A stretch of DNA of 64,000 bases from Salinicola corii (lineage in GTDB: Bacteria > Pseudomonadota > Gammaproteobacteria > Pseudomonadales > Halomonadaceae): contig NZ_VTPX01000001.1 of assembly GCF_008298015.1 (NCBI RefSeq), positions 558,001 to 622,000 on the forward strand, read 5' to 3'. How positions within the stretch are numbered: the stretch's first letter is position 1; every line of letters begins with the position of its first letter. The position numbers and the translations under genes were made by a program. Positions 1 to 64,000 of this stretch are shown here, one piece after another. The notes beneath the pieces were generated by a model. It made no database searches. It was not told the DNA's origin and saw only the letters and a list, made by a program, of their open reading frames with translations.

Positions 1-1
1 G

Positions 2-1780
2 GCCGTCACGCCAGCAGGCTGGCTGATGCGGCTGCGGTCGCTGATGGAGGCGCTGTTCGCGCCGACGGCACTGGACGAACACGATGTGCTGGCGCGGGTG
101 GACCAGGCGCTGGGCCGCTGGCAGCAGAGCTGCGAGCTGGCCTCGTTCTCGCAGCCGATCGGCCTGGCGGTGGTGCGTGACGCCCTCAAGGCCGAGCTCG
201 ACGACGGCGGCCTGGCCCAGCGCTTCCTCGCAGGCAAGGTCAATTTCGCCACGCTGATGCCGATGCGTGCCATTCCGTTCCGGCAGGTCTACCTGCTAGG
301 GATGAACGACGGCGCCTATCCCCGAACCCGCCAGCCCCAGGACTTCGACCTGATGGCACGGCGCCCGCGGCCGGGGGATCGCTCGCGCCGCGACGACGAT
401 CGCTACCTGCTGCTCGAGGCGCTGCTCTCCGCCCGCGAACGGCTGACACTCTCGTGGGTCGGCTTCGACCAGCGCGACAACACGCCGCGACCGCCCTCGG
501 TGCTGATCGGCGAGTTGCTCGATACCCTCGAGCAGGGCTGGCGTCCGGCCGACCCTCCGGACGATGGCCCGACGCTGGACGATGAGGCGGCGCTGGCGGC
601 ACGACTGATCGAGGCCCACCCGCTGCAGCCGTTTTCGCGACGCTACTTCCAGGCCGACGATCCGCGCTACACCTTCGATGCCAGCTGGGCGCCGTTGCAC
701 GACGCCCGCCACGATGCCGAACGGGACACCGGGCATGCGGTCACCGAGCCGGCCCCGCCCCCGCCGCCGGACGAAGCGCTGGCACTGGCCGACCTGCAGC
801 GGCTGCTGCGTCGACCCTGGAGTGTCTACCTCGGCCGCCTGGGAGTGCGTTTCCAGGATGCCGAAGTTCCCGACGAGGATAGCGAGCCTTTCGTTCTCGA
901 TGCGCTCGAGGAGCACACCGTCAAACGCGAACTGCTGGAAGCCGGGCGCCGCGGCGAGCCGCTGGTGCAGATGGCGGATCGGCTGCGTCTGGCGGGGCGC
1001 CTGCCGGCTGCCGGCTTTGGCCTGGCCACCATCGAGCCGACGCTGAAACGCCTGGAGACGCAACTGGGAACCTGGCGGCGATTGACCGCGACCGCCAGCG
1101 AACGGGAACCGCCGCTGCTGCGTTTCGAGACAGCGGCTGCCAACGGCGCGCCGCCGCTGGCGCTGGAGGGACGTGTCGACGGGCTGTTCGTGGATGAACA
1201 GGGAGGTTGGCGGTTGATGACGCTGGAAACCAGCCATTTCGGCCATTTCAAGCCCGAGGGTGACGGCCCGTGGAAGAAGCTCGGCAAGCCGCATCGACTC
1301 CATGCCGGCTATCTGCGCTGGCTGCTGCTCAATGGGGCTGGCGAGGCGTCGTGTCACTGGACGGCAATCTTCGAGGATCGCTGTCTCGATTTCCCGCCGC
1401 TGGAACGGCTCGAGGCGAGGCGACGGCTGGCGGCATGGCTGGCAAGCTGGTGGCGGGCCTGGTGCAAGCCGCTGCCGGCGTCGGGGGAGCTGGCTCGAAC
1501 GCTGTGGGGCCAGTGTCGCGCCGAGACGCTGCAAGCCCTGGCAGCGGGAGAGCCCCTCGAACCGGCGCTGCACGAGCGCCTCGCCGCGGACTACGAGGCC
1601 GGCAACTACCAGATCGCGGCGCTGGTCCAGCGGGAGGGCGGCCTGGGCCAGCTCTGGCGTGACTTCGAGGCGTTCGAGGCGGCCGGTGGCGTGGCCGAGA
1701 GCGTCCGCCACTACCAGCCGCTGCTGGAGGCGATGCGCCAGGCGTCGCAGCGCATTCATCTCCCGAGGGGCGACTCATGA
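2..1780 (+). CDS. recC: Exodeoxyribonuclease V subunit gamma (RecC), C-terminal part
   Basis: The reading frame is open from the window edge, so this is the 3' part of a longer gene; about 590 codons are visible, against about 1120 residues for E. coli RecC. RecC is the non-catalytic scaffold of RecBCD that recognises Chi and splits the duplex during double-strand break repair. A helicase-like block near the start of the visible part (RAIPFRQVYLLGMNDGAYPR, around base 265) is typical of RecC, and the C-terminal half corresponds to its inactive nuclease-like fold. The stop overlaps the recB start by 4 bases (ATGA), so translation is probably coupled. Identity is firm from sequence and from the recB and recD neighbours. 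Confidence 0.95.
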   Translation, partial: AVTPAGWLMRLRSLMEALFAPTALDEHDVLARVDQALGRWQQSCELASFSQPIGLAVVRDALKAELDDGGLAQRFLAGKVNFATLMPMRAIPFRQVYLLGMNDGAYPRTRQPQDFDLMARRPRPGDRSRRDDDRYLLLEALLSARERLTLSWVGFDQRDNTPRPPSVLIGELLDTLEQGWRPADPPDDGPTLDDEAALAARLIEAHPLQPFSRRYFQADDPRYTFDASWAPLHDARHDAERDTGHAVTEPAPPPPPDEALALADLQRLLRRPWSVYLGRLGVRFQDAEVPDEDSEPFVLDALEEHTVKRELLEAGRRGEPLVQMADRLRLAGRLPAAGFGLATIEPTLKRLETQLGTWRRLTATASEREPPLLRFETAAANGAPPLALEGRVDGLFVDEQGGWRLMTLETSHFGHFKPEGDGPWKKLGKPHRLHAGYLRWLLLNGAGEASCHWTAIFEDRCLDFPPLERLEARRRLAAWLASWWRAWCKPLPASGELARTLWGQCRAETLQALAAGEPLEPALHERLAADYEAGNYQIAALVQREGGLGQLWRDFEAFEAAGGVAESVRHYQPLLEAMRQASQRIHLPRGDS

Positions 1781-4700
1781 CCGACAGCCGCGACCGTGCC
1801 GATGCCGCGATGGACGAGGGGGTCGTCCCGCTGGCGCTCGACGGCCTGCCGTTGACCGGACGGCACCTGATCGAGGCCAGTGCCGGCACCGGCAAGACCT
1901 TCACCCTGGCGGCACTCTACGTTCGCCTGGTGCTGGGGCCGCTACCCGGGCGCGAGACGGTGGATTTTCCGCGTCCGTTGACGCCGCCGGAGATTCTGGT
2001 GGTGACCTTCACCGAGGCCGCCACCGCCGAGCTTCGCGGGCGTATCCGTGCGCGTCTCAAGCAGGCGCGTGACTGGCTGCTGGCCCGCCCCGGGGAGCGC
2101 GCCGACCCGGTGCTGGCGACCCTGCTGGCACCGCTGGCGGCTACCGGAGAGACCGCATGCCGCGGCGGGGCCAAGCGGCTGGACCAGGCCGCGCGACTGA
2201 TGGACGAGGCGGCGATCTTCACCATTCACGGCTTCTGCCAGCGGATGCTGACCCGCCACGCCTTCGACGCCGGAGCGCGGTTCTCCGCCGAACTGCTGCA
2301 GGATGGACAGACGCTGCTGGCCCGGACGGTGGAGGATTACTGGCGGTGCGAGTTCTATCCGCTCGACGAGCGCTGGCAGCGCCAGATCCGCTCCCGCTGG
2401 AGCGGGCCGGAGGCCTTGGCGACCGCATTGCGGCCCTTGCTGAAGGATGGCGAGCCACAGCCACTGTGGGTGGGTGGCGTGGCGGTAACCGCGCCGACAT
2501 CGCTGGCAGCGCTGCTCGGCGGCTTCGAGCGTGAAATGGAGAAACGCCAGGAGATCGAGTCCGCCCTGCACGCGCACTGGGATGGGGAGGCGATCCGCCA
2601 GACGCTGCAGGCGACGTTCGACGCCGACGCGTTGAAGAAGAACAGCTACAAGGCAGAAGAGCTCGAGGCCCGTCTCGCCGTCTTCCAGAGCTGGCTCGAG
2701 CAGGGCAGCTTCGACAAGGCGGAGGATGTCACCGACAGCAGCGGGCGTTTCTGGCTCAGCCAGGAGAAGCTGGCGGGCGCGACGAAGAAGAACGCGGCGG
2801 TGCCCGAGCATCCGTTCTTCGGCTGGCTGGATCGGCTCGCCGAGGCCGGTACCCCGTTCGATGCCATCGCCACCCAGGTGCTGGTGCACGCCCGCGACCG
2901 GATCGCGAAAGCGTTCGCGGAGGAGAAGCGGCGCCGCGGGCTGTGGGAGTTCTCGGATCTGCTCAACGATCTCGATGCCGCCCTGGCGCCGACCCGGAAC
3001 GGCGGCGATGCCGCGCTGCGGCTGGCGGCGCGTATCCGCCAGGAACTGCCGGTGGCGCTGATCGACGAGTTCCAGGATACCGATCCGGTCCAGTACCGGA
3101 TCTTCTCGCAAGTCTATCGGGCCCCGGAGAGCGACCCCACCACCACCGCGCTGCTGATGATCGGCGACCCCAAGCAGGCGATCTACGCCTTTCGCGGTGC
3201 TGACATCCACACCTATCTGCGTGCGCGCCGGGCAACGCCGAGCCGCTTCACGCTGATGCGCAACTTCCGCTCGACACAGGCCATGGTCGAGGCCACCAAC
3301 GCGCTGTTTCAGCGCCACCCGCGGCCGTTCGGCAGCGACGAGATACCGTTCGTGGCGATCGGATCCCAGCCCAAGGCGGCACGGCTGGTCGATCGAGACG
3401 GTGGGCCGGTGTCCGCGCTGGGAGTGTGGTGGCCGGACACCGAGCGCTACAGCCAGGGCGATTACCAGACGGCGATGGCCTCGGCCACCCGCGCCGAGGT
3501 CCAGCGGCTGCTGGAGGGCGAGTGGCGCTTCGCCGACGACACCGGCGAGCGGGCGGTGCAGCCGGCCGATATCGCCATCCTGGTACGCAACGGGCCGGAA
3601 GCGCTCAAGGTGCGTCGGGCACTCGCCGACGGCGGGATCCGTAGCGTCTATCTCAGCGAGAAGTCGAGCGTGTTCGACACGCCGCAGGCGTTCGAGCTGC
3701 TGCAGCTGTTGGAGGCGGTGGCCCAGCCGCGCCAGGATGCCCGGCTCAAGGCGGCGCTGGCGACCCAGTTGCTCAACGACTCGCCGCGGACCCTGGAAGC
3801 GCTGCTGGCCGACGAGTTGGCGTGGGAGCGCGAGGTGGAGCGCTTCGGCGACTACCACCGCCAGTGGCAACGGCGCGGCGTACTGCCCATGTTGCGCAGG
3901 GTGATGCAGGACTTCCGCGTCGCCGAACGGCTCGCCCAGCGCGTCGACGGCGAGCGGGCGTTGACCGATCTGCTCCATCTCGGTGAGCTGGCCCAGAACG
4001 CCCAGCAGCGGCTCGACGGTGAACAGGCGCTGCTGCGCTGGTGGCACCGGGCGCTGCAGGAGGGCGTCGCGACCCTGGACCGCCAGGCGCTCAGCCAGCG
4101 TCTCGAGAGCGACGAGGATCTGGTCCGGGTGGTCACCGTGCACAAGTCCAAGGGCCTCGAGTATCCCATCGTGTTGCTGCCGTTCGTCTGCTCGCATCGG
4201 CCGGCGGAGCCGGATCGCCGGACCGGACTGCTGGCGATGAGGCCCCCCGGCGACGAAGGCAGCGTGCTGGTGGCCTCGCCCGACGACGATCACCAGCGCG
4301 AGGCCGATCTGGCGCGACTCGACGAGGATGTCCGCCTGCTCTACGTCGCGCTGACCCGTGCCGCCTACGCTTGTCGCCTGGGTGTCGCCCATGTCGGTCG
4401 CGGTCGGGGCCAGGGCGGTTGCCTGCACGAGACCGCGCTGGGACGGTTGCTGGGCAGCGAGAAGGCGGACGATGGCGCGGCGCTGCTGGATCGGCTGCGA
4501 CAGGGCCAGTGCGACGGCTGGCTGGCGATCGAGCCGCTGCCCGAAGCGCCGGATCACCGGCTGCGAACGGCGGTGACAGCGCCGCAAACCAAACCGGCGC
4601 GGGTCTTCGGCGGCGAGATCGACGATGACTGGTGGATCGCCTCCTACACCTCGCTGATTGCGGATGCTCGTCGCGCTGTGGGCGAGGACGACGAGGCGTG

Positions 4701-5778
4701 GGACGCCACCGGCGATGGCGGCGGCGAGGATGCCATCGCGGCCAGCGAGGACCTGCCGGCGACGCTGGACATCGAGGTCAGTCGCGAGCGCGATCCGGTG
4801 CCGCGGCCCAGTATCCGCTCGCTGTTCGATTTCCCACGGGGGCCGAGGCCGGGAACCTTCCTGCACGGTTTGCTGGAGACGCTCGACTTCGATCGCCTGG
4901 ACGAACCCGGCTACGCCGTGGCGCTGCGCCGGGAGATCGACCGCCGCCTGGCGACCAACGGCTTCGATGCCGAATGGGCGCCGCTACTGCAGGCGCTGCT
5001 GCTCGAGGGGCTGCGCTCGCCGCTGATGAGCGTCGACGGCCACCCGGTGCGCCTCGATCGCCTCGGGTCGTGGCGCCCCGAACTCGAATTCTGGCTGCCG
5101 GCATCGGCGGCCTGGAGCGAGCCGCTGGACCGTCTCGTCTCACGGCTCGAGCCGCTGCCCGGCCGGCGTCCCCGGCTGGCGCCGCGCAAGCTCAACGGCA
5201 TGCTCAAGGGCTATATCGATCTGGTCTTCGAATCGGGGGGGCGCTGGTACGTGCTCGACTGGAAATCCAATCACTTGGGCGATACGCCGGCCGACTACCA
5301 AGGCGAGCGTCTGGCCGTGGCGATGGTGGATCACCGCTACGATCTGCAGTACGTGCTCTACGTGCTGGCACTGCACCGCCTACTCGCGTCGCGGCTGGAG
5401 GATTACGATTACGACCGGCACATGGGCGGCGCCTGCTATGTCTTCCTGCGGGGGCTTTCCGAGGCGTCGTCCTCCATGGCGCCACTCTCCAAGGCGCCCA
5501 AAGCCGCGCCTGAGTCTGCCAAGGCGCCCAAAGACGCGCCTGAGTCTGCCAAGGCGCCCAAAGACGCGCCTGAGTTTGCCAAGGCGCCCGAAGACGCGCC
5601 TGAGTCTGCTATGGCGGCCCAGGACGCGTTCGAGTCTGGCATGGCGTCAGAAGTCGCCCCCGGGGTGTTCCACCGGCGCCCGTCGCGGGCGTTGATCGAG
5701 GCGCTGGATGCGTGGCTCGAGGGGGACGCCGGGCCGGCGGGAACGTTGCTGCGACAACCCACGGAGATCCCGACATGA
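1777..5778 (+). CDS. recB: Exodeoxyribonuclease V subunit beta (RecB), with a repetitive insertion
   Basis: This is the UvrD-type 3'-5' helicase and nuclease subunit of RecBCD, 1333 residues against 1180 in E. coli. The Walker A motif (ASAGTGKT) is at residues 34-41. DEFQDTDPVQ is the Walker B/motif II, followed by motif III (GDPKQAIYAFRGAD). The C-terminal RecB-family nuclease keeps His1030 (LHGLLE), Asp1148 (GYIDLVF), and Asp1161 and Lys1163 (LDWKSN), so it should be active. Between the FLRG strand and the final helix sits a block of five 10-residue repeats of the type KAPKDAPESA (about residues 1239-1288), which has no counterpart in E. coli RecB. The start overlaps recC and the stop overlaps recD, each by ATGA. 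Confidence 0.97.
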   Translation: MTDSRDRADAAMDEGVVPLALDGLPLTGRHLIEASAGTGKTFTLAALYVRLVLGPLPGRETVDFPRPLTPPEILVVTFTEAATAELRGRIRARLKQARDWLLARPGERADPVLATLLAPLAATGETACRGGAKRLDQAARLMDEAAIFTIHGFCQRMLTRHAFDAGARFSAELLQDGQTLLARTVEDYWRCEFYPLDERWQRQIRSRWSGPEALATALRPLLKDGEPQPLWVGGVAVTAPTSLAALLGGFEREMEKRQEIESALHAHWDGEAIRQTLQATFDADALKKNSYKAEELEARLAVFQSWLEQGSFDKAEDVTDSSGRFWLSQEKLAGATKKNAAVPEHPFFGWLDRLAEAGTPFDAIATQVLVHARDRIAKAFAEEKRRRGLWEFSDLLNDLDAALAPTRNGGDAALRLAARIRQELPVALIDEFQDTDPVQYRIFSQVYRAPESDPTTTALLMIGDPKQAIYAFRGADIHTYLRARRATPSRFTLMRNFRSTQAMVEATNALFQRHPRPFGSDEIPFVAIGSQPKAARLVDRDGGPVSALGVWWPDTERYSQGDYQTAMASATRAEVQRLLEGEWRFADDTGERAVQPADIAILVRNGPEALKVRRALADGGIRSVYLSEKSSVFDTPQAFELLQLLEAVAQPRQDARLKAALATQLLNDSPRTLEALLADELAWEREVERFGDYHRQWQRRGVLPMLRRVMQDFRVAERLAQRVDGERALTDLLHLGELAQNAQQRLDGEQALLRWWHRALQEGVATLDRQALSQRLESDEDLVRVVTVHKSKGLEYPIVLLPFVCSHRPAEPDRRTGLLAMRPPGDEGSVLVASPDDDHQREADLARLDEDVRLLYVALTRAAYACRLGVAHVGRGRGQGGCLHETALGRLLGSEKADDGAALLDRLRQGQCDGWLAIEPLPEAPDHRLRTAVTAPQTKPARVFGGEIDDDWWIASYTSLIADARRAVGEDDEAWDATGDGGGEDAIAASEDLPATLDIEVSRERDPVPRPSIRSLFDFPRGPRPGTFLHGLLETLDFDRLDEPGYAVALRREIDRRLATNGFDAEWAPLLQALLLEGLRSPLMSVDGHPVRLDRLGSWRPELEFWLPASAAWSEPLDRLVSRLEPLPGRRPRLAPRKLNGMLKGYIDLVFESGGRWYVLDWKSNHLGDTPADYQGERLAVAMVDHRYDLQYVLYVLALHRLLASRLEDYDYDRHMGGACYVFLRGLSEASSSMAPLSKAPKAAPESAKAPKDAPESAKAPKDAPEFAKAPEDAPESAMAAQDAFESGMASEVAPGVFHRRPSRALIEALDAWLEGDAGPAGTLLRQPTEIPT
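5491..5640 (+). repeat. Five tandem 30-bp repeats inside recB
   Basis: There are four near-identical 30-base units starting at 5491, 5521, 5551 and 5581, plus a degenerate fifth at 5611. The unit length is a multiple of three, so copy number can vary without a frameshift. Each unit encodes a Lys/Pro/Ala/Asp/Glu-rich decapeptide. The array lies in a surface loop near the C terminus of the RecB nuclease domain. Confidence 0.95.
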
Positions 5779-7868
5779 GCCGCCGACCGTCGACAACGCA
5801 GCCGAATCGGGGGGCGAGCCCCGGCTCGCAGGGCGCGGACCAGTTCTCGCTGGCCCTGGATGGCGACGACGCCCCCACGTCGCCGACCGCGGCCGAGGCC
5901 GGCGCGCTCACCCGTGACACCCTGCTGGCGGCGCTGTCGCTGTGGGTGGCGCTGGGTTGGCTGCGCCAGCTCGACCGCCACTTCGCGCTCTTTCTGCTCG
6001 AGCGCGATCCCGCTGCCGATCCGCTGGTCGGTCTTGCCGCGGCGCTGGTCAGCCACCAGGTGGGCCGGGGCCATGTCTGCCTGTCGCTCTCCCGGGTGCT
6101 GGACGCACCACGCTCCGCGCTGTCGTTGCCGCCCCTGGAGAACGAGGGCGAGAGCGAGTCGGCGGGGGCGGTGGTGCTGCCGGAATCCCTGCTCGACCCG
6201 GTCACGCCGGCGCGATGGTTCGACGCGCTGATCGGGTCCACCACCGTTGCCGAGGCGACGGTGGCCGAGGGGCTCGCCACACCGCTGGTCGTGGACGGCG
6301 ACCGGGTCTACCTGCGCCGGTACTGGCAGGCCGAGAGCGGGGTGGCGGCACGGCTGCGCCAGCGTCTGGGGCCGCCACTGGCGGTTGACGAGGGGGTGTC
6401 CACGCGATTGCAGGCGCTGTTCACCGGCAATCGGCGCGAGCAGGGCGAACCTGACTGGCAGCGCGTGGCGTGCGCCCTGGCGCTGCGGCAGCGGCTGACG
6501 ATCATCTCCGGCGGGCCGGGGACCGGCAAGACCACCACCGTGACTCGCCTGCTGGCGCTGCTGCAGGAGCAGTCGCTGTCGGGCGGGGGCGAGCCGCTGC
6601 GGATACGGCTGGCCGCGCCCACCGGCAAGGCGGCCGCCAGGCTATCGGAGTCGATCGCGGGAGCGGTCGGCCGGCTGGAGGTCTCCGACGTCGTGCGCGC
6701 CGCCATACCCCAGGAGGCGCAGACGCTCCACCGGCTGCTGGGGGCGCGCCCGGACACGCGCCATTTCCGTCACCATGCCGAGGCGCCGCTGAGCCTCGAC
6801 CTGCTGGTGGTGGACGAGGCCTCGATGGTCGATCTCGAGATGATGGCGGCGCTGCTCGATGCCATGCCGGCGGAGGCGCGCCTGATCCTGCTCGGCGACA
6901 AGGATCAACTGGCCTCGGTGGAGGCGGGTTCGGTGCTGGGCGATCTGTGCGCGGGGGCCGGCGACGCCGGATACTCCGAGGCGACTCGCGACTATCTTCA
7001 GTCGATCGCCGGCGAGCCGTTGCCCGTTGCCGCCGAGACCAATCCGCTGGCCGATCACGTGGCCATGCTGCGCCGGAGTTTCCGCTTTCGGGCAGACAGC
7101 GGCATCGGGGCTCTCGCCAGGGCCGCCAACGCCGGCGACGGCCGCGACTTCACGCGGCTGTTGAAATCGGGTTTTCAGGACGTGGAGACGCTGGACATCG
7201 ACGCGGCGGCATTCGAGCGGGCCGTGGTGACAGGCTACCGGCCGCTGTTCGAGGCGCTGCTTGGCGGGGCGGACGTGGCATCGATTCTCGCGCTGCAGGC
7301 CCGCTTCCAGGTGCTGTGCGCCCTGCGACGCGGGCCGTGGGGCGTCGAGGGGCTGAACGATCGCATCGCCCGGGCGCTGTGGCAGCAGGGCTGGATCTCG
7401 CGCACCGATGGCTGGTTCGCGGGGCGCCCGGTGATGGTGACCCACAACGACCCCCAGTTGGGGCTCTACAACGGCGACCTGGGGCTGACCCTGGCCGACG
7501 ACGCCGGCCGGCTGCGGGTCTGTTTCCCGCAGGGCGACGGCACCCGCCAGGTACTGCCGTCGCGGCTCGATGCCGCGGCAACGGCATTCGCGATGACCGT
7601 GCACAAATCCCAGGGATCGGAGTTCGATCACGTCCTGTTCGCACTGCCGGCGCGGGCCAATCCCATCGTCACCCGGGAGCTGATCTACACTGGCATCACC
7701 CGAGCCCGCTCGCGGCTGACGCTGGCGCTGGCACAGGGCGGCAACGACGAGCGGACGTTACGCGAGGCCATCGCCCGGCAGGTGGTCAGGGACAGCGCGA
7801 TCGCGGAGCGGCTGCTGAGTCCGCCGGGATCCTCTGTGCCAAGGGATTCGTCAGGGAGTGAAACATGA
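5775..7868 (+). CDS. recD: Exodeoxyribonuclease V subunit alpha (RecD)
   Basis: This is the 5'-3' superfamily 1B helicase of RecBCD, 697 residues from the ATG at 5775. That start is preferred over upstream in-frame ones because it makes the ATGA overlap with the recB stop. Walker A is GGPGTGKTTT with Lys252, Walker B is LLVVDEASMVD, and the C-terminal motifs FAMTVHKSQGSEF and YTGITRARSRL are present. It is somewhat longer than E. coli RecD (608), mostly through the N terminus and linkers. Its stop overlaps the next gene by 4 bases, so that gene is probably co-transcribed. Confidence 0.97.
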   Translation: MSRRPSTTQPNRGASPGSQGADQFSLALDGDDAPTSPTAAEAGALTRDTLLAALSLWVALGWLRQLDRHFALFLLERDPAADPLVGLAAALVSHQVGRGHVCLSLSRVLDAPRSALSLPPLENEGESESAGAVVLPESLLDPVTPARWFDALIGSTTVAEATVAEGLATPLVVDGDRVYLRRYWQAESGVAARLRQRLGPPLAVDEGVSTRLQALFTGNRREQGEPDWQRVACALALRQRLTIISGGPGTGKTTTVTRLLALLQEQSLSGGGEPLRIRLAAPTGKAAARLSESIAGAVGRLEVSDVVRAAIPQEAQTLHRLLGARPDTRHFRHHAEAPLSLDLLVVDEASMVDLEMMAALLDAMPAEARLILLGDKDQLASVEAGSVLGDLCAGAGDAGYSEATRDYLQSIAGEPLPVAAETNPLADHVAMLRRSFRFRADSGIGALARAANAGDGRDFTRLLKSGFQDVETLDIDAAAFERAVVTGYRPLFEALLGGADVASILALQARFQVLCALRRGPWGVEGLNDRIARALWQQGWISRTDGWFAGRPVMVTHNDPQLGLYNGDLGLTLADDAGRLRVCFPQGDGTRQVLPSRLDAAATAFAMTVHKSQGSEFDHVLFALPARANPIVTRELIYTGITRARSRLTLALAQGGNDERTLREAIARQVVRDSAIAERLLSPPGSSVPRDSSGSET

Positions 7869-8674
7869 GTGTCCACGAGTGGCAGGAACTGACCACGACG
7901 GAAATGGCCGGACTGGTCGACGCGGGGACGGTGGCCGTGCTGCCGCTGGCGGCGATCGAGCAGCACGGCGCGCATCTGCCGCTTTCCACCGATCTGGACA
8001 TCGGGCTGGGCCTGCTCGAGGCGGCGGCGGCAAGACTCGCACCGGATCGGAACGTGATCCTGCTGCCGCCGCTGGCGCTGGGCTCGAGTCTGGAACACGC
8101 CGATTTCACGGGGACGTTGAGCCTGCTGCCGGAAACGGCGATCGCGGTCATCGAGGCGCTGGGCGAGGCGGTGAGCCGCGCCGGTATTCGCCGTCTGGTG
8201 CTGTTCAACAGCCACGGCGGCAACAAGGCGGTCATCGACCTGGCCGCGCTCAAGCTGCGCGCGAGGCACGCCATGCTGGTGGTCAAGGCCAACTACTTTC
8301 GCTTCACGCCGCCGGCGCAGACGCTTCCCGCCGAGGAACTCCGCCATGGCCTGCACGGTGGCGCGCTGGAAACGTCGATGATGCTGCATCTCGCCCCGGA
8401 CAAGGTTCGGGTCGCCCGGCTGGCCGATGCGGTCTCCGAAGGGCGAATCCGCGAGCAGGCCGGATCGACCCTGGGGCCGGAGGGGGATGCCGGCTACGCC
8501 TGGATGGCACAGGATCTGCACGCCAGCGGGGTGACCGGCAACGCGACCCTGGCCGACGCCGAGACCGGGCGTCGACTGGTCGATCATTTCGGCGCCCGGC
8601 TGGCGCAGGTGATCGAAGAGGCGGGAGAGTTCGATCTCGATACCTTGCGCCAACGCCATCCGGCGTCGGGGTGA
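7865..8674 (+). CDS. Creatininase-family amidohydrolase
   Basis: The protein has 269 residues and the metal-site pattern of the creatininase family: Glu32, His34 and Asp43 in AIEQHGAHLPLSTD, the NSHGGN loop, and a late Glu in HGGALETSMM. Family members hydrolyse C-N amide bonds. They include creatininase, the archaeal formamide hydrolase ArfB of flavin and F420 synthesis, and MftE-type peptidases. The exact substrate cannot be read from sequence. Its ATG overlaps the recD stop, so it rides on the recCBD transcript, while the facing neighbour is a GTP cyclohydrolase II gene. An ArfB-like deformylase role in the adjacent pyrimidine/pterin gene group is an attractive but unproven inference. Confidence 0.85.
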   Translation: MSVHEWQELTTTEMAGLVDAGTVAVLPLAAIEQHGAHLPLSTDLDIGLGLLEAAAARLAPDRNVILLPPLALGSSLEHADFTGTLSLLPETAIAVIEALGEAVSRAGIRRLVLFNSHGGNKAVIDLAALKLRARHAMLVVKANYFRFTPPAQTLPAEELRHGLHGGALETSMMLHLAPDKVRVARLADAVSEGRIREQAGSTLGPEGDAGYAWMAQDLHASGVTGNATLADAETGRRLVDHFGARLAQVIEEAGEFDLDTLRQRHPASG

Positions 8675-8725
8675 CGGGGTGCGTCTCCCGAACGCCGATG
8701 GCTGCGGCGACGATTGGGGTGGCGC

Positions 8726-9865
8726 TCAGCGCGCCACCGGACGCCGGAAAGGCGTGGCCGATCCCTCCTCGCCGTCGTCGAGAACCTCTTCCAGCCAGTG
8801 GCCGGCGCGCTTGGCCTTGGCATTCAGGTAGCGTCGGTTCTGCTTGGTCAGCTTGCCGTAGACGCCACGCCGGTTGACCACCTCGATACCGCCCTGGTCC
8901 ATGGCGGCGATCTTCTCGGGATTGTTGGTCAACAGTTCGATTCGCGCGATCTCGAGCTGCTCGAGCATCTCCAGGGCGACTTCGTAGGTTCGCTCGTCCT
9001 CCCCGAACCCGAGTACCTGATCGGCATCGACCGTATCCAGGCCTCCATCCTGCAGGGTATAGGCACGCAGCTTGTTGGCCAGCCCGATACCCCGGCCTTC
9101 CTGGGCGAGGTAAAGCAGGACGCCGCCGCCGCGTTCGTCGATGGTGCGCACGCTCTCGCGCAGCTGCTCGCCGCAGTCGCAGCGCAAACTGCCGAAAAGA
9201 TCGCCGGTGAGGCAGGCCGAATGGAGACGCACCGGCACGGCATCGTTCCATTCGCCGCGATTGCCAATCACGATCGCGATGTGCTCGCGCATGCCGTCGG
9301 CCTCCCGGAACATGACGAATTTCGCGCGTTCGGCGTGGGATAGCGGGATGTCCGCGTCACTGGTGCGTTTGAGAAAGCGCGACCGACTCTCGGAGTAGGC
9401 ATCGATCTGCTCGGCGGCGACCGCCAGGATGGTACCTTCCGCGACCAGCGCTTTGACCTGGGCGCGTTGCGCGTGGCTGACCTCGGCGACCACGGCCGCC
9501 GGGATTAGCAGGCCGATTCGCATCAGATCCAGCGCCGCCCCGCTCGCCGGATTGGCGGCGACGGGCTGGCAATCCACGGGCAGCCGCTGCGTTTCGTCGC
9601 TGGCCCAGGCGGCAATGGCGTGGGCGTCGTCGCCGGGGATGACCGGCACCAGCCCTACGCGTGGGCCGAAGTCGATGCCCAGCCGCGCCAGGCGGTGGCG
9701 GGTCAGCGCCAGTGCGGCCGGGTTGCCGGCGAGCGCCGGCAGTGCCGCCAGCGCGTCGTCGTCGCAGCCCTCGAGCGGGTGGACCACCACGTCGCCGCTG
9801 GCGGCACGCACGAGAACCGGGAGGCCGCGTCGCAGATCGAATATCGCGCGTTCTACCTGTCGCAT
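8726..9865 (-). CDS. ribA: GTP cyclohydrolase II with an extra N-terminal domain
   Basis: The protein has 379 residues. Residues of about 185-360 form a complete GTP cyclohydrolase II domain: the zinc cysteines Cys218, Cys229 and Cys231 (SACLTGDLFGSLRCDCG), the catalytic LAQEGRGIGL loop at about 253-262, and LLTNNPEKI at about 311-319. The enzyme opens GTP to 2,5-diamino-6-ribosylamino-4(3H)-pyrimidinone 5'-phosphate, formate and pyrophosphate. The first 180 residues resemble a degenerate RibB-like region; I see no intact DHBP synthase motif. A perfect 8-bp hairpin (GGTGGCGC/GCGCCACC, 8719-8739) spans the stop codon. The gene is divergent from the RibD-type reductase. It could be the housekeeping enzyme, but the context suggests a dedicated pathway copy. 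Confidence 0.88.
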   Translation of the reverse strand: MRQVERAIFDLRRGLPVLVRAASGDVVVHPLEGCDDDALAALPALAGNPAALALTRHRLARLGIDFGPRVGLVPVIPGDDAHAIAAWASDETQRLPVDCQPVAANPASGAALDLMRIGLLIPAAVVAEVSHAQRAQVKALVAEGTILAVAAEQIDAYSESRSRFLKRTSDADIPLSHAERAKFVMFREADGMREHIAIVIGNRGEWNDAVPVRLHSACLTGDLFGSLRCDCGEQLRESVRTIDERGGGVLLYLAQEGRGIGLANKLRAYTLQDGGLDTVDADQVLGFGEDERTYEVALEMLEQLEIARIELLTNNPEKIAAMDQGGIEVVNRRGVYGKLTKQNRRYLNAKAKRAGHWLEEVLDDGEEGSATPFRRPVAR

Positions 9866-10024
9866 GCTCGTCTCCTTATCCTGTCGTCCATGATCAGTCT
9901 CATCTGTGATCGCTATCCGTGATCGGCACCCGTGGTCGGCGTGGAAGAGCGGCGAGGTGAGCCGGAATGACGGCGCTCACCGCCGAACGCTCTCCGCGCC
10001 AAGGGCGATCTTTGTTACGCTGTG

Positions 10025-10948
10025 ATGCCTTCTGGCCAAGGAATGACCGTGACCGCCTCGTCCGATAACCCCGCCCACGCCGTTACGCCCACCGTGTCCG
10101 CGTCCCTGGCCTGGCGCTGGCTTCGCCAGGTGGCGGCCCTGACCCGTGACGATATGTTTGATGGTACGGTCATCGATGGACATCACCACCTGGAGATTGA
10201 CGCCGCTGGCGGTTGGTATTGTAGCCATCCGGTCGACGAGGAGGCCGCGCAACTGCTGACAATCTGGCTGCCGTGGTGCATGGCGGATATCGCTGATGGA
10301 CCGCGAGTCATTGCCCAAATCGGCCAGAGTCTCGACGGTCGCATCGCCACAGTCGGTGGCGCCTCGCACTATGTCACCGGCGAGCAGAGCCTGGTTCACC
10401 TCCATCGCTTGCGGGCGCTGGTCGATGCCGTAATCGTGGGCGCCAGCACGGTCGATGCCGACGATCCGCAGCTCACCGTGCGTCATGTCGAGGGCGACAA
10501 CCCGCTGCGGGTGGTGCTCGATCCGCGCGGTCGCGTGCCGGCCGAGAGAGGCGTCTTCATGCGGCCGGCGGTGCCCACCTGGCATCTGGTCGGTGCTGGC
10601 GTCGGTGGCCACGGCACGGCGGCGCACGTCAGCGTCAAGACGCTGACGAAGGGGGCCGCCGGCGTCGATCCGGCCGAGGTCATCGCGCTGCTCGCAGAGC
10701 AAGGCTGCCGGCGGATTCTGGTCGAGGGCGGCGGCCTGACGATCTCCCGTTTTCTCGAAGCGAAGCGTCTCGACCGCCTGCACAGCGTGGTCGCACCCAT
10801 GCTGATCGGCTCCGGTCGCCCGGCGCTGACGCTGCCCGAAATCGATTCGCTGGAAGACGCGCTGCGCCCCGTCTGCCGTCACTTCCGGCTGGGCGACGAT
10901 ATGCTGTTCGATCTCGATCTGCGCGACCGAGCTCCGTCGGCGTCTTGA
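10025..10948 (+). CDS. RibD C-terminal-type reductase, stand-alone
   Basis: The C-terminal ~210 residues match the reductase half of RibD, a dihydrofolate-reductase-like fold that reduces the ribosyl side chain of the RibA product using NADPH: AQIGQSLDGRIAT, a long variable middle, and RRILVEGGGLTISRFLEA. The zinc deaminase domain of full RibD is absent. Instead there is a ~90-residue N-terminal extension with no motif I recognise. Start choice is uncertain: GTG 10022, ATG 10025 or ATG 10043, none with well-spaced Shine-Dalgarno sequence. It ends 2 bases from the convergent membrane-protein gene and is divergent from ribA. Confidence 0.82.
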   Translation: MPSGQGMTVTASSDNPAHAVTPTVSASLAWRWLRQVAALTRDDMFDGTVIDGHHHLEIDAAGGWYCSHPVDEEAAQLLTIWLPWCMADIADGPRVIAQIGQSLDGRIATVGGASHYVTGEQSLVHLHRLRALVDAVIVGASTVDADDPQLTVRHVEGDNPLRVVLDPRGRVPAERGVFMRPAVPTWHLVGAGVGGHGTAAHVSVKTLTKGAAGVDPAEVIALLAEQGCRRILVEGGGLTISRFLEAKRLDRLHSVVAPMLIGSGRPALTLPEIDSLEDALRPVCRHFRLGDDMLFDLDLRDRAPSAS

Positions 10949-10950
10949 TC

Positions 10951-11940
10951 TCATCCGGGATGTCCCTCCGATGCCATCTTTTGGCGGACCGAGGCTACCC
11001 GGCTCGCTCGACGGTCCCACAGCACCACCACCAATCCCGGCAGACTGGCGGCAAGAACGAGCAGGCCGTAGGTCACGGACAGCGCGACTCCCTCCTGGGC
11101 CGGCAGTCCGGCCAGCGGCCAGATCAGCGCGGCAGCGCCTTCCCGTAACCCCCAGCCTGCGACGGTCAAGGGGATCGCCATGGCCATCAGTAGGGGAGGA
11201 ATCAGCGGCAGCAACTGCGGGACCGGCCGTTGAAGGCCCAAGGCCTGGGCGGCGCAGAGAAATACGGCGACGTAGGTGGCAATCACCAGTAGCGAGCTGA
11301 CTAGTTGGGCGGGCCACACGGATATTGCCAGCAGCGTTCGCCTGATGTCCTGGCCGAACGTTGCCAGTGCCGGCCAGCGCCGCCGCCTCAACACGCCCAT
11401 GGTAATGCCGGCCAGCAGCAGTGCCGCCAGCGGAAGCCATGCCAGGGTCATCGCCTGGGTATGCCATGCCCGGGCGATGCCGTGGCGTAAAGCCGGCGAG
11501 AGACAGATGGCGGCAACCGCCACGAGCAGCAGCGCCACTTGTCCGGACGCGCGCTCGATGATGACGGCTCGAACTGCCGGTCCCGACGGCGATGGTTGGC
11601 CGGCACCGGGTTGTGTCCGGGTGTTGCCGTGGCGCCAAGCCCGAGCCGCGTCCCCCAGGACGCCGCCCGGCAGCACCTGGTTCAGGAAGGTGGCCAGATA
11701 GTATTCGCGTATGGCCGTGGGCCATCGCAGTGCGATGCCGATCCGGTGAGCCGTCATTCGCCAGCGCCAGGCCGAGATCGCGACCTGGGGGATACCAATC
11801 AGGACCGCGAGCATGACCCAGGCCGGCGATAGTGCCATGAACCGTTCCAGCAGCTGGCCAGTATCCAGTTTCCACGCCAGCACGCCCAGCAGCGCCAGCG
11901 TCACGGCCAGCCGCAGCCAGGGCGACAGCCACTGATTCAC
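10951..11940 (-). CDS. Multi-pass membrane protein, LPG-synthase TM/UPF0104 family
   Basis: The protein has 329 residues and about eight hydrophobic segments, beginning LRLAVTLALLGVLAWKL. It carries the family's hallmarks: an early arginine-rich loop (WRWRMTAHRIG), EYYLATFLNQVLPGGVLGDAARAWR, and the GWGLREGAAALIW motif. This fold is the flippase-like membrane half of lysylphosphatidylglycerol synthases, and stand-alone members are found beside glycosyltransferases in lipid and polyprenyl glycoconjugate pathways. It is the last gene of a coupled operon (ATGA overlap with the methyltransferase). A role in membrane transfer or flipping of the pathway product is inference. Confidence 0.82.
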   Translation of the reverse strand: MNQWLSPWLRLAVTLALLGVLAWKLDTGQLLERFMALSPAWVMLAVLIGIPQVAISAWRWRMTAHRIGIALRWPTAIREYYLATFLNQVLPGGVLGDAARAWRHGNTRTQPGAGQPSPSGPAVRAVIIERASGQVALLLVAVAAICLSPALRHGIARAWHTQAMTLAWLPLAALLLAGITMGVLRRRRWPALATFGQDIRRTLLAISVWPAQLVSSLLVIATYVAVFLCAAQALGLQRPVPQLLPLIPPLLMAMAIPLTVAGWGLREGAAALIWPLAGLPAQEGVALSVTYGLLVLAASLPGLVVVLWDRRASRVASVRQKMASEGHPG

Positions 11941-12848
11941 GCTCGCGCTCCCGAGCGTGTTCTGTCGCTCGGGGTCGCCAGCAGATCGCGGTGACCCACG
12001 GTCAACGTCACCCGCTCACGCAGCAGATCGTCGAGACGACGGGCATGCCATTGGTCGACGCGGTCCCGCTGCTGCGGCAATTGCTGGTGAAGCGCCTCGC
12101 GCCAGCCGGCCATCAGCGCCTCGGCGAGAGGTAGCGATTCCGGTCCGAGTTGCCAGGGGGACGCGGCTTCACGGATATGGTAGCCGCGATGGCGAAAGCT
12201 CTCGCGAAGCCGTCGAGGGGCCTCGCTTCCCATCGCCGGACCGTCGCCCTTGTCGCGATGCTGGTGTGCCTGGAGCGCGGCGAGCATGAAGCGGTCGTCG
12301 TCGCCGTAAAGCGCGCTGCCGCTGGCATCGTGGAAACGGATCAGGCCATCGATACTGAGGGCGAATAGTACCGCACAACCGCTACGCTGGCAGGCATCGG
12401 CCAATGCCCCGATATCGTCGGCCGTCAGCAGGTCGAACAGCGCCGAGGCGGTGACCAGATAGGCGCCTTGCAGCGTCTCTTCCAAGGTGTCGGCAAGACT
12501 TAGGTTGACGGACTCCAGGTGGATCGGCTGGGCGTCGGCGCTGACCAGGTACTGGCAGCGCAATCTGGCGGAAGCCAGCAGTTCTTCATCGTGATCGACC
12601 AGTCGCCAGTGCTGGGCGCCATGCAAGCGCGGGGCGAGATAGCGCAGGTTGGAGCCGCTGCCACAGCCGAGATCCACGATCGTCCGGCGGGCCTCGAGGG
12701 GCCTGCTTGGATCGGCATGTCGGGTCAGCCAGCTGTCGGCGGCGTGGGTCAACTGGGCATCCCGTGCCAGATGATCGGCCGGTTCGCGCAGTGTCAGCCA
12801 CTGTTCGCTGAAAAGGGCATTCGCGTTGGGCGTCCGTCGAGACATCAC
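11937..12848 (-). CDS. Class I SAM-dependent methyltransferase
   Basis: The protein has 303 residues. The SAM-binding motif I is IVDLGCGSGSNLRYLAPRL at about residues 57-75, followed by an acidic residue ending the second strand (WRLVDHDEELL) and a motif IV-like region (YLVTASALFDLLTADD). The N-terminal segment FSEQWLTLREPADHLAR resembles small-molecule methyltransferases. The acceptor is unknown. The start overlaps the glycosyltransferase stop and the stop overlaps the membrane-protein start, both by ATGA, so it is the third cistron of a four-gene coupled unit. Confidence 0.85.
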   Translation of the reverse strand: MMSRRTPNANALFSEQWLTLREPADHLARDAQLTHAADSWLTRHADPSRPLEARRTIVDLGCGSGSNLRYLAPRLHGAQHWRLVDHDEELLASARLRCQYLVSADAQPIHLESVNLSLADTLEETLQGAYLVTASALFDLLTADDIGALADACQRSGCAVLFALSIDGLIRFHDASGSALYGDDDRFMLAALQAHQHRDKGDGPAMGSEAPRRLRESFRHRGYHIREAASPWQLGPESLPLAEALMAGWREALHQQLPQQRDRVDQWHARRLDDLLRERVTLTVGHRDLLATPSDRTRSGARA

Positions 12849-13912
12849 GGCCGCTCCTTGGATAGGCCGAAGCGAGCCAGCGCGATGCCGAATGCCTCGG
12901 CAGCGGTCTGCCAGTCGCTCAGCGTTTCACGGGCTTCGCGGGCGCCGGCCCGATAGCGGGTATAAGTCTCCGGCTCCTCGAGCATGGATCGAATGGCATC
13001 TCGTAGCGCGCTGACGTCGCCGGGCACCACCTTGATGCCAGCAGCGTCCGGCAGCGTGTGGGCCAGCGCACCACCTGTGGTGGTGACGACGGGCAGCCCG
13101 TGGGCCAGCGCCTCGGTGATCACCATGCCGTAACCCTCGTAATGCGAGGGCAGCACGAAGAGATCGGCTCCGGCGTAGAACGCTGGCAAGCGCTCCAAGG
13201 GTTGCGAGCCGAGCAGTTCGATTCGCGCTTCGAGCCGGTGCCGGGCTATCGCCTCGCGCACCTGAGCCACGTAGTGATCGGCGCGGTCGAGGGCGCCGAC
13301 CAGTTGACACTGCCATGGCAGATCGGCCAGTTCTGACAACGCCTCCACCAGGAGATCCTGGCCCTTGCGCGGCGTGATGGTGGCGATGCAGAGTAGGCGG
13401 GGTATGGCATTCGACTCTTCGTTCTTCTCGATGGGGCTGAGCTCGACGCCGGGTTCGATGACCGCGATTCGGTCGGCCGACACGTCGAAGTCGGCGAGCC
13501 GCCGGGCGGTGTAGACGCTGGTCACCATGACGCCCTCCACTGCTGCCAGCGCCCGTGTTTCGCTGATCCGGAAACGCTGCTGCTCGGGTGTGCCCAGCCC
13601 CGTTTCGTCGGCCAGTGGATGGTGGACCAGGGCGATGATCGACAGCCGCGACGCGTGACGCTCGACGATCGCCGGCAGGCCGCCCATGGCCAGGCCATCT
13701 ATGACGACGAGAGTATCCTCAGGTTGGCGAGTGAGGGCGCTGTCCAGGGCGTGAGAGGCGACGGCGTCGGGCTCGGGGAATCGTCCCTCGAGTCCGATGA
13801 CGTCGATCGTCCAGCCCGTCGCGCGCAGCGCCTCGACGATTCGCGCATCGTAGACGTAGCCGCCGGTCAGTTGTGCCGGGTCGCCGGCGACGATCAGGGT
13901 GAATTCGTTCAC
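12845..13912 (-). CDS. Glycosyltransferase family 4 (GT-B fold)
   Basis: The protein has 355 residues with a GT-B architecture. The N-terminal half has the glycine-rich acceptor loop ([20 protein letters not shown]). The C-terminal half has the nucleotide-sugar site, with [20 protein letters not shown] and the EX7E motif [16 protein letters not shown]4 enzymes are retaining transferases using NDP-sugars or similar donors. It overlaps the PTPS-like gene before it and the methyltransferase after it by 4 bases each, which ties glycosylation to the pterin-like enzymes of the cluster. Donor and acceptor cannot be predicted. Confidence 0.9.
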
Positions 13913-14307
13913 AGTCCACCCTCATAGCTGGCCCAGGCGACGTGGGATTCATGCAGGGTGACGGTCAGCGCGGTGAGATGACGTCCGCCCTCGCCGAGCC
14001 CTCCCTCGCGGATGGCGTGCGCCACCCGGTCGAAGACGATCTTGGCCATGAATTCGGTCGTGGTGTTGCGCCCTTTGAAGGCGGGCATGTCGTCGAGGTT
14101 GTTCAGGGTGAATTCGCCGAGCACGCGTTTCAGCGTCTCGCTGGCGAGGCCGATGTCGACGACGAGATCGTCGTGGTCCAGCTCCGGGCGCTTGAAAGTG
14201 ACATCGACCACGTAGGTCGCCCCGTGCAGCTTCTGTGCCGGGCCGAAGGTGTCGCTGTTGAAGCTGTGGGCGATCATCATGTGATCGCGAACGGTCAAGC
14301 TGAACAT
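13909..14307 (-). CDS. PTPS/QueD-fold protein with altered active site
   Basis: The protein has 132 residues, the usual length of the 6-pyruvoyl-tetrahydropterin synthase/6-carboxytetrahydropterin synthase family, and aligns along its length. Visible matches are AHSF for the first zinc-His segment, LHGATY for the LHGHSY segment, [18 protein letters not shown] for LNDIPGLENPTSEVLAK, and LHESHVA for the Glu-containing end. Against E. coli QueD, the catalytic Cys four residues before HGH is Ala, the second His of HGH is Ala, and the Asp-His pair is gone (TLNN). Zinc binding and the standard lyase chemistry are therefore doubtful. It is the first gene of the coupled unit, 121 bases after the dehydrogenase. 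Confidence 0.82.
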
Positions 14308-14428
14308 TCCTCTCGCTCCTTGATGAGTCGGCCTGGTGGGGGCCGGTGCCGAATTTGCGTCTTGCTGTCCCTGGCGAGTCCCCGGTGGCGAACGCGATAC
14401 CGGGTCGGTGTGATGAGGTTACGCAGTA

Positions 14429-15400
14429 TCAGCCGTAACGGATGCGCTGGCAGAGAGTATCGTCGTCACGCTGGCTCAGTCGCTTGAGTGTTTCGGGCAG
14501 ATCCCGGAAATGGCTTTCCCCGCTGATCAGTACGTCCAGGCAGTCGTGATCGAGCAGCGCCAGCGCCAGGGTGAGCCGCCGCTTGTGATTCCAGCGAGGA
14601 CGATGCCCGGGCGACACGCTGCCGACCTGGCTCGATCGCAGCGTCAGGCGACGCGCGTGAAACGCCTCGCCGAGCGACAGATTGACCTCGCGACTACCGT
14701 ACCAGCTCATTTCCAGCACGGTGGCCTCGAACCCTGCCAGTGAAAGAGCGCTTTGCAAGCCGGCATCCGACGCGCTGGCATGCACCACCAGATCCTGTTC
14801 GGCCTCGGCGGTCTCGGGGGTGTGGAAATCCACCCCCAGCGCCTCGCCGAGAAAGCGCTTGCGCTCGTCGATATCGATCAGTTGGACGTGGGTCCCGGGC
14901 AGTCGGGCGCAGAGCCAGGCCACCAGGGCGCCGACCACGCCAGCGCCGACGACGCTGATGCGGTCGCCGATGCCTGGCGCCGCGTCCCACAAGGCGTTGA
15001 GCGCCGTTTCCATGTTGGCGCCGAGTATCGCGCGCTGCGGGGGCACGCCGGGCGGCAGCGGCACGACATCCTCGACGCCGACACGGTAGTGGGTCTGGTG
15101 AGGGTGCAAGCAGTAGATGTATCGCCCGTGCCAGTCGTGCGCTCCCTGTTCTACGACGCCGACATTGGAGTAGCCGTATTTGACCGGGCCGGGAAACTCG
15201 CCGCTTTGAAAGGGGGCCCGCATTCGCTGGTATTCGCTCGCCGGTACCTGGCCGTTGAAGACCAGGGTCTCGCTGCCCCGGCTGATGGCGGAGTAACAGG
15301 TGCGGATCATCAAGTCGCCGCTGACACTCAGCTCGGCCTGGCGAATTTCGCCGTTACCGTTGCCGAGAGACCAGAAGGCATGAGCGTAAGGCGTCGTCAT
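14429..15400 (-). CDS. Medium-chain dehydrogenase/reductase, zinc-less type
   Basis: The protein has 323 residues from the ATG at 15400. It has a GroES-like N-terminal half and a Rossmann half with the dinucleotide motif VVGAGVVGALVAW followed by the acidic residue in LIDIDER. The segment SAISRGSETLVFNG replaces the Cys-containing catalytic-zinc motif of classical alcohol dehydrogenases, as in the BchC-like branch, so it is unlikely to bind catalytic zinc. It probably oxidises or reduces a hydroxyl or keto group of a ring-type substrate. It is the first minus-strand gene of the cluster and runs divergently from the CDP-alcohol transferase gene, sharing a 355-base intergenic region. Confidence 0.82.
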   Translation of the reverse strand: MTTPYAHAFWSLGNGNGEIRQAELSVSGDLMIRTCYSAISRGSETLVFNGQVPASEYQRMRAPFQSGEFPGPVKYGYSNVGVVEQGAHDWHGRYIYCLHPHQTHYRVGVEDVVPLPPGVPPQRAILGANMETALNALWDAAPGIGDRISVVGAGVVGALVAWLCARLPGTHVQLIDIDERKRFLGEALGVDFHTPETAEAEQDLVVHASASDAGLQSALSLAGFEATVLEMSWYGSREVNLSLGEAFHARRLTLRSSQVGSVSPGHRPRWNHKRRLTLALALLDHDCLDVLISGESHFRDLPETLKRLSQRDDDTLCQRIRYG

Positions 15401-15482
15401 TGCGATATCCGTTCCTTGATGACAGATCGGGATGGCGGTTCGTCGTCTCGCTGAGAGTATGGCAGAGTGTGACGAATTAGCA

Positions 15483-15501
15483 TTGTACAAATGGTGTACA
15501 A
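15483..15501. promoter_or_regulatory. Perfect 7-5-7 inverted repeat, candidate operator
   Basis: TTGTACA-AATGG-TGTACAA is a perfect dyad in the 355-base gap (15401-15755) between the divergent dehydrogenase and CDP-alcohol transferase genes, and a lone TTGTAC half-site occurs at about 15664. The 19-bp dyad is the size of MerR-type operators, but I cannot place convincing -35/-10 elements around it, so the regulator family is open. The rest of the gap shows no gene; the only other clear signal is the GGGAGGAA ribosome site at 15741-15748. Confidence 0.55.
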
Positions 15502-15755
15502 GAAGAGATCGAAAAACAAGATTCCTTCGAACCGATGGCGGTGCCGGCCATTCGCCGGCCCATGACGAGCGATGGAGAGATCGGCCAATTACCGGCGTTG
15601 CTCGCCCCGCCGATCGCCGCGATGATCAGCAATTCTCGCAAATCGGTCAAACTGCATCCAAACTTGTACGGGCAGCGTATCGGTTGGAGGGCCTCGTTAC
15701 GATCTGGCGTCATGGCTGGTCGAGGAGCGAGCCATCATTAGGGAGGAAATCACCG

Positions 15756-16517
15756 ATGCGACACTCATCGACACGTATCTCGGCAGCGGCTTTCCGCCGG
15801 GTCGGATCCCTGCGCGGCTGGGTCGAGATGGCGGCGGGGCTCGCACTGGTCGCCCTGCTGACCGAGTGGGTGCACTGGGCATTCTCGGCGCCTTCGGGCC
15901 TGCGTTTCACGGCGGGCGGCATCTACGTGGCGATTGCCACGGTAGTGCTGTGGGCCTGGCCAGCCTCGCGGCAGGGCCTCGGCTGGGCGAACCGTGTCAC
16001 GCTGCTCCGCGCAGCGCTGATCGCGATCGTTGCCGGCGTCGTGGTGTACCCGGAATTCATTCAGCGCCATGCCGAGGGCATCGCGGCGCTGTCGTTACTG
16101 GCGCTGGCACTCGACGGCATCGATGGTTGGGTGGCGCGGCGAACCGGGTCGTCCAGCGCCTTCGGGGCGCGGTTCGACATGGAGCTGGATGCGTTCTTCA
16201 TCGTCGTGCTATGCATGGCGTTGATTGCCCTGGACAAGGTGGGTGCCTGGATCCTGCTCATCGGGCTGGCGCGGTATGCCTTCCTGGTAGCTGGCGTCTA
16301 CTCGCCGTGGCTCAATCGCTCCCTGCCCGAGAGCTATTTTCGCAAGACGGTCTGCGTCTGGCAGGTGTCGACGCTGATGGTCTGCCTGCTTCCCTTCGTC
16401 GAACCCTCATGGGCTACCGCTTTCACGCTCGTGGCGGCGGCGCTGCTGGTCCTCTCCTTTGGCCGGGACATCGTCTGGCTCTGGCGCCGTCGACCCGTTG
16501 GCGACATCGAGCTCTGA
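15756..16517 (+). CDS. CDP-alcohol phosphatidyltransferase family protein
   Basis: The protein has 253 residues from the ATG at 15756, preceded by GGGAGGAA at a good distance. It carries the full CDP-alcohol phosphotransferase signature (DG-x2-DGWVAR-x8-G-x3-D-x3-D in DGIDGWVARR...GARFDMELD) and about six hydrophobic helices. These integral membrane enzymes move a phospho-alcohol group from a CDP-activated donor (CDP-diacylglycerol or CDP-alcohol) to a hydroxyl acceptor. It is not the housekeeping PgsA, which lies at 22.5 kb. Being divergent from the glycosyltransferase operon, it may attach a phospho-lipid or phospho-alcohol group to the cluster product, which is inference. Confidence 0.85.
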   Translation: MRHSSTRISAAAFRRVGSLRGWVEMAAGLALVALLTEWVHWAFSAPSGLRFTAGGIYVAIATVVLWAWPASRQGLGWANRVTLLRAALIAIVAGVVVYPEFIQRHAEGIAALSLLALALDGIDGWVARRTGSSSAFGARFDMELDAFFIVVLCMALIALDKVGAWILLIGLARYAFLVAGVYSPWLNRSLPESYFRKTVCVWQVSTLMVCLLPFVEPSWATAFTLVAAALLVLSFGRDIVWLWRRRPVGDIEL

Positions 16518-16575
16518 GCGGCGTCGCTGTCTCTCCCGACCCCTGTTGGGTCGATTTTCCCGCAAGGAGGCTGTC

Positions 16576-17163
16576 ATGAGATCCGCCCAGTTGAACATCC
16601 TTCCCGCTCTGGTGCTGCTGGCGCTGGCATCGTCGCCGGCAAACGCCGAGCCGCAGCGCTTCGACATCGATCATGAACACTTTTCCATCGCTTTCATGGT
16701 GGATCATCTGGGTTACGCAAACCTGCTCGGACAGTTCCTGGAGGGCGAGGGCGCTTTCGTCTACGACCGCGAGACGCAAACATTGGTCTCGGCAGAGGTC
16801 ACGATCCAGTCCAGTAGCGTCTTCACCAATCTCGGCGCTCGCGACGAGCATCTGCGGGGGCGCGACTTTCTGGACGCGGACAATCATCCCCGGATACATT
16901 TCGTAGCCACGGATTTCAAGCCGTCGTCCCCGACGACGGGGTCGCTGAATGGCAAGCTCACGCTGCTGGGTCGTACCGAGCCGGTCACGCTGGACGTCAC
17001 GTTGAATCAGGATGCGGTTTATCCGTTCGGGCCCGGGCAGCCCACGCTGGGGCTATCGGTCCGGGGCGCTCTTGATCGCAGTAACTGGGGGATGAATTAT
17101 GGCGTCGACGACGGGATGGTCGGCGACCATGTGACCCTGATCTTCGAATTGGAAGCGGTATAG
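16576..17163 (+). CDS. YceI-family periplasmic lipocalin-like protein
   Basis: The protein has 195 residues from the ATG at 16576, with AAGGAGG at 16564-16570. A clear Sec signal peptide ends about residue 24 (ANA|EPQ). The mature part has the YceI pattern: FDIDHEHFSIAFMVDHLGYANLLGQF, then SSVFTNLGARDEHLRGRDFLDADNHP, and a C-terminal beta barrel. YceI proteins bind isoprenoid-type hydrophobic molecules in the periplasm. The gene is 58 bases after the CDP-alcohol transferase on the same strand, so co-transcription is possible. Confidence 0.9.
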   Translation: MRSAQLNILPALVLLALASSPANAEPQRFDIDHEHFSIAFMVDHLGYANLLGQFLEGEGAFVYDRETQTLVSAEVTIQSSSVFTNLGARDEHLRGRDFLDADNHPRIHFVATDFKPSSPTTGSLNGKLTLLGRTEPVTLDVTLNQDAVYPFGPGQPTLGLSVRGALDRSNWGMNYGVDDGMVGDHVTLIFELEAV

Positions 17164-17244
17164 CGGGATGACTCTTCCAGATGACGTGACGGCTCCACGA
17201 TCACGATCTCTTCATTACCGACCCAACCATTGTCAAGGATCGTC

Positions 17245-18267
17245 ATGGCGCAGGAAGCCTTCACCCTCGTTGGCGAGCGAATCGAACCCGGCACCCGCCG
17301 GCAGGTCGACGTTCCGGTGGCCAAGCTCTATACCCACGCGCCGATGCACATTCCGGTGGAGGTGGTGCACGGTCGCCAGCCTGGTCCGGTGTTGCTGGTC
17401 TGCGGCGCGATTCACGGTGACGAGCTCAATGGCGTCGAGATCGTCCGCCGGCTGCTGAGGTTGCCGAACCTGTCGCGATTGCGCGGGACGCTGATTGCCG
17501 TGCCCGTGGTCAACGTCTTCGGCTTCGTCCAGCAGTCGCGCTACCTGCCGGATCGGCGCGATCTCAATCGCTGCTTTCCGGGGAGTGGGGGGGGATCGCT
17601 GGGCTCTCGCATCGCCGCGCTGATGCGGGAGGAGATGGTAGATCGGGCCACCCATATCATCGACTTGCATACCGGTGCCATTCACCGCACCAACCTTCCC
17701 CAGATCCGCTCCCAACTGCGCCAGAACCTCGAAACACAGGCCATGGCCGAAGCGTTCGGCGTGCCGGTGATCCTGAACGCGGAGCTGCGCGAGGGCAGTC
17801 TGCGCGAATATGCACAGAATCGTGGTGTCCCCGTGCTGACCTACGAAGCCGGCGAAGCGCTGCGCTTCGATGAGTGGGCCATCGCGCCCGGCGTTAGAGG
17901 AATTCGGCGCGTGATGCGCCTGATCGGCATGCTTCCGGCAGATAGTCGCCGCCGGGCACCGCCGACGGCGGAAGTCGCCAACGGCTCCAACTGGGCCAGG
18001 GCGCCGATCGACGGGATTCTTCGTCCGCGGGTGCGGCTAGGAACGCGGGTCGCGAAGCATCAGGTGCTGGGCGTGGTCGCGGATCCCTTCGGCAACGACG
18101 AAGCGCCGGTGGTCGCCAGCGCCGACGGTATCGTCATCGGCATGAGCAATCTGCCGCTGGTGAACGAAGGCGAGGCGCTGTTCCACGTGGCTCGCTATGA
18201 CGAGATCGACGATGTCGAGAGCGCGGTGGAGAATTTTCAGACGCGCTACGAAACGCCCGGCGTCTAG
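17245..18267 (+). CDS. Succinylglutamate desuccinylase/aspartoacylase-family metallopeptidase
   Basis: The protein has 340 residues from the ATG at 17245, with AAGGAT just upstream; an upstream in-frame TTG is less likely. Zinc-carboxypeptidase-like features are the GAIHGDELNGVEIV motif (zinc His and Glu), the RRDLNRCFPG substrate loop, IIDLHTGAI with the third zinc ligand, and a catalytic Glu in LTYEAGEALRF. The C-terminal ~90 residues form a barrel-like domain (RAPIDGILRP...ADGIVIGMSNLP). Relatives deacylate N-acyl amino acids or peptides, and this clade is often found near rimK-type ligases, none of which is visible here. Substrate unknown. Confidence 0.85.
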   Translation: MAQEAFTLVGERIEPGTRRQVDVPVAKLYTHAPMHIPVEVVHGRQPGPVLLVCGAIHGDELNGVEIVRRLLRLPNLSRLRGTLIAVPVVNVFGFVQQSRYLPDRRDLNRCFPGSGGGSLGSRIAALMREEMVDRATHIIDLHTGAIHRTNLPQIRSQLRQNLETQAMAEAFGVPVILNAELREGSLREYAQNRGVPVLTYEAGEALRFDEWAIAPGVRGIRRVMRLIGMLPADSRRRAPPTAEVANGSNWARAPIDGILRPRVRLGTRVAKHQVLGVVADPFGNDEAPVVASADGIVIGMSNLPLVNEGEALFHVARYDEIDDVESAVENFQTRYETPGV

Positions 18268-18281
18268 GTCTAGTTGCGCTC

Positions 18282-19313
18282 TCAGGCCGACTCGGCCAGA
18301 CGGCATTCGTCGACCAGCCCCACGGCGTCGTCGTAGACGCTGATTCCCGCGCCGTCCTTGTGGGCGCTTTCCGAGAGGAATCGTCGGAAGCGCCTGCCCC
18401 CGGCGCAGCCCTGGAACAGCCCCAGCAGGTGTCGAGTGATGTGGTTGAGCTTGGCGCCTTCGGCCAGTCGCCCGATCACGTAGGGGCGAAAGGCGCGAGC
18501 CGCATCGTGGCGGCTGATGGCTGGCGGCTCGGCATCGTAGAGCGCGCTGTCGACCTCGGCCAGAAGCCACGGATTCTGGTAGGCCTCCCGGCCGATCATC
18601 ACGCTATCCACGCCGGCGTCGAGATGTGCTCTGCAGGCGTCCAGCGTGGTGATACCGCCGTTGATACCGATATGCAACTCGGGATGCTGCGCCTTGAGCC
18701 GGTAGACGCGGGGATAGTTGAGCGGCGGGACGTCACGATTTTCCTTGGGAGAGAGTCCCTGCAGCCATGCCTTGCGGGCGTGCACGATGAAGGTGTCGCA
18801 GCCGGCACCTGCGACTCGGTCGATGAAGCGTTCGAGATCGGCATCCTCGTCCTGGTCGTCGATTCCGATGCGGCATTTCACCGTCACTGGGATGGAGACC
18901 GTGCTGCGCATGGCGGCGACGGCGCCCGCGACCTTGTCGGGATGTCCCATCAGGCAGGCGCCGATCAGATTGTTCTGCACGCGGTCACTGGGGCAGCCCA
19001 CGTTGAGATTGACCTCGTCATACCCCCACGACTCGGCGATCGCCGCGCACTCCGCCAGTTCCCCGGGATCGCTGCCGCCCAATTGCAGCGCCAGCGGGTG
19101 TTCCATGGCGTCGTAGCCGAGAAAACGTTCCCGTGGCGTGCCGTGCAAGATCGCGCCGGTGGTCACCATCTCGGTATAGAGCAGCGCACGGCGAGTCAGA
19201 CAGCGGGCGAATGCGCGGTAATCGCGGGTCGTCCAATCCATCATCGGCGCGACTGAAAATCGGCGGGCTCGGTCTGCTGGGTTTTGTGTCGGCATATCAG
19301 TGAGTTGCGTCAT
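18282..19313 (-). CDS. dusA: tRNA-dihydrouridine(20/20a) synthase DusA
   Basis: The protein has 343 residues. It begins with the Dus signature (RFSVAPMMDWTTRDYRAFAR) and has the catalytic Cys in NLNVGCPSDRVQNNLIGACLM, the FMN-phosphate loop (INGGITT) and the DusA-specific C-terminal helical domain ending in a GCAGGRRFRRFLSE motif. It reduces U20/U20a in the tRNA D-loop using FMN and NADPH. The 5' end of dusA is a known integration target for a family of integrases, and an integrase relic lies about 120 bases upstream. The gene itself is intact. Confidence 0.97.
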   Translation of the reverse strand: MTQLTDMPTQNPADRARRFSVAPMMDWTTRDYRAFARCLTRRALLYTEMVTTGAILHGTPRERFLGYDAMEHPLALQLGGSDPGELAECAAIAESWGYDEVNLNVGCPSDRVQNNLIGACLMGHPDKVAGAVAAMRSTVSIPVTVKCRIGIDDQDEDADLERFIDRVAGAGCDTFIVHARKAWLQGLSPKENRDVPPLNYPRVYRLKAQHPELHIGINGGITTLDACRAHLDAGVDSVMIGREAYQNPWLLAEVDSALYDAEPPAISRHDAARAFRPYVIGRLAEGAKLNHITRHLLGLFQGCAGGRRFRRFLSESAHKDGAGISVYDDAVGLVDECRLAESA

Positions 19314-19433
19314 GGTCGACTGTGTAAATACACGCTGGTTGATACCATCAAATCCCGTCGATGACCGGGCATAATGTATCGCCAGTGTATCAGTTGGCCC
19401 TATTGACCGGATTCACAGGGGAGCGCGGTACAC

Positions 19434-19673
19434 ATGGCGACTTTTCAGCGGCGCGGTCGGTGGCGCGTTATTGTACGGAAGAATGGGCATCCGTCACAGA
19501 GCCGTCTTCCGCGGCCCTGCGCGCAGATGTCGGCAAATCCAACTCGAGGCTGTACTCGAGCGACACAACGCTCATGGAGTGTGGATCTCTCGTCGTTCAT
19601 CTCGGTGCCCACCGGGCTCTCCTTGTCGGAAAGATACCTTGAGCGGAAATTCACCAGGTCACTACGGGCTTGA
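19434..19673 (+). pseudogene. Frameshifted N-terminal relic of a tyrosine recombinase
   Basis: From the ATG at 19434 (AGGGGAG upstream), MATFQRRGRWRVIVRKNGHP looks like the arm-type DNA-binding start of phage integrases. The similarity then continues in the next frame as QLEAVLERHNAHGVWISR and returns to the first frame as LSLSERYLERKFTRSL. Reading these three pieces in order reproduces the usual integrase N-terminal layout with two frameshifts. No catalytic domain follows, because the sequence passes straight into the nat promoter. The 19314-19728 interval holds no other gene. It is probably a remnant of an element that once sat at dusA. Confidence 0.55.
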
Positions 19674-19700
19674 CCTCAAGTTAAATTGAGGAATTACGCT
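19670..19700 (+). promoter_or_regulatory. SoxR-type promoter of the nat gene
   Basis: CCTCAAGTTAAATTGAGG at 19674-19691 matches the SoxR box CCTCAAGTTAACTTGAGG at 17 of 18 positions. It sits between -35 TTGACC (19670-19675) and -10 TACGCT (19695-19700) with a 19-base spacer. This is the same over-long spacing and placement as the E. coli soxS promoter, which SoxR activates under redox-cycling stress. Transcription would start near 19707, just ahead of AGAGGAG at 19715-19721 and the nat ATG. Confidence 0.85.
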
Positions 19701-19728
19701 GCGCTTGTCGTTTCAGAGGAGTCCCATC

Positions 19729-20601
19729 ATGTCAGCTATCGTTTCACTCTCCGACCAGGAAATGGCCAGCGTCGATCTAGCAGCCTATTTGAAGCGCGTC
19801 GGACTCTCGGGGGCCTTGCCCTCTACGCAGGAAACTCTGTGCGCCATCATTTCGCATCACATGGCCTCCATTCCGTTCGAGGCTATCGATGTATTGCTGG
19901 GGCGGGATATCTCGCTCGATCCGAAAGCCATCGATGACAAGATGCTCTATCGGCAACGTGGGGGCTATTGTTTCGAACACACCAGCCTGCTGCAGCGTGT
20001 GTTGCAAACCCTGGGATTCTCGGTAGAAAACCACCTGGCCCGGGTGTGGGTCGGCCGAATGCCGGAAAGCCCCGTCCCGGCCGCGACACATGCGTCCTTG
20101 AAGGTGGTGGTGGACGATGCCCTGTGGTTGGTGGATGTCGGTTTCGGCAGTTTCATGCCCAATGCGCCGCTCGCCTGGCAACCGGAGCTTTCCCAGCAAT
20201 CCGCCTACGGCGCTTATCGGCTGCGTAAAACGATGGGCGGCTTCATGGTCGAGTCATGCCATGATCACGCTTGGCAAGCCCTGTACGAAATCCTCGATTT
20301 CCCGTGGGAGCCCATCGATTACCAGGTGGCCAACTATTACGTATCCTGCTACCCGGATTCACACTTTCGCAGTCGGTTGATGGTGGCCGTGACCACACCA
20401 GAAGCGCGTTACACGTTGGCGAACAATCGTTTGAAGATCGCACGGGTAAAGGGAGGTATCGAAGAGCGCCACCTCACGGTCGAGGAGATGATCGATACCC
20501 TGGGCGGACGGTTCGGGTTGAACATCGAGTCCTGCTGGATCCCGGTACTGGAGCGCATCGTTGCTTCAGCGCAAGCCCAGGATGAAGCCGTATCTTCGTG
20601 A
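19729..20601 (+). CDS. nat: Arylamine N-acetyltransferase
   Basis: The protein has 290 residues. The catalytic triad is complete: Cys81 in RGGYCFEHTSLLQ, His121 in THASLKV and Asp136 in LVDVGFGSFMP. The length fits bacterial NATs. The enzyme transfers an acetyl group from acetyl-CoA to arylamines, hydrazines or arylhydroxylamines through a cysteine thioester. The ATG at 19729 is chosen because it follows AGAGGAG and lies downstream of the predicted SoxR-promoter start, whereas the in-frame start at 19705 would fall at the transcription start. SoxR control suggests a role in detoxifying redox-active aromatic compounds. Confidence 0.95.
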   Translation: MSAIVSLSDQEMASVDLAAYLKRVGLSGALPSTQETLCAIISHHMASIPFEAIDVLLGRDISLDPKAIDDKMLYRQRGGYCFEHTSLLQRVLQTLGFSVENHLARVWVGRMPESPVPAATHASLKVVVDDALWLVDVGFGSFMPNAPLAWQPELSQQSAYGAYRLRKTMGGFMVESCHDHAWQALYEILDFPWEPIDYQVANYYVSCYPDSHFRSRLMVAVTTPEARYTLANNRLKIARVKGGIEERHLTVEEMIDTLGGRFGLNIESCWIPVLERIVASAQAQDEAVSS

Positions 20602-20840
20602 GCAATGGGGAGACTGCTGCGCCGGGATTCGTCTCCGAACAGGCCATGACGCCGACAGTGTAAGAGGCCACCGCCCGCGTATCCGGTTTTCATGGCTTCG
20701 CCTATCGATCTCGACGATAGTCGCTTTCGAGGCATTCGATTCGCATGCTAACTGTCTCGTTCCCATAATGGCATCAACGGTCAAGGCCAAGTGGCCGACT
20801 GAAGAAAGAAAAAACGAAAAACGTCATTGGAGAACGAATC

Positions 20841-21209
20841 ATGAAAACCCCCATTCTTGCCGCAATCGTACTGGCCGTCGCTCTGCCCGCTGCCGCTCAG
20901 GCCAATAGCGCCCAGGCCGAAGAGGCTTTTGCCAGCCAGCAGCAGGCACTGAACGTACAGCAGACTTCCGAGTTCCAGGCGCTGCCGACCCAATACCGTA
21001 TCGATCCGGTCAATGGTGGCCACAGCGACGCAGCGGACGAGGCCTTGACCTATGTCTCTGCCAGCACCATGCGCGCTACCAGCATTCCGGCTGGCAACGA
21101 TGATCTGATCGGTGGAGGGCAAAGCGTGGCAGCCGCCCAGGCGCTGCAGAGTGTTGGCCAATCGACAGGTCACGGCAGTGTCGAAATGACTTTTGCCAGC
21201 ATCGACTGA
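20841..21209 (+). CDS. Small exported protein of unknown function
   Basis: The protein has 122 residues with a typical signal peptide (MKTPILAAIVLAVALPAAAQA, cleaved near residue 21) and a GGAGA-type ribosome site before the ATG. The mature part is Gln/Ala/Ser-rich, with no cysteine and no motif I recognise; it should be a small soluble periplasmic or secreted protein. It stands alone, with 240 featureless bases upstream and a strong terminator 90 bases downstream. Confidence 0.75.
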   Translation: MKTPILAAIVLAVALPAAAQANSAQAEEAFASQQQALNVQQTSEFQALPTQYRIDPVNGGHSDAADEALTYVSASTMRATSIPAGNDDLIGGGQSVAAAQALQSVGQSTGHGSVEMTFASID

Positions 21210-21299
21210 GCCATAAGCAAGATCGCGGTCACAGAATATTCTGCCTTGTGCCTCGAGAGTCTGGGGCGCTTTTGAGAGACCTTCAGTCGTCTCCAACTT

Positions 21300-21330
21300 C
21301 CCTGGCCATTCCCCCTGGCCGGGGTTTTTT
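21300..21330 (+). terminator. Rho-independent terminator
   Basis: A 9-bp stem, CCCTGGCCA/TGGCCGGGG (one G-U type pair), with a 7-base loop, is followed by six T residues. It ends the small exported-protein transcript. Confidence 0.9.
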
Positions 21331-21631
21331 ATGCGCCGCTGATCTATTGTCAATGAGCCATCGAGCTGTTTTGCGACAGGTCCAAGAGATGGAACTGGGT
21401 TTCGATGGCCTGCGGGCGGAGGGCGAGCTACGGATCGGGGCGTCGAGGCCGGTGCGGCACTTTCAAGGCTCGAGCCCGGAGTGTCCGTGAAGCGAGCTCA
21501 AGTCACCGGGGCGCTTGCCGATAGAACAGTCACCAGATGTTCTGGGGCGCGAGTTCAGTGCCGGCAACCGGGTAGGTTTCGATGTCGGCTGGGATCCGCT
21601 AACGCCTTGTGTCGCTTCCCTGCGACGACTT

Positions 21632-21681
21632 CGACCCGGTACATGTGGGGTTTCTCACCTTGTGCCACCGGGTCGCTTTTT
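21632..21681 (+). terminator. Terminator-like hairpin in a gene-free stretch
   Basis: CGACCCGGT (21632-21640) pairs perfectly with ACCGGGTCG (21667-21675), with a smaller inner hairpin, and is followed by CTTTTT. No protein gene lies upstream on this strand after the terminator at 21330. The 600-base stretch 21331-21931 otherwise holds only short ORFs without ribosome sites. A small RNA ending here is possible but I see no clear promoter. Confidence 0.55.
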
Positions 21682-21931
21682 CTCCGACACTCTATCCTGT
21701 CACGCCGACCAGAAAGCGTTCGTGTACTAGTTTACGCGAGGTAAATGAGCATTGTGACCGAGCTGTCGCTCCGGTCGATTTTGAACACCGTATGGGTGAG
21801 CGCAGGCATTTTTCAGACAAAGCGTAATGCCTTGCCTGGGATGGCGATCCATCTCGGGTCATTGTCTTGAAGAATCGAAACATGGCGAACGGCGGGAGAC
21901 GGTTATCTGCCATTGATAGAGCGTTGGAAGA

Positions 21932-22018
21932 TGGTGCCCGGAGTCGGACTTGAACCGACACGGTGTTGCCACCGAGGGATTTTAAGTCCCTTGCGTCTAC
22001 CAATTTCGCCATCCGGGC
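21932..22018 (-). tRNA. tRNA-Leu (UAA)
   Basis: This is an 87-nt class II tRNA. The acceptor GCCCGGA pairs with TCCGGGC, CCA is encoded, the anticodon TAA sits in a CTTAAAA loop, and there is a long variable arm and a T-arm GTTCAAGTC. It is last of the three tRNA genes downstream of pgsA. Confidence 0.96.
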
Positions 22019-22109
22019 CAAACGCATACGGCCTGGCGCCTTTTCGCAAGACAGGGCGCCGGTGACCGGAAGAGCGATCGAATCATGAAGACTCGATGCC
22101 GAGAAGAAG

Positions 22110-22183
22110 TGGAGGCTGGAGTCGGAATCGAACCGGCGTACACGGAGTTGCAGTCCGCTGCATAACCACTCTGCCATCCAGCC
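22110..22183 (-). tRNA. tRNA-Cys (GCA)
   Basis: This 74-nt tRNA has acceptor GGCTGGA, anticodon GCA in the loop CTGCAAC, the T-arm GGTTCGATTCC and encoded CCA. It is the middle gene of the Gly-Cys-Leu cluster, the same order as E. coli glyW-cysT-leuZ. Confidence 0.96.
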
Positions 22184-22348
22184 TTTCATCGATTTTCTGT
22201 AGATATATCGCTCGAATTGCCATTACATTACCAGAGCAATTCGCGTCGATTTGACAGGATCGAAATTCGTGTCCGATTTAGGATAGGGATCGGTCGGGCT
22301 GACACCAGCTCGCGAACCTCTTGACCATTACAAAACACGCTGTGTTTC

Positions 22349-22423
22349 TGGAGCGGGAAAGGAGATTCGAACTCCCGACCCTCGCCTTGGCAAGGCGATG
22401 CTCTACCACTGAGCTATTCCCGC
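22349..22423 (-). tRNA. tRNA-Gly (GCC)
   Basis: This tRNA has acceptor GCGGGAA, D-arm TAGCTCAGTGGTAGAGC, anticodon GCC within CGCCTTGCCAAGGCG, and encoded CCA. It is the first tRNA after pgsA. Confidence 0.97.
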
Positions 22424-22486
22424 TGAACACGCCGTCGCATTATAAGGATAAGTGCGTACCTGTCAAACGCTTATGTCACTTTTCGC

Positions 22487-23035
22487 TTACAGCGAGCGGG
22501 TGAGTTCCGGCCAGGCAGCCCTGAGATACTGGATCATCGACCACAGTGTCAGACAGGCCGCTGCATAGAGTAGAGCGATGCCAATGTTGGCAATCGTGGA
22601 GAGCGGCGGAAAGCCCAGGAGCAGCAGTAGAGAGATCATCTGCAACGTGGTCTTCGACTTGCCGATCCAGGAGACTGCTACTCGCTTTCGCTGCCCGATT
22701 TCCGCCATCCATTCACGCAGCGCGGAGATCACGATCTCGCGACCGATGATGACCAGCGCCGGCAGCGTCAGCCAGAACGCCTCATAACGCTCGATCAGTA
22801 GCGCCAGGGCGACGGCGACCATGACCTTGTCCGCGACGGGATCCAGAAATGCGCCGAATGGCGTGCTCTGGTCCCAGCGCCTGGCCAGGTAGCCGTCCAG
22901 CCAGTCGGTGACGGCCGCCAGTCCGAAGAGAACCGCTGTCACCAACAGGCTCCAGGCGTAGGGCAAATAGAACAGCACCACCATGAGCGGGATGAACACG
23001 ATTCTTGCCAGGGTGAGCATATTGGGAATGTTCAT
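22487..23035 (-). CDS. pgsA: CDP-diacylglycerol-glycerol-3-phosphate 3-phosphatidyltransferase
   Basis: The protein has 182 residues, standard length for PgsA. It starts [20 protein letters not shown] and holds the CDP-alcohol signature [27 protein letters not shown], with four to five membrane helices. It makes phosphatidylglycerophosphate, the first committed step to phosphatidylglycerol and cardiolipin, at the inner membrane. It lies between uvrC and the tRNA cluster, as in E. coli. Confidence 0.97.
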
Positions 23036-23096
23036 CGTGCCGCTAGCGTCCTTACTGGGAGATGAGAGTCGGACATTTTACGCCTGCTAGGCGCGC

Positions 23097-24938
23097 TCAT
23101 CCATGGAGCGCCTGATGTATGGTAGCCGCCATCTGCTCGTTGATCCCCGGAACGCGGGAAAGATCGTCCCGGGTTGCCTTGCGCACGCCCTGCAGGCCAC
23201 CGAAGAAGCGTAACAGCTCTCGACGACGTTTCGGTCCGATGCCGGGAATATCTTGCAGTGAAGAGGTGCGGCGCTGCTTGTCGCGGCGCTGGCGGTGACC
23301 GGTAATGGCGAAGCGGTGAGCTTCGTCGCGTATATGCTGAATCAGGTGCAACGCCGGTGAACTGGTGTCGAGGTTGAGGGTGCGCTCCACCGTTTCGATG
23401 AACAGCGTCTCCAGGCCGGCCTTTCGGGTGGTGCCCTTGGCGACGCCGATCAGGGCGACATCGACGACTTCCAGTTCGACCAGAACCTCCCGGGCCATGT
23501 TCAACTGGCCCTTGCCACCATCGACGATCAGGATGTCCGGCAGCTTGCCTTCGCCTTTCTGCAGCCGCTTGAAGCGTCGGGTCAGGGCCTGGCGCATCGC
23601 CGCGTAATCATCACCTGCTGCCACCCCTTCGATATTGAAGCGACGATAGTCGGATTTGGCCGGGCCATTCTGGTCGAACACGACGCAGGAGGCCACGGTT
23701 GCCTCGCCGTGACTATGGCTGATATCGAAACACTCGAGTCTGACAGGGGAGACCGGCATGTCCAAAGCCTCGCGTAGTGATTCGAAACGCTTGCCCAACT
23801 GGCTGCGATTGGCAAGCTGGGTCGCCAAATGCTGCTCGGCATTGGTGATGGCCAGGCGGCGCCACTGGGCGCGGTGGCCTCGTACCTGAGACGCGACGCG
23901 AATGCGTCGACCGGCATGTTCGCTCAGTGCCGATTGCAGCAACCCGCTATCCGTCAACGGGTGCGAGGCGATGATTTCGAGAGGAATCTCCTTGGACTGG
24001 CCGAGGTAGAACTGGCTGACGAACTCGCTGAGCAAGTCCTCGGCCCCAAGATCCAGGCCGTTGTCGGGTTGATGATGGCGCGCGCCCATCATGCGGCCTT
24101 GGCGAATCGACAGTACGCTGATGCAGAGTCCGCCAGGCTGCTCGGCCAGGGCAAAGATGTCGGCATCGCCATCGGCGTTGTCGACGAACTGCTTCTCCTG
24201 CAATCGCCGCAATTGCTGGATCTGGTCGCGCAAGCGAGCCGCTTCCTCGAAGTCGAGCGCATCGCTGGCGCGCTCCATGCTGGCAGTGAGCTGCTGGGTC
24301 ACCTGCTCGCTGCGCCCCTCGAGGCACATCACGGCGTGCTCGATGTCCTGACGGTAGTCGGCTTCACTGATGTAATCGACACAGGGAGCACTGCAACGTT
24401 TGATCTGGTACTGCAGGCAGGGCCGGTGCCGGTGCGCGAATACGCTGTCTTCACAGTTGCGGATGCGGAAGATCTTCTGCATCAGCGAGAGGCTCTCCCG
24501 GACCGCGGTCGAGCTCGGGTAGGGGCCGAGGTAGCGGCCGTCGCGCCGCTTCTGGCGAACTCGCTTGAATTCGAGCGCGGGATAGGGGTGTCGATCGGTG
24601 ACGAAGACGTAGGGGTAGGACTTGTCGTCGCGCAGCAGAATGTTGTAGGGCGGTCGCAGCTCCTTGATCAAGGTCTGCTCCAGCAGCAAAGCCTCGGTTT
24701 CGCTGCGTGTGACCGTGATCTGGATGTCCTGAATGCGTGCCACCAACGCCTGGGTCTTGGTGTTCAAGGCGCCGCGGAAGTAGCTGGCGAGTCGCGGCTT
24801 GAGGCGTTTGGCCTTGCCGACGTAAAGGACATTGGCCTGCTCGTCGAGCATGCGATATACGCCGGGCGATTCTGAAACCGACTTCAGGAAGTGCTTGGCA
24901 TCGAAGCGCAATGGGGTATCGATCGAGGGTTCACTCAT
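23097..24938 (-). CDS. uvrC: Excinuclease ABC subunit C
   Basis: The protein has 613 residues. The N-terminal GIY-YIG nuclease is present (PGVYRMLDEQANVLYVGKAKRLK). It is followed by the Cys cluster near residues 155-180, a UVR domain (SDALDFEEAARLRDQIQQL), the RNase H-like C-terminal nuclease (ECFDISHSHGEATVAS, LILVDGGKGQL-like region) and a C-terminal helix-hairpin-helix pair. It makes both incisions in nucleotide excision repair together with UvrB. It sits directly downstream of the gacA/uvrY regulator gene, a conserved gammaproteobacterial arrangement. Confidence 0.98.
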   Translation of the reverse strand: MSEPSIDTPLRFDAKHFLKSVSESPGVYRMLDEQANVLYVGKAKRLKPRLASYFRGALNTKTQALVARIQDIQITVTRSETEALLLEQTLIKELRPPYNILLRDDKSYPYVFVTDRHPYPALEFKRVRQKRRDGRYLGPYPSSTAVRESLSLMQKIFRIRNCEDSVFAHRHRPCLQYQIKRCSAPCVDYISEADYRQDIEHAVMCLEGRSEQVTQQLTASMERASDALDFEEAARLRDQIQQLRRLQEKQFVDNADGDADIFALAEQPGGLCISVLSIRQGRMMGARHHQPDNGLDLGAEDLLSEFVSQFYLGQSKEIPLEIIASHPLTDSGLLQSALSEHAGRRIRVASQVRGHRAQWRRLAITNAEQHLATQLANRSQLGKRFESLREALDMPVSPVRLECFDISHSHGEATVASCVVFDQNGPAKSDYRRFNIEGVAAGDDYAAMRQALTRRFKRLQKGEGKLPDILIVDGGKGQLNMAREVLVELEVVDVALIGVAKGTTRKAGLETLFIETVERTLNLDTSSPALHLIQHIRDEAHRFAITGHRQRRDKQRRTSSLQDIPGIGPKRRRELLRFFGGLQGVRKATRDDLSRVPGINEQMAATIHQALHG

Positions 24939-25007
24939 GCCCCGAGTATATCAAAGTCCCGTACGGGCACGGTGGGCTCCCTGCATTTCCATTGCGTTCG
25001 ACTGTCG

Positions 25008-25655
25008 TCACGATCGGGGCTCGAATTCGTCCAGCAGCCCATGCCGCAGGCCGAGGTGGGTCAGTTCCACGTCGGACTGCACTTTCAGCTTGTCGAATAT
25101 TCGGTAGCGGTAGGTATTCACCGTCTTGGGACTCAGGCAGAGCTGCTCCGAGATGCGACTGACCTTGTGACAGTGAATAATCATCGTCGCGATTTGCAGT
25201 TCACGATGCGAGAGCCGGTCGAACGGACTCTGGCGACCCTCGCTGCGGGCCAGCACCACGCGTTGGGCGATGTCCGGGCTGATGAAGCGCTCTCCATCCG
25301 CGACCCGGCGCACGGCCTCGATCATCAAATCCAGCTGGGTGCCCTTGCTGATGAACCCGGTCACGCCGGAATCGATCAGACGTTGCGCCGTGCTCTCCTC
25401 GACTTGTCCCGTCAGCACGATGATCCGAGTGTCGGGCTGGGTCTTGAGGAGTTTCAGAATGGTCTCCAGACCGCCGATTCCCGGCATGCGTATGTCGATC
25501 ATCGCAATATCCGGCAGGTGTTCCCGGCAGCCCTGTAATGCACTTTCTCCACTTTCGGCTTCGGCGACGACCTCGATATCGGGTTCGCTGGCCATGACGC
25601 GCGCGATACTGGTGCGCACCAAGTGATGATCGTCGGCTACTAATACCCTGATCAA
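25008..25655 (-). CDS. uvrY: Two-component response regulator, GacA/UvrY family
   Basis: The protein has 215 residues. The receiver domain (IRVLVADDHHLVR) has its phospho-acceptor Asp54 in MIDIRMPG and a Lys in FISKGT. It is followed by a LuxR-type helix-turn-helix (LSHRELQIATMI...LSPKTVNTYRYRIFDKL). I place the start at the TTG at 25655, because GGAG lies six to seven bases before it and it aligns with the usual GacA start; the longer reading from 25715 lacks support. The partner kinase would be BarA/GacS, driving csrB-type small RNA synthesis. Confidence 0.95.
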   Translation of the reverse strand: MIRVLVADDHHLVRTSIARVMASEPDIEVVAEAESGESALQGCREHLPDIAMIDIRMPGIGGLETILKLLKTQPDTRIIVLTGQVEESTAQRLIDSGVTGFISKGTQLDLMIEAVRRVADGERFISPDIAQRVVLARSEGRQSPFDRLSHRELQIATMIIHCHKVSRISEQLCLSPKTVNTYRYRIFDKLKVQSDVELTHLGLRHGLLDEFEPRS

Positions 25656-25986
25656 GATGACTCCTGGATTCCCGCTGCCCCTGAAGGCCCTACCGTCGAC
25701 TGAATATGCCAGCAACCGGCGGCCCTGAATTTGTGATTAATTAGTAGTGCGATGTCATTCAGCGATTCGACAAAAGCTTGGGTATCGCCAATATCTTTAT
25801 GATTGAAGCTTGTACGTATACGGGTGGACGTTTCACCTTCGCTCTCGCTCTGTTAAGTAGTGTGACACGTTCTCGGACCAAATACTCCATGTTTGGCGGG
25901 GAATTTGCGACCCGCAAAGCACCGCGCCGCGCGGCTTCGACGTCGATGGTCGTGACATCGATGTCGACGAGTTCGGGCAAGCGGGC

Positions 25987-26015
25987 TTGACCTGGGGGGA
26001 GGGGGCTTTTATAGT
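25987..26015 (+). promoter_or_regulatory. Promoter of tRNA-Ala
   Basis: TTGACC (25987-25992), a 17-base G-rich spacer and TATAGT (26010-26015) lie 30 bases before the tRNA. The remaining gap back to the uvrY start (25656-25986) shows no gene I can support. Confidence 0.8.
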
Positions 26016-26045
26016 GCCTCGCGTCCATCAGGGCAGCGCATTTTT

Positions 26046-26121
26046 GGGGCCTTAGCTCAGCTGGGAGAGCGCAACACTGGCAGTGTTGAGGTCAGCGGTT
26101 CGATCCCGCTAGGCTCCACCA
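26046..26121 (+). tRNA. tRNA-Ala (GGC)
   Basis: This 76-nt tRNA has acceptor GGGGCCT pairing with AGGCTCC, anticodon loop CTGGCAG (GGC), T-arm GGTTCGATCCC and encoded CCA. It is intact on the host side of the prophage. It is not the insertion site, because trp leader sequence of host type lies between it and the integrase. Confidence 0.97.
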
Positions 26122-26138
26122 GAATTTAGTTTCGAATC

Positions 26139-26172
26139 AGCCGCTTGGTGATCCAGACATCAGCGGCTTTTT
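26139..26172 (+). terminator. Rho-independent terminator after tRNA-Ala
   Basis: The stem AGCCGCT/AGCGGCT encloses a 16-base loop and is followed by five T residues, 17 bases after the tRNA. Confidence 0.8.
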
Positions 26173-26422
26173 CGTGCCTGAAATTCCGGTAGCCTTACTC
26201 GCTGTCCCGGCAACCACCCGCTTTCACCAATTATCGGCATCCGTTTGACTCCATTGCTCACCATCTTCGGGAATGAATTAGCCCGCTTGGTGATGGATCT
26301 TTATTCATTCGATACGCCACGCCTCTGGATAGAAACGGGCGTCGAGGTGACGGCATGCCTGGTCGCGATGCCAGACAGGGTAGCGTTGACAGTGATCGGC
26401 GCTCCACGGCACTATACTGGGC

Positions 26423-26473
26423 ATGAATATGAATCCGACGCTCAGACTGAACCAGTGGTGGTGGCGCCTTTGA
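26423..26473 (+). CDS. trpL: Tryptophan operon leader peptide
   Basis: The 16-residue ORF MNMNPTLRLNQWWWRL has three consecutive Trp codons just before its stop, the hallmark of trp attenuator peptides. Translation could also start at the second ATG (26429). A ribosome stalling at the Trp codons would cover the first RNA segment and let the second and third segments pair. The promoter is uncertain: a TTGACA lies at 26386, but the TATACT at 26413 is too close to the ATG to be its -10. Confidence 0.88.
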   Translation: MNMNPTLRLNQWWWRL

Positions 26474-26479
26474 TCCAAG

Positions 26480-26531
26480 GGCGGCATGCCGACGTCTGTA
26501 GAAAATGCCGTCCCTCGGGGCGGCATTTTTT
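26480..26531 (+). promoter_or_regulatory. Trp attenuator: antiterminator and terminator hairpins
   Basis: Segment GGGCGGCAT (26480-26488) and the later GGGCGGCAT (about 26517-26525) both complement ATGCCGTCCC (26505-26514), apart from one bulged T. The late pairing makes a terminator hairpin with loop TCG followed by six or seven T residues. The early pairing would prevent it. This is the classic 2:3 versus 3:4 switch, placed right after the Trp-rich leader peptide. Confidence 0.88.
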
Positions 26532-26650
26532 CGTTTCTCCGCTGCGTTTCGTGGGGGTTTGGCATAGGTGAAATGATCGACTTGGGTAATCACCCGGGTA
26601 AGCAATCACGGCCTTTACTCGATCTAGTATGAATATCAGGAGCTTGCACC

Positions 26651-26719
26651 ATGTCAGTCCTCATGATCGATAACCGATACGCCGTTCCGCTCCTATCCCT
26701 CCTTGTCCGCCAAGCCTAG
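26651..26719 (+). pseudogene. trpG: trpG 5' end, interrupted by the prophage
   Basis: After AGGAG (26638-26642), the ATG at 26651 opens MSVLMIDN, the exact style of the anthranilate synthase component II start, where YDSFTYN would follow. Here the frame instead reads RYAVPLLSLLVRQA and stops at 26717. The preceding attenuator confirms a trp gene is expected. The break after codon 8 (about 26660-26675) is my estimate of attL, with the rest of trpG beyond the right end of the prophage. Confidence 0.8.
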
Positions 26720-26801
26720 ATCGTAAGCAGCATCGGCATGTCAAGCCGTAATAATTAGTTCGCTGCTTTCCGCTTCAACTCCGTGACCATCCGCTATCGA
26801 T

Positions 26802-26837
26802 GTGAGTAAGATCGTGAGTAACCCAAACCTTACTCAC
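26802..26837. repeat. GTGAGTAA repeats just upstream of int
   Basis: Two direct copies of GTGAGTAA (26802-26809 and 26814-26821) and one inverted copy TTACTCAC (26830-26837) lie between the presumed attL and the integrase ATG. The spacing of 12 bases and the position suit integrase arm-type sites or an autoregulatory operator of int. Confidence 0.55.
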
Positions 26838-26842
26838 ACGCC

Positions 26843-28021
26843 ATGCCTCTATCAGACACCAAAATCCGCAATGCGAAGCCGCGTGACGCCGTCTACCGAC
26901 TGTCCGACACCGATGGCCTATGCATCGAGATACGACCTTCAGGCGCGAAGACGTGGAGATTACGCTACCGGCTCGACGGCAAGGCGAACATGCACACCAT
27001 CGGCTCATACCCGTCTATCTCGCTCAGCGTAGCACGCGAGCGCAGAGACTGGGGTAGGGCGCTCATTGCGCGAGGAATCCATCCACGCGAAGAGGTTGAG
27101 CGGGAGAAGCGGCGTCGAATCGCTGATGCCGGTGCCACGTTCGGCGCAGTCGCGGAAGAGTGGTTCGCTAAGCGCACGGATGAATGGACGGACTACTACG
27201 CCACCCAGGTTAGGCGAGGGCTGGATCAGGACATACTCCCGGTCATCGGAAAGCGCCCGATCAAGGAGGTTGGCGCGCAGGACATCCTGTCGATCATGCA
27301 GGCAACCGAGAAGCGCGGCGCCAAGACTGTAGCCGTGCTTCTTAGGCAGTGGATGAGCGCTGTTTTCCGGTATGGAATCGTGACGCTGCGCAACGACGAG
27401 GATCCAGCATCGCACGTCAAAGGCGCGGTGAAGCGCAACGAAGTGAAGCACGCGGTCGATCTCAATGAATCACAGTTGCGCCATCTTCTAGGCCAGCTTC
27501 AGGTGTTCGGCGGCTATCGGACGACACAGCTCGCCATCCGGTTCCTGCTGCTGACGATGGTGAGAACGATCGAGATGCGCCGTGCGCGGTGGGATGAAAT
27601 CGACATCGAGGCACGGCTATGGCGTCTGCCCGAGGAAAGCATGAAGCGCCGGCAGAAACATCTGGTGCCGCTGTCCGATCAGGTTGTGTCGCTGCTCGAG
27701 GAGCTGCGCGACTATACCGGTGGCGGAGACATCCTGTTCCCGGGCATGAAGAATCCGCGCCAGCCTATCCATCTCACGACGATCAACCAGGCGCTCGGAA
27801 GGATGGGTTTCGGGAAGGGCGAGTTCTCGGCGCATGGATTTCGCGCCACGGCCTCAACGCACATGAACGAGCACGGCTGGTCTCCGGACGCCATAGAGCG
27901 CCAACTGGCACACGTGCCCGGGAATCGAACACGCAAGAGCTACAACCACGCTCAATATCTCGATGAGCGTAGACGCATGATGCAATGGTGGGCAGACTAC
28001 ATTGACGGCCTGGGTGGATGA
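26843..28021 (+). CDS. int: Tyrosine-type prophage integrase (P4-like)
   Basis: The protein has 392 residues. The N-terminal arm-binding domain is of DUF4102 type (MPLSDTKIRNAKPRDAVYRL, DGLCIEIRPSGAKTWRLRY). A SAM-like core-binding domain follows, then the catalytic domain with Arg in LLTMVRTIEMRRARWDEID, HGFRATAS for the HxxR box, and the nucleophile Tyr near KSYNHAQYLDERR. It is read away from the presumed attL, into the prophage. Integrases of this class usually target tRNA genes, so the apparent trpG target is noteworthy. Confidence 0.95.
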   Translation: MPLSDTKIRNAKPRDAVYRLSDTDGLCIEIRPSGAKTWRLRYRLDGKANMHTIGSYPSISLSVARERRDWGRALIARGIHPREEVEREKRRRIADAGATFGAVAEEWFAKRTDEWTDYYATQVRRGLDQDILPVIGKRPIKEVGAQDILSIMQATEKRGAKTVAVLLRQWMSAVFRYGIVTLRNDEDPASHVKGAVKRNEVKHAVDLNESQLRHLLGQLQVFGGYRTTQLAIRFLLLTMVRTIEMRRARWDEIDIEARLWRLPEESMKRRQKHLVPLSDQVVSLLEELRDYTGGGDILFPGMKNPRQPIHLTTINQALGRMGFGKGEFSAHGFRATASTHMNEHGWSPDAIERQLAHVPGNRTRKSYNHAQYLDERRRMMQWWADYIDGLGG

Positions 28022-28091
28022 TAGGGTATGCGAAAAAAAGGCGCATATCCGAAGGAATAGACGAATTTAATTATGCCAAAGGAAGGGAATT

Positions 28092-29075
28092 ATGATTTGC
28101 ACAGTTACAACTGCGCTAGAAAGCTATGAATACCTAAAAAAATTCGCAGAAGCAAATATACGACTCGGGGCAGACCATATTTTCTTGTTTCTTGATGATG
28201 GTGATCATGAGAAGGCAGCTTATCTTAACAACCACCCAAATATTACAGCAATACCTACAGACAATAAATATTGGGGAAGAAATAGGCCAGAAAGCTTAAA
28301 CGATAGGCAAAATATAAATTCAAATAAGGTGAATTATGTTTTATCTGATTTGGATTTTGACGTATGGTTAGCAAGCATAGATTCCGATGAATTCTTAAAC
28401 ATATGCAAAGAGTATATTTTAAACATAAAAGGAAAGAGGTACGTTAAGCTGCACACTTATGAGAAATTATGCTTTCCAGTAGAAAATTCGTGCGATGACT
28501 ATTGCATATTGAATGATTGCGCCATTCCTGAGAATGGTAGAGTGGATATCTTTAAGAGGAAATTGTCAGACACGGAATTGGATCTTGCTGTATTGCTTGG
28601 ACTTATAGGAGAATCTTCTAACTCTAGTTATTTTAATGGACACACTGCCGGTAAATATATCGTGAAGGCATCAAAAGACATAGTGATGGGGGTACATAAT
28701 GCTAAGAGGAATGACGGAAAATGGATTGCGTCTCATAAACCTGAAGACATGGAATTTTCTGTCCTGCACTACGATATGCCAAGCTTCAGTATTTTTTTAG
28801 ATAAGTGGGGGAGGCACGCACACGGGGCCGGTAGCTCTTCGTTCAGGGGGGCTAGGATGATGATCAAGAACTCAATATCGTTGATAAATGGAAGACTATT
28901 AAATAATGATGATTTAAGAGAGAAATATTTAAAGAAAATATACAGCCAGATGGTTGTCAAAAATATAAAACAATTTGTTGAACTAGACCTTTTGGTCTGC
29001 GTAGATTTTAATGAGAATTATTCACCAAATGGCTTTTCAAAGGAAAGAATTGATTTTATACTTTCGTGCTTTTAG
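28092..29075 (+). CDS. AT-rich glycosyltransferase-like accessory gene
   Basis: The protein has 327 residues with AAAGGAAGGG before the ATG. The start reads MICTVTTALESYEYLKKF, then LGADHIFLFLDDGD, and DVWLASIDSDEFLNI contains a DxDEF motif like the metal site of GT-A family 2/92-type glycosyltransferases. It is much richer in A and T than everything around it, a sign of recent acquisition. The place beside int is typical of lysogenic-conversion genes, so it may modify surface polysaccharide. That role is inferred, and the family assignment is moderate. A hairpin CCCCTCC/GGAGGGG at 29088-29115 separates it from the facing tail-spike gene. Confidence 0.7.
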   Translation: MICTVTTALESYEYLKKFAEANIRLGADHIFLFLDDGDHEKAAYLNNHPNITAIPTDNKYWGRNRPESLNDRQNINSNKVNYVLSDLDFDVWLASIDSDEFLNICKEYILNIKGKRYVKLHTYEKLCFPVENSCDDYCILNDCAIPENGRVDIFKRKLSDTELDLAVLLGLIGESSNSSYFNGHTAGKYIVKASKDIVMGVHNAKRNDGKWIASHKPEDMEFSVLHYDMPSFSIFLDKWGRHAHGAGSSSFRGARMMIKNSISLINGRLLNNDDLREKYLKKIYSQMVVKNIKQFVELDLLVCVDFNENYSPNGFSKERIDFILSCF

Positions 29076-29123
29076 AATTTTACTAACCCCCCTCCAAGAT
29101 GTTTTCTCGGAGGGGTGTGTGTA

Positions 29124-31619
29124 TTAAGAATTTTTTAATATTTCAATTTCATTGAAAAGCTTTTTAATTAAATAAAGATTAATGGCGACCCCCCTCTCGT
29201 AGAATAGATTTTCCACCTCACCGCTCGTGTCATCGACCATGCACGTGAGTCCCAGTTCATATGCTTGATCTGCCGACATACCTAAGTAGAGCTTGCTGTC
29301 TGGGTCTTCTTCGTACTGATTCTTATCGCGGTACGTGAATGGATCCATTTGTAACCACTTATTGGCAACATCTTCTACATCGTAGCTGTCAAGAACCTTA
29401 TACTTCATCGCGGATGTGGTTCTTTGAATATTACCGCTGGAACCGATAAACATGTTGGCAGCATTTGATGTTGTTGATGAGTGTGTGGCTGGGCTTTGGA
29501 TAGTGCCGTCAAAATTTACCTTGTAGACCATTTCTTCGCCGCGATGCAGAGACCAAGCAGCTCCTTCTGGAGCGTTATTAGACGGATAATACAATTTATT
29601 ATCATCGCCTGCGACAGTCACGAACGTACTAGTCGCCGGGAGAACTGACGTATCTGTCAAGTCCCCACAATAGACGCCATATTCGCTACGCTGGTTGTAA
29701 TTTGCTCTAACGTTAGTGAAAACGCCATCGCCTACAGTCCTGAGCTTCAGGAAAGGCACCGCCGATCCGCCGTGTCCAAGAACTTCTGCGGAGTTTGCAA
29801 CGATATTAAGACCCTCGATCGATGTTACTGATTGATCCGTCTCCATTGTCACGATACCGTGACCTTCTGGGGTTAGGTTATTAGTTCCAGACTTATTTGA
29901 AACAATGCTTACCCCTTTAAATGTGTTCTTTGCAATATGATTGGGGCTACCGTCATTAATTACGACATTATCCATCCATCCAACGTTAGTAAACTTGAAT
30001 ATGGCATTGTCCAAGTCGTTCGCAACCAGAGTTATGTGACGTGGATCTCTGAAGATGGCGCAGAACCTGTTCACGGTGGAATTGTTGCCGTAGGACCAGT
30101 GATGGTTGACGATATTGATAGAGCCATAGTTGTAGTCATGCGGACCACACCATTCACTGAACCCGCCCTCCACAACGATGTCGCCACAATTCGCCACAAT
30201 TGGAGCCCCAGTGTACGCAGCACTTGAAGGCAGACACGCCCAACGGCAACCATGGAACGTTGCGCCGTTGTCCCCCTCCCATTTTCCTGTATTATCTACA
30301 CTACGCAGATAGATCGAGGTCTGGTCACAGAAGTTAAGGAACTGAATATCTCTGAAAATTGCATTGTAGAAGTTATATATCAGGATGGACCCGATCTGCT
30401 TACCCATACTGTCTATCGTGCCACCGAAGAAGATCGGGTGATTAAATGCAGCATTTGGCCATTCTGTATAATTTGCGCCGAATTCAATCATCTGCTGGTC
30501 CGGCATGTCGTCTCCGAGCCAACGGATATTGAAGTTGCAGATGATGTTGTTCTGGTTGCGTTTCACATTTGGCAGATTAGTAAACCCATTCTCTCCGGCT
30601 AGACAAACAACTCGGTTTGCAATCCCAATTGGGAACCCTTCTAGGTCTAGCACCTGCGCATCTGAGTCATACAGCGCCTTAATGGCTTCAAATAATTGCT
30701 GCGACTGGTCAACGTTTGGGTCAGAACTAATTGCGAAATCTGACCATCTTAGAGCGCCACGCGATCGCCTTACTTTATAATCCTGTACGAATTCTGAGTT
30801 GGCGACAGTATCATCAGCCCACTCAGACTGGCTTTTTGTGACCTGGCCGTCAGTAGTTGAGACAATCCCTTGGCCGGGATGAAACTTGAAAACCAGAACG
30901 CCGGATTCATAGACATAGCGAGACGCCATGCCGTTGGTATTCTCGTCGGCGAACACCTCGACCACATCGCCTTCTTCTAGCGTGGCGGCGGCAGCGTCTG
31001 CATAAGTGTCGAAGAACTTAACATCTCCGCTAGCTTCAGCGGCCATGATGGCTTGATCGCGAGCTTTCTCGGCACGCCGCGTAAGATCTGCGATGTAGCC
31101 GATACTTGACTCGATGTCATCGACGACTCCGTCGACATAGCCTTTTGTCGCGGCATCTGTTGAGGAAGTGGGCGATCCGACATTCTTGATGCGCAACCCC
31201 AGCGCATCCCAAGCCAGGCCCCAGAAGTCTTTCTTGATTGAGCGTCCAGACTCCCAGTCCAATTGCTGGAGCATCATGACGATGCGGTCGTAGGTCTCTT
31301 CCAGGTTCTCGGGGAAGAATGACCCTTGATTGCGGAGGTCCAATATCTGCTGCAACGGCAGGATGCGGGTAATCAGCACTTTCTGGGTGGCGGTTGGTAC
31401 GATGGAGGAGAGGATGACTTCGCCCCCAGAGCTGAACGTTCCAGTGCCGGTGACGCTGTAGTCGTAGTTGAGCGTCAGTTGCTGATATGAGCCGTCCGCT
31501 TCATTCAGGATGTACACGAAGATGTGGGACGGATCGATAGCGCGGAAATTAAAGTCAAAGACCTGCTGTGCGCCGTCACCCTGATGGAAGACGTGCATGG
31601 ATTCGACGGAGACAGTCAT
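29124..31619 (-). CDS. Tail fibre/tail spike with T7-type N terminus and S74-like C terminus
   Basis: The protein has 831 residues. About residues 1-150 match the T7 gp17 virion-binding domain (VFHQGDGAQQVFDFNFRAIDPSHIFVYI) and a coiled-coil-like helix follows (LTRRAEKARDQAIMAAEASG). The middle is a long beta-rich region fitting a right-handed helix receptor or depolymerase part. The C-terminal ~110 residues resemble an intramolecular chaperone of the S74 peptidase type (TTSAMKYKVLDSYD... LGMSADQAYELG...YERGVAINLYLIKKLFNEIE), which would cut itself off after trimer assembly. It is the last gene of the late leftward operon and the likely host-range determinant. Confidence 0.87.
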   Translation of the reverse strand: MTVSVESMHVFHQGDGAQQVFDFNFRAIDPSHIFVYILNEADGSYQQLTLNYDYSVTGTGTFSSGGEVILSSIVPTATQKVLITRILPLQQILDLRNQGSFFPENLEETYDRIVMMLQQLDWESGRSIKKDFWGLAWDALGLRIKNVGSPTSSTDAATKGYVDGVVDDIESSIGYIADLTRRAEKARDQAIMAAEASGDVKFFDTYADAAAATLEEGDVVEVFADENTNGMASRYVYESGVLVFKFHPGQGIVSTTDGQVTKSQSEWADDTVANSEFVQDYKVRRSRGALRWSDFAISSDPNVDQSQQLFEAIKALYDSDAQVLDLEGFPIGIANRVVCLAGENGFTNLPNVKRNQNNIICNFNIRWLGDDMPDQQMIEFGANYTEWPNAAFNHPIFFGGTIDSMGKQIGSILIYNFYNAIFRDIQFLNFCDQTSIYLRSVDNTGKWEGDNGATFHGCRWACLPSSAAYTGAPIVANCGDIVVEGGFSEWCGPHDYNYGSINIVNHHWSYGNNSTVNRFCAIFRDPRHITLVANDLDNAIFKFTNVGWMDNVVINDGSPNHIAKNTFKGVSIVSNKSGTNNLTPEGHGIVTMETDQSVTSIEGLNIVANSAEVLGHGGSAVPFLKLRTVGDGVFTNVRANYNQRSEYGVYCGDLTDTSVLPATSTFVTVAGDDNKLYYPSNNAPEGAAWSLHRGEEMVYKVNFDGTIQSPATHSSTTSNAANMFIGSSGNIQRTTSAMKYKVLDSYDVEDVANKWLQMDPFTYRDKNQYEEDPDSKLYLGMSADQAYELGLTCMVDDTSGEVENLFYERGVAINLYLIKKLFNEIEILKNS

Positions 31620-31636
31620 TGGGGATCCTCGGGCAC

Positions 31637-31663
31637 AAAAAAACCCCGGCTTTCGCCAGGGTT
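31637..31663 (-). terminator. Rho-independent terminator before the tail-spike gene
   Basis: Read on the minus strand, AACCCTGGC-GAAA-GCCGGGGTT is followed by a run of T residues. It would end or reduce late transcription before the tail-spike gene, which may therefore have its own promoter or depend on antitermination. Confidence 0.85.
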
Positions 31664-31683
31664 CGTTGGGGTTGCTGTGACAG

Positions 31684-31974
31684 CTACATTTGCTGTCGTC
31701 TATAGCGTTGCTCGTGCAGGTATCGCTCGTGCCAGTCGACCTCTCGCCGGCCTCTCTGGCCCAACCAGAGCAGCAGGAAGGGCAGGGCAGACACCGCGAT
31801 TGAGATAAGCGTAAAGGCGGACAGGTCGCCGCTGATGAGGCTCCAGCCAGACACCATCAGTACTGGTGCCGCGAAGAAGCACAGGAACGCCGGAACATCC
31901 CACCACTTGCTGTAGTAGATGCGCCGCTTACGCTGTATCAGCGACTCTGTCGATTCCAGAAAAACGCCTTTCAT
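31684..31974 (-). CDS. Small membrane protein, unknown function
   Basis: The protein has 96 residues with two membrane helices (about residues 25-48 and 53-72: VPAFLCFFAAPVLMVSGWSL, FTLISIAVSALPFLLLWLG), a basic N terminus and a charged Arg-rich tail. It lies directly after the largest internal virion protein gene. I do not recognise the family. A phage membrane accessory function is possible. Confidence 0.6.
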   Translation of the reverse strand: MKGVFLESTESLIQRKRRIYYSKWWDVPAFLCFFAAPVLMVSGWSLISGDLSAFTLISIAVSALPFLLLWLGQRGRREVDWHERYLHEQRYRRQQM

Positions 31975-31979
31975 GTGCT

Positions 31980-34547
31980 TTACCTTGCTATCCCCAAGGG
32001 GTCAGCATAATTCTGAGAAGGTCTCAAAAGGAAGGTCTGAGCGTTATCTTTTTGGATTCTGCGCTCCGTTCGCCTCAGTGAACCGGGGCTCATGGCCTCC
32101 TGTACCGAGTAGAAGAACAGATAATCAAGTGCGGCGCGGGTATAGAACAAGTTCATGAATGGCGTGTTGTTTTGCGCCAGGCGGAACGCGCTGCCGGCAT
32201 CAGCATCTCCGGACTTGAGTTCCTGCCACAACGTCACGGTATCGCTGAACGTGCCGATAGAGGGTCCAGCCAGAGTACCCAGGACACCGCCACCAAATCG
32301 GTTGGCTTCACCGAACAGGAAGTCGCCGTAGATACCCAGACCTCCACCCTGGACCATGGCGGCCATCCACGTCTTGGGATCGGACGGATCACGAGGGGAG
32401 CGACCCTTCACACCATCCTTTGCCACCATCGACATATAACCGAATGCCGTGGTCCATACCATGAGCTGAGCCAGGCCAAGGATCTCCCCGTTGCCGTTGC
32501 GCAGCGCGTTGACGAAATCACGGCCGGCACGAAACGATGAGTCCATGGCGCCCGGCGTGTACCCGCGTCCATAGAGCTCGCGCCCCAGTGTCTTCTGAAT
32601 GAACGTCACCGGGAATGACTTGAACTGACCCAAGAAGCGGAGAAGCTCACCAGGGACGGTCCCGCGCTGTGTTCCTTGGTTCATGATCGAACGGGTGCGT
32701 GCATCCGGCTCAAGCACTGCATAGGTCACGCGGTCATTCACGTAGGTAGACAGTTTTCGTCGTAACTGCTCGCGGACATCGGCCAGCGATGAATCTGAAA
32801 CCCTGATGCCACGATCGGTCAGATAGCCAGACAGCGCCTCGTCAGGGATGTCATCAACACCATCTGGTGTCAGGTAATCCCTACCATCAGCGTGACGCAT
32901 TGGTATTTGGCGGTATAGAGACCATTCCGCATCGCCGATGTCATAGAGGCCAAGGGCGCGCTTCAGGTTGCTGTCTACGCCGCCCCATTGCCGCTTTGAA
33001 GCATCGGCAAGGTGATGCGACATCATCAGGCCCACAGATGCCTTGTTGGCATCCGTCCACCATGACAGGCCGTTGAGGCGGAAGAAGTGATTCATCATCC
33101 GCGACATGCGCCCGCCCATGGTGTCATCGGCGGAAAAACGACGGGCAATCTCACCACGCATCGAGTCGGCGTAGACGCCGAATCCGGACAGGATCTGTTT
33201 CTGTTCCTGCGTACCCCGGCCTTTGAGCAGGCCTCCCATCAATCGGCCCATCGAGCCAAGGTAGCTTTGCCCTTGATATCTGAGTTCGGATGCAGATGCG
33301 GGCAGGTCGCTGAAGCTCGAGAGTAGGGCGCCGCCAAGCTTTGACATCGACTGCCAGGCGCGCACGTTGGATGACACGCGGGCGAAGGATGCGTTCTCGG
33401 GTATGCGTGTCTGTCCGGTCACTTCCTTCATGCGATTGGCCAGCGCACCGCGACGAGCATTATCGAAGGCTCGTAGCTTCAGAGGATCGTCGCGCATCGT
33501 ATCGGCGATGGCATCTAGCGCTTGCTCCATGTTGGCTTCGGGATTGGTGCCAAGTCGGCGCAGCGTGGCCGTGTTCTGTCCGGCCAGGTCGAGGCCGCGA
33601 ATCACCGCTTCACGAAGGTTGCCGGTTCCGTATTTCTGGTTATAGCCATGCCATGCCAAGCCATCGCGGAAGTGAAGAACACGGTTCTGGCTCATCTTCT
33701 TGGCCAGGTTAGCCGGCCCCTTGAAGCCACTTGCCTTCACCTCCTGCCCGGCGCGCTCATGATTTCCGGAAACAATGCCGTTGTAGGCGGAGCGAAGGTA
33801 GTCATTGCGGTCGCTGACGCCATCGAAGGTCGTCTCATCCAGCAGTGGAAGAATATCGTTGGCCCATTGCGAGAAGCCTGCCCGGCGCAGTTTGTCGGCG
33901 TCATGGCTCTGGCGCGTGATGTAGCCGTCGAGTTTTCCGATACTGGCGCCGGCGCGGTTCGCGTCGACTCGGGCCAGCTCCTGGTAGCGCTGGATTATCT
34001 TGGCAATCTTGACTGAGCCTGGATTCAAGTCGCTGACGTCGCGATCCTTACCCAGGCGCCACATAGCGTCGGATATCTCGGCGTCGGATCCACCTTTAGA
34101 CAGAAATGCCGTCAGGTTCTCGCGATCCAGGTCTGCCAGGAGACCACCCAGGTAGCGATCGGTCAGCGCCTTCTGTTCAGCAGCGACAGACAGACGGGCG
34201 CCGCGACGGGCAAGGTTGGTGCCGACCAGGAGAGACTCAACACCAAGATCCGGGCGATCCGCGAAACTCTCGCGCACGAAGTTGACGATCTCGGCGCGCC
34301 GGCGAACGTTGATCAACGCATTGCGCTTCTCAATGATGGCCGCTTGCTCGGCCTGGCGTGAAAGCTCGTCAGCAGCGCGTAGAGCTGCGGTCTCGAGATC
34401 CATCGCCTCGTTGGCGGCCTTGATTGCCTGCGTGCGACTGCGAAGCTCTGAGAAGACCTCCTGCAGCTCTTCGTCCGAGATATCTCCGACCGCATTGCGC
34501 ACAGCGTCAACACAGGCGTTTAGACCGGCTGGAAAGGTTGCCATCAA
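31980..34547 (-). CDS. Internal virion protein, large (855 residues)
   Basis: It lies third in a row of large proteins between the tail tube and tail spike, the place of the T7 gp15/gp16 ejection proteins. The N-terminal 100 residues are strongly helical and charged (ISDEELQEVFSELRSRTQAIKAANEAMDLE). The later part has amphipathic and hydrophobic stretches (GLAQLMVWTTAFGYMSMVAKDG, GGVLGTLAGPSIGTF). No lytic transglycosylase motif is obvious. It is probably packaged in the capsid and injected with the DNA to form a channel across the envelope. Function comes from position and size. Confidence 0.65.
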   Translation of the reverse strand: MMATFPAGLNACVDAVRNAVGDISDEELQEVFSELRSRTQAIKAANEAMDLETAALRAADELSRQAEQAAIIEKRNALINVRRRAEIVNFVRESFADRPDLGVESLLVGTNLARRGARLSVAAEQKALTDRYLGGLLADLDRENLTAFLSKGGSDAEISDAMWRLGKDRDVSDLNPGSVKIAKIIQRYQELARVDANRAGASIGKLDGYITRQSHDADKLRRAGFSQWANDILPLLDETTFDGVSDRNDYLRSAYNGIVSGNHERAGQEVKASGFKGPANLAKKMSQNRVLHFRDGLAWHGYNQKYGTGNLREAVIRGLDLAGQNTATLRRLGTNPEANMEQALDAIADTMRDDPLKLRAFDNARRGALANRMKEVTGQTRIPENASFARVSSNVRAWQSMSKLGGALLSSFSDLPASASELRYQGQSYLGSMGRLMGGLLKGRGTQEQKQILSGFGVYADSMRGEIARRFSADDTMGGRMSRMMNHFFRLNGLSWWTDANKASVGLMMSHHLADASKRQWGGVDSNLKRALGLYDIGDAEWSLYRQIPMRHADGRDYLTPDGVDDIPDEALSGYLTDRGIRVSDSSLADVREQLRRKLSTYVNDRVTYAVLEPDARTRSIMNQGTQRGTVPGELLRFLGQFKSFPVTFIQKTLGRELYGRGYTPGAMDSSFRAGRDFVNALRNGNGEILGLAQLMVWTTAFGYMSMVAKDGVKGRSPRDPSDPKTWMAAMVQGGGLGIYGDFLFGEANRFGGGVLGTLAGPSIGTFSDTVTLWQELKSGDADAGSAFRLAQNNTPFMNLFYTRAALDYLFFYSVQEAMSPGSLRRTERRIQKDNAQTFLLRPSQNYADPLGIAR

Positions 34548-34554
34548 TACCTCG

Positions 34555-36366
34555 TCAATTCAGATTGCAGAAAACGGCTTCACGGTATGCCAGGCTGTAG
34601 CGCTGGGCGGCCTGTGCAAGCTGATCCGCCTCCTGAAGCTCGGGAGATGATCTCTCGATAAGTGCTCGGTCTTCGTCAGACATGCGCGCCACCGATTCGC
34701 GGAACCGTTGCTCTTCTTCAGCAAGCGCGGCGCGAGAATCCTCGAGATCATCGAAATTTTCCGTAACCACTTCCTGGGCACGCTGGCTTTCGGCGACAGA
34801 CTGCGGGTCAGCCTGCCTTGGCTGCGGATTCTTGATGCGCTCCATGGCCGCTCTAGATCGCGTCGGATCTGATAGATCGTAGATCGCTTCGGCATCGATT
34901 CGTTGTCCAGTCACTGACTGAACCACCGCAGCTCGCAGTGCGTCGGCACGGGTGCGCCAGTGAGCGCCCTCGGCACGCGAACGGGCAGTACGGATGCCAG
35001 CGCCAAGGGGATTCTGGCGCAATCCATCTCGGATCTCTGTGGCGCGTTGATCGATCTGTTCACGGAATTGCTCGGGCACCTCTCCGCGCAGCAGCCTGAC
35101 ACGGTCCTGCGTGCTCATCTCGGCGCGTCGATTGCCTTCAATAGTTGAAGTCAGCTCATCCCGGCGTGCTGACAGTTCCCGCTGAGCCGTGCGGGCGCGA
35201 ATGTTGGCCGCATTACGGGCACGACTGCGCGACATGCCGCGCTGCTGATTCTCGACTTGCAAGCGGTTTCTCAAATCGTTGATACCGGAAAGCTGAGTCT
35301 CGACGTCGGCCAGCTCGGTGCGTAGTGCGCGGACGCCTTCGACGCGACCACCGGTATCTATCTGGTTGGCAATCTCTTCGGCAGCCTGTCGTTGCGCACG
35401 ACGATTCAGATAAGCCTCATCGTTCTGTACCTGCTTCGCCAGCGTGGTACGCACTGCTTCAATTGGATCGTCATCCAACGCACGGGTAAACGTCTGCGGA
35501 GACGGTGCGCGCGCCGCCAGGTCAGACAATGACATCGAGGTCACACCGGATGGCGTGAATTTGAGGTCACCGTCTGCAACACGCACCGATGGCGTATCGA
35601 CGCCCGGGATGTCGGGAGCATCTGGCACAGGATTACCGGGGTTTGCCTCGGCGGCTCGGCGCCGCACAGCATCAGAGATTGCCCCGCCTGCCGAGTGAAG
35701 GCCGCCACCCAGAATCCCGCCGAAGGCGATGTTGGTCAGGGAATCGGAAAGGCCATACTCGGTCTGGTCCTGGTTGGCAGCGAACAGAGGAAGCGGTTCG
35801 AGGAGGGCGGCACCTGCCGCACCTTCGATGGCGCCAACACCAGCGCGCGCACCAGCACGACCCAGGGCGGATGTCTGACGCGCCACCAGTGAGGCATAGC
35901 GCGCTTCACCCACAATGGGGATGAACGCTGCGGCGATGTTGAGAGGATCAACGAACGTAGCAGCCAACCCACCGAACACTTGGGGAACCATGGAGGATTC
36001 GGAGCGCGCCAGCATCTGGTTTCTCGCCAGCTCTGCGCGATGCCTGTCGACCAAAATGTCCAGGGCGTCAGACGTTATGCCTTGATCGGGGATACTGATC
36101 CCTTCCAGCCCCAGGCCTTTTACCTTTTGGCGTGCCTCGCTGGCCGGCATGCGGTCAGGGCCTTGCCCATCAAACCACGTTGACGGGGATGTCCACTCGA
36201 AACCATTGTTGGCTGCCGATAGCTCGGCAATGCGAACGACAGACGTACCCGGGTTGTCAGCGAATGCATCATCGAACCCTGCTTCGAATGCATCTCCAGT
36301 CGTGGACGGGAGATCCAGAAGGGTACGGCTGTCGAGAGCGGGCGCGCCGCCTGTGTAAAAGGTCAT
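34555..36366 (-). CDS. Internal virion protein (603 residues)
   Basis: The N-terminal ~250 residues contain glycine/alanine-rich hydrophobic segments (FGGLAATFVDPLNIAAAFIP, AGVGAIEGAAGAALLEPLPLFA, LTNIAFGGILGGGLHSAGGA). The rest is helical with Arg/Glu/Gln-rich coiled-coil regions. This layout is common in phage DNA-ejection proteins of T7/P22-like phages. It is separated by only 7 bases from the next cistron. No enzymatic motif is seen. Confidence 0.65.
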   Translation of the reverse strand: MTFYTGGAPALDSRTLLDLPSTTGDAFEAGFDDAFADNPGTSVVRIAELSAANNGFEWTSPSTWFDGQGPDRMPASEARQKVKGLGLEGISIPDQGITSDALDILVDRHRAELARNQMLARSESSMVPQVFGGLAATFVDPLNIAAAFIPIVGEARYASLVARQTSALGRAGARAGVGAIEGAAGAALLEPLPLFAANQDQTEYGLSDSLTNIAFGGILGGGLHSAGGAISDAVRRRAAEANPGNPVPDAPDIPGVDTPSVRVADGDLKFTPSGVTSMSLSDLAARAPSPQTFTRALDDDPIEAVRTTLAKQVQNDEAYLNRRAQRQAAEEIANQIDTGGRVEGVRALRTELADVETQLSGINDLRNRLQVENQQRGMSRSRARNAANIRARTAQRELSARRDELTSTIEGNRRAEMSTQDRVRLLRGEVPEQFREQIDQRATEIRDGLRQNPLGAGIRTARSRAEGAHWRTRADALRAAVVQSVTGQRIDAEAIYDLSDPTRSRAAMERIKNPQPRQADPQSVAESQRAQEVVTENFDDLEDSRAALAEEEQRFRESVARMSDEDRALIERSSPELQEADQLAQAAQRYSLAYREAVFCNLN

Positions 36367-38763
36367 TTATAGCCCCGTATCAAGCCAGCCTGCGTTGCGT
36401 TCCTGGATGTCCTGGACCTTCTGGCTTTGCTCTACCAGCTGATCCCAGCTCAACGAAACCGGGTTGCCATCGCGACCCAGAACACGGTATCCATTGACCA
36501 TTAGATCGAGGCCCGTCTCGTCGCTGTTGGTGACCCACTCACCGCTGTTCCTGACGGCGTCCTCGAGCTGACGTGCATTGTCCTCGTCCGAGACGCCCGG
36601 GAGGCCTTCCAGTGGGTACAACTGGTCAGCGGCAAGGTCGTTGATGTACGTCCTGGCACCGGCACCGACGGCATCGGCATCGACCGTGTTGGGTACACGA
36701 TAGGTGTCGCTGAACGTGTACTTTCCGGCAATCCCGTCGACAACCTTCTCAACGGCATCTCCACTCGACTCGCCAGACAGCGCATAGGAGGCGGCTGTCT
36801 TGACCGCGACTTGGTAGAGCCGTGTGTAGGTCTCGAGCCCACCGGCCTGATTGATCAGCGTCTGGCGTAGCGGCTCCATCTGATTCGTCACTTCGGCCTG
36901 GATATCGGCTTTCACACCGGTTTCCAGCGGCCCGAAAATGTCCGAATCCTTGATGTTGGCGATCGATGCCAGGCGCTCGGAGAGTTCCGGCGAAGCCCCG
37001 GAGGCGATAACCTGGACCTCGGGCGGCAGCTTGGTACCGGCCTGCTTCAACACTTCACCGAAGTAGGGGCCGTAAAGCTGGCTTTCACGCTGCACAATCT
37101 GCGCCGCGTTCTCGCCGCCTTCCTCCTGGTCATTGAACATCCGCACGAAGCCGGCCACCTGCTGTTTCGATAATGGCTTGGGATCTGCAACGCCCTGGCG
37201 CCTTTGCTCGGCAAGGCTGGCTCGTGCAACCGCCTGGTAGGCTTCCGGCGTCTGCTCGGTGCGTGCCGCCTGGATGGCTTGCTGAACAGTCGGGCTATAT
37301 CGGGCGACATAGGCGGCAGGATCGTCTTCGCGCTGTTTAGCAAGGTTCTGATAGGCGCGCTGTAGGGCCTGCTGGATTTGCTGCTTTTGCTTAAATCCTT
37401 CTCCAGCAACTTTCTGTTGGCTTCCTAGATATTCAACGGCTTGCTGATCATGAAGCTTTTGCGCGTAAGCACTGGCATCTTGAGGATTATCAAAAATCCC
37501 TAGGTTACGACCAGTTCTCTCGTATTGATCGATTGCCTCATCATCCGACATTATCCTTCCGTCGTCGCTGACGGTAGGAATCAAGACCTCGCCTTCCTCC
37601 GTTCCAATAGAGATAGAGCGAACGGTGCTGATTGATCCATCTTCATTATGAACTGAAGGACGAGTAGAAAGATCAATATTTCCTTTTGAAATCATCCCCG
37701 GGGCGGCATCCCCGTAAAATGGGGCAGGGCGAGCAGGGTCAAATCGTCCGATTATCGCTTTTGCTTCTTCAGGAGTAGCGGTCGCCAGATCTTGCATGGC
37801 TGGCTGCATTTCCTGAACACGCTTAAACGCTTCGTATTGCTCGTCCGCTTTGTCACCATACGCGGCGACAAAGTCATCTTTAGTAGGCGGGTCTGCATAA
37901 GTAAGCCCGGATTGATACGCAGCAGAAGCATCTGTGACGCGGTCAACCAATTCAGCACGAGCAATCGCCTGAATCTGTCGCTGCTCAGCGCGGCGCGCGC
38001 GGGCCTCGGCTTCACGCTGGCGAATCTCTGTGTCGATGCGGCTCCGAACCGCGTCTTGGTTCTTTGGCGTGAGTTGATCGCCCAATTCATCCAGCTGCTT
38101 GCGCGCCGCATAGGGATCATCCTGCGCAGTTCGGTTTAGAACGCCGGCCAAGGTCGCACTGCGGGCATTCGTCAGTTGCTCGTTGGTGACTTCCTCTGAC
38201 CAACCCATTGCCTGGCCACGGGCGCGGATTGAGCTGCCGATGAACTGTATCTGCTCGCGAACCGCATCCGGGTCATTGTAGTTCTGGATCGCGGCATTGC
38301 TGGCCGTGTTGACTGATGCTTCATAGGTCTGCTGTTCGTACTGGTTGATCTCACCATTGACGTAGCTCGATACGCCGCGCATGAACGTCGGCCGCTGCCT
38401 GGCCTGGACCTGCATGAAGGCGTCACGCTGGTCCGGGCTATTGAGTTGACCCAGACGCTCGTTGTACTGCTGCTGGTAGAACTCTTGCGCCTGCTTCTCG
38501 AGGTCGAAGGCGTTCTTGCCTTTCTGCTGTCGCGCCTGCTCCATCCACTGCATGGTAGCGTCAGTAATTCCGGTCTGCGCTTCCTGCACAGCGGCTAGAT
38601 CGGCGCGCTGCTGGAAATCGGAATAAATGCGCTGTGCCTGGCTGACAGCCTGATTGACCGCCTGACCCTCTGGAGCCCGGGCGTCTATGACATTGAATCC
38701 GGGTAGATTGCCTGGCTGAACGGCTGACGAGTTGTCACCGTTGTAGAGAGGAACTCTCGGCAT
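36367..38763 (-). CDS. Internal virion protein with an inserted domain (798 residues)
   Basis: The protein is mostly helical, with long Gln/Ala/Glu coiled-coil stretches ([20 protein letters not shown] near the start), and fits a DNA-ejection or inner-core protein. Residues of about 341-455 (bases 37400-37740) form a distinct module with a [17 protein letters not shown] start and a [19 protein letters not shown] helix. Related modules occur in many phage virion proteins. The DNA of this module is visibly richer in A and T than the flanks, so it was probably swapped in. Position after the gp14-like gene supports virion function. Confidence 0.65.
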
Positions 38764-38766
38764 GTT

Positions 38767-39270
38767 CTACCCCGTGGTTGCGCTGTTATACCAATTACCA
38801 GATGAGGTATTCCCACCGGACCCAAACGCACCGGCGCGATACCCTTGATAGCCACCAGTGGCTAGTGTGGTGCCTGCGCTCAATAGGCCAGCTCGGCGTG
38901 TACTTCTGGCTCGTGATCGAAGCTGAGTTGACTGCTGGTTATAGCCCCAGGCTTGAAGCGCGGCGTTATTCTGGATCGTGTTGGCGTCGTACTGTCCAAG
39001 AGTGGCCGTGTCTGCCAAGGTGGTTAGAGCAGATCCCGCTGACGTGTCGACTCCTCTGGCAGAGAATGCCGCTTGCTGCGTACCAATCTGTCCTCGCGTC
39101 CGGCGAAGCTGCTCGCTGGACTGCGTCGAGGCATTCTGACGAACTACTTCGGCCTGGCTATCCGCGAGACTGGCCTGCTGCTCCATGGCTGAGGATTGAG
39201 CTCGACTCTGCTGAACCTGATTGATCGCGCCTACGGCAGCAATCGCGATGGGTATTGCGGCCATCCCCAT
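38767..39270 (-). CDS. Internal virion protein, gp14-like
   Basis: The protein has 167 residues from the ATG at 39270, preceded by GGAGAGA. It has a hydrophobic N terminus (AAIPIAIAAVGAINQ), an Ala/Ser/Gln-rich helix, and a Gly/Ser-rich end. Composition, length and place (after the gp13-like gene, before the large internal proteins) match T7 gp14-type ejection proteins that form the outer-membrane pore. Confidence 0.6.
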   Translation of the reverse strand: MGMAAIPIAIAAVGAINQVQQSRAQSSAMEQQASLADSQAEVVRQNASTQSSEQLRRTRGQIGTQQAAFSARGVDTSAGSALTTLADTATLGQYDANTIQNNAALQAWGYNQQSTQLRSRARSTRRAGLLSAGTTLATGGYQGYRAGAFGSGGNTSSGNWYNSATTG

Positions 39271-39272
39271 AA

Positions 39273-39740
39273 TCAATCTCTCCAGTAATCAACTCGATGG
39301 AAGGGAAGACCCTGAAAGCCGAAGGGTTTGGCTGACTGAATCTCAAACCCAAGCCATCGAAGCCACTCGATTGACTTGGTGTACCGGGCGTCAACATGGT
39401 TGAAGACGTGGCTGTAACAATCGAGAACCGCCGGCAGACTACGGGCATGTGCTTTGACGAATGCTCGCTTGTGCTTATCGATCAAGTCGCTGCCGAGCAA
39501 CCAGGCAACACCTTCACCACCGAGAATTGTCGTTGGTGCCACGCCCCACATACACACGACAGAGCCATTCACTAGACCAGCCCAGGCGCGCGTGCTTAGC
39601 GCCAGGCTGGTTTCGAGGGCTGATGTCGGCGTTGCATGCCAGGTCGCCCACACCTCCATGGTGTCTGCCTCCCGCATGCGAGGCGCCAGATCGGCGGCGT
39701 GAAGTGGGGTGGCTTCCGTCACGATGAATTCAGCCGCCAA
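39273..39740 (-). CDS. Virion-associated GNAT-like protein (gp13-like)
   Basis: The protein has 155 residues from a TTG at 39740, which has GGAGGT five bases before it and overlaps the preceding gene end by 11 bases; the longer frame upstream is a shadow. The sequence IVTEATPLHAADLAPRMREADTMEVWATW, the WGVAPTTILGGEGVAWLLGSDLIDKHKRAF core, and IEWLRWLGFEIQSAKPF near the end follow the acetyltransferase-like layout of small T7-like internal virion or assembly proteins. It is probably structural or in assembly rather than catalytic. Confidence 0.65.
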   Translation of the reverse strand: MAAEFIVTEATPLHAADLAPRMREADTMEVWATWHATPTSALETSLALSTRAWAGLVNGSVVCMWGVAPTTILGGEGVAWLLGSDLIDKHKRAFVKAHARSLPAVLDCYSHVFNHVDARYTKSIEWLRWLGFEIQSAKPFGFQGLPFHRVDYWRD

Positions 39741-42501
39741 CTGACACCTCCGGGATGATGGCAAGAATCGTCGCGGGCAACGGCTCTTTCTGCTGCACGA
39801 CCACAGTCCCATCGTCATCCCACGACCCAGCCAGGTTGACATCGATCTTGCCGGTGATCGGCGTGATCGGATTGGCCCACCCATCCAGGCGCGCGCGCTC
39901 CTTATGCTGAGCGAACTCGGTCTGGTAGTAGGTCAGATCGCTGTAGCTGCGCCCCGTCTCGATTCCGCGTGAATCTTTCACCAGCAGTGACACCTTGGTG
40001 ATCTGCTTGCGCTTCGTGCGGATCATCTGCTGAGCGGAGTTGAAAGGCAGGGTCTCAATCTGCGCCGTGATCGGGAGTCCGACGTGAACGACACCGTAGT
40101 AGTTGTGCAATGTGACTGATCCATCCTCTACGATGTACGAACCAACGGCGTTTCCGTCAGCCAGAACGGACACCGTCTTGCCCTCCAGGTGCTCCAGTCC
40201 GGAAAGCGTCTTGGCCTGAATCTCCCAATCATACGAATAGGTCACTCGGCAGCTTTCCGGCACAACCCTGACCGCGTGGGTATAGACCAGCGTAGGATCG
40301 AGGTAGTTGTAGATCTCGAGTTGGGCAAACTGCCCATCATGGCCTGTGATACGGATGTATCGACCGACCATGCTCTCATCGAACATGTCACGATCCGCAC
40401 GAATGGCGACGTAGCTGCCAGCCGACCAGTCCGGGTCCTCGCCCGGGTCGACATCGATACGCGTCGACTTGCGCCCATCGTAGGTCAGTCCGGAATCGAC
40501 AAAGAAAGCGTCACGGATATCGTCGAAACGACGGTCTCCGATGCGCTCAATGTAGCGCTTTGTCTGCCCCTCTACAGTGCGCCTGACGCTAACGTAGGCA
40601 ACATCGATCGTCCCCTCACGGACACAACAGACCGATTCATAGGTGCCGTCGGTGTCATGCTGGGCCCAGGCGATGACCTGTTGCTCAGGCATGAATGTCA
40701 TTGACAGTAGGCGCCCATCATCCAAGACCGCCCAGACCATGGAGTAGGGCGACTGAGAGTAATCCCATGACACGACCCGCCGGCCATCGAAGAGATGCTC
40801 GGCAAGCACAGTGAGATCGTCACCGGTGTAGACATCGGACTCAAATGAGTATGCCAGCGATCGGACTTTACTTTGGTCGCCCTGGATGTAGATCCCAACG
40901 GTACCAACGACGATGGGCGCCGGCGTTCCACATCCGCGATAGCTTTGCGCTTTAGCGAATACCGACGAAGGCGTGAGGGCTTCATTCTCCGAGCCGATCA
41001 GAAACTCGGATCCGCTTGTCATGGCGATCAAGCCATTGAGCGGAAGGATGTGGCGGATCACGTTGACCTGACGTGCGGCAATGCGCAGTGCGATAGCGTC
41101 GCTGTCGATCGACGGGTTCGATACCAGGAACGAGTTGTAGATGCCTGACTCAGTCATCCATACCCTGTCAGGGAACGTATCGCTACCACCAAAGACAAAA
41201 CGCTCCTGAAAGTACGAAACCGCTCGCGGGTATCCCTGTCCATCCGTCCACGCCGGCAGATACCACTTGTAGGACGTGCCAGTGATGACGCGCTGCGTGA
41301 TCGTGACAAAGGTGTCGACCTGAATGGTCCCACCAGAGCCGTCACTCTGCGCGCCAGTGAGAACCGGCGACGACGTGGTGAGGGTGGAACCGGATATTGT
41401 GTACTCGCTGGTCCCCAGAACCGTCGAGACATAGTCTCCAGCATCGTCATCCCACTGACGCACTTGGACCGAGAAGCGCTCAGGGTCTGCGCTATCCGCA
41501 CCACTGATTGAGAAGTTGCTTTGCGAACCCTGGCCACCGCCTGACGTAGGTTCGACGGTGTGTTCCCAGGTTCGGGTGTTTCCGCTGCCGGCGTCTACCA
41601 CCGTCTCGGGGAAACGGCTGATAACCGTCGCCGTTGCTGTGCGCGAGTCGGTGATACCGGTGATAAGGGCGATGCCATAGCCCGAATGCAGGTACTCAAG
41701 CTGAACGCCGACGACTTCCCCGTATGCTGGATTAAACCGGTTCGGGCCATCCCATCCCGTGCCGTAGGTGAACGTCGGCTGAATATTTCCTGTCAGCGCA
41801 CCGTCCTGCTTGTGAATGACCTCGTAGGTATTGATATCGGACGTCAGAAGCTGCCCGACATCAACCTCGCAGAAACTTGTCCAGGCGTTGATATCGCCGT
41901 TATCGATCTGATCGATCCGGATCTGGTGTCCGATCATATCGATTGTGAAGGCATCGAAGTTCGTCTTCACAGTGACGGTTCCAGTAGGCGCCGTCACCCA
42001 CATGCGTGCCGCCTGATTAGTGTTGGGGTCCTGGAAGCAGTCATTCGACAACGACAGTTCGGACAGGCTCCACGACATGGCGCCTTCGCGACGAATCTGC
42101 CTCGGCGCATGATCGGGGTGGCAGAGCGTCAGGATGTCGGCACTCTGAACGAACGTGATCTCGTTAAGGTCCTGGATGCCATACGGCGTGGCAAATTCGA
42201 CTGGACTGCCGCCATCGAGAAGCTGTGCACCGTTGGTGACGATTCGGCAGTAGTTGAAGCCCATCTCGAGCACGTACGTCTGCGAGACATTGAAAGAGAA
42301 TGGGATCAGCCGCACCTGCCCCGAATTCTTGGTCTCGACGATGAAGCGGGAGCCAGGTCGATTGACCGCAGCTCCCTGAGGCAAAACGAGGAAATTGCGA
42401 CACTTCTTGAGTGCAGACGGGTACTTGGCGAGGTCGACACGCCCGTACAACAACGGCGAGAGTTCGCCGGCGACGAACGAGTATTGCATCACCTCTGCCA
42501 T
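39730..42501 (-). CDS. Tail tubular protein B (nozzle), gp12-like
   Basis: The protein has 923 residues. The start MAEVMQYSFVAGELSPLLYG and the following SALKKCRNFLVLPQGAAVNRPGSRF are typical of podovirus nozzle proteins. The rest is beta-rich, as expected for the propeller of the nozzle. It closes the tail tube below the gatekeeper and contacts the tail spikes. It overlaps the gp11-like gene by 13 bases. Confidence 0.85.
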   Translation of the reverse strand: MAEVMQYSFVAGELSPLLYGRVDLAKYPSALKKCRNFLVLPQGAAVNRPGSRFIVETKNSGQVRLIPFSFNVSQTYVLEMGFNYCRIVTNGAQLLDGGSPVEFATPYGIQDLNEITFVQSADILTLCHPDHAPRQIRREGAMSWSLSELSLSNDCFQDPNTNQAARMWVTAPTGTVTVKTNFDAFTIDMIGHQIRIDQIDNGDINAWTSFCEVDVGQLLTSDINTYEVIHKQDGALTGNIQPTFTYGTGWDGPNRFNPAYGEVVGVQLEYLHSGYGIALITGITDSRTATATVISRFPETVVDAGSGNTRTWEHTVEPTSGGGQGSQSNFSISGADSADPERFSVQVRQWDDDAGDYVSTVLGTSEYTISGSTLTTSSPVLTGAQSDGSGGTIQVDTFVTITQRVITGTSYKWYLPAWTDGQGYPRAVSYFQERFVFGGSDTFPDRVWMTESGIYNSFLVSNPSIDSDAIALRIAARQVNVIRHILPLNGLIAMTSGSEFLIGSENEALTPSSVFAKAQSYRGCGTPAPIVVGTVGIYIQGDQSKVRSLAYSFESDVYTGDDLTVLAEHLFDGRRVVSWDYSQSPYSMVWAVLDDGRLLSMTFMPEQQVIAWAQHDTDGTYESVCCVREGTIDVAYVSVRRTVEGQTKRYIERIGDRRFDDIRDAFFVDSGLTYDGRKSTRIDVDPGEDPDWSAGSYVAIRADRDMFDESMVGRYIRITGHDGQFAQLEIYNYLDPTLVYTHAVRVVPESCRVTYSYDWEIQAKTLSGLEHLEGKTVSVLADGNAVGSYIVEDGSVTLHNYYGVVHVGLPITAQIETLPFNSAQQMIRTKRKQITKVSLLVKDSRGIETGRSYSDLTYYQTEFAQHKERARLDGWANPITPITGKIDVNLAGSWDDDGTVVVQQKEPLPATILAIIPEVSVGG

Positions 42502-43112
42502 GGATCACCCCTGTAGTCGTCGCCATAGAGCCGGCGAGCCTCGTCGTACTTCGACGGCAACTCTGGCTCGGGATATTGCTCGCCAAGGTCATTCGTCTTG
42601 GCATTCGAGAGCAGCAACTGTGCTTCCTGGCTCTTGGCCTGATAGAGCTTCGCATTGCTGGTGATCGGCATGGCAATACGACTAGCCAGGGCCGCCACGA
42701 ATGCCTGCACGAAGTCACCACTGAAGAACGCCTCATTTGGCCTGCACGTGTACTCAATGCACGCATGCTGTAGATCACAGGCAATGCCTTTGCGATCCTC
42801 GAGCGCGACAGTCTTGAACGGCACGGAATGGCGTTGCCATCGACCGCACGGCGAGACGATCTTGTGGATCGAGATGCAGTCATCCGGGTAGGTGTACGTA
42901 AAGCGGAATCCCGGCGTTCCGACGGTAGCCTGCGCCAGCTCGCGGAACTTGATCGCAAAGCCCCACCGGTGCTGCCGGAGCAGATGCTCAAGCGTGGGCT
43001 CGTACCAGAGACGCAACTGCGTTGCATCGACCGAACCGTCATCCATGCTGGTGATGGTGCGAGTCGAGATGATGCTACTCAGCGCCATGTTGGCAATCGC
43101 AGTCTTGTCCAT
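42489..43112 (-). CDS. Tail tubular protein A (gatekeeper), gp11-like
   Basis: The protein has 207 residues from the ATG at 43112. It starts MDKTAIANMALSSII and has LWYEPTLEHLLRQHRWGFA and the FTYTYPDDCISIHKI segment, all characteristic of T7 gp11-type adaptor proteins. It binds below the portal. The start is placed 5 bases after the preceding stop; the longer frame would run into that gene. Confidence 0.85.
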   Translation of the reverse strand: MDKTAIANMALSSIISTRTITSMDDGSVDATQLRLWYEPTLEHLLRQHRWGFAIKFRELAQATVGTPGFRFTYTYPDDCISIHKIVSPCGRWQRHSVPFKTVALEDRKGIACDLQHACIEYTCRPNEAFFSGDFVQAFVAALASRIAMPITSNAKLYQAKSQEAQLLLSNAKTNDLGEQYPEPELPSKYDEARRLYGDDYRGDPWQR

Positions 43113-43116
43113 GAGC

Positions 43117-43425
43117 TCACTCGGCTTTTGCGGCTTCGTACTTGCTGACACCGGCATTGGTCAGCGACAGGTCGTCACGCACGTTGCGGGGGTCGACTTC
43201 GAACATCAGGCCTTCGACTGCGGCGTAATGCTTGCCGTCGATCTCTTCAACGGGACCGTCGGCATAGATAGCGCCGTCTGATGATTCAGACGGCGCTGGA
43301 GTGTTGGGGACAGCGTCAAGCGGGATCCAATGCTTGCCCGGCTTGCCATTTGACTTGAACTCAGCACCTTCATCGACAAACACGTTATCGACGAACAGGT
43401 TTCGAGCAGCACGATACTTGGCCAT
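43117..43425 (-). CDS. Small virion-region protein, unknown
   Basis: The protein has 102 residues from the ATG at 43425 (MAKYRAARNLFVDNVFVDEG), with a second small domain (EIDGKHYAAVEGLMFEVDPR). It is soluble and acidic, located between the repeat-rich fibre gene and the gatekeeper gene. I do not recognise a family, and a head-tail completion or decoration role is possible. Confidence 0.6.
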   Translation of the reverse strand: MAKYRAARNLFVDNVFVDEGAEFKSNGKPGKHWIPLDAVPNTPAPSESSDGAIYADGPVEEIDGKHYAAVEGLMFEVDPRNVRDDLSLTNAGVSKYEAAKAE

Positions 43426-43465
43426 CACAGGCTCCCAATGAAAAATGGGGCCGTAGCCCCATCTG

Positions 43466-44074
43466 TTAAGCAGTAGTGACAGTGATCGCGAAGGTAGAGC
43501 TATCCGACATGGTCGCCGTTCCACCCGTCACAGCGCCATTAGTGTCAACGGTCAGATCAATGGCGGTGACATGGATCGGAGCTGGCGCACCTTCAAGCGT
43601 GGTAATTCGCGTACCGATACCGTTGATAACGGTGTCTAACGTTCCAGCGCTGATGCCGCCACCGGCGAAATCTTCAACATCGATCTTCGCGTCGTCGATT
43701 CCGGCAGCGACTTTCACGTTGGTTACTGCGCCATCGCCGATCTGCGCATTGTTAATTGCGCCATTCGATAGCTTTGAGCTCGTAACAGAACCAGCCGCAA
43801 GCTTTGCGCTGGTTACCGCGTCATCTGCAATCTGTAATGTATTAACTGCGCTGGGTGATAACTTGGCATTAGTAACAGCATCGTTAGCGATCTTTCCTGT
43901 GCTAACGGATTGATCTGCCAGCTTGTCTGTCGTTACCGCACCGTCTTCAATGCGGTCAGTACCAACAGGCTCCAATGCCTCTTCATTGGCATCGATAAGG
44001 CCTTTTTCGAGATGTTCTAGCCATAATCGTTCTGAGCTAGAGGCATCCCGATATTTGAATGGCACATAAGCCAT
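43466..44074 (-). CDS. Head-fibre-like protein with decapeptide repeats
   Basis: The protein has 202 residues. Residues of about 40-130 consist of roughly nine repeats of the type DDAVTSAKLA (DGAVTTDKLADQ, NDAVTNAKLSPS, NGAINNAQIG). This is a beta-helix-forming pattern seen in phage head fibres and fibre shafts. A short C-terminal domain follows (VTAIDLTVDTNGAVTGGTAT). It lies just after the capsid cement gene, so a capsid-attached fibre is likely. Confidence 0.65.
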   Translation of the reverse strand: MAYVPFKYRDASSSERLWLEHLEKGLIDANEEALEPVGTDRIEDGAVTTDKLADQSVSTGKIANDAVTNAKLSPSAVNTLQIADDAVTSAKLAAGSVTSSKLSNGAINNAQIGDGAVTNVKVAAGIDDAKIDVEDFAGGGISAGTLDTVINGIGTRITTLEGAPAPIHVTAIDLTVDTNGAVTGGTATMSDSSTFAITVTTA

Positions 44075-44119
44075 CTCGCACCTCCAAAGTGCGCCGGGGC
44101 GTTAACCCCGGCGATTGGC

Positions 44120-44512
44120 TTAGTAGCTCGCTTGATGGCCTGCCACGACGCCGGCAGTCACCGCGCCAGCCGTGCCAGTACCAGCCACGGTGTAATTCAG
44201 GCGCAGATAGCGATTGGTACGCCAGGGCATGTACTGCGGCATGAACACGTAGCCAGCGACGAGATCGGCAGCCGGAATGACGCCAGAGGTAGAGATGGTT
44301 TCGGATGACGCGAAGTCTTCGGTCTCCGAGGTCTCTACTTCAACGGTCAGTCCGGTGGCGCCAGCGAAGTCCTCAACGACTTGAACGCGAAGTGGCACGG
44401 GAACCCCCTTGCCGATATCGCGATTGACACCCAGGTCGATGACGTTCTCGGACACGACCGTAGCCGTGAGCTCCTGCGCATCGCTGAACAGGAAGGTGTA
44501 GTCAAAAATCAT
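44120..44512 (-). CDS. Capsid cement protein, Bbp16-like
   Basis: The protein has 130 residues from the ATG at 44512 (MIFDYTFLFSDAQELTATVV), with ENVIDLGVNRDIGKG and a beta-rich remainder ending in GTGTAGAVTAGVVAGHQASY. This pattern and the place right after the major capsid gene match the Bbp16 family, which clamps capsid subunits in BPP-1-like phages. Confidence 0.82.
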   Translation of the reverse strand: MIFDYTFLFSDAQELTATVVSENVIDLGVNRDIGKGVPVPLRVQVVEDFAGATGLTVEVETSETEDFASSETISTSGVIPAADLVAGYVFMPQYMPWRTNRYLRLNYTVAGTGTAGAVTAGVVAGHQASY

Positions 44513-44522
44513 GTCGGTCTCC

Positions 44523-45560
44523 TTATTCGGCGAACTCAGGAACAGCGGCTTCGGTGTTGAGGATGGCGTCACACTCACGCACCGGGATACCGCGATAGCC
44601 CATGACTTCGCGACCGTCGACGTCTTCCATGCTGGTCAGACGGCGATAGGATGCAGTGGTGGACTTGGTCGGCGTGGCTTCGGCGTCCAGTGCTTCCAGT
44701 ACGTCGGTGTTGCAGTAGATCGCAGCACGACCACCGATGATGCGACGCTGGTTGAGACGGTAGTACGCCTGGCGCATCAGCTTGTAGATGTCGAGAGTGC
44801 CAGCGACAAGATCAGCGGTGCTGATGTTCGCGATACGCGCCACATAGCGGTAGTCACGAACGGATAGGCCGAGATCCCACTCGAACTTCTCGCGCATCAC
44901 GTCAAGAATCGAGCCATCAGGCAGCGTCTTGGTCTGCTCGCCCTTGTCCTCGCGCTGAAGGCCGGCCATGGTGCCCTGCGGATAGAGACCCTGGACGGTG
45001 CGCTCACCCCATACCACGAACCAGATAGAGGTATTGTCGGCACCAGTACCGCCGCCATTAACCGTCTGGTTGTAGACGTCATGCTTCTGACGATCAGCGA
45101 TCTCACGGTAAGCGTTGAATCGCGGCGCCAGACCCATGAAGCGCTCAGGGTTGGTGTCGGTGTTGCCGTAGAACAAAGTGGACGCCATGTCCTGGTTCAT
45201 ACCTTCCAAGAATGCTGTCGCCTCATTCAGGCGGAATTTGCCCGGATTCTTGGAGAGCTGCACCAGCTTGGAGTCGACCTCGGACCAGCTTTCCAGCATG
45301 CCGGTCGCGTCCTTCACTTGCGCAGTGGTGGACTTGGTCGGCTGCACGCCCTGGTAGAGCTTGCGCCAGGTGCCAGACGGCAGGCCGGTGCGAGTCGTGG
45401 TCAGGTGAGTGGTGCCGTTGTTACACTCAGCCATGATCATGTCGAGCATGATCGGGTTGGATTCGGCGAGCAGTTCGATGATATCAGCGATGCCGCCTTT
45501 GCCGTCTTGCTGCTTGAATTCGTCAGCAAGCGTCAGATAGGTATTGCCGGTCGTAGCCAT
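44523..45560 (-). CDS. Major capsid protein
   Basis: The protein has 345 residues, starting MATTGNTYLTLADEFKQQDG. It is similar in layout to BPP-1-type podovirus coat proteins with a HK97-like fold: an N-arm, the P-domain (GMLESWSEVDSKLVQLS, FRLNEATAFLEGMNQDMAS), and an A-domain ending in EVMGYRGIPVRECDAIL. It follows the scaffold gene by 8 bases. Confidence 0.87.
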   Translation of the reverse strand: MATTGNTYLTLADEFKQQDGKGGIADIIELLAESNPIMLDMIMAECNNGTTHLTTTRTGLPSGTWRKLYQGVQPTKSTTAQVKDATGMLESWSEVDSKLVQLSKNPGKFRLNEATAFLEGMNQDMASTLFYGNTDTNPERFMGLAPRFNAYREIADRQKHDVYNQTVNGGGTGADNTSIWFVVWGERTVQGLYPQGTMAGLQREDKGEQTKTLPDGSILDVMREKFEWDLGLSVRDYRYVARIANISTADLVAGTLDIYKLMRQAYYRLNQRRIIGGRAAIYCNTDVLEALDAEATPTKSTTASYRRLTSMEDVDGREVMGYRGIPVRECDAILNTEAAVPEFAE

Positions 45561-45568
45561 GTGCTACC

Positions 45569-46252
45569 TCACTTCTTCGGGTACATGTTGGGGTAGAGGC
45601 GCTCTTCGAGAGGAACTTCACGTTGGGATGAGCGCTCTGTGCCTTGACCGGGCGAGTCCTCGGCCATACGTTTGCCGATGACAGCAAACATCTTCACAAC
45701 GTCCGGGTTGTTTCCAAGCCCGGACTGGTCGAGCAATGACTTGATACCGTCGTTGCCGAATTCCTGAATGGCACGCTGGGCGTGCTTGATATTGGCGTCG
45801 AACTTCGCGCCACCGAATTCCGCATCAGATTTCAGATCCTTGACCCATTGCTCTTGAGTCTCGCGGTACTGCTCGATCTGCTTCTGGTGGGCCGCCTGGG
45901 ATTGGCGGGTGTAGATGTCGACGAGCTTCTGGGCCTGTTCTTGGTTGAGGTCCAGCTCTCGAGCGATGGGCTCGAACTCTCCGATGGCGTCCTGATTCAG
46001 TTCGCCTTCGAAGCCTTCCGGAAGCTTGAAGTCGTAGGCCTCGGGGGCGTTGGGCTTGGCTTCTTCGCCTTCACCTTTCTTGTCTTCACCCTGGCCTTCG
46101 CCTTCTTTACCCTCGCCGACTGCACTCTCTTCGACTTTGCCCTCGGCGCCCTGATCAGCACCTTCGGCGCCGGTCAGCAGTGAACTACCGCCTTCTCCAG
46201 CACCTTCCTGTGCGCCTTCTTCAGCGCCGGTATCGACTGCTTCATCAGCCAT
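45569..46252 (-). CDS. Scaffold-like protein
   Basis: The protein has 227 residues and is very acidic. The first 80 residues are a low-complexity Glu/Gly region (EEGAQEGAGEGG, EGKEGEGQGEDKKGEGEE). The rest is helical (GEFEPIARELDLNQEQAQKLVDIY, HQKQIEQYRETQEQWVKDL). This composition and the place directly before the major capsid gene identify a procapsid scaffold. Confidence 0.8.
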   Translation of the reverse strand: MADEAVDTGAEEGAQEGAGEGGSSLLTGAEGADQGAEGKVEESAVGEGKEGEGQGEDKKGEGEEAKPNAPEAYDFKLPEGFEGELNQDAIGEFEPIARELDLNQEQAQKLVDIYTRQSQAAHQKQIEQYRETQEQWVKDLKSDAEFGGAKFDANIKHAQRAIQEFGNDGIKSLLDQSGLGNNPDVVKMFAVIGKRMAEDSPGQGTERSSQREVPLEERLYPNMYPKK

Positions 46253-46547
46253 CGTCTATCTCCGATTCTTCGGGTTGAGAGCGCTTGCGCTCCTCGTGGA
46301 ATTGATCGAATTCGAACGCCATGCGAGAGGGAAGGAGAGGGTCGGCAGTGGCCAGTAGATCGAGCATCGCCTTGGCTCCAGCACGCCTACCCTGATGGAA
46401 CGCCATCATCTGCGGGTCGGCCTGAGCAGCGACGGAGCGGTACCCGAGACTTTCCGCGAGATCAAAAAAAGCGAGCCGAAGCTCGCCATCTTTGAATGCT
46501 GTCTCTATCGCTCGTCGCCGCGATTCGCGGATCTCTTCATCCGTCAC
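46245..46547 (-). CDS. Small Bbp19-like phage protein
   Basis: The protein has 100 residues, helical, with AFKDGELRLAFFDLAESLGYRS and MAFHQGRRAGAKAMLDLL. It lies between portal and scaffold genes and overlaps both (4 and 8 bases). Similar small proteins occur at this place in BPP-1-like phages. Role unknown. Confidence 0.6.
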   Translation of the reverse strand: MTDEEIRESRRRAIETAFKDGELRLAFFDLAESLGYRSVAAQADPQMMAFHQGRRAGAKAMLDLLATADPLLPSRMAFEFDQFHEERKRSQPEESEIDDG

Positions 46548-48244
46548 AGATAGCCCCCTTGCGTGAGCGTCTGTAGAGCATTGGTGCCATCACCCGTGTC
46601 GGTCTCGCTGAGCAGTTTCGCGCCCTGTATTCCCTGCTGAGCAGCCTCGGCCATCTGCTGGGCTTGCTGCTGCTGTTGCTTGGCCTGGCGCGCTGCTGCA
46701 ACGTCTTCCTCGCTGTTGAAGATCGTCGGAGACACGCCCACGCTCTCGCCGTAATCGCGAATCGCCTTGTCCTGGTTGATGTTGTCCAGAACGGAGGGGA
46801 ATGCACCGGCCATGTTTCCAGCGAACGAGAGGAATCGCTCAGTCGATTGAATGCCAACGAGGCGCTGCGCCTGGGCCAGAACAGACGTGTATTCGACGCG
46901 GATCTGGTTGTCTTCCATCTCCGCCATGATCTCGGGCGGCGGCATGAGCTTGCCGCGACGCCAGAGAATGCCGAACACACGATCAAGCAATGGCTCTTGC
47001 AGGTCTTTCTGAACTGATTCAAGAACTGGACCGAGCAACAACATCTTCTCTTCGTGCCGCTCCTGCACCTCACGCGCCGTAATCCCGCTACGGTCGTCGT
47101 TCATCAGCAGACGGAACAGGTCGACGTAGAACGCTTCGTTGATGCGCTGGCGAGTGTCCTGAATGTCCTGCAACACGGCGCCGATATCGAATGTCATCTG
47201 GTAGACAGGGTGAATACCCTTGCCACCAGAAGCACCGGTCATCTCGTCGTAGTAGTTGACAGCACCAGGGTTGAGCGACACACGCCCCGCGTTCTGCATG
47301 CCTGACGGCACGTTGAGCGGGGGGTTGATGAGCTTGGCCACGGCTTTGTGCTTATCGGACTGCATGAGCTGTAGCGCCTTGCAGTCGCCGCGACCGTCCC
47401 AGCCGGGGCCAGTCCCGTAAGTCTCGCCAGCCTGAGTCATCCAGCGTGGGGCGATGATCGGGTTCTCATGGAACCCGGAATGCCTCAGAAGACCGTCACC
47501 TTCGTTCGAGCCTTTCTCGATGTAGATCGAACGGAACGGTAGCTTCTTAGCATCACGGCTATCAGGATCATGATCAGGATTAGGTTCGATAGCATGGATG
47601 ATATCGACCTTCTGCTGTAGCTCCGCGCCGCCTTTCTCATAGTTGCGCCTCACGCGATCAGATACCGCGTCCTTGCCGAACTCATCCACGACTTGGTGCA
47701 CCGTCATTCGGTACTCGCGGTACATCGTGTTGACGCGGCCGCGATAGTCGATGTCGAGGCAGTAGGAGCCAATCGGCATAGCCACTGCCCGGATGTCGTC
47801 TACGTCATCCTCGAGCAGAAGGAAACAGTGCGTACAGAACACGCCAAGATCGAGATACGCTTTGTTGAGGACGCTGTAGACGTTCGACCGGCTCATGGCC
47901 GCAAGACAGCGCTTGGTCGTGTCCTCGAGCCAGACTTGCACCTCCTGATCGTCGTTCAGGTCTTCATCAGGCAATTCGAACTTGAACCAGGGGCGGGCAG
48001 GGGACGTGATGCCGGCCATCATCCCGGATGCCAGGGTACGCGATGCCAGAACACCGGTGTTGTCTACCAGCTTGTTCTCTCGACTCTCACGCTTCGAAGC
48101 GTTGTCATCGCAGAGAAACTTGGCCTTCAACGGTTGAAAGTAGGAGCTAAGCTCCTTCCATACTGTTTCCCACGATGTCCGTTCGTTTTTCAGCTCGCTG
48201 TGACGAGCCAAGATCTTTTTACGCAGCTCTGACTCGTCAGCCAT
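46544..48244 (-). CDS. Portal protein (head-tail connector)
   Basis: The protein has 566 residues. The sequence of the T7 gp8-type connector family is evident: RTSWETVWKELSSYFQPLKAK, the GVLASRTLASGMMAGITSPARPWF block, QVVDEFGKDAVSDRV, and a Gln-rich C-terminal tail (QQQQQAQQMAEAAQQG). It forms the dodecameric gate for DNA packaging and tail attachment. Confidence 0.88.
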   Translation of the reverse strand: MADESELRKKILARHSELKNERTSWETVWKELSSYFQPLKAKFLCDDNASKRESRENKLVDNTGVLASRTLASGMMAGITSPARPWFKFELPDEDLNDDQEVQVWLEDTTKRCLAAMSRSNVYSVLNKAYLDLGVFCTHCFLLLEDDVDDIRAVAMPIGSYCLDIDYRGRVNTMYREYRMTVHQVVDEFGKDAVSDRVRRNYEKGGAELQQKVDIIHAIEPNPDHDPDSRDAKKLPFRSIYIEKGSNEGDGLLRHSGFHENPIIAPRWMTQAGETYGTGPGWDGRGDCKALQLMQSDKHKAVAKLINPPLNVPSGMQNAGRVSLNPGAVNYYDEMTGASGGKGIHPVYQMTFDIGAVLQDIQDTRQRINEAFYVDLFRLLMNDDRSGITAREVQERHEEKMLLLGPVLESVQKDLQEPLLDRVFGILWRRGKLMPPPEIMAEMEDNQIRVEYTSVLAQAQRLVGIQSTERFLSFAGNMAGAFPSVLDNINQDKAIRDYGESVGVSPTIFNSEEDVAAARQAKQQQQQAQQMAEAAQQGIQGAKLLSETDTGDGTNALQTLTQGGYL

Positions 48245-48307
48245 TAGGTATCACCATATTGCGGGCATAAAAAAGCCACCCGTAGGCGGCGATGAAACTG
48301 TGTGAGG

Positions 48308-48565
48308 TTATTGGCCGAGGAGCGTGACTCCTTTTCCACCACCAGAACCACCTGATGCACCGAGCGGGCTGGTCAGGATCGTCGACTGACTGCCAGCCGA
48401 TGCAGCACGGCGCCGGCGCTGTTCGTTGCCCGCTTCCTGCGCGCTAGAATCCTGCGTGATGTTCGAACCAGCTGCCGGCGCTTGATTGATGTCTGGCGCG
48501 CTCTGTGAACCCAGTCCGAATGTCGAGGCAACGCCACCGACCAGGCTGCTTACCGTGTCGCCCAT
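48308..48565 (-). CDS. Small Gly/Ser-rich phage protein
   Basis: The protein has 85 residues, with Ala/Ser/Gly-rich composition, an EQRRRRAA stretch and the end STILTSPLGASGGSGGGKG. Such short disordered proteins often sit between terminase and portal genes. No function can be given. Confidence 0.6.
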   Translation of the reverse strand: MGDTVSSLVGGVASTFGLGSQSAPDINQAPAAGSNITQDSSAQEAGNEQRRRRAASAGSQSTILTSPLGASGGSGGGKGVTLLGQ

Positions 48566-48574
48566 GGGAAACTC

Positions 48575-50095
48575 CTATGCGAAGGGGTCGAAGTCGGCGA
48601 TGGCGACTTCTTGGTGATTGGATAGAACGGATGCGCCCTTGCGTGGCACGACAGGGAAAGCGAACGTGAGCACCAGGGCATCTGACCGGTTGGGAGATGC
48701 GACGAGACGCTTGCGGATGTCCTCTTTGCTCTCAAGCACGATGCGCGAGTCTTTCTGGCGCACGGTGTACTCAGGCCAAGTCAGCTCATCAGCGGTCTGC
48801 TGATCTGTCAACTGACCGCCGTCCTTGAGCCACTGCTTAACCGATGCGTACATTTCACCGCGCTTATTGAGCATTGCTGGATCAGATGAAGCGCCACCGA
48901 AGTTGACGAGCTTCCACTTGCGCCCCCAACTCTTGCCGACTGAGTAGATGCCGGTACCGTATCCGTAGTCGATGTGGACTGCGTCTGCACCAAGCTCATC
49001 CTCGAACCGAGCGATACGCTCAGCCATGAGGACGTCGTCGTCTGTCTTGGCCCACGTGCCCAGCATGCGAGAGTGCAGGCCCTGGCGAACGTAGATCACT
49101 GCGTCATCAGAGCCAGAGAATGCAGGGTCAACGCCGATGATGATCGCCGAATGCTCGATCTGGCGCTCGACAAGCTGGACAGCCATGCCAGCGTCAACAA
49201 GGTTTTGCCCGATGAACTGGTTGTCAGACGATGACGGGAACTCGCCACGTACGCGGACGCGAAAGTAGTCACTGTCCTCGCCGTAATCCTGGAGCTTGCG
49301 CTCGATGTCGTCCTTGTTCGTTACCTGGACAGAACGAGAGTCAACTTTTTGCGTCTTCCAGCGAGAGCGGAAACGACGCCAGCATTCACGGAATCGTCCG
49401 GTGTTGCGAGTCGGGTTGCCGAACACGAACCAGAAGGGCTCGCCGTCGGTTAGACCACCCTCGGCCACTTCCCAGATTTTGTCCGGGACGTTGGATGCCT
49501 CATCGAACAGATACCAGGGAGACGAGTCGGCGCAGTGCAGCCCGGCGAATGCCTCGCTATTCTCCTCACGGCACGTCAGAGCGTCCACACGCCAGCGCTC
49601 GGGATGGTCCTTGTGGGTCATCGCCAGGGAGCCTTTGCCGCTCCCCAGATTGAACCAGTGACCGGTGATGCACTTGGACCTCCACTTCGCCAGCTCTGAC
49701 CACGTCTTTGTCTTGAGCTGATCACCGGTATTGGCCGTCACCACGCCCTTGCTGAATGGGCGTGTCGACATGATGAACAGGATGATCCAGCTCGAACCAG
49801 CCGATTTCCCGATACCGTGGCCGGATGACGTAGCATGCTGAAATGGATCGACTGGCGTAGATCCATTGAACGCGACGCGCCGGATATGCTCACCCCAGTC
49901 GTCCAGCATCTCGCAGGCCCATTCGTCAGGGCCCCATTCGCTGTCATACCGAGATGCCCAGGGCTCAACCAATCGCGCTTTCTGGATCGACTCGTCGTTC
50001 TCCCAATCGAAGGCATACATGACCCAGCCCATCGGGTCGTCAGCTAGTCGGCCCATATCCTCGGCTAGCATGCGCTCGTATTCGGCTGGGCTCAT
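48575..50095 (-). CDS. Terminase large subunit
   Basis: The protein has 506 residues. The ATPase Walker A is the variant SGHGIGKS (residues 91-98), with Walker B in WYLFDEASN. The RNase H-like nuclease starts at IIGVDPAFSGSDDAVIYV and continues with VHIDYGYGTGIYSV. It powers DNA packaging and cuts concatemers. Its start overlaps the small subunit stop by 4 bases. Confidence 0.93.
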   Translation of the reverse strand: MSPAEYERMLAEDMGRLADDPMGWVMYAFDWENDESIQKARLVEPWASRYDSEWGPDEWACEMLDDWGEHIRRVAFNGSTPVDPFQHATSSGHGIGKSAGSSWIILFIMSTRPFSKGVVTANTGDQLKTKTWSELAKWRSKCITGHWFNLGSGKGSLAMTHKDHPERWRVDALTCREENSEAFAGLHCADSSPWYLFDEASNVPDKIWEVAEGGLTDGEPFWFVFGNPTRNTGRFRECWRRFRSRWKTQKVDSRSVQVTNKDDIERKLQDYGEDSDYFRVRVRGEFPSSSDNQFIGQNLVDAGMAVQLVERQIEHSAIIIGVDPAFSGSDDAVIYVRQGLHSRMLGTWAKTDDDVLMAERIARFEDELGADAVHIDYGYGTGIYSVGKSWGRKWKLVNFGGASSDPAMLNKRGEMYASVKQWLKDGGQLTDQQTADELTWPEYTVRQKDSRIVLESKEDIRKRLVASPNRSDALVLTFAFPVVPRKGASVLSNHQEVAIADFDPFA

Positions 50096-50652
50096 TCGCT
50101 TTTACCTGATCGTCTCCGGGCTGCGAGGATTACAGCAGCGGCGTCATCGGGGAGGCTGTGCTCAACCTTCTCCTTCCACGCCTGCACGTCAACGTGCTTG
50201 CCGAGCATGTCGAGGTTCTTCACCTTGTCCGGCCACTTGATCTTCTTGAGTACACCGATCTGTTCGCGCTCGTCGCCGTTCATGCCCCATATCTCGGACA
50301 CATCCATGCCTGAGACGTAGCGACGCCAGGCTACGGGCCATTCCTTGATGGGCTTCAAACCGCCGTCGTCATTCAGGATGTCGAGCACATCCATCTGGTC
50401 GATCTCGACCAGACGATGAAGCACGTAATCGGCGTCGATCTTGGTGCGCGCAGAGCGTGCTGTCTTGCGCTCCTGGATGGCAGCCGCCACCTTAGCATTG
50501 CTTAGCAGTCGAGAAGCCGTCACCTCGGCGCTACGCTCGGAATAGCCAGCACGGATCGCCGCCTGCTTGGCGTTCAGGTCGATCAGGTACTCTTCGACGA
50601 AACGAGACTGCCGGGCTGTCAGCTCGACAGCCCCCTTGGCAGTCTTGGTCAT
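50092..50652 (-). CDS. Terminase small subunit
   Basis: The protein has 186 residues. The Terminase_2-type helix-turn-helix is clear (LTARQSRFVEEYLIDLNAKQAAIRAGY, SAEVTASRLLSNAKVAAAIQE), followed by an oligomerisation region. It recognises the packaging site, which usually lies in or near this gene. Confidence 0.92.
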   Translation of the reverse strand: MTKTAKGAVELTARQSRFVEEYLIDLNAKQAAIRAGYSERSAEVTASRLLSNAKVAAAIQERKTARSARTKIDADYVLHRLVEIDQMDVLDILNDDGGLKPIKEWPVAWRRYVSGMDVSEIWGMNGDEREQIGVLKKIKWPDKVKNLDMLGKHVDVQAWKEKVEHSLPDDAAAVILAARRRSGKSE

Positions 50653-50745
50653 GTCGTTACCTTGGTCGTAGAGCTTAAAAAAGCGGTGGCTTTCCAGAAT
50701 TTTGAGCCATACGGTTGAGTTCCCCCCTAACCTGGAGCGCCTCAG

Positions 50746-50985
50746 ATGGGTACATCACAAAAGATCGCCGAAGACATTGGATGCGGCCTTACTGCCCAAG
50801 ATGTCGACGAAGTGGATATTGAAGAGCTCCTTCAAGAAGATACCGGCAGTAGCGGAGAAATGGTTTATAGCCTGTATTTCAACGTTCCCGAGAATACTCC
50901 TGCCCACATTCTCGCGAAGACGGGATGGGAAATCGGTGACAGGGTAGAAGTGAGCCAACACGTCTTCGACTCACCAGATGATTGA
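50746..50985 (+). CDS. Small acidic phage protein, unknown
   Basis: The protein has 79 residues, read against the late operon. The N-terminal part is acidic (DVDEVDIEELLQEDTGSSGE). The C-terminal part (ENTPAHILAKTGWEIGDRVEV) looks like a small fold. A GGAGCG site precedes the ATG. It is the first of three short plus-strand genes between terminase and holin, and is probably an accessory gene expressed independently. Confidence 0.55.
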   Translation: MGTSQKIAEDIGCGLTAQDVDEVDIEELLQEDTGSSGEMVYSLYFNVPENTPAHILAKTGWEIGDRVEVSQHVFDSPDD

Positions 50986-51182
50986 GAGCTGAAGTTACCG
51001 GCGGCGGTTGCATTAGCAGCCGCCTCAATACCCCTCGTTCTCATCACTCAATAGCGATTGGCTTACGTTACCGGTAGCGTTTCGCTTACGCCCTATGCGC
51101 CGTGGTACGCCCCAGTTGCGGGTGTTAGGTTGTTGATGTCTCCGAATATGGAGACGTCCATTTGTGGCAAAGGACACCTCTC

Positions 51183-51362
51183 ATGCCTAACCCCTGTTAC
51201 AAGCAGCAGAAGGACAACCGCGGCGAGTGGTACTGGGTTTACTACGCAAGGAATGGCGAAGCAATTGCCAGAAGTTCAGAGAGCTACAAAGCAAAGACTG
51301 ACTGTGAGCATTCAATCGACCTTGTTAAGGGCTCGAAAGACGACCCGGTCTATACTCACTAG
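51183..51362 (+). CDS. DUF1508 (YegP-like) small protein
   Basis: The protein has 59 residues from the ATG at 51183. WYWVYYARNGEAIARSSESY followed by KTDCEHSIDLVK is the DUF1508 pattern (aromatic strand, ASSE-SY turn, C-terminal helix). It contains one copy, half the usual tandem arrangement. Function unknown. An inverted repeat GGCCCAG/CTGGGCC lies just after it (about 51373-51393) without a T-run. Confidence 0.65.
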   Translation: MPNPCYKQQKDNRGEWYWVYYARNGEAIARSSESYKAKTDCEHSIDLVKGSKDDPVYTH

Positions 51363-51536
51363 TGATGGCGGCCCAGTGGCGGCTGGGCCGTCTGTGCTGC
51401 CACCCTGTGCGCTAGATGCTTAACCACTCCTGCCTCTCAACCAGTTGTGTAGGTACACAGTCCACGCACACAGTGTTACTGTGTGTAATGACTTGATTCC
51501 GTTTTTTACCTTTGCTACCGAGAGAGGGCGGTCGGC

Positions 51537-51719
51537 ATGAGCGATGAGAGCAGACGTCCAGGTGAAAGCTACGTTGAGATATGCCGGCTGATGACCGGAT
51601 TTGCCGTGATCTTGAACGAGCTAAGCCCTGATCACACCCGAGAGATTCTTGAGCTCGAGACCGAGAAAGACAATAAGCTGGCTAAGTTCATAAAAGGTTT
51701 CGTATACGAGGATGTGTGA
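51537..51719 (+). CDS. Small phage protein, unknown
   Basis: The protein has 60 residues, helical and charged (YVEICRLMTGFAVILNELSPDHT, LELETEKDNKLAKFIKGF). A GAGAGGG site lies upstream. The stop touches the stop of the convergent holin-like gene. No family recognised. Confidence 0.5.
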   Translation: MSDESRRPGESYVEICRLMTGFAVILNELSPDHTREILELETEKDNKLAKFIKGFVYEDV

Positions 51720-52247
51720 CTAACCTCTAACGCCGATCTGGCTGTAGAGATTAGCGCTCGGTGACTCTGCTGTCAGTTTCGCGTTCCGGTTCCCCCATTG
51801 CGTTGACCCAAAGAAATAGTTCAGCACCTGGGTCATTGCAGCGGTAAGGAAACCGAGGATGTACATCCGAGTGTTGTCGGTCAGCCCATCGGCAGGCATG
51901 AACGCGATGCAGCCCAACATGATAATCCCGCCGACCAGCACCCCGGCAGCCAGCCAGTTCTGGAACTCGCCTTTCCCGGCGGCCAGAGCTGCCTTCTGAA
52001 GCCCACGAGCGCTATCCCGGTCGGCCAATACGGCCTTTTGCATCTCGAGCTCAAGCTCTCGGGCCTTGAGGTGCCATTCAGGATTTGAATCGATAGCGGA
52101 TTTCACACTCTCCGGTGTCGAGTCAGCGCCGAGCAGGTCGGCCAGAGCTGCGCCGACTGCTCCTCCAGCCTTACCCGCTAACGCAGTACCTAGGGTGGGC
52201 GCCGCCTTCCCGACGATGTCGCCGATGTCTGACCAGGTCCAGTTCAT
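51720..52247 (-). CDS. Holin-like 3-TM membrane protein
   Basis: The protein has 175 residues from the ATG at 52247. An N-terminal Gly/Ala-rich helix (TLGTALAGKAGGAVGAALADLLG) and a charged helix (ARELELEMQKAVLADRDSARG) precede two membrane segments (WLAAGVLVGGIIMLGCIAFM, MYILGFLTAAMTQVLNYFFG). This matches the putative 3TM holin family. It is the last lysis gene of the leftward unit. Confidence 0.75.
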   Translation of the reverse strand: MNWTWSDIGDIVGKAAPTLGTALAGKAGGAVGAALADLLGADSTPESVKSAIDSNPEWHLKARELELEMQKAVLADRDSARGLQKAALAAGKGEFQNWLAAGVLVGGIIMLGCIAFMPADGLTDNTRMYILGFLTAAMTQVLNYFFGSTQWGNRNAKLTAESPSANLYSQIGVRG

Positions 52248-52254
52248 TGCAGCC

Positions 52255-52608
52255 TCACTTGAGCCATCGGCCCACGATGATCTCGTAAAGGTCGTCGGCC
52301 TTGTTTCGGATCCATTCAGTTCCAAGGAATCCAAGGAAAACGCACGGCGCCAGAGCGACCTCGCTCGGCCATCCCCGCGTGTCGGCAATCCAGATGAATA
52401 CGGGATAGAGCGCTACGGCCAGCAGCGTGCAGACCACAGCGCCCAGGATCGCCTTCTTGAATGGCCCGCCATCGTGTACGCCACGAGCCAGGGCGACGCA
52501 GAACGTCAGGAACGCGACGAGGAAGTAGGGCAAGTGGTCGAGCAACGGCTGCCAGTTGTTCGGATCACGTCCTGGCATGGCTCGGTTCTCATGATTGCGA
52601 TGTTTCAT
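52255..52608 (-). CDS. Holin
   Basis: The protein has 117 residues and three membrane segments (LPYFLVAFLTFCVALARG, AILGAVVCTLLAVALYPVF, LAPCVFLGFLGTEWI) after a short polar N terminus, with a basic tail. It has the topology of class I/LydA-like phage holins. It lies between the endolysin gene and the second holin-like gene. Confidence 0.75.
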   Translation of the reverse strand: MKHRNHENRAMPGRDPNNWQPLLDHLPYFLVAFLTFCVALARGVHDGGPFKKAILGAVVCTLLAVALYPVFIWIADTRGWPSEVALAPCVFLGFLGTEWIRNKADDLYEIIVGRWLK

Positions 52609-52649
52609 GGCGCACCTCTCGGGCGGCCTGCGTACCAGTAGGGTTATGG

Positions 52650-53189
52650 TTATTTCGGATTCGGTGTGTCATCTGCAGCCAGCAGAAGATTGTCAGCGAT
52701 TCGCCGGGACCAGCCGCGGCCGAAAGTCGTGAACGCTCCGATATCGGTCATGTAGCGGAGGCGGGCCGCCAGGAACCGCTTCAGCAAGTCGTCTAGCCAC
52801 GCCGAGTTCACCGCGCTGCGGGTGACCGGACCATAGAGCCCATCGTCTTTCACGCCTGCCGCACGCTGCAGCAGCTTGATCGCCGTCTTCAGCCCGTGAT
52901 TGATGCCAGCGTCAAACATTTGATACGCGATGGCGCCGTCAAACTGGCCGTTATCCGATGCCTTATCCCAGAAGTCGCGCTTGTAGACGGCCTTGGCGTC
53001 GTCACGGGTCAGGTTGCGGATATCCAGCTCGGGATAGCTCATCGCTGAGATGCCCCATTTGGTCCCCTTGAGTTCGCCAACGCCAACCGTCCCACTGGTC
53101 CAGTTGCCGCGATCAGCGCGCACGTCGGTATACCCGCCTTCATGACCAATGACGCGATCGAAAGCGACGTCGAAGGTGACGTTGATCAT
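52650..53189 (-). CDS. Endolysin, glycoside hydrolase family 108
   Basis: The protein has 179 residues from the ATG at 53189. The catalytic Glu is in FDRVIGHEGGYTD. GTKWGISAMSYPELDI and DFWDKASDNGQFDGAIAYQMFDAGINHG are GH108 hallmarks, and a peptidoglycan-binding-3 type C terminus follows (GVKDDGLYGPVTRSAV). It cleaves peptidoglycan glycan strands. No signal sequence is seen, so export should need the neighbouring holin. Confidence 0.92.
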   Translation of the reverse strand: MINVTFDVAFDRVIGHEGGYTDVRADRGNWTSGTVGVGELKGTKWGISAMSYPELDIRNLTRDDAKAVYKRDFWDKASDNGQFDGAIAYQMFDAGINHGLKTAIKLLQRAAGVKDDGLYGPVTRSAVNSAWLDDLLKRFLAARLRYMTDIGAFTTFGRGWSRRIADNLLLAADDTPNPK

Positions 53190-53325
53190 GGAAGGCTCCA
53201 GAAGAAAAGGCCGGCGAAGGGGAGCCGGCAAGATCGAACGAGGTGGCCGCTCGAATAGGTTGGCCCCGTGCCAGCGATTGGCGAAAAGGGGGTAGCCGAT
53301 AATTGACCTGGCGGGGCCGAACACG

Positions 53326-53349
53326 AAAACACCCCGGCATAGGCCGAGG
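53326..53349 (-). terminator. Terminator ahead of the endolysin gene
   Basis: On the minus strand, CCTCGGC-CTAT-GCCGGGG is followed by TGTTTTC. It lies 140 bases upstream of the endolysin start, so endolysin transcription needs antitermination or a local promoter. Confidence 0.7.
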
Positions 53350-53579
53350 CGTTGAATAGGTGGTGATGACCGGGTTTACCCGGCAAGCAGCTGGCCTTTA
53401 TCGGGGCGCCTATCGCTGTCAGTGCGCACGCAGTCAAGCCACGCATTCACCCTTGAGCACATTGCCCTCATTGGGGCCATCACCAATGTACCGCCCGTCG
53501 GCGGGTTGCCATGCAGCGCGGAGCTTCGCATGGTCTTGAAGTGCGCCGACCGGGATACTCCCAGTCCGTAGCGCAAATG
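53350..53579 (-). other. 230-base segment between two terminators, coding status unresolved
   Basis: Two minus-strand frames are open here. One would start at a TTG at 53576 and ends at 53376 (66 codons, ending DKGQLLAG). The other ends at 53434 (ALQDHAKLRAAWQPADGRYI...GECVA) but its start runs back into the lipoprotein gene. Neither has a convincing ribosome site. The position would suit a spanin subunit or a small RNA. Confidence 0.3.
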
Positions 53580-53606
53580 AAAACGCCCCGACTGAAGTCG
53601 AGGCGC
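53580..53606 (-). terminator. Terminator after the lipoprotein gene
   Basis: On the minus strand, CGCCTCGACT-TC-AGTCGGGGCG forms a near-perfect stem followed by TTTT, 19 bases beyond the stop of the small lipoprotein. Confidence 0.8.
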
Positions 53607-53624
53607 TCAAAGCTGTGCTGTAGC

Positions 53625-53741
53625 TTAGATCCCGGGGATACCGATAGGCCCTGGGGCGTCTGGGATGGGGGAACAACCGTTTAAGGCCAGAATTCCAGAT
53701 GCAAGAGCAATTACCAGGATCAGGATCTTTGTATGGGACAT
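53625..53741 (-). CDS. Small Pro-rich lipoprotein, Rz1-like spanin candidate
   Basis: The protein has 38 residues: a charged start (MSHTK), a hydrophobic stretch, then the lipobox LNGC with lipidation Cys near residue 23, and a short mature part CSPIPDAPGPIGIPGI rich in proline. Size, lipobox and Pro-rich tail resemble Rz1-type outer-membrane spanins. No partner i-spanin (Rz) is evident, so an unrelated small lipoprotein or entericidin-like peptide remains possible. It lies in the lysis region ahead of the endolysin. Confidence 0.6.
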   Translation of the reverse strand: MSHTKILILVIALASGILALNGCSPIPDAPGPIGIPGI

Positions 53742-53801
53742 ACAATTTGTCTCAAGTCGAAGTGCCCCAGGAGTCTAGTCCACAAAACTGACCTGCCAAT
53801 T

Positions 53802-53826
53802 AAAAAGGCCCGCCGAAGCGAGCCCT
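53802..53826 (-). terminator. Terminator closing the early leftward operon
   Basis: On the minus strand, GGGCTCGC-TTCG-GCGGGCC is followed by five T residues. It lies 73 bases after the last early gene (53899), so it separates early from late and lysis transcription. Confidence 0.85.
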
Positions 53827-53898
53827 TGAAGTTTTGGAGCTGCTAAGCGCGTAGCTCGAACAGCTTAGCGAGAAGCCTACATTTCCACCCTTATTTCG

Positions 53899-54630
53899 TC
53901 AAGCGGCTCGCGCAATAAAATTGCGCATCTCTCGGTTGGCATCGCGCGTTGCTGTCATGATTGGCTCCATGGCTTCTGATTCGAGCTGTGAAACGATGTC
54001 GCCGAGCAATGGCCACGTCTTGTCCCAGCCGTCCTGTTTCCAGTTATCCGAGATGATCCGGATACCCCAAAGCCCGTAGATCGATTGGCAGATTGCCCGG
54101 GGTTGCAGCGGCGGCCGGGATCCATCCACGTTGTCACGATCCTGCATCATCCGCGCTTTGATCAGCGCCTCGACGCGCTCTCGGCGCGCACGACGATAAC
54201 CGTTCCACGCATCCATGCCGATCGCCATCTGGTACCGGACCAGAATCGTATCCGCGACGTCGTCCAGGTACTCGTTCGCCGCGCCGGTGTCGTTGAGTGA
54301 TAGCCAGTGACCGACGGCGGCCAGTACCGGGTTCGATTCCTCGAGGCGCTTCACCGCCTGCCAGATCGGGAAAGCGTCTTCCCCATGCGCTGCGCCGGCG
54401 CCGCCTTTCCGGCTCCTGGTCTCAGACGCTGACACCTGGTCTCGGGTGTAGTTGAGCACCACTTCTTCGCCGCGGTCATTCATTGCGACGTCGGAGTATG
54501 TGTGGCGGCGGCCGCTTTTCTTGGTGTGCGCATCCGTCTGCGCCTCGAGCATGCTGACCATCGCTTGAGTGCGGATACCGGTCTCGAACGCCGCGGCCCA
54601 TGCTACGCGGGGGTTGGTGTCGATCATCAT
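53899..54630 (-). CDS. Unknown protein at the place of a late-gene regulator
   Basis: The protein has 243 residues, soluble and mostly helical, with many Trp (AFPIWQAVKRLEESNPVLAAVG, WKQDGWDKTWPLL) and a C-terminal REMRNFIARAA. I see no zinc finger or helix-turn-helix. It is the last gene before the early/late terminator, exactly where lambdoid phages carry the Q antiterminator, so a late activator is a reasonable guess from position only. It overlaps the RuvC-like gene by ATGA. Confidence 0.6.
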   Translation of the reverse strand: MMIDTNPRVAWAAAFETGIRTQAMVSMLEAQTDAHTKKSGRRHTYSDVAMNDRGEEVVLNYTRDQVSASETRSRKGGAGAAHGEDAFPIWQAVKRLEESNPVLAAVGHWLSLNDTGAANEYLDDVADTILVRYQMAIGMDAWNGYRRARRERVEALIKARMMQDRDNVDGSRPPLQPRAICQSIYGLWGIRIISDNWKQDGWDKTWPLLGDIVSQLESEAMEPIMTATRDANREMRNFIARAA

Positions 54631-55094
54631 GCTCTCTCCTTGGTCATCAGTTGGCGGCCGTACTCAGCCAGGCATACCGCATCGGCGATGCCGTCGTGTG
54701 GGGCGCGCAGCCGCCCAGGCGATAGGTCGAGGCCAGGATAGGCCCGGCGGACGAAATTGATTGCCGCGCTTTTATCCTTGGCGGTGCCGGATAGCACCGC
54801 CTTTTTCCAAGCCTGTGGCGTCACGAGCCGATAGGGCAGCCCAAGCGCGTCGCAGATCCCGATCACCAGCCCGAATCCCATGCCGAACTTGAAAGTGCTC
54901 GCCACGCCCTGGGCCGGCATCGAGTGGACCTTCTCGATGATCACCAGAGCTGGCGATTGAACGCGAAGGAGGGTGGCTAAGGCATGCCCGTCGATCTCCT
55001 TGCCTGCCAGCGGCATCGGCTGCCCGGTTACCGCGCCGCTTGGGGAGATGCTGGCAACGCCGCCTTTCTGTCCGGGATCGATCCCTACGATCAT
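54627..55094 (-). CDS. RuvC-like Holliday junction resolvase
   Basis: The protein has 155 residues from the ATG at 55094. The RNase H-fold catalytic acids are visible: Asp6 in MIVGIDPGQKGG, Glu in ALVIIEKVHSMP, and Asp in PHDGIADAVCLAEY. The length and TPQAWKKAVL match phage RuvC-like resolvases, which cut branched DNA before packaging. It is translationally coupled on both sides. Confidence 0.88.
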   Translation of the reverse strand: MIVGIDPGQKGGVASISPSGAVTGQPMPLAGKEIDGHALATLLRVQSPALVIIEKVHSMPAQGVASTFKFGMGFGLVIGICDALGLPYRLVTPQAWKKAVLSGTAKDKSAAINFVRRAYPGLDLSPGRLRAPHDGIADAVCLAEYGRQLMTKERA

Positions 55095-55528
55095 TGCGAA
55101 CCCTCCCATTTGCTCATAACGAACGTTCGCGCCTCGATCAGCGCGTCGTGGATCGGGCCGGCCGGGAACTGACGCAAGCCGTAGCCGATGATCTGTAGTA
55201 GCCAGTCCGACTGGTGCCGCTGCAACTCCGGGTCTCGATGGATATCTCCGTGGCATTCACGGCAGGCCGGCATGGCGAACGAGTCGGGCGCTGTCATGCC
55301 CATGCCGGACAAGCCCCAGCCCAAGCCGATCACGTGGTGCGCGTCGGTGGCGTCCTGTAGGCAGACGCAGCAGGGCATCGAGCGCACCCAACGCAGGTAG
55401 GCCGGCGAGCGGAAGCGGGGATCGGTCTTGCGCGGCTTTGGGCTGGCCTCACGCTTGCGCGGCGACTTCCGGCGCATCGGCTGGCGAGCGGTGAGGGCCG
55501 TTTTGCGCTTGAGGGCAGTGCGCTTCAT
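55091..55528 (-). CDS. Ref/DUF968-like HNH nuclease
   Basis: The protein has 145 residues. The Lys/Arg-rich N terminus (MKRTALKRKTALTARQPMRR) precedes a zinc-binding HNH core: MPCCVCLQDATDAHHVIG, then ACRECHGDIHRD. This architecture resembles phage Ref (RecA-dependent nuclease) and the DUF968 family. It lies among recombination genes (NinB, RuvC-like), supporting a role in phage recombination. Confidence 0.7.
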   Translation of the reverse strand: MKRTALKRKTALTARQPMRRKSPRKREASPKPRKTDPRFRSPAYLRWVRSMPCCVCLQDATDAHHVIGLGWGLSGMGMTAPDSFAMPACRECHGDIHRDPELQRHQSDWLLQIIGYGLRQFPAGPIHDALIEARTFVMSKWEGSQ

Positions 55529-55935
55529 GCGGCGCGCTCCTTTTTCCTGGCCGAATAATTCCGCACCCTTTGATTAACGCAGGTCTTACATGCCTTTCTT
55601 CCATTGGCATATATCGCAACATTGTCACCCTTCATCTCGTGCCCATGCTTGCATCGAGATTGCAAAGATGATCTCTGTCGGCTTCTGTTTTCAGAGCTGA
55701 TTAGTAATCGAAGATGCTCAGGGTTGCAGCAGGCTGGATTCCAGCATTTGTGATCGACATCGAAGCCGGCCGGGATTTCGCCGATCAGAATGATGTATGC
55801 CGCCCGATGAGCCATTGGGCTTATCTTTGGCCGAGTGAATCGACCGTAGCCATCAGGATCCCTGTAAAGCTTCCACTCCCAGCACCCAGATTGTTTCTTG
55901 TCCAAGCGCTGCATGATGAAGGTTTTGTTGTCCAT
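55525..55935 (-). CDS. Free-standing HNH endonuclease
   Basis: The protein has 136 residues. It contains the HNH core FDVDHKCWNPACCNPEHLRLL and a C-terminal zinc-ribbon-like part (CKHGHEM...CKTC). The DNA is less GC-rich than its neighbours, and the gene is wedged between ninB and the Ref-like gene, with start right after the ninB stop. This suggests a homing-type insertion. Confidence 0.82.
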   Translation of the reverse strand: MDNKTFIMQRLDKKQSGCWEWKLYRDPDGYGRFTRPKISPMAHRAAYIILIGEIPAGFDVDHKCWNPACCNPEHLRLLISSENRSRQRSSLQSRCKHGHEMKGDNVAIYANGRKACKTCVNQRVRNYSARKKERAA

Positions 55936-56400
55936 CTAAGCCGCCTCCTTGAATTCGCTGTAGGCCTTGAGCGCCGGTTCGCTCCAAGCGACCTCAAGCT
56001 CGGCACCGGTGGCGTACAGGAACTCCATGAATGCGGCGGCCTCAGCCTTTCGGAACTTGGTTGTCGATGGCCTCACGTACACCGGCGACTGCAGCACCCA
56101 GTCCCAGACCCGTTCGCCAGGCTTCGATAGAGGCGTTCCTTGCTCTTCCATTTCATGAGCGAACTGATTGACCAGCACAGCCTTTACGCCCTCGACCGAG
56201 TAACCACGGAAGCACTGGCGATGGATGTCGCCGATCATCGCGTGGTACTTCTCCTCCTGAAGGCGGGACTTGCCAGGGCGGCGAAGCACAACTTCAATCG
56301 GGCCAGCCTCGATGCCTTTGCTGATCGCCGCCGACGCGCGTGAAAGGGCGAACTGAGCGCCCTTGATGCTGTCGACTCGAATGACCACTTCCTTGGTCAT
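55936..56400 (-). CDS. ninB: Recombination protein NinB
   Basis: The protein has 154 residues from the ATG at 56400. The NinB (lambda Orf) pattern is clear: ALSRASAAISKGIEAGPIEVVLRRPG, LQEEKYHAMIGDIHRQC, and FRKAEAAAFMEFLYATGAEL. It is a recombination mediator that binds single-stranded DNA and SSB. The start overlaps the stop of the small membrane protein. Confidence 0.92.
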   Translation of the reverse strand: MTKEVVIRVDSIKGAQFALSRASAAISKGIEAGPIEVVLRRPGKSRLQEEKYHAMIGDIHRQCFRGYSVEGVKAVLVNQFAHEMEEQGTPLSKPGERVWDWVLQSPVYVRPSTTKFRKAEAAAFMEFLYATGAELEVAWSEPALKAYSEFKEAA

Positions 56401-56564
56401 ATGACACCCCACATTTGCAACAATCGCTCAGCGATCAGGTAGAGCGACCATGGTGGGAAGAAGATCGCGAATAGCGTCGACCAGAACCCGGATGCGGTTA
56501 CGGTACCGGCGACCCACGCGATCAGAACCAAGGTTCCTGCGAGTCCGTCTAGATTGATACTCAC
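56397..56564 (-). CDS. Small two-helix membrane protein (55 residues)
   Basis: It starts at a GTG overlapping the upstream stop (GTGA) and ends overlapping the ninB start (ATATGA). The sequence reads MSINLDGLAGTLVLIAWVAG, then two hydrophobic helices (TLVLIAWVAGTVTASGF and TLFAIFFPPWSLYLIAERLL). Perfect coupling to both neighbours supports it as a real gene despite its size. No function known. Confidence 0.65.
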   Translation of the reverse strand: MSINLDGLAGTLVLIAWVAGTVTASGFWSTLFAIFFPPWSLYLIAERLLQMWGVI

Positions 56565-56803
56565 GCGGCCCCCTTGGGCGAATCACCAAGCCAGTACACA
56601 TCGCCATCGCTCTCTATCGGGTAGCCGTTCCGGCGCAGCCCATCGATCGCCTGTTCAACGCCCTCGGCGCTGAAGCCGTGATAACCCTTTTTCGCCAGGA
56701 TCTCGCTGATGTCTTCCGCGCTGGCCGGACCGTTGCCGAGAACCCCGAGTGTGAGTTGCATCAGGTCGACGCGGTTGTGCTGTGGGAATGTCAGGATTGT
56801 CAT
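56561..56803 (-). CDS. Small winged-helix-like protein
   Basis: The protein has 80 residues from the ATG at 56803 (MTILTFPQHNRVDLMQLTLG). The core ASAEDISEILAKKGYHGFSAEGVEQAIDGLRRNGYPIESDGDVYWLG reads like a winged helix with a wing (DGDVYWLG). It is coupled by ATGA to the gene before it and by GTGA to the one after. A DNA-binding regulatory role is likely. Confidence 0.65.
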   Translation of the reverse strand: MTILTFPQHNRVDLMQLTLGVLGNGPASAEDISEILAKKGYHGFSAEGVEQAIDGLRRNGYPIESDGDVYWLGDSPKGAA

Positions 56804-57546
56804 GCGGCACCTCGCTGACGAGCCTGCTGCTCGGCTTGATCGATGAGTTCTTGGCGTCGCTTTTCCATGCGCTCGAAATACTCGCGTGCCTCGCGCTGCT
56901 TCTCGGCGGAATCGTCGTTCAGCAGGTTGCGCATATGCCGGATTGCTTCGCGCGAGCGCTCCTTTTCCTCTTCGGTCTGGCCAGCGTCTTCGTCGAAGCC
57001 ATGCGGCGCGGGCAGCAGGTGCTCGACCTTGGTCGCCGGCAGCAAACCCTGCTTGATGCCGTTCTGGATCGTCTCCTGGCGCCGCTCCTTGCTCTCCCCT
57101 AGGGATACTGTGTATTCCGGCTGACGCCCCTCCGCCTTGGCCTTGCCAACCTCGCGTTCGTAAGCGGCGATGAACGCCATTCGGGCACCAACCTTGTCTC
57201 CGGATTCCATGATCGGCCGGGCGACTCCCATTGCCGCGGCGGCCTCTTGCGTCCAAATGATCGTGTCCATCTCATCCATCGACTGGAGAGCAACGGACCA
57301 TGCCTCATTGGGCGAAAGGTGCTGCTGGGCACTCGGCATACGCTCAAGCACAGCTGCAAGCGTCAGGCGCCCGGTCAGCTCAGAGCGGCACCGGCCCAGC
57401 GCCTGCTCAATCTCGGCGCGCTCATAGGGTCGGAGGTCTTTGATCATCATCGTGGCAGTAGCCGGACGAATCTCGGTTCCCAGCAGCTCGGCAGTCGCAT
57501 AGACCGTCTCGAGCAAACCTTCGGCGTCTTGTCTCGTCAGTGGCAT
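56800..57546 (-). CDS. Replication-region protein at the place of a helicase loader
   Basis: The protein has 248 residues. The N-terminal part has RPATATMMIKDLRPYERAEIEQALGRC and LTLAAVLERMPSAQQHLSPNEAW, the kind of helical domain found in phage proteins after O-like initiators. The C-terminal half is a charged coiled coil (SAEKQREAREYFERMEKRRQELIDQAEQQ). There is no Walker motif. Lying directly after the O-like gene, it may recruit host helicase, as lambda P does. Confidence 0.6.
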   Translation of the reverse strand: MPLTRQDAEGLLETVYATAELLGTEIRPATATMMIKDLRPYERAEIEQALGRCRSELTGRLTLAAVLERMPSAQQHLSPNEAWSVALQSMDEMDTIIWTQEAAAAMGVARPIMESGDKVGARMAFIAAYEREVGKAKAEGRQPEYTVSLGESKERRQETIQNGIKQGLLPATKVEHLLPAPHGFDEDAGQTEEEKERSREAIRHMRNLLNDDSAEKQREAREYFERMEKRRQELIDQAEQQARQRGAA

Positions 57547-57549
57547 GGA

Positions 57550-58473
57550 TCAGTCCTCCCAGCCGGAAGCGAGTAGGTTTCGGGCTTCATCGACATTGCT
57601 CAGGTTCGTTTGGGTGCCGTCGATTTGTCGTGCCCGGGTTGCGGTCATCTGGGAGCCGGTGCGCATCTGGGTCGCCAGGGTCTCGCAGTCCTGCAGCATC
57701 AGGCCGACCGGGTGGCCTTTGCGGACATAGAATTCGTTGTTGCAGCGAAGGAAATACGCGGCGACGCCTGGAGCCAGGTCTTGGCCGACGCGGTCGACCA
57801 GCTGGGACAGTTGTCCGGCGATGCGTTGGTTCCAGATCGGCCACTCGGCGTAACGCTGCCGGTAGGTCACGGCGTAGTTCGCCCAGGGCTTGAACGTCTT
57901 GCATGTCGGATCTTTTGGGCCAGGCATGTCCGGCGGGATTGCGCAGCGAGGCTCTGCAGCAGGAACCAAGCCAGCAGACGGAGAGGGCGGCGCAGCCCCC
58001 TCGTCCCGATCTGGTTCATCGTATGGTTCAGTGGATGGTTTAAAGGACGTTTCGGGTGACACTGTGTCACCCCGTTCCTGCACAGATGTCACCCCGTTGG
58101 TGTCAGGCTGACACCCCACTCCTGTCACGTTGTCACCCCGTTCTGATCGAGGTGACACCCTGTCACCCCGTTTGGGGGTGTCATCGGTCATCGCGATGTC
58201 ATAGAGCACCGGGCGCTGATCAGGGCGCGGGATATGAGCTGCGACGATGGCCTGGTTACCCTCTTGGATAACCCCCAGCTCTAGCAGATCGGCAATTTTC
58301 CGAGTCACTGTGCGCCCGGAAAGCCCCGTGTACTCGGATAGCGTCTTGTTGGAAGGGAAGGCGTTGCGGCCGAACTTGTCGGCATGATTGGCGAGACCGA
58401 CGAGCACGAAGCGCGCGCCAGAATCGGTTACGACTGTCTGGTTCATAGCCCAGGACATGGCTTCGACGCTCAT
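57550..58473 (-). CDS. Replication initiator, lambda O-like
   Basis: The protein has 307 residues from the ATG at 58473. The N-terminal winged helix binds DNA (FGRNAFPSNKTLSEYTGLSGRTVTRKIADLLELGVI). A flexible Pro/Asp-rich middle is encoded by DNA carrying iterons, and the C-terminal domain (PIWNQRIAGQLSQLVDRVGQ, AAYFLRCNNEFYVRKGHPVG) probably contacts replication partners. The layout, with the origin inside the gene, is that of lambdoid O. Confidence 0.85.
   Translation of the reverse strand: MSVEAMSWAMNQTVVTDSGARFVLVGLANHADKFGRNAFPSNKTLSEYTGLSGRTVTRKIADLLELGVIQEGNQAIVAAHIPRPDQRPVLYDIAMTDDTPKRGDRVSPRSERGDNVTGVGCQPDTNGVTSVQERGDTVSPETSFKPSTEPYDEPDRDEGAAPPSPSAGLVPAAEPRCAIPPDMPGPKDPTCKTFKPWANYAVTYRQRYAEWPIWNQRIAGQLSQLVDRVGQDLAPGVAAYFLRCNNEFYVRKGHPVGLMLQDCETLATQMRTGSQMTATRARQIDGTQTNLSNVDEARNLLASGWED
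58065..58172. repeat. Iterons in the O-like gene, candidate replication origin
   Basis: Four exact copies of TGTCACCCCGTT start at 58065, 58087, 58131 and 58161. Partial and inverted copies (GGTGACAC, GGGGGTGTCA) lie among them, up to about 58182. Their position in the middle of the initiator gene matches the lambda ori arrangement. Confidence 0.8.
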
Positions 58474-59171
58474 GCTGCACCCTGCATATTGCGATGTGCC
58501 CACAGGCCGGCAACCCAGTTGACGCCCTTGGCGGTGAATTTGGCGGAGTTGAAAGCGTGCTCGTTCTCGGCGACGCCGGTCTTCACGACGAAGCGGCCCG
58601 CGTCGACGTGGTTCTGGTAGGGCATCCACTCGCCGCCCAAGCGGTACATGACGCGCTGGTCGCGCAGGAATTCGCGGAACTCGCGCTCATTGGCGTTGAG
58701 AAGCTTGGCGACCTGACGGAATCCCTTATTGCCAGAGTCGGAAGAAACGTAGCGCTCAACGAACTCGACAGCGGGACGAGCGGCTTCGGCTTGAGCCAGA
58801 GCGAGCTGTTCGGATTCTTTGGCGTCCGCCCAGGCGCGGGCAGCGGCTACAGGGTCGGCAAAATTGGGGAGGGCGCCACCATCGTTTTGGGCCTCAAGCT
58901 CCTGCCATCGGTCGACGAGCCGGGCGGTGAACTCGGGGCAGAGCTGGGCGACGACGATAGTGCTGTCGCGCTTTCCAGTCGCACCCGAGAACACGTAAAC
59001 AGTGACCGGGCGGCCAGCGGTAGGCTTTTCCTCAAAATGAGGAGAAGCAATAACCATGCGATCTGCCAGCGTTTCGATGGTTCGCTTTACGTTGTCGTGC
59101 CGCTTCTCGACAAGCTCGGCAATTTCGAGACTGGTCATTGTTGGCTGGACATTCGATGTGAGCTGATTCAT
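58470..59171 (-). CDS. Rha-type antirepressor/regulator
   Basis: The protein has 233 residues. The N-terminal Rha domain is MTSLEIAELVEKRHDNVKRTIE, with FSGATGKRDSTIVVAQLCPEFTARLVDRWQELE. The C-terminal part is a KilA-C/ANT-like domain (GFRQVAKLLNANEREFREFLRDQRVMYRLGGEWMPYQNHVDAGRF). Such proteins counter phage repressors or interfere with host regulation. It is coupled by ATGA to the O-like gene. Confidence 0.88.
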   Translation of the reverse strand: MNQLTSNVQPTMTSLEIAELVEKRHDNVKRTIETLADRMVIASPHFEEKPTAGRPVTVYVFSGATGKRDSTIVVAQLCPEFTARLVDRWQELEAQNDGGALPNFADPVAAARAWADAKESEQLALAQAEAARPAVEFVERYVSSDSGNKGFRQVAKLLNANEREFREFLRDQRVMYRLGGEWMPYQNHVDAGRFVVKTGVAENEHAFNSAKFTAKGVNWVAGLWAHRNMQGAA

Positions 59172-59192
59172 AGTTACCTCACTGGTTGTATG

Positions 59193-59231
59193 AAAGCCCC
59201 GGGGTTGGTTGGTCGCCGCCCGGGGCTTTTT
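59193..59231. terminator. Strong GC hairpin between rha-like gene and 59234 gene
   Basis: AAAGCCCCGGG pairs with CCCGGGGCTTT, with a 15-base loop. A five-T run follows on the plus strand and only three T residues on the minus strand, so it may act in both directions, better against plus-strand transcripts. For the early leftward operon it would be a tR1-like attenuation point. Confidence 0.7.
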
Positions 59232-59233
59232 CG

Positions 59234-59845
59234 TTACTGGTTGACCGACCTCAGGGCCGGCCTTGCTCCCATCACGCGCTCTTGAATCAAGGCGCGCATG
59301 CTCATCAGTGCCGCGACGGCATCGTCGATATCCGTCAGCGCCTGTTCGCCGTATTGGCGGTCTCTCTCGTCCAGCACACCGTCCTGCAGCATCTCGCTCA
59401 CCACGCCCATGACATCGCCGGTTTCGCGTCCAACGGAGCCGAGTGCGGCGAATGCACAGGCTGGGGCGTCACCAAGGGCAGGGCGTCGCACGCCCATGAA
59501 GCCGTGACGCCGGGCCAACTGGACACGCGTATCTGTGTCGCCGTGCTCCTCGAGCGCTGTGACGAAGGGCTCCTCCAGCCACGCGGGCAGCTCGGTGCCG
59601 CCATCAACCCAGCGCTCGCAGCGCTTGCGCCAACTCTCAATGGTTCGCATCGACTCTGCATTCAGGCCGCCCAGCGAAGACAGGTTCGGCATCTTGTCGG
59701 ACTTGGCGGGCGCCATGGCGTGGACAAGCGCGTTGAGCGTGAAGGCGAACGATTCGAGCGATACCCCACGCTGCTCGCGTAGCTGGCCAAAGCCATCCCG
59801 GAGCAGGGCGTCACGGCTGGGGTGTCGGTTGTCAGACATGGGCAT
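59234..59845 (-). CDS. Early phage protein, unknown
   Basis: The protein has 203 residues (start at 59845, or 59839 for MSDNRHP). The N-terminal region REQRGVSLESFAFTLNALVH and WRKRCERWVDGGTELPAWLEEPFVTALEEHG suggests a CII-like or Cro-adjacent regulator, but no clear helix-turn-helix is visible. The C-terminal half is helical (ALTDIDDAVAALMSMRALIQER). It is the second gene after the rightward-type promoter, the usual place of a CII-type activator. Confidence 0.55.
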   Translation of the reverse strand: MPMSDNRHPSRDALLRDGFGQLREQRGVSLESFAFTLNALVHAMAPAKSDKMPNLSSLGGLNAESMRTIESWRKRCERWVDGGTELPAWLEEPFVTALEEHGDTDTRVQLARRHGFMGVRRPALGDAPACAFAALGSVGRETGDVMGVVSEMLQDGVLDERDRQYGEQALTDIDDAVAALMSMRALIQERVMGARPALRSVNQ

Positions 59846-59877
59846 GGTGTCGACCTTTGGGTAGTCTGGTTTCGTGG

Positions 59878-60114
59878 TTAGGCGGCGGGCTGCAGGTCGG
59901 CATACAGATCCGGGCGCAGCATTCGCCGGGAAACCTCGCCATCCGTAGCAATCTCGATGCTCTTGGCCATGGCCGCGCCAGGAGTGCGTCCACAGGCCAA
60001 AACTTGCCGCAGGTAGGCCGTAGTGGTTTCGGCCTTGGCCGCCACTACGTCGCGCTTTTCGGGCGACATGGATTGCCAGTACTGCTTAAGGGATTCGTTC
60101 ATTGATTCAGGCAT
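59878..60114 (-). CDS. Cro-like repressor
   Basis: The protein has 78 residues from the ATG at 60114, with GGAGGT at a spacing of 8. SLKQYWQSMSPEKRDVVAAKAETTTAYLRQVLACGRTPGAAMAKSIEIAT is a YdaS/Cro-type helix-turn-helix. It is read divergently from the CI gene, across three operators. Its ribosome site lies next to the outermost operator, so it probably controls itself as well as CI. Confidence 0.82.
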   Translation of the reverse strand: MPESMNESLKQYWQSMSPEKRDVVAAKAETTTAYLRQVLACGRTPGAAMAKSIEIATDGEVSRRMLRPDLYADLQPAA

Positions 60115-60120
60115 CGATAG

Positions 60121-60185
60121 GTACCTCCGGGGTACATTGTCATCCACTCCAAATGTACCGTCAAGGTTCTGTACCTAATAAGTAC
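60121..60185. promoter_or_regulatory. Immunity region: three operators and the cro promoter
   Basis: Three 15-bp dyads are present: GTACCTCCGGGGTAC (60121-60135), GTACCGTCAAGGTTC (60155-60169) and GTACCTAATAAGTAC (60171-60185). On the minus strand a promoter reads TTGACG (60159-60164), a 17-base spacer and GACAAT (60136-60141), pointing at cro. The middle operator covers its -35, so CI binding would block it. The promoter for cI on the other strand is not obvious. Confidence 0.8.
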
Positions 60186-60206
60186 AAGTGGGCTCAAATA
60201 GAGCTC

Positions 60207-60899
60207 ATGAAAGAGATCTCAGAAATTCGCCTTGAGAACGCCAGAACGTTAGCTGATCAAGTTGGCGGCACTGGTAGTTTTGCCTCGCGCATCGACCGTG
60301 AGCCGACCCAGGCATCGCGATTCATGGGCAGAAACCCGACCAAGAACATCGGGGACCGGCTGGCCAGGCACATTGAGGAATGCTTCGATAAGCCGAAAGG
60401 CTGGCTAGACACCGATCATTCCGGCCGCGGCGACTCGAACGTTGCTCATCACCCTGCGCAGTTTGAGTCGAATGTTGCTCCCGCGCCGCGCATGGATGGG
60501 TATGTGCCGGTCATCTCGTGGGTACAGGCGGGGGCGTGGACTGAGGTCTGTAACGTCGAGGCTGTCAGTGACGAGATGGTGCCGCGGCCGCCGGGGTGCT
60601 CCGACCGGACTTTCGCGCTGCGCGTGAAAGGGCAGTCGATGGCCCCGCGCTACGAGCCCAACCTGATAATCTACGTCGACCCCGAGGTGGTTCCTTTCGA
60701 CGGGGATGACGTGGTGGCGGTGCTGACGGAATCGAATGAGGCGACTTTCAAGCAGTATGTAGAGGAGCCGGGCGGTGGCAAGATGCTGAAGGCCCGGAAC
60801 CCCAGCTGGCCGGAGCAGTGGGTCAAGATCAACGGCAACTGCCAGATCATCGGAGTTGTGGTCGCCACCATGTGGATGCGGACGCCGAAGACTGGCTGA
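60207..60899 (+). CDS. CI-type phage repressor with S24 autoprotease domain
   Basis: The protein has 230 residues from the ATG at 60207; longer in-frame starts (60153, 60102) would overlap the operators. The N-terminal ~65 residues are a helix-turn-helix (NARTLADQVGGTGSFASRIDREPTQASRFMG). The LexA-like part has the cleavage pair Ala108-Gly109 (QAGAW), Ser144 in KGQSMAP and Lys182 in ATFKQY, so RecA-stimulated self-cleavage and SOS induction are expected. It maintains lysogeny by binding the dyads upstream and at 62.0 kb. Confidence 0.93.
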   Translation: MKEISEIRLENARTLADQVGGTGSFASRIDREPTQASRFMGRNPTKNIGDRLARHIEECFDKPKGWLDTDHSGRGDSNVAHHPAQFESNVAPAPRMDGYVPVISWVQAGAWTEVCNVEAVSDEMVPRPPGCSDRTFALRVKGQSMAPRYEPNLIIYVDPEVVPFDGDDVVAVLTESNEATFKQYVEEPGGGKMLKARNPSWPEQWVKINGNCQIIGVVVATMWMRTPKTG

Positions 60900-60945
60900 T
60901 CGTCGGCCACGTCGTGTGGCGCGGCGGGGCGGTGTAAGGAAGAGT

Positions 60946-61668
60946 ATGAACAACCTATCAGATGAGGTGATCTCAGCACTAGCAGTTGATTTTGCTAAGA
61001 AAAACAAGAAGAAGATAGCGCGACGTATAACCGACAAGAAGATCTTCCCTCGGGAAAAGAAGCCAGCCTCAGTATTCATGGCTGGATCCCCGGGAGCTGG
61101 TAAGACTGAGGCATCCCTTGAGTTGCTACAGTCCTTCCATAACGAAGGGGGCAGAGTTCTGCGAATTGACCCCGACGAGCTGCGCCATGAATTTGAGTGG
61201 TATACAGGAGATAACTCGTGGCTGTTTCAGTATGCAGTATCTATTCTGGTGTCCAAGGTTCATGACTTCGCGCTCGAACAGAGCCAAAGCTTCATACTTG
61301 ACGGCACGCTATCCAGCCTCAATATTGCTATGGAGAATGTAGAACGATCCCTGGGTAGAGGTCGTTTCGTGCAGATCCTGTACGTCTACCAGGACCCGTA
61401 TCTAGCTTGGGATTTTGTTCTGCGCCGAGAGGCAGATGAAGGTCGGAACATTCGGATGGAAACCTTTGTAGAACAGTATTTTGAATCCCGAAGGGTTGTG
61501 CATGAGATTAAGCGAAAGCACGGCAAATCCGTGCATGTAGATCTCATCGTCAAGAACAATGACTGTTCGGTGAGGTCCTACAAAGCAGGCGTGGATCGTA
61601 TTGACACCCACCTCCCTGAGAAATACACTGCCGAGTCCCTGCTACAGGGACTCCCTAGCCGTAGGTGA
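60946..61668 (+). CDS. Zeta-toxin family kinase
   Basis: The protein has 240 residues from the ATG at 60946, with AAGGAAG upstream. The P-loop is FMAGSPGAGKTEAS with Lys53, and the following RIDPDELRHEF carries the catalytic Asp region. SFILDGTLSSLNIA and YVYQDPYLAWDFVLRRE match the zeta/PezT kinase fold, which phosphorylates UDP-N-acetylglucosamine or other nucleotide-linked substrates. The DNA is less GC-rich than the repressor gene. It is transcribed with cI in the lysogen, so it may protect against other phages or stabilise the prophage. Confidence 0.82.
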   Translation: MNNLSDEVISALAVDFAKKNKKKIARRITDKKIFPREKKPASVFMAGSPGAGKTEASLELLQSFHNEGGRVLRIDPDELRHEFEWYTGDNSWLFQYAVSILVSKVHDFALEQSQSFILDGTLSSLNIAMENVERSLGRGRFVQILYVYQDPYLAWDFVLRREADEGRNIRMETFVEQYFESRRVVHEIKRKHGKSVHVDLIVKNNDCSVRSYKAGVDRIDTHLPEKYTAESLLQGLPSRR

Positions 61669-61672
61669 AAAA

Positions 61673-61840
61673 ATGCTTACATTTTTCAACGATAGCCAAA
61701 AAGTCGAGACAACCGCCTTCTCTGAATTCATTCGTACAGCGTCTTCGAGAGAGAAAAAGCGTGTTTATCAAAAAGTTATCGACAGGGCTATTGATCGTCA
61801 GAATCAGGTGATTGGACGTACCAACCGCGTCGCGCGATAG
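61673..61840 (+). CDS. Small partner of the zeta-toxin gene, possible antitoxin
   Basis: The protein has 55 residues, its ATG lying 4 bases after the zeta stop with GGTGAA as ribosome site. It is highly charged and helical (FSEFIRTASSREKKRVYQKVIDRAIDRQNQVI). The tight coupling and small size suit an antitoxin or regulator. It is unlike the classical epsilon antitoxin, and the pairing is inferred. Confidence 0.65.
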   Translation: MLTFFNDSQKVETTAFSEFIRTASSREKKRVYQKVIDRAIDRQNQVIGRTNRVAR

Positions 61841-61863
61841 CCTGAAGAAGATAAGATTCCTCA

Positions 61864-61886
61864 AACCCGCCACCCGGCGGGTTTTT
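61864..61886 (+). terminator. Terminator of the cI-zeta unit
   Basis: AACCCGCC-ACCC-GGCGGGTT is followed by TTTC, 23 bases after the small ORF stop. Confidence 0.9.
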
Positions 61887-62014
61887 CTTTGCCAGCCACC
61901 CTGATTCCGTCAGCCGATCCGCCCTGAGCGAATTTTTTCGCAGCGAATCGCTAGCCCTTTCAGCGGCTTAGCCATCTTCGACTTCGTATGTACCAAAAAA
62001 GTTCTTCTTCATGG

Positions 62015-62043
62015 TTGACGATGTACCTAATAGGTACTTTAAT
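62015..62043 (+). promoter_or_regulatory. CI-controlled early promoter (PL-like)
   Basis: TTGACG (62015-62020) and TTTAAT (62038-62043) are 17 bases apart. The spacer contains the perfect dyad GTACCTAATAGGTAC (62023-62037), the same operator type as in the cI-cro region. Half-sites lie at about 61988 and 62064. It drives the rightward early genes and should be off in the lysogen. Confidence 0.85.
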
Positions 62044-62115
62044 AGGTTCCGTGAGGCGCAGAGATGTACCTCGGTATGAACGCAACGGACAGCGCCCAAA
62101 AGGCCAGGAAGGCCA

Positions 62116-62278
62116 CGCTCTTTAAAAACCAGGTAGCCCCAACAGCACGTAGCGTGGAGAGCGCGAGGGCCGAGGGGATTACGCCGACCGGGGCTGTCGA
62201 AATACCGGTAAGGATTCAGCGCCTTGTTACGGCAGGGCGCATCCCCAAGCCCATTCGAGAGTGGGCTTCGGGATTTTT
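62116..62278 (+). promoter_or_regulatory. Early leader with boxA-like site and terminator
   Basis: CGCTCTTTAA (62116-62125) matches the NusB/S10 boxA consensus. It lies within an inverted repeat CCACGCT (62113-62119)/AGCGTGG (62151-62157). Further on, ATCCCCAAGCCCA pairs with TGGGCTTCGGGAT (62241-62274, one mismatch) followed by TTTTT, a strong terminator before the first gene. Together these look like an antitermination (nut- or put-like) leader. An ORF from 62064 to 62342 runs through it but would cross the terminator, so I do not call it. Confidence 0.6.
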
Positions 62279-62292
62279 ACAGGAGAGACAAC

Positions 62293-62571
62293 GTGCAGAT
62301 CACCGAAGACATGATCACACCGCATCACCATGCCGCCGCTAAGCGCTGGATAGAAAAGCACGGCATGCCGGAGAGCGACGAAGAGCAGGTTCGAATGGCA
62401 CGTGAAGTGGTGGCAGAGGCTGGGCGCGTAGTTCAGCACATGGCTGAAAAGACGTTTCAGGCAATTCAGGCTCACCGGATGGACCGGGAGTACGGGGTAG
62501 AAACGATCCATGGTCGGCAGGGGCGTGAGCTTTTGAATGGCATCTACCACGAGCTACGCCAACGAGCATGA
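62293..62571 (+). CDS. Early phage protein, unknown
   Basis: The protein has 92 residues from a GTG at 62293, with CAGGAGAG upstream, just beyond the leader terminator. It is helical and charged (HHHAAAKRWIEKHGMPESDEEQVRMAREVV, AEKTFQAIQAHRMDREYGVETIHGRQGRELLN). It is the first gene of the rightward early operon, a place where recombination or host-takeover genes are common. No family recognised. Confidence 0.6.
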   Translation: MQITEDMITPHHHAAAKRWIEKHGMPESDEEQVRMAREVVAEAGRVVQHMAEKTFQAIQAHRMDREYGVETIHGRQGRELLNGIYHELRQRA

Positions 62572-62671
62572 CGCGATCCGCTGCGCAGTGCGGCCGATAG
62601 CCTGCCGCTGGGCTGAGAATACGGCGGCATCCGAAACGGCTTTCATATGGAGAGCCGCTTCGGATGGAGGT

Positions 62672-62962
62672 TCAACCGTCGCAGGCGCACCCTGGTGGTT
62701 GATGGCAAGTGTAGCTCCGGCTGATACAGCTGTTGCCGCAGGCTTTGCCAGCGCGACAGACCTTGCAGCAGCCTTGGGCGAGCATACGACCATCGTCTGC
62801 AGTCAGCGCCGAAAACTCGGCGACTTCAGGGCACTGGCCCTCGAATTGAATCTCCTGCGTGAAGGTGTGGGAAGCAGCCCCGGCCTGTACCGGTTGGTCG
62901 GCATAAGCGAACGCGAACGTCATGACCATGCTGCAAAGCATGGCGGCAAATATCTTCGTCAT
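62672..62962 (-). CDS. Cys-rich exported protein
   Basis: The protein has 96 residues from the ATG at 62962 with AGGTGA before it. The signal peptide is MTKIFAAMLCSMVMTFAFAYA. The mature part has a basic, Cys-dense end (GCCKVCRAGKACGNSCISR, then TCHQPPGCACDG) with nine Cys, giving a disulfide- or metal-stabilised fold. Similar short proteins with a KACGDSCI-type core occur in other proteobacteria. It is read against the early operon, so it may be expressed in the lysogen as a conversion gene. Confidence 0.75.
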   Translation of the reverse strand: MTKIFAAMLCSMVMTFAFAYADQPVQAGAASHTFTQEIQFEGQCPEVAEFSALTADDGRMLAQGCCKVCRAGKACGNSCISRSYTCHQPPGCACDG

Positions 62963-63110
62963 GGGGATCACCTGCGTCGTTGTCATTTTTGTCGCCGCCT
63001 CTTCGGGCGGATAGCACGAAGCTCTCACTCTTGTGCTGGCAAGCCAATAGACCATTGGTAACCCGGCTAAAGTCTCCAGTCCCTGCGTGCCGCGATCCAG
63101 CGGCTCCCTT

Positions 63111-63134
63111 GCCCGGCACCCGCCGGGCTTTTTT
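63111..63134 (+). terminator. Terminator within the rightward early operon
   Basis: GCCCGGC-ACCC-GCCGGGC is followed by TTTTTT. It precedes the next early genes, so transcripts from 62015 must be antiterminated to reach them, unless those genes have their own promoter. Confidence 0.9.
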
Positions 63135-63151
63135 ATTCCAAAGGTCCAGCT

Positions 63152-63295
63152 ATGACCAGAACAGCAGATATTGCCCGGCGTCGGCTGGGCCTATCAGATC
63201 GCGCCCCGGAATCTCGGCTGACGCGATTCAAGCGCCGCCTGCAGCGCAAACGTTTCGGCGAACAGCCACTACTCGAAATCTGGAGGGTGTCATGA
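63152..63295 (+). CDS. Small Arg-rich protein (47 residues)
   Basis: MTRTADIARRRLGLSDRAPE opens a very basic sequence with a second Arg/Lys cluster (RFKRRLQRKRFGEQ). Its stop overlaps the next ATG (ATGA). AAGGTCC lies before the start. Arg-rich peptides of this size in early phage operons can be RNA-binding, but that is a guess. Confidence 0.55.
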   Translation: MTRTADIARRRLGLSDRAPESRLTRFKRRLQRKRFGEQPLLEIWRVS

Positions 63296-63618
63296 GCACA
63301 GTCGAACGAGACCTGGCGGACTACGAGCGCCGTGTGGACGACCGGGCGCGGTATGACTTGGCGCTCGGCCGGCAGACCGATGATCTGATCGACATGCTGC
63401 GGCGCGGCCATGGTTTCATGAACTGCAACCGCGGCGAGGCGATCAGCCGGGTCGACGAAGACGAGATAACGAAGCTCGTCACCGATTTGGCGCTGGCCGA
63501 ACAGCCAAGCGACATCGAAGCGGCAACCCGGGCTCTACGCAGAGTCGTTTACGACGAGATCAGCGGTATGTGCAGAGAGGTGGCACGGCGGGAGCTGGAA
63601 CGGAGGGAAGCAGCGTAA
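63292..63618 (+). CDS. Early phage protein, unknown
   Basis: The protein has 108 residues from the ATG at 63292. It is helical and charged (ERDLADYERRVDDRARYDLALGRQ, DEDEITKLVTDLALAEQPSD, CREVARRELERREAA). It is coupled on both sides (ATGA before, TAATG after). No motif recognised. Confidence 0.65.
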   Translation: MSTVERDLADYERRVDDRARYDLALGRQTDDLIDMLRRGHGFMNCNRGEAISRVDEDEITKLVTDLALAEQPSDIEAATRALRRVVYDEISGMCREVARRELERREAA

Positions 63619-63860
63619 TGGGCGACATGGGCGATGACTTCCGAGCACTCAGAGAACACCACCGAGAGCGACGAGAACGCAACCTGCAGCAAGCCGATCC
63701 GGCTGGCTGGACCAAGCACACAGAGCACCACTGGTCACGAGAGTTAGACGGCCATCGGCTCGACTACTGGCCCAGCCGCCGGCGATTCCGCTACCTAGGT
63801 AGAACGCATACCGGTGACGTGGATGGGTTCATCCGCAACCGAACAACTCAAGCGCCCTGA
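63618..63860 (+). CDS. Early phage protein, unknown
   Basis: The protein has 80 residues, rich in Arg, His and Trp (FRALREHHRERRERNLQQ, GWTKHTEHHWSRELDGHRLDYW, RFRYLGRTHTGDV). Its start overlaps the previous stop (TAATG). Short His/Trp-rich proteins of this kind recur in phage early regions. Function unknown. Confidence 0.6.
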   Translation: MGDMGDDFRALREHHRERRERNLQQADPAGWTKHTEHHWSRELDGHRLDYWPSRRRFRYLGRTHTGDVDGFIRNRTTQAP

Positions 63861-63900
63861 GCGCATTTTTTTGCCCGCTTAACGGGCTGGAGAGAGAAAC

Positions 63901-64000
63901 GTGACCGCGATTGATAAAGACGCCGGCGCTCAACAGCCCGGCTCTCACATGGCGCTGTGGGAGCGCGTGAAGACGACGCCCGAATCGGCGACCAAGGAAG
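63901..64000 (+). CDS. Start of a phage gene, possibly a Rad52-like annealing protein
   Basis: From a GTG at 63901 with GGAGAGAG before it, the frame is open to the window end. The visible 33 residues include HMALWERVKTTPESATKE, similar to the start of phage single-strand annealing proteins of the Rad52/22 type. Too little is visible for a firm call. Confidence 0.4.
   Translation, partial: MTAIDKDAGAQQPGSHMALWERVKTTPESATKE

What the first reader, a model, noticed from the sequence alone, without database searches (positions are those of the whole stretch)
7865..16517. Gene group that appears to build a modified, membrane-linked pyrimidine or pterin compound from GTP
Seen: GTP cyclohydrolase II, RibD-type reductase without deaminase, PTPS-fold protein, zinc-less dehydrogenase, GT4 glycosyltransferase, SAM methyltransferase, LPG-synthase-type membrane protein, CDP-alcohol transferase and a creatininase-family amidohydrolase sit together. 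PTPS-GT4-methyltransferase-membrane protein overlap by 4 bases each. Known: RibA plus a RibD-type reductase plus an ArfB-like hydrolase can produce diaminopyrimidines, and GT4 plus flippase-like plus CDP-alcohol transferase proteins act on membrane glycoconjugates. Inference: one pathway joins these, possibly making a glycosylated pterin- or flavin-like lipid or pigment. I know of no described product.
Basis: partly seen in the sequence, partly recalled or inferred. Interest (0 to 1): 0.88.

Follow-up and report, generated by a model that had tools for sequence, protein, structure and literature searches.

The report
Widespread GTP-to-membrane biosynthetic gene cluster
A block of about ten genes in a salt-loving Salinicola bacterium, whose core recurs in the same order in many unrelated bacteria and, more distantly, in salt-loving archaea, appears to turn GTP into an unknown sugar-bearing compound that is probably attached to a membrane lipid and shown outside the cell membrane.

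Summary
In detail: all nine gene families lie at the stated place, and the three 4-base overlaps are exact. The window is from Salinicola. These are not the riboflavin genes: the genome has separate ribA, ribBA-like and full ribD genes. The core dehydrogenase-PTPS-GT4-methyltransferase recurs across Pseudomonadota and Actinomycetota and, distantly, in haloarchaea, often with a RibD-type reductase, CDP-alcohol transferase, flippase-like protein, GTP cyclohydrolase II and creatininase. New here: YceI belongs to the block; an unlinked membrane sulfatase-fold enzyme co-occurs with it (28 of 31 genomes with the GT4, 0 of 27 without); and a TGTACA-N5-TGTAYA site occurs in 10 of 18 Salinicola genomes, one place each, always at this block's promoter. 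That motif fits CarH/LitR light-regulator operators. The PTPS-fold protein lacks PTPS's catalytic residues and matches the solved SCO6650. Best reading: a GTP-derived diaminopyrimidine or pterin is glycosylated, methylated, joined to phospholipid, flipped and processed outside. All chemistry, the lipid link and light control are inferred. Against a universal membrane step: of 16 loci fetched from a phylum-wide sample, mostly outside the family, only 2 carry the CDP-alcohol gene nearby.

The parts
7865..8674 (+). creatininase-family amidohydrolase; candidate deformylase/amidase of the GTP-derived intermediate
   Evidence: PF02633 E 1e-64; no NCBIfam equivalog cut-off met; in 42 of 80 named loci; overlaps recD by 4 bases
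8726..9865 (-). GTP cyclohydrolase II paralogue with an N-terminal extension that has no Pfam match; keeps the Tyr recalled as typical of canonical enzymes
   Evidence: PF00925; one of three GCHII matches in the genome; Tyr at switch position
10022..10948 (+). RibD_C-type pyrimidine reductase without deaminase domain
   Evidence: PF01872; best PDB match 6p8c, 2,5-diamino-6-ribosylamino-4(3H)-pyrimidinone 5'-phosphate reductase, E 8e-25; separate full RibD elsewhere
10951..11940 (-). LPG_synthase_TM / flippase-like membrane protein
   Evidence: PF03706; in 53 of 80 named loci, 27 of 29 actinobacterial
11937..12848 (-). class I SAM methyltransferase of the cluster
   Evidence: PF13649; model pLDDT 92.8 with generic methyltransferase matches; 76 of 80 named loci
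12845..13912 (-). GT4 glycosyltransferase
   Evidence: PF00534; E-x7-E visible in the alignment; 78 of 80 named loci
13909..14307 (-). PTPS-fold protein lacking the PTPS catalytic residues (SCO6650 type)
   Evidence: PF01242; profile hit 3d7j E 9e-59; residues compared
14429..15400 (-). zinc-less MDR dehydrogenase
   Evidence: alignment A4; PDB neighbours are MDR dehydrogenases, many of them polyol dehydrogenases; start
15484..15500 (.). TGTACA-N5-TGTACA promoter element, the only exact one in the 4.65 Mb genome
   Evidence: (10 of 18 Salinicola genomes have TGTACA-N5-TGTAYA, one place each, at this block); spacing test; CarH repeat definition
15756..16517 (+). CDP-alcohol phosphatidyltransferase family membrane enzyme with intact catalytic motif
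   Evidence: PF01066; motif invariant in 20 sequences; model pLDDT 93.9, nearest folds PGP, PIP and PS synthases at weak E-values
16576..17163 (+). YceI-like protein; N-terminus looks like a signal peptide (by eye)
   Evidence: PF04264; YceI in 32 of 137 loci, usually beside the CDP-alcohol gene

Best explanation
The block encodes one dispersed pathway of two modules. Soluble module: GTP cyclohydrolase II opens GTP to a 2,5-diamino-6-ribosylamino-pyrimidinone phosphate; the creatininase-family enzyme probably removes a formyl group or another amide at this stage; the deaminase-less RibD_C reductase reduces the ribose to a ribityl chain while the 2-amino group stays; the PTPS-fold protein binds this 2-amino-4-oxo compound and does a non-PTPS reaction on it (for example ring closure to a pterin); the zinc-less dehydrogenase acts on a side-chain alcohol; GT4 adds a sugar and the methyltransferase a methyl group. 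Membrane module: the CDP-alcohol transferase joins the product, or a part of it, to a phospholipid; the LPG_TM protein moves it across the membrane; a membrane sulfatase-fold enzyme, encoded about 110 kb away in this genome, and YceI act on the outer face. A TGTACA-repeat promoter, perhaps bound by a LitR/CarH-type regulator, switches the block on, perhaps in light. Shown: gene content, conservation, co-occurrence, loss of PTPS catalytic residues, unique promoter site. Inferred: every chemical step, the lipid attachment, the flipping, the side of the membrane, the regulator and the light response.
For: Block conserved across phyla. Separate housekeeping ribA, ribBA-like and ribD. RibD_C nearest in the PDB to 6p8c, ahead of bacterial RibD. 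Reduction precedes deamination in archaea, with a formylated intermediate in M. jannaschii (PMC3403918 passages). PTPS-fold residues. Actinobacterial cluster GCHII with Met or His at the switch residue always with creatininase (19 of 19), with Tyr never (0 of 3). CDP-alcohol motif invariant in 20 of 20, nearest folds PGP/PIP/PS synthases. Sulfatase-fold enzyme in 28 of 31 GT4-bearing genomes and 0 of 27 others; the exceptions G012, G025 and G027 also lack LPG_TM at the locus. Promoter site unique in each of 10 genomes, matching CarH repeats.
Against: Of 16 loci fetched from the phylum sample, chosen mostly outside the window's family, only 2 have CDP-alcohol and 2 LPG_TM genes nearby; 9 have OpgH. 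RibD_C is found in 11 of 29 actinobacterial loci. 35 of 46 Tyr-type non-actinobacterial GCHIIs also have creatininase, so its deformylase role is not general. NCBIfam scores RibD_C higher with the bacterial C-terminal model (138 bits) than with the archaeal one (100 bits), both below cut-off. G021 has the sulfatase-fold gene but no LPG_TM at its locus. G027 keeps GT4 without PTPS. 8 of 18 Salinicola genomes lack the exact promoter site. The candidate regulator shows no B12-binding domain by Pfam. No metabolite is known.
Confidence: 0.47

Rival explanations
1. The product is a soluble glycosylated, methylated pterin or diaminopyrimidine (cofactor, antioxidant, pigment or signal). The membrane genes serve its export or redox recycling, and the CDP-alcohol enzyme is not on the main path.
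For: The soluble core is the most conserved part (80, 80, 78 and 76 of 80). Of the 16 loci fetched from the phylum sample 14 lack CDP-alcohol and LPG_TM genes nearby, and 7 carry cytochrome b561. G025 keeps the soluble genes except the methyltransferase, with no CDP-alcohol or LPG_TM gene at its 20 kb locus. Tetrahydrobiopterin glucosides made by a GT4 enzyme are known in cyanobacteria (recalled).
Against: CDP-alcohol gene in 69 of 80 named loci, beside the core in Actinomycetota, Pseudomonadota and Acidobacteria-labelled contigs and near it in Haloarcula; near-perfect co-occurrence with a membrane sulfatase-fold enzyme.
Confidence: 0.3
2. Two pathways share a mobile block: a riboflavin-precursor branch (GCHII, RibD_C, creatininase) and an unrelated glycolipid branch (GT4, methyltransferase, LPG_TM, CDP-alcohol enzyme).
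For: GCHII, RibD_C and creatininase come and go independently of the core; RibD_C divergence follows the core and membrane families less well (r 0.47-0.70) than GCHII does (0.81-0.91) (not corrected for the species tree).
Against: A PTPS-fold protein with the Glu recalled as the pterin anchor lies in the middle of the GT4 operon with 4-base overlaps; the association is repeated in unrelated phyla.
Confidence: 0.13
3. These are ordinary riboflavin, queuosine or folate genes.
For: Family names; automatic annotation as 6-carboxytetrahydropterin synthase and GTP cyclohydrolase II in public records.
Against: Separate ribA, ribBA-like and ribD in the genome; QueD cut-off not met (41 of 89 bits); catalytic residues lost.
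Confidence: 0.02

Closest known systems
Streptomyces coelicolor SCO6650 (PDB 3d7j) and its cluster partner SCO6655
   Same: The PTPS-fold protein matches SCO6650 (profile E 9e-59); Streptomyces loci have the same block. By recall, SCO6655 is a GCHII that stops at the formylated product, and SCO6650 lacks zinc and the catalytic triad.
   Different: Actinobacterial cluster GCHII mostly has Met or His at the switch residue, the window has Tyr. The wider context (CDP-alcohol enzyme, flippase-like protein, sulfatase-fold enzyme, promoter site) is not described in any paper listed by my searches.
Toxoflavin/fervenulin-type pathways (recalled)
   Same: Use GTP cyclohydrolase II and RibD-type enzymes for a secondary product.
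   Different: By recall no PTPS-fold protein, GT4, flippase or CDP-alcohol transferase; not searched here.
Mycofactocin (creatininase MftE plus glycosylation; papers seen in a search listing only)
   Same: Creatininase-family enzyme beside glycosylation and dehydrogenase genes; the creatininase scores best with MftE (112.6 bits, cut-off 172).
   Different: I noticed no precursor peptide or radical SAM gene in the block (not searched for specifically); the pathway here appears to start from GTP.
LitR/CarH light regulons (PMC9758184, PMC9304148, passages only)
   Same: TGTACA half-sites; folE, folX and folM are in the light-responsive Pseudomonas gene sets described.
   Different: Spacing here is N5 (11-bp period) as in CarH, not N12; the regulator is not identified.

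Membership tests
6-pyruvoyl tetrahydropterin synthase / QueD (enzymatic) | catalytic Cys and Asp-His pair, three-His zinc site (roles recalled) | tested here: not met
   Aligned positions show Cys replaced by Ala, HGH by HGA (HGT in one), D-H by N-Y in the profile and T-L in the window; haloarchaeal L126 keeps an HxH but no Cys
PTPS fold, SCO6650 subfamily | match to the solved member and conserved Glu recalled as pterin anchor | tested here: met
   3d7j E 9e-59; Glu120 invariant in A1, A2 and A3
GTP cyclohydrolase II, canonical product type | zinc cysteines and Tyr at the switch position (recalled) | tested here: met
   C-x10-C-x-C visible in the translation; Tyr; the enzymatic product is not testable here
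Bifunctional RibD | N-terminal deaminase domain | tested here: not met
   Only RibD_C found; full-length RibD elsewhere in the genome
ArfB deformylase (NF033501) | curated score 180 | tested here: not met
   19.2 bits; fails as a member, may still act alike
CDP-alcohol phosphotransferase | D-x2-D-G-x2-A-R-x8-G-x3-D-x3-D motif | tested here: met
   Invariant in 20 of 20 aligned sequences; fold matches
Zinc-dependent MDR alcohol dehydrogenase | catalytic zinc ligands | tested here: not met
   Conserved blocks carry Ser and Tyr where the Cys and GHE His are expected (expectation recalled)
LtaS/OpgB/EptA-type transferases (linked sulfatase-fold enzyme) | sequence match to a solved or curated family | tested here: inconclusive
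   Pfam Sulfatase 23 bits, below cut-off 25; no NCBIfam hit for the representative; no PDB hit at E 0.01
CarH/LitR operator | tandem 11-bp repeats nnnnTnnACAn | tested here: inconclusive
   Two repeats present; TGTACA is self-complementary, so a dyad for another regulator fits too; binding not tested

The most novel reading that the evidence does not exclude
A previously undescribed class of membrane lipid or surface glycoconjugate, with a glycosylated and methylated pterin or diaminopyrimidine head group made from GTP, is produced across Bacteria and haloarchaea, is flipped to the outer face of the membrane, and is switched on by light through a LitR/CarH-type operator as a photoprotective or redox-active membrane component.
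Probability: 0.22. Interest if true: 0.95.

Novelty: new variant of a known kind. Interest (0 to 1): 0.8.

Why it matters
Yet the product is unknown, and the name '6-carboxytetrahydropterin synthase', seen on these proteins in public records, is misleading for members that have lost the catalytic residues. The co-occurring membrane enzyme and the unique promoter site make the function directly testable: they say where to look (lipid and periplasmic fractions) and suggest when (light against dark). A GTP-derived membrane head group would be a new type of membrane lipid.

Tried and rejected
Rejected: housekeeping riboflavin, queuosine or folate function. An apparent long fusion of LPG_TM in five genomes I read as an open frame running antisense over RibD_C. 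An apparent acyl-CoA dehydrogenase partner (12 loci) was dropped: a direct search found it in 1 locus, and I infer that the grouping came from frames antisense to the sulfatase-fold gene. Other families listed also look like antisense frames and were not used. In one search the rows own_L002 and own_L003, and the read of L218, were on the wrong strand; they were not used, and reads L003, L211 and L218 correctly. A class II LitR site with N12 spacing is absent from the genome in strict form. LitR-like and photolyase genes are not linked to the block (1 weak hit and 0 hits in 137 loci). The methyltransferase model matched generic class I methyltransferases. The Natrialba magadii paper does not describe the cluster in the passages seen. 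Paper searches aimed at the cluster or its proteins listed no description of its product; only listings and start of abstracts were seen, and most subscription papers are not held.


Full report
What is there. They lie on both strands: creatininase +, GTP cyclohydrolase II (GCHII) -, RibD_C +, then LPG_TM, methyltransferase, GT4, PTPS and dehydrogenase on -, and CDP-alcohol transferase +. PTPS, GT4, methyltransferase and LPG_TM overlap by 4 bases each. The likely starts of the dehydrogenase and CDP-alcohol genes are 15400 and 15756, and a YceI gene follows at 16576-17163. The window belongs to Salinicola: three 'same genus' contigs have exactly the lengths of named S. halophyticus, S. halophilus and S. 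salarius contigs.

Not the vitamin genes. The genome has three GCHII matches and two RibD_C matches. The copies outside the block are a short RibA, a RibBA-like fusion and a RibD with its deaminase part (by reading the translations). So the block carries paralogues.

Conservation near home. GT4 orthologues (E at most 4.1e-90) are in 31 of 58 genomes, own included (two more have weak hits at E 1e-21). In 18 of the 20 relatives whose locus was fetched, GT4 comes with PTPS, the dehydrogenase and the methyltransferase. The exceptions are G027, which has GT4 without the other families at its locus and no PTPS match in its genome, and G025, which lacks the methyltransferase there. Seven family members without GT4 also gave no PTPS match (which had no positive control).

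Conservation far away. In an even class sample 17 of 369 genomes have the PTPS-like gene at E 1e-25. Of the 14 loci fetched from these, GT4 is beside it in 14, dehydrogenase 13, methyltransferase 13, CDP-alcohol 11, RibD_C 11, LPG_TM 9, YceI 9, GCHII 4, creatininase 3 (three loci end early). They include three ~1 Mb genomes of one family (L081-L083). In a phylum sample 26 of 398 genomes have it at E 1e-22. I fetched 16 of these loci, leaving out the window's family: dehydrogenase 16, GT4 15, methyltransferase 14, RibD_C 13, OpgH 9, GCHII 7, cytochrome b561 7, FkbM 5, CDP-alcohol 2, LPG_TM 2, sulfatase-fold 2, creatininase 1, YceI 1. Among the best 80: dehydrogenase 80, PTPS 80, GT4 78, methyltransferase 76, CDP-alcohol 69, RibD_C 54, LPG_TM 53, creatininase 42, GCHII 42, YceI 17, OpgH 10, b561 1 (21 of the 80 lack full flanks). 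They are Pseudomonadota, Actinomycetota (29) and three metagenome contigs labelled Acidobacteria or Gemmatimonadales. Plasmids of Streptomyces, rhizobia, Methylosinus, Arthrobacter, Microbacterium and haloarchaea carry PTPS or dehydrogenase relatives (28 and 29 records). In Haloarcula the order dehydrogenase-PTPS-GT4-methyltransferase-like is the same, with creatininase and CDP-alcohol genes within 7 kb, though identity is only about 20-32%.

The PTPS-fold protein. Its profile finds PDB 3d7j (SCO6650 of S. coelicolor) at E 9e-59; chains named PTPS and QueD are at E 2e-7 to 5e-4. In those alignments the catalytic Cys falls on an Ala, the second His of HGH on Ala, and the Asp-His pair on Asn-Tyr (Thr-Leu in the window), while a C-terminal Glu is invariant in A1, A2 and A3. 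The roles of these residues, and the two papers on SCO6650 and SCO6655, are recalled; I tried one identifier for each paper and neither was held.

The GTP end. RibD_C is closest in the PDB to the 2,5-diamino-6-ribosylaminopyrimidinone phosphate reductase 6p8c, although NCBIfam ranks the bacterial C-terminal model first. With no deaminase, the expected product keeps its 2-amino group. In archaea reduction precedes deamination, and M. jannaschii has a formylated intermediate (PMC3403918, passages only). In Actinomycetota the cluster GCHII has Met (12) or His (7) where the window and the genome's own RibA have Tyr, and all 19 loci carry creatininase; the 3 with Tyr do not. Elsewhere 46 of 47 have Tyr, 35 of them with creatininase, and one has Ile with creatininase. 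By recall Met at this place makes the formylated product. This supports a deformylase role in Actinomycetota only.

The membrane end. The CDP-alcohol motif is invariant in 20 of 20 sequences. The model (pLDDT 93.9) matches PGP, PIP and PS synthases first, at weak E-values of 0.01 and above. A membrane sulfatase-fold family lies within the fetched flanks in 30 of 137 loci, including Actinomycetota; a Haloarcula neighbour has a weak Sulfatase match. Searched in the same 58 genomes, it is in 28 of the 31 with GT4 and in 0 of 27 without. Counting G027 as cluster-free, the split 28/2/0/28 gives Fisher 1.5e-14, and by genus 12 of 13 against 0 of 28 (uncorrected for phylogeny). In this genome it is unlinked, about 110 kb away, with none of the tested block families around it. 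The three GT4 genomes without it are G027 (GT4 only), G012 (no LPG_TM at the locus) and G025 (no LPG_TM, CDP-alcohol or methyltransferase at the locus). One counter-example, G021, has it without LPG_TM at the locus. I read this as a product that is processed on the far side of the membrane.

Regulation. The gap between the divergent dehydrogenase and CDP-alcohol genes contains TGTACA twice at an 11-base step (window 15484-15500). It is the only exact site of this kind in the genome. With TGTACANNNNNTGTAYA, 10 of 18 Salinicola genomes have a match, one place each, 1.5-1.7 kb upstream of the GT4 places, that is, at this block's promoter; 8 of 18 have none; the reversed control gives 0. Over 91 divergent gaps, half-site pairs TGT[AG][CT] peak at spacing 11: 13 of 67 non-actinobacterial and 6 of 24 actinobacterial, against 0-1 at the other spacings tried except 18 (5 of 67), with shuffle means of 0.35 and 0.18 (related and some duplicate loci included). 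CarH operators are tandem 11-bp repeats with TnnACA (PMC9304148 passages); class II LitR sites are TGTACA-N12-TGTACA, and light-responsive genes in that work include folE and folM (PMC9758184 passages). This genome has a 305-aa MerR protein beside a photolyase, with TGTACG-N12-TGTACA upstream. No B12 domain was detected, and TGTACA is self-complementary, so the regulator is a guess.

Judgement. One pathway: about 0.85. GTP as starting point: about 0.7. Product attached to lipid or processed outside the membrane: about 0.5. Light control: about 0.35. The parts are of known kinds; the combination and its product match nothing listed by the paper searches. The most novel reading, a light-induced GTP-derived membrane head group shared by bacteria and haloarchaea, stays open.

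Noticed in passing
window 26843-50095: Prophage-like region beside tRNA-Ala (26046-26121): integrase at 26843-28021, T7-like tail-fibre N-terminus just under its Pfam cut-off (29124-31619), major capsid protein GP7 (44523-45560) and head-tail connector (46544-48244).
   Followed up: partly
window 28092-29075: Glycosyltransferase-like gene in a 40% GC stretch (neighbouring 2 kb bins 53-58%) just inside the prophage-like region next to the integrase; possible cargo.
   Followed up: no
L223:6767-9222 (G000:C1): MerR-type 305-aa regulator directly upstream of a DNA photolyase gene, with TGTACG-N12-TGTACA upstream: a probable LitR-phr light operon.
   Followed up: partly
L044, L136, L146, L179, L180, L122, L118: OpgH (in several with OpgG, periplasmic glucan synthesis) and an FkbM methyltransferase sit at the edge of the block in several halomonads and other Proteobacteria; whether the product decorates glucans is open.
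   Followed up: partly
window 7865-7868: In Salinicola the creatininase gene overlaps recD by 4 bases, so the block sits against recBD; elsewhere it lies in other settings.
   Followed up: yes
L071, L073, L075, L159, L161: A cyclopropane-fatty-acid synthase-like gene lies in the flanks of the block in some Proteobacteria (7 hits in 137 loci, 2 of them weak).
   Followed up: partly
L043 (G027): A genome of the same family that keeps an intact GT4 orthologue although PTPS and the sulfatase-fold gene gave no match.
   Followed up: yes
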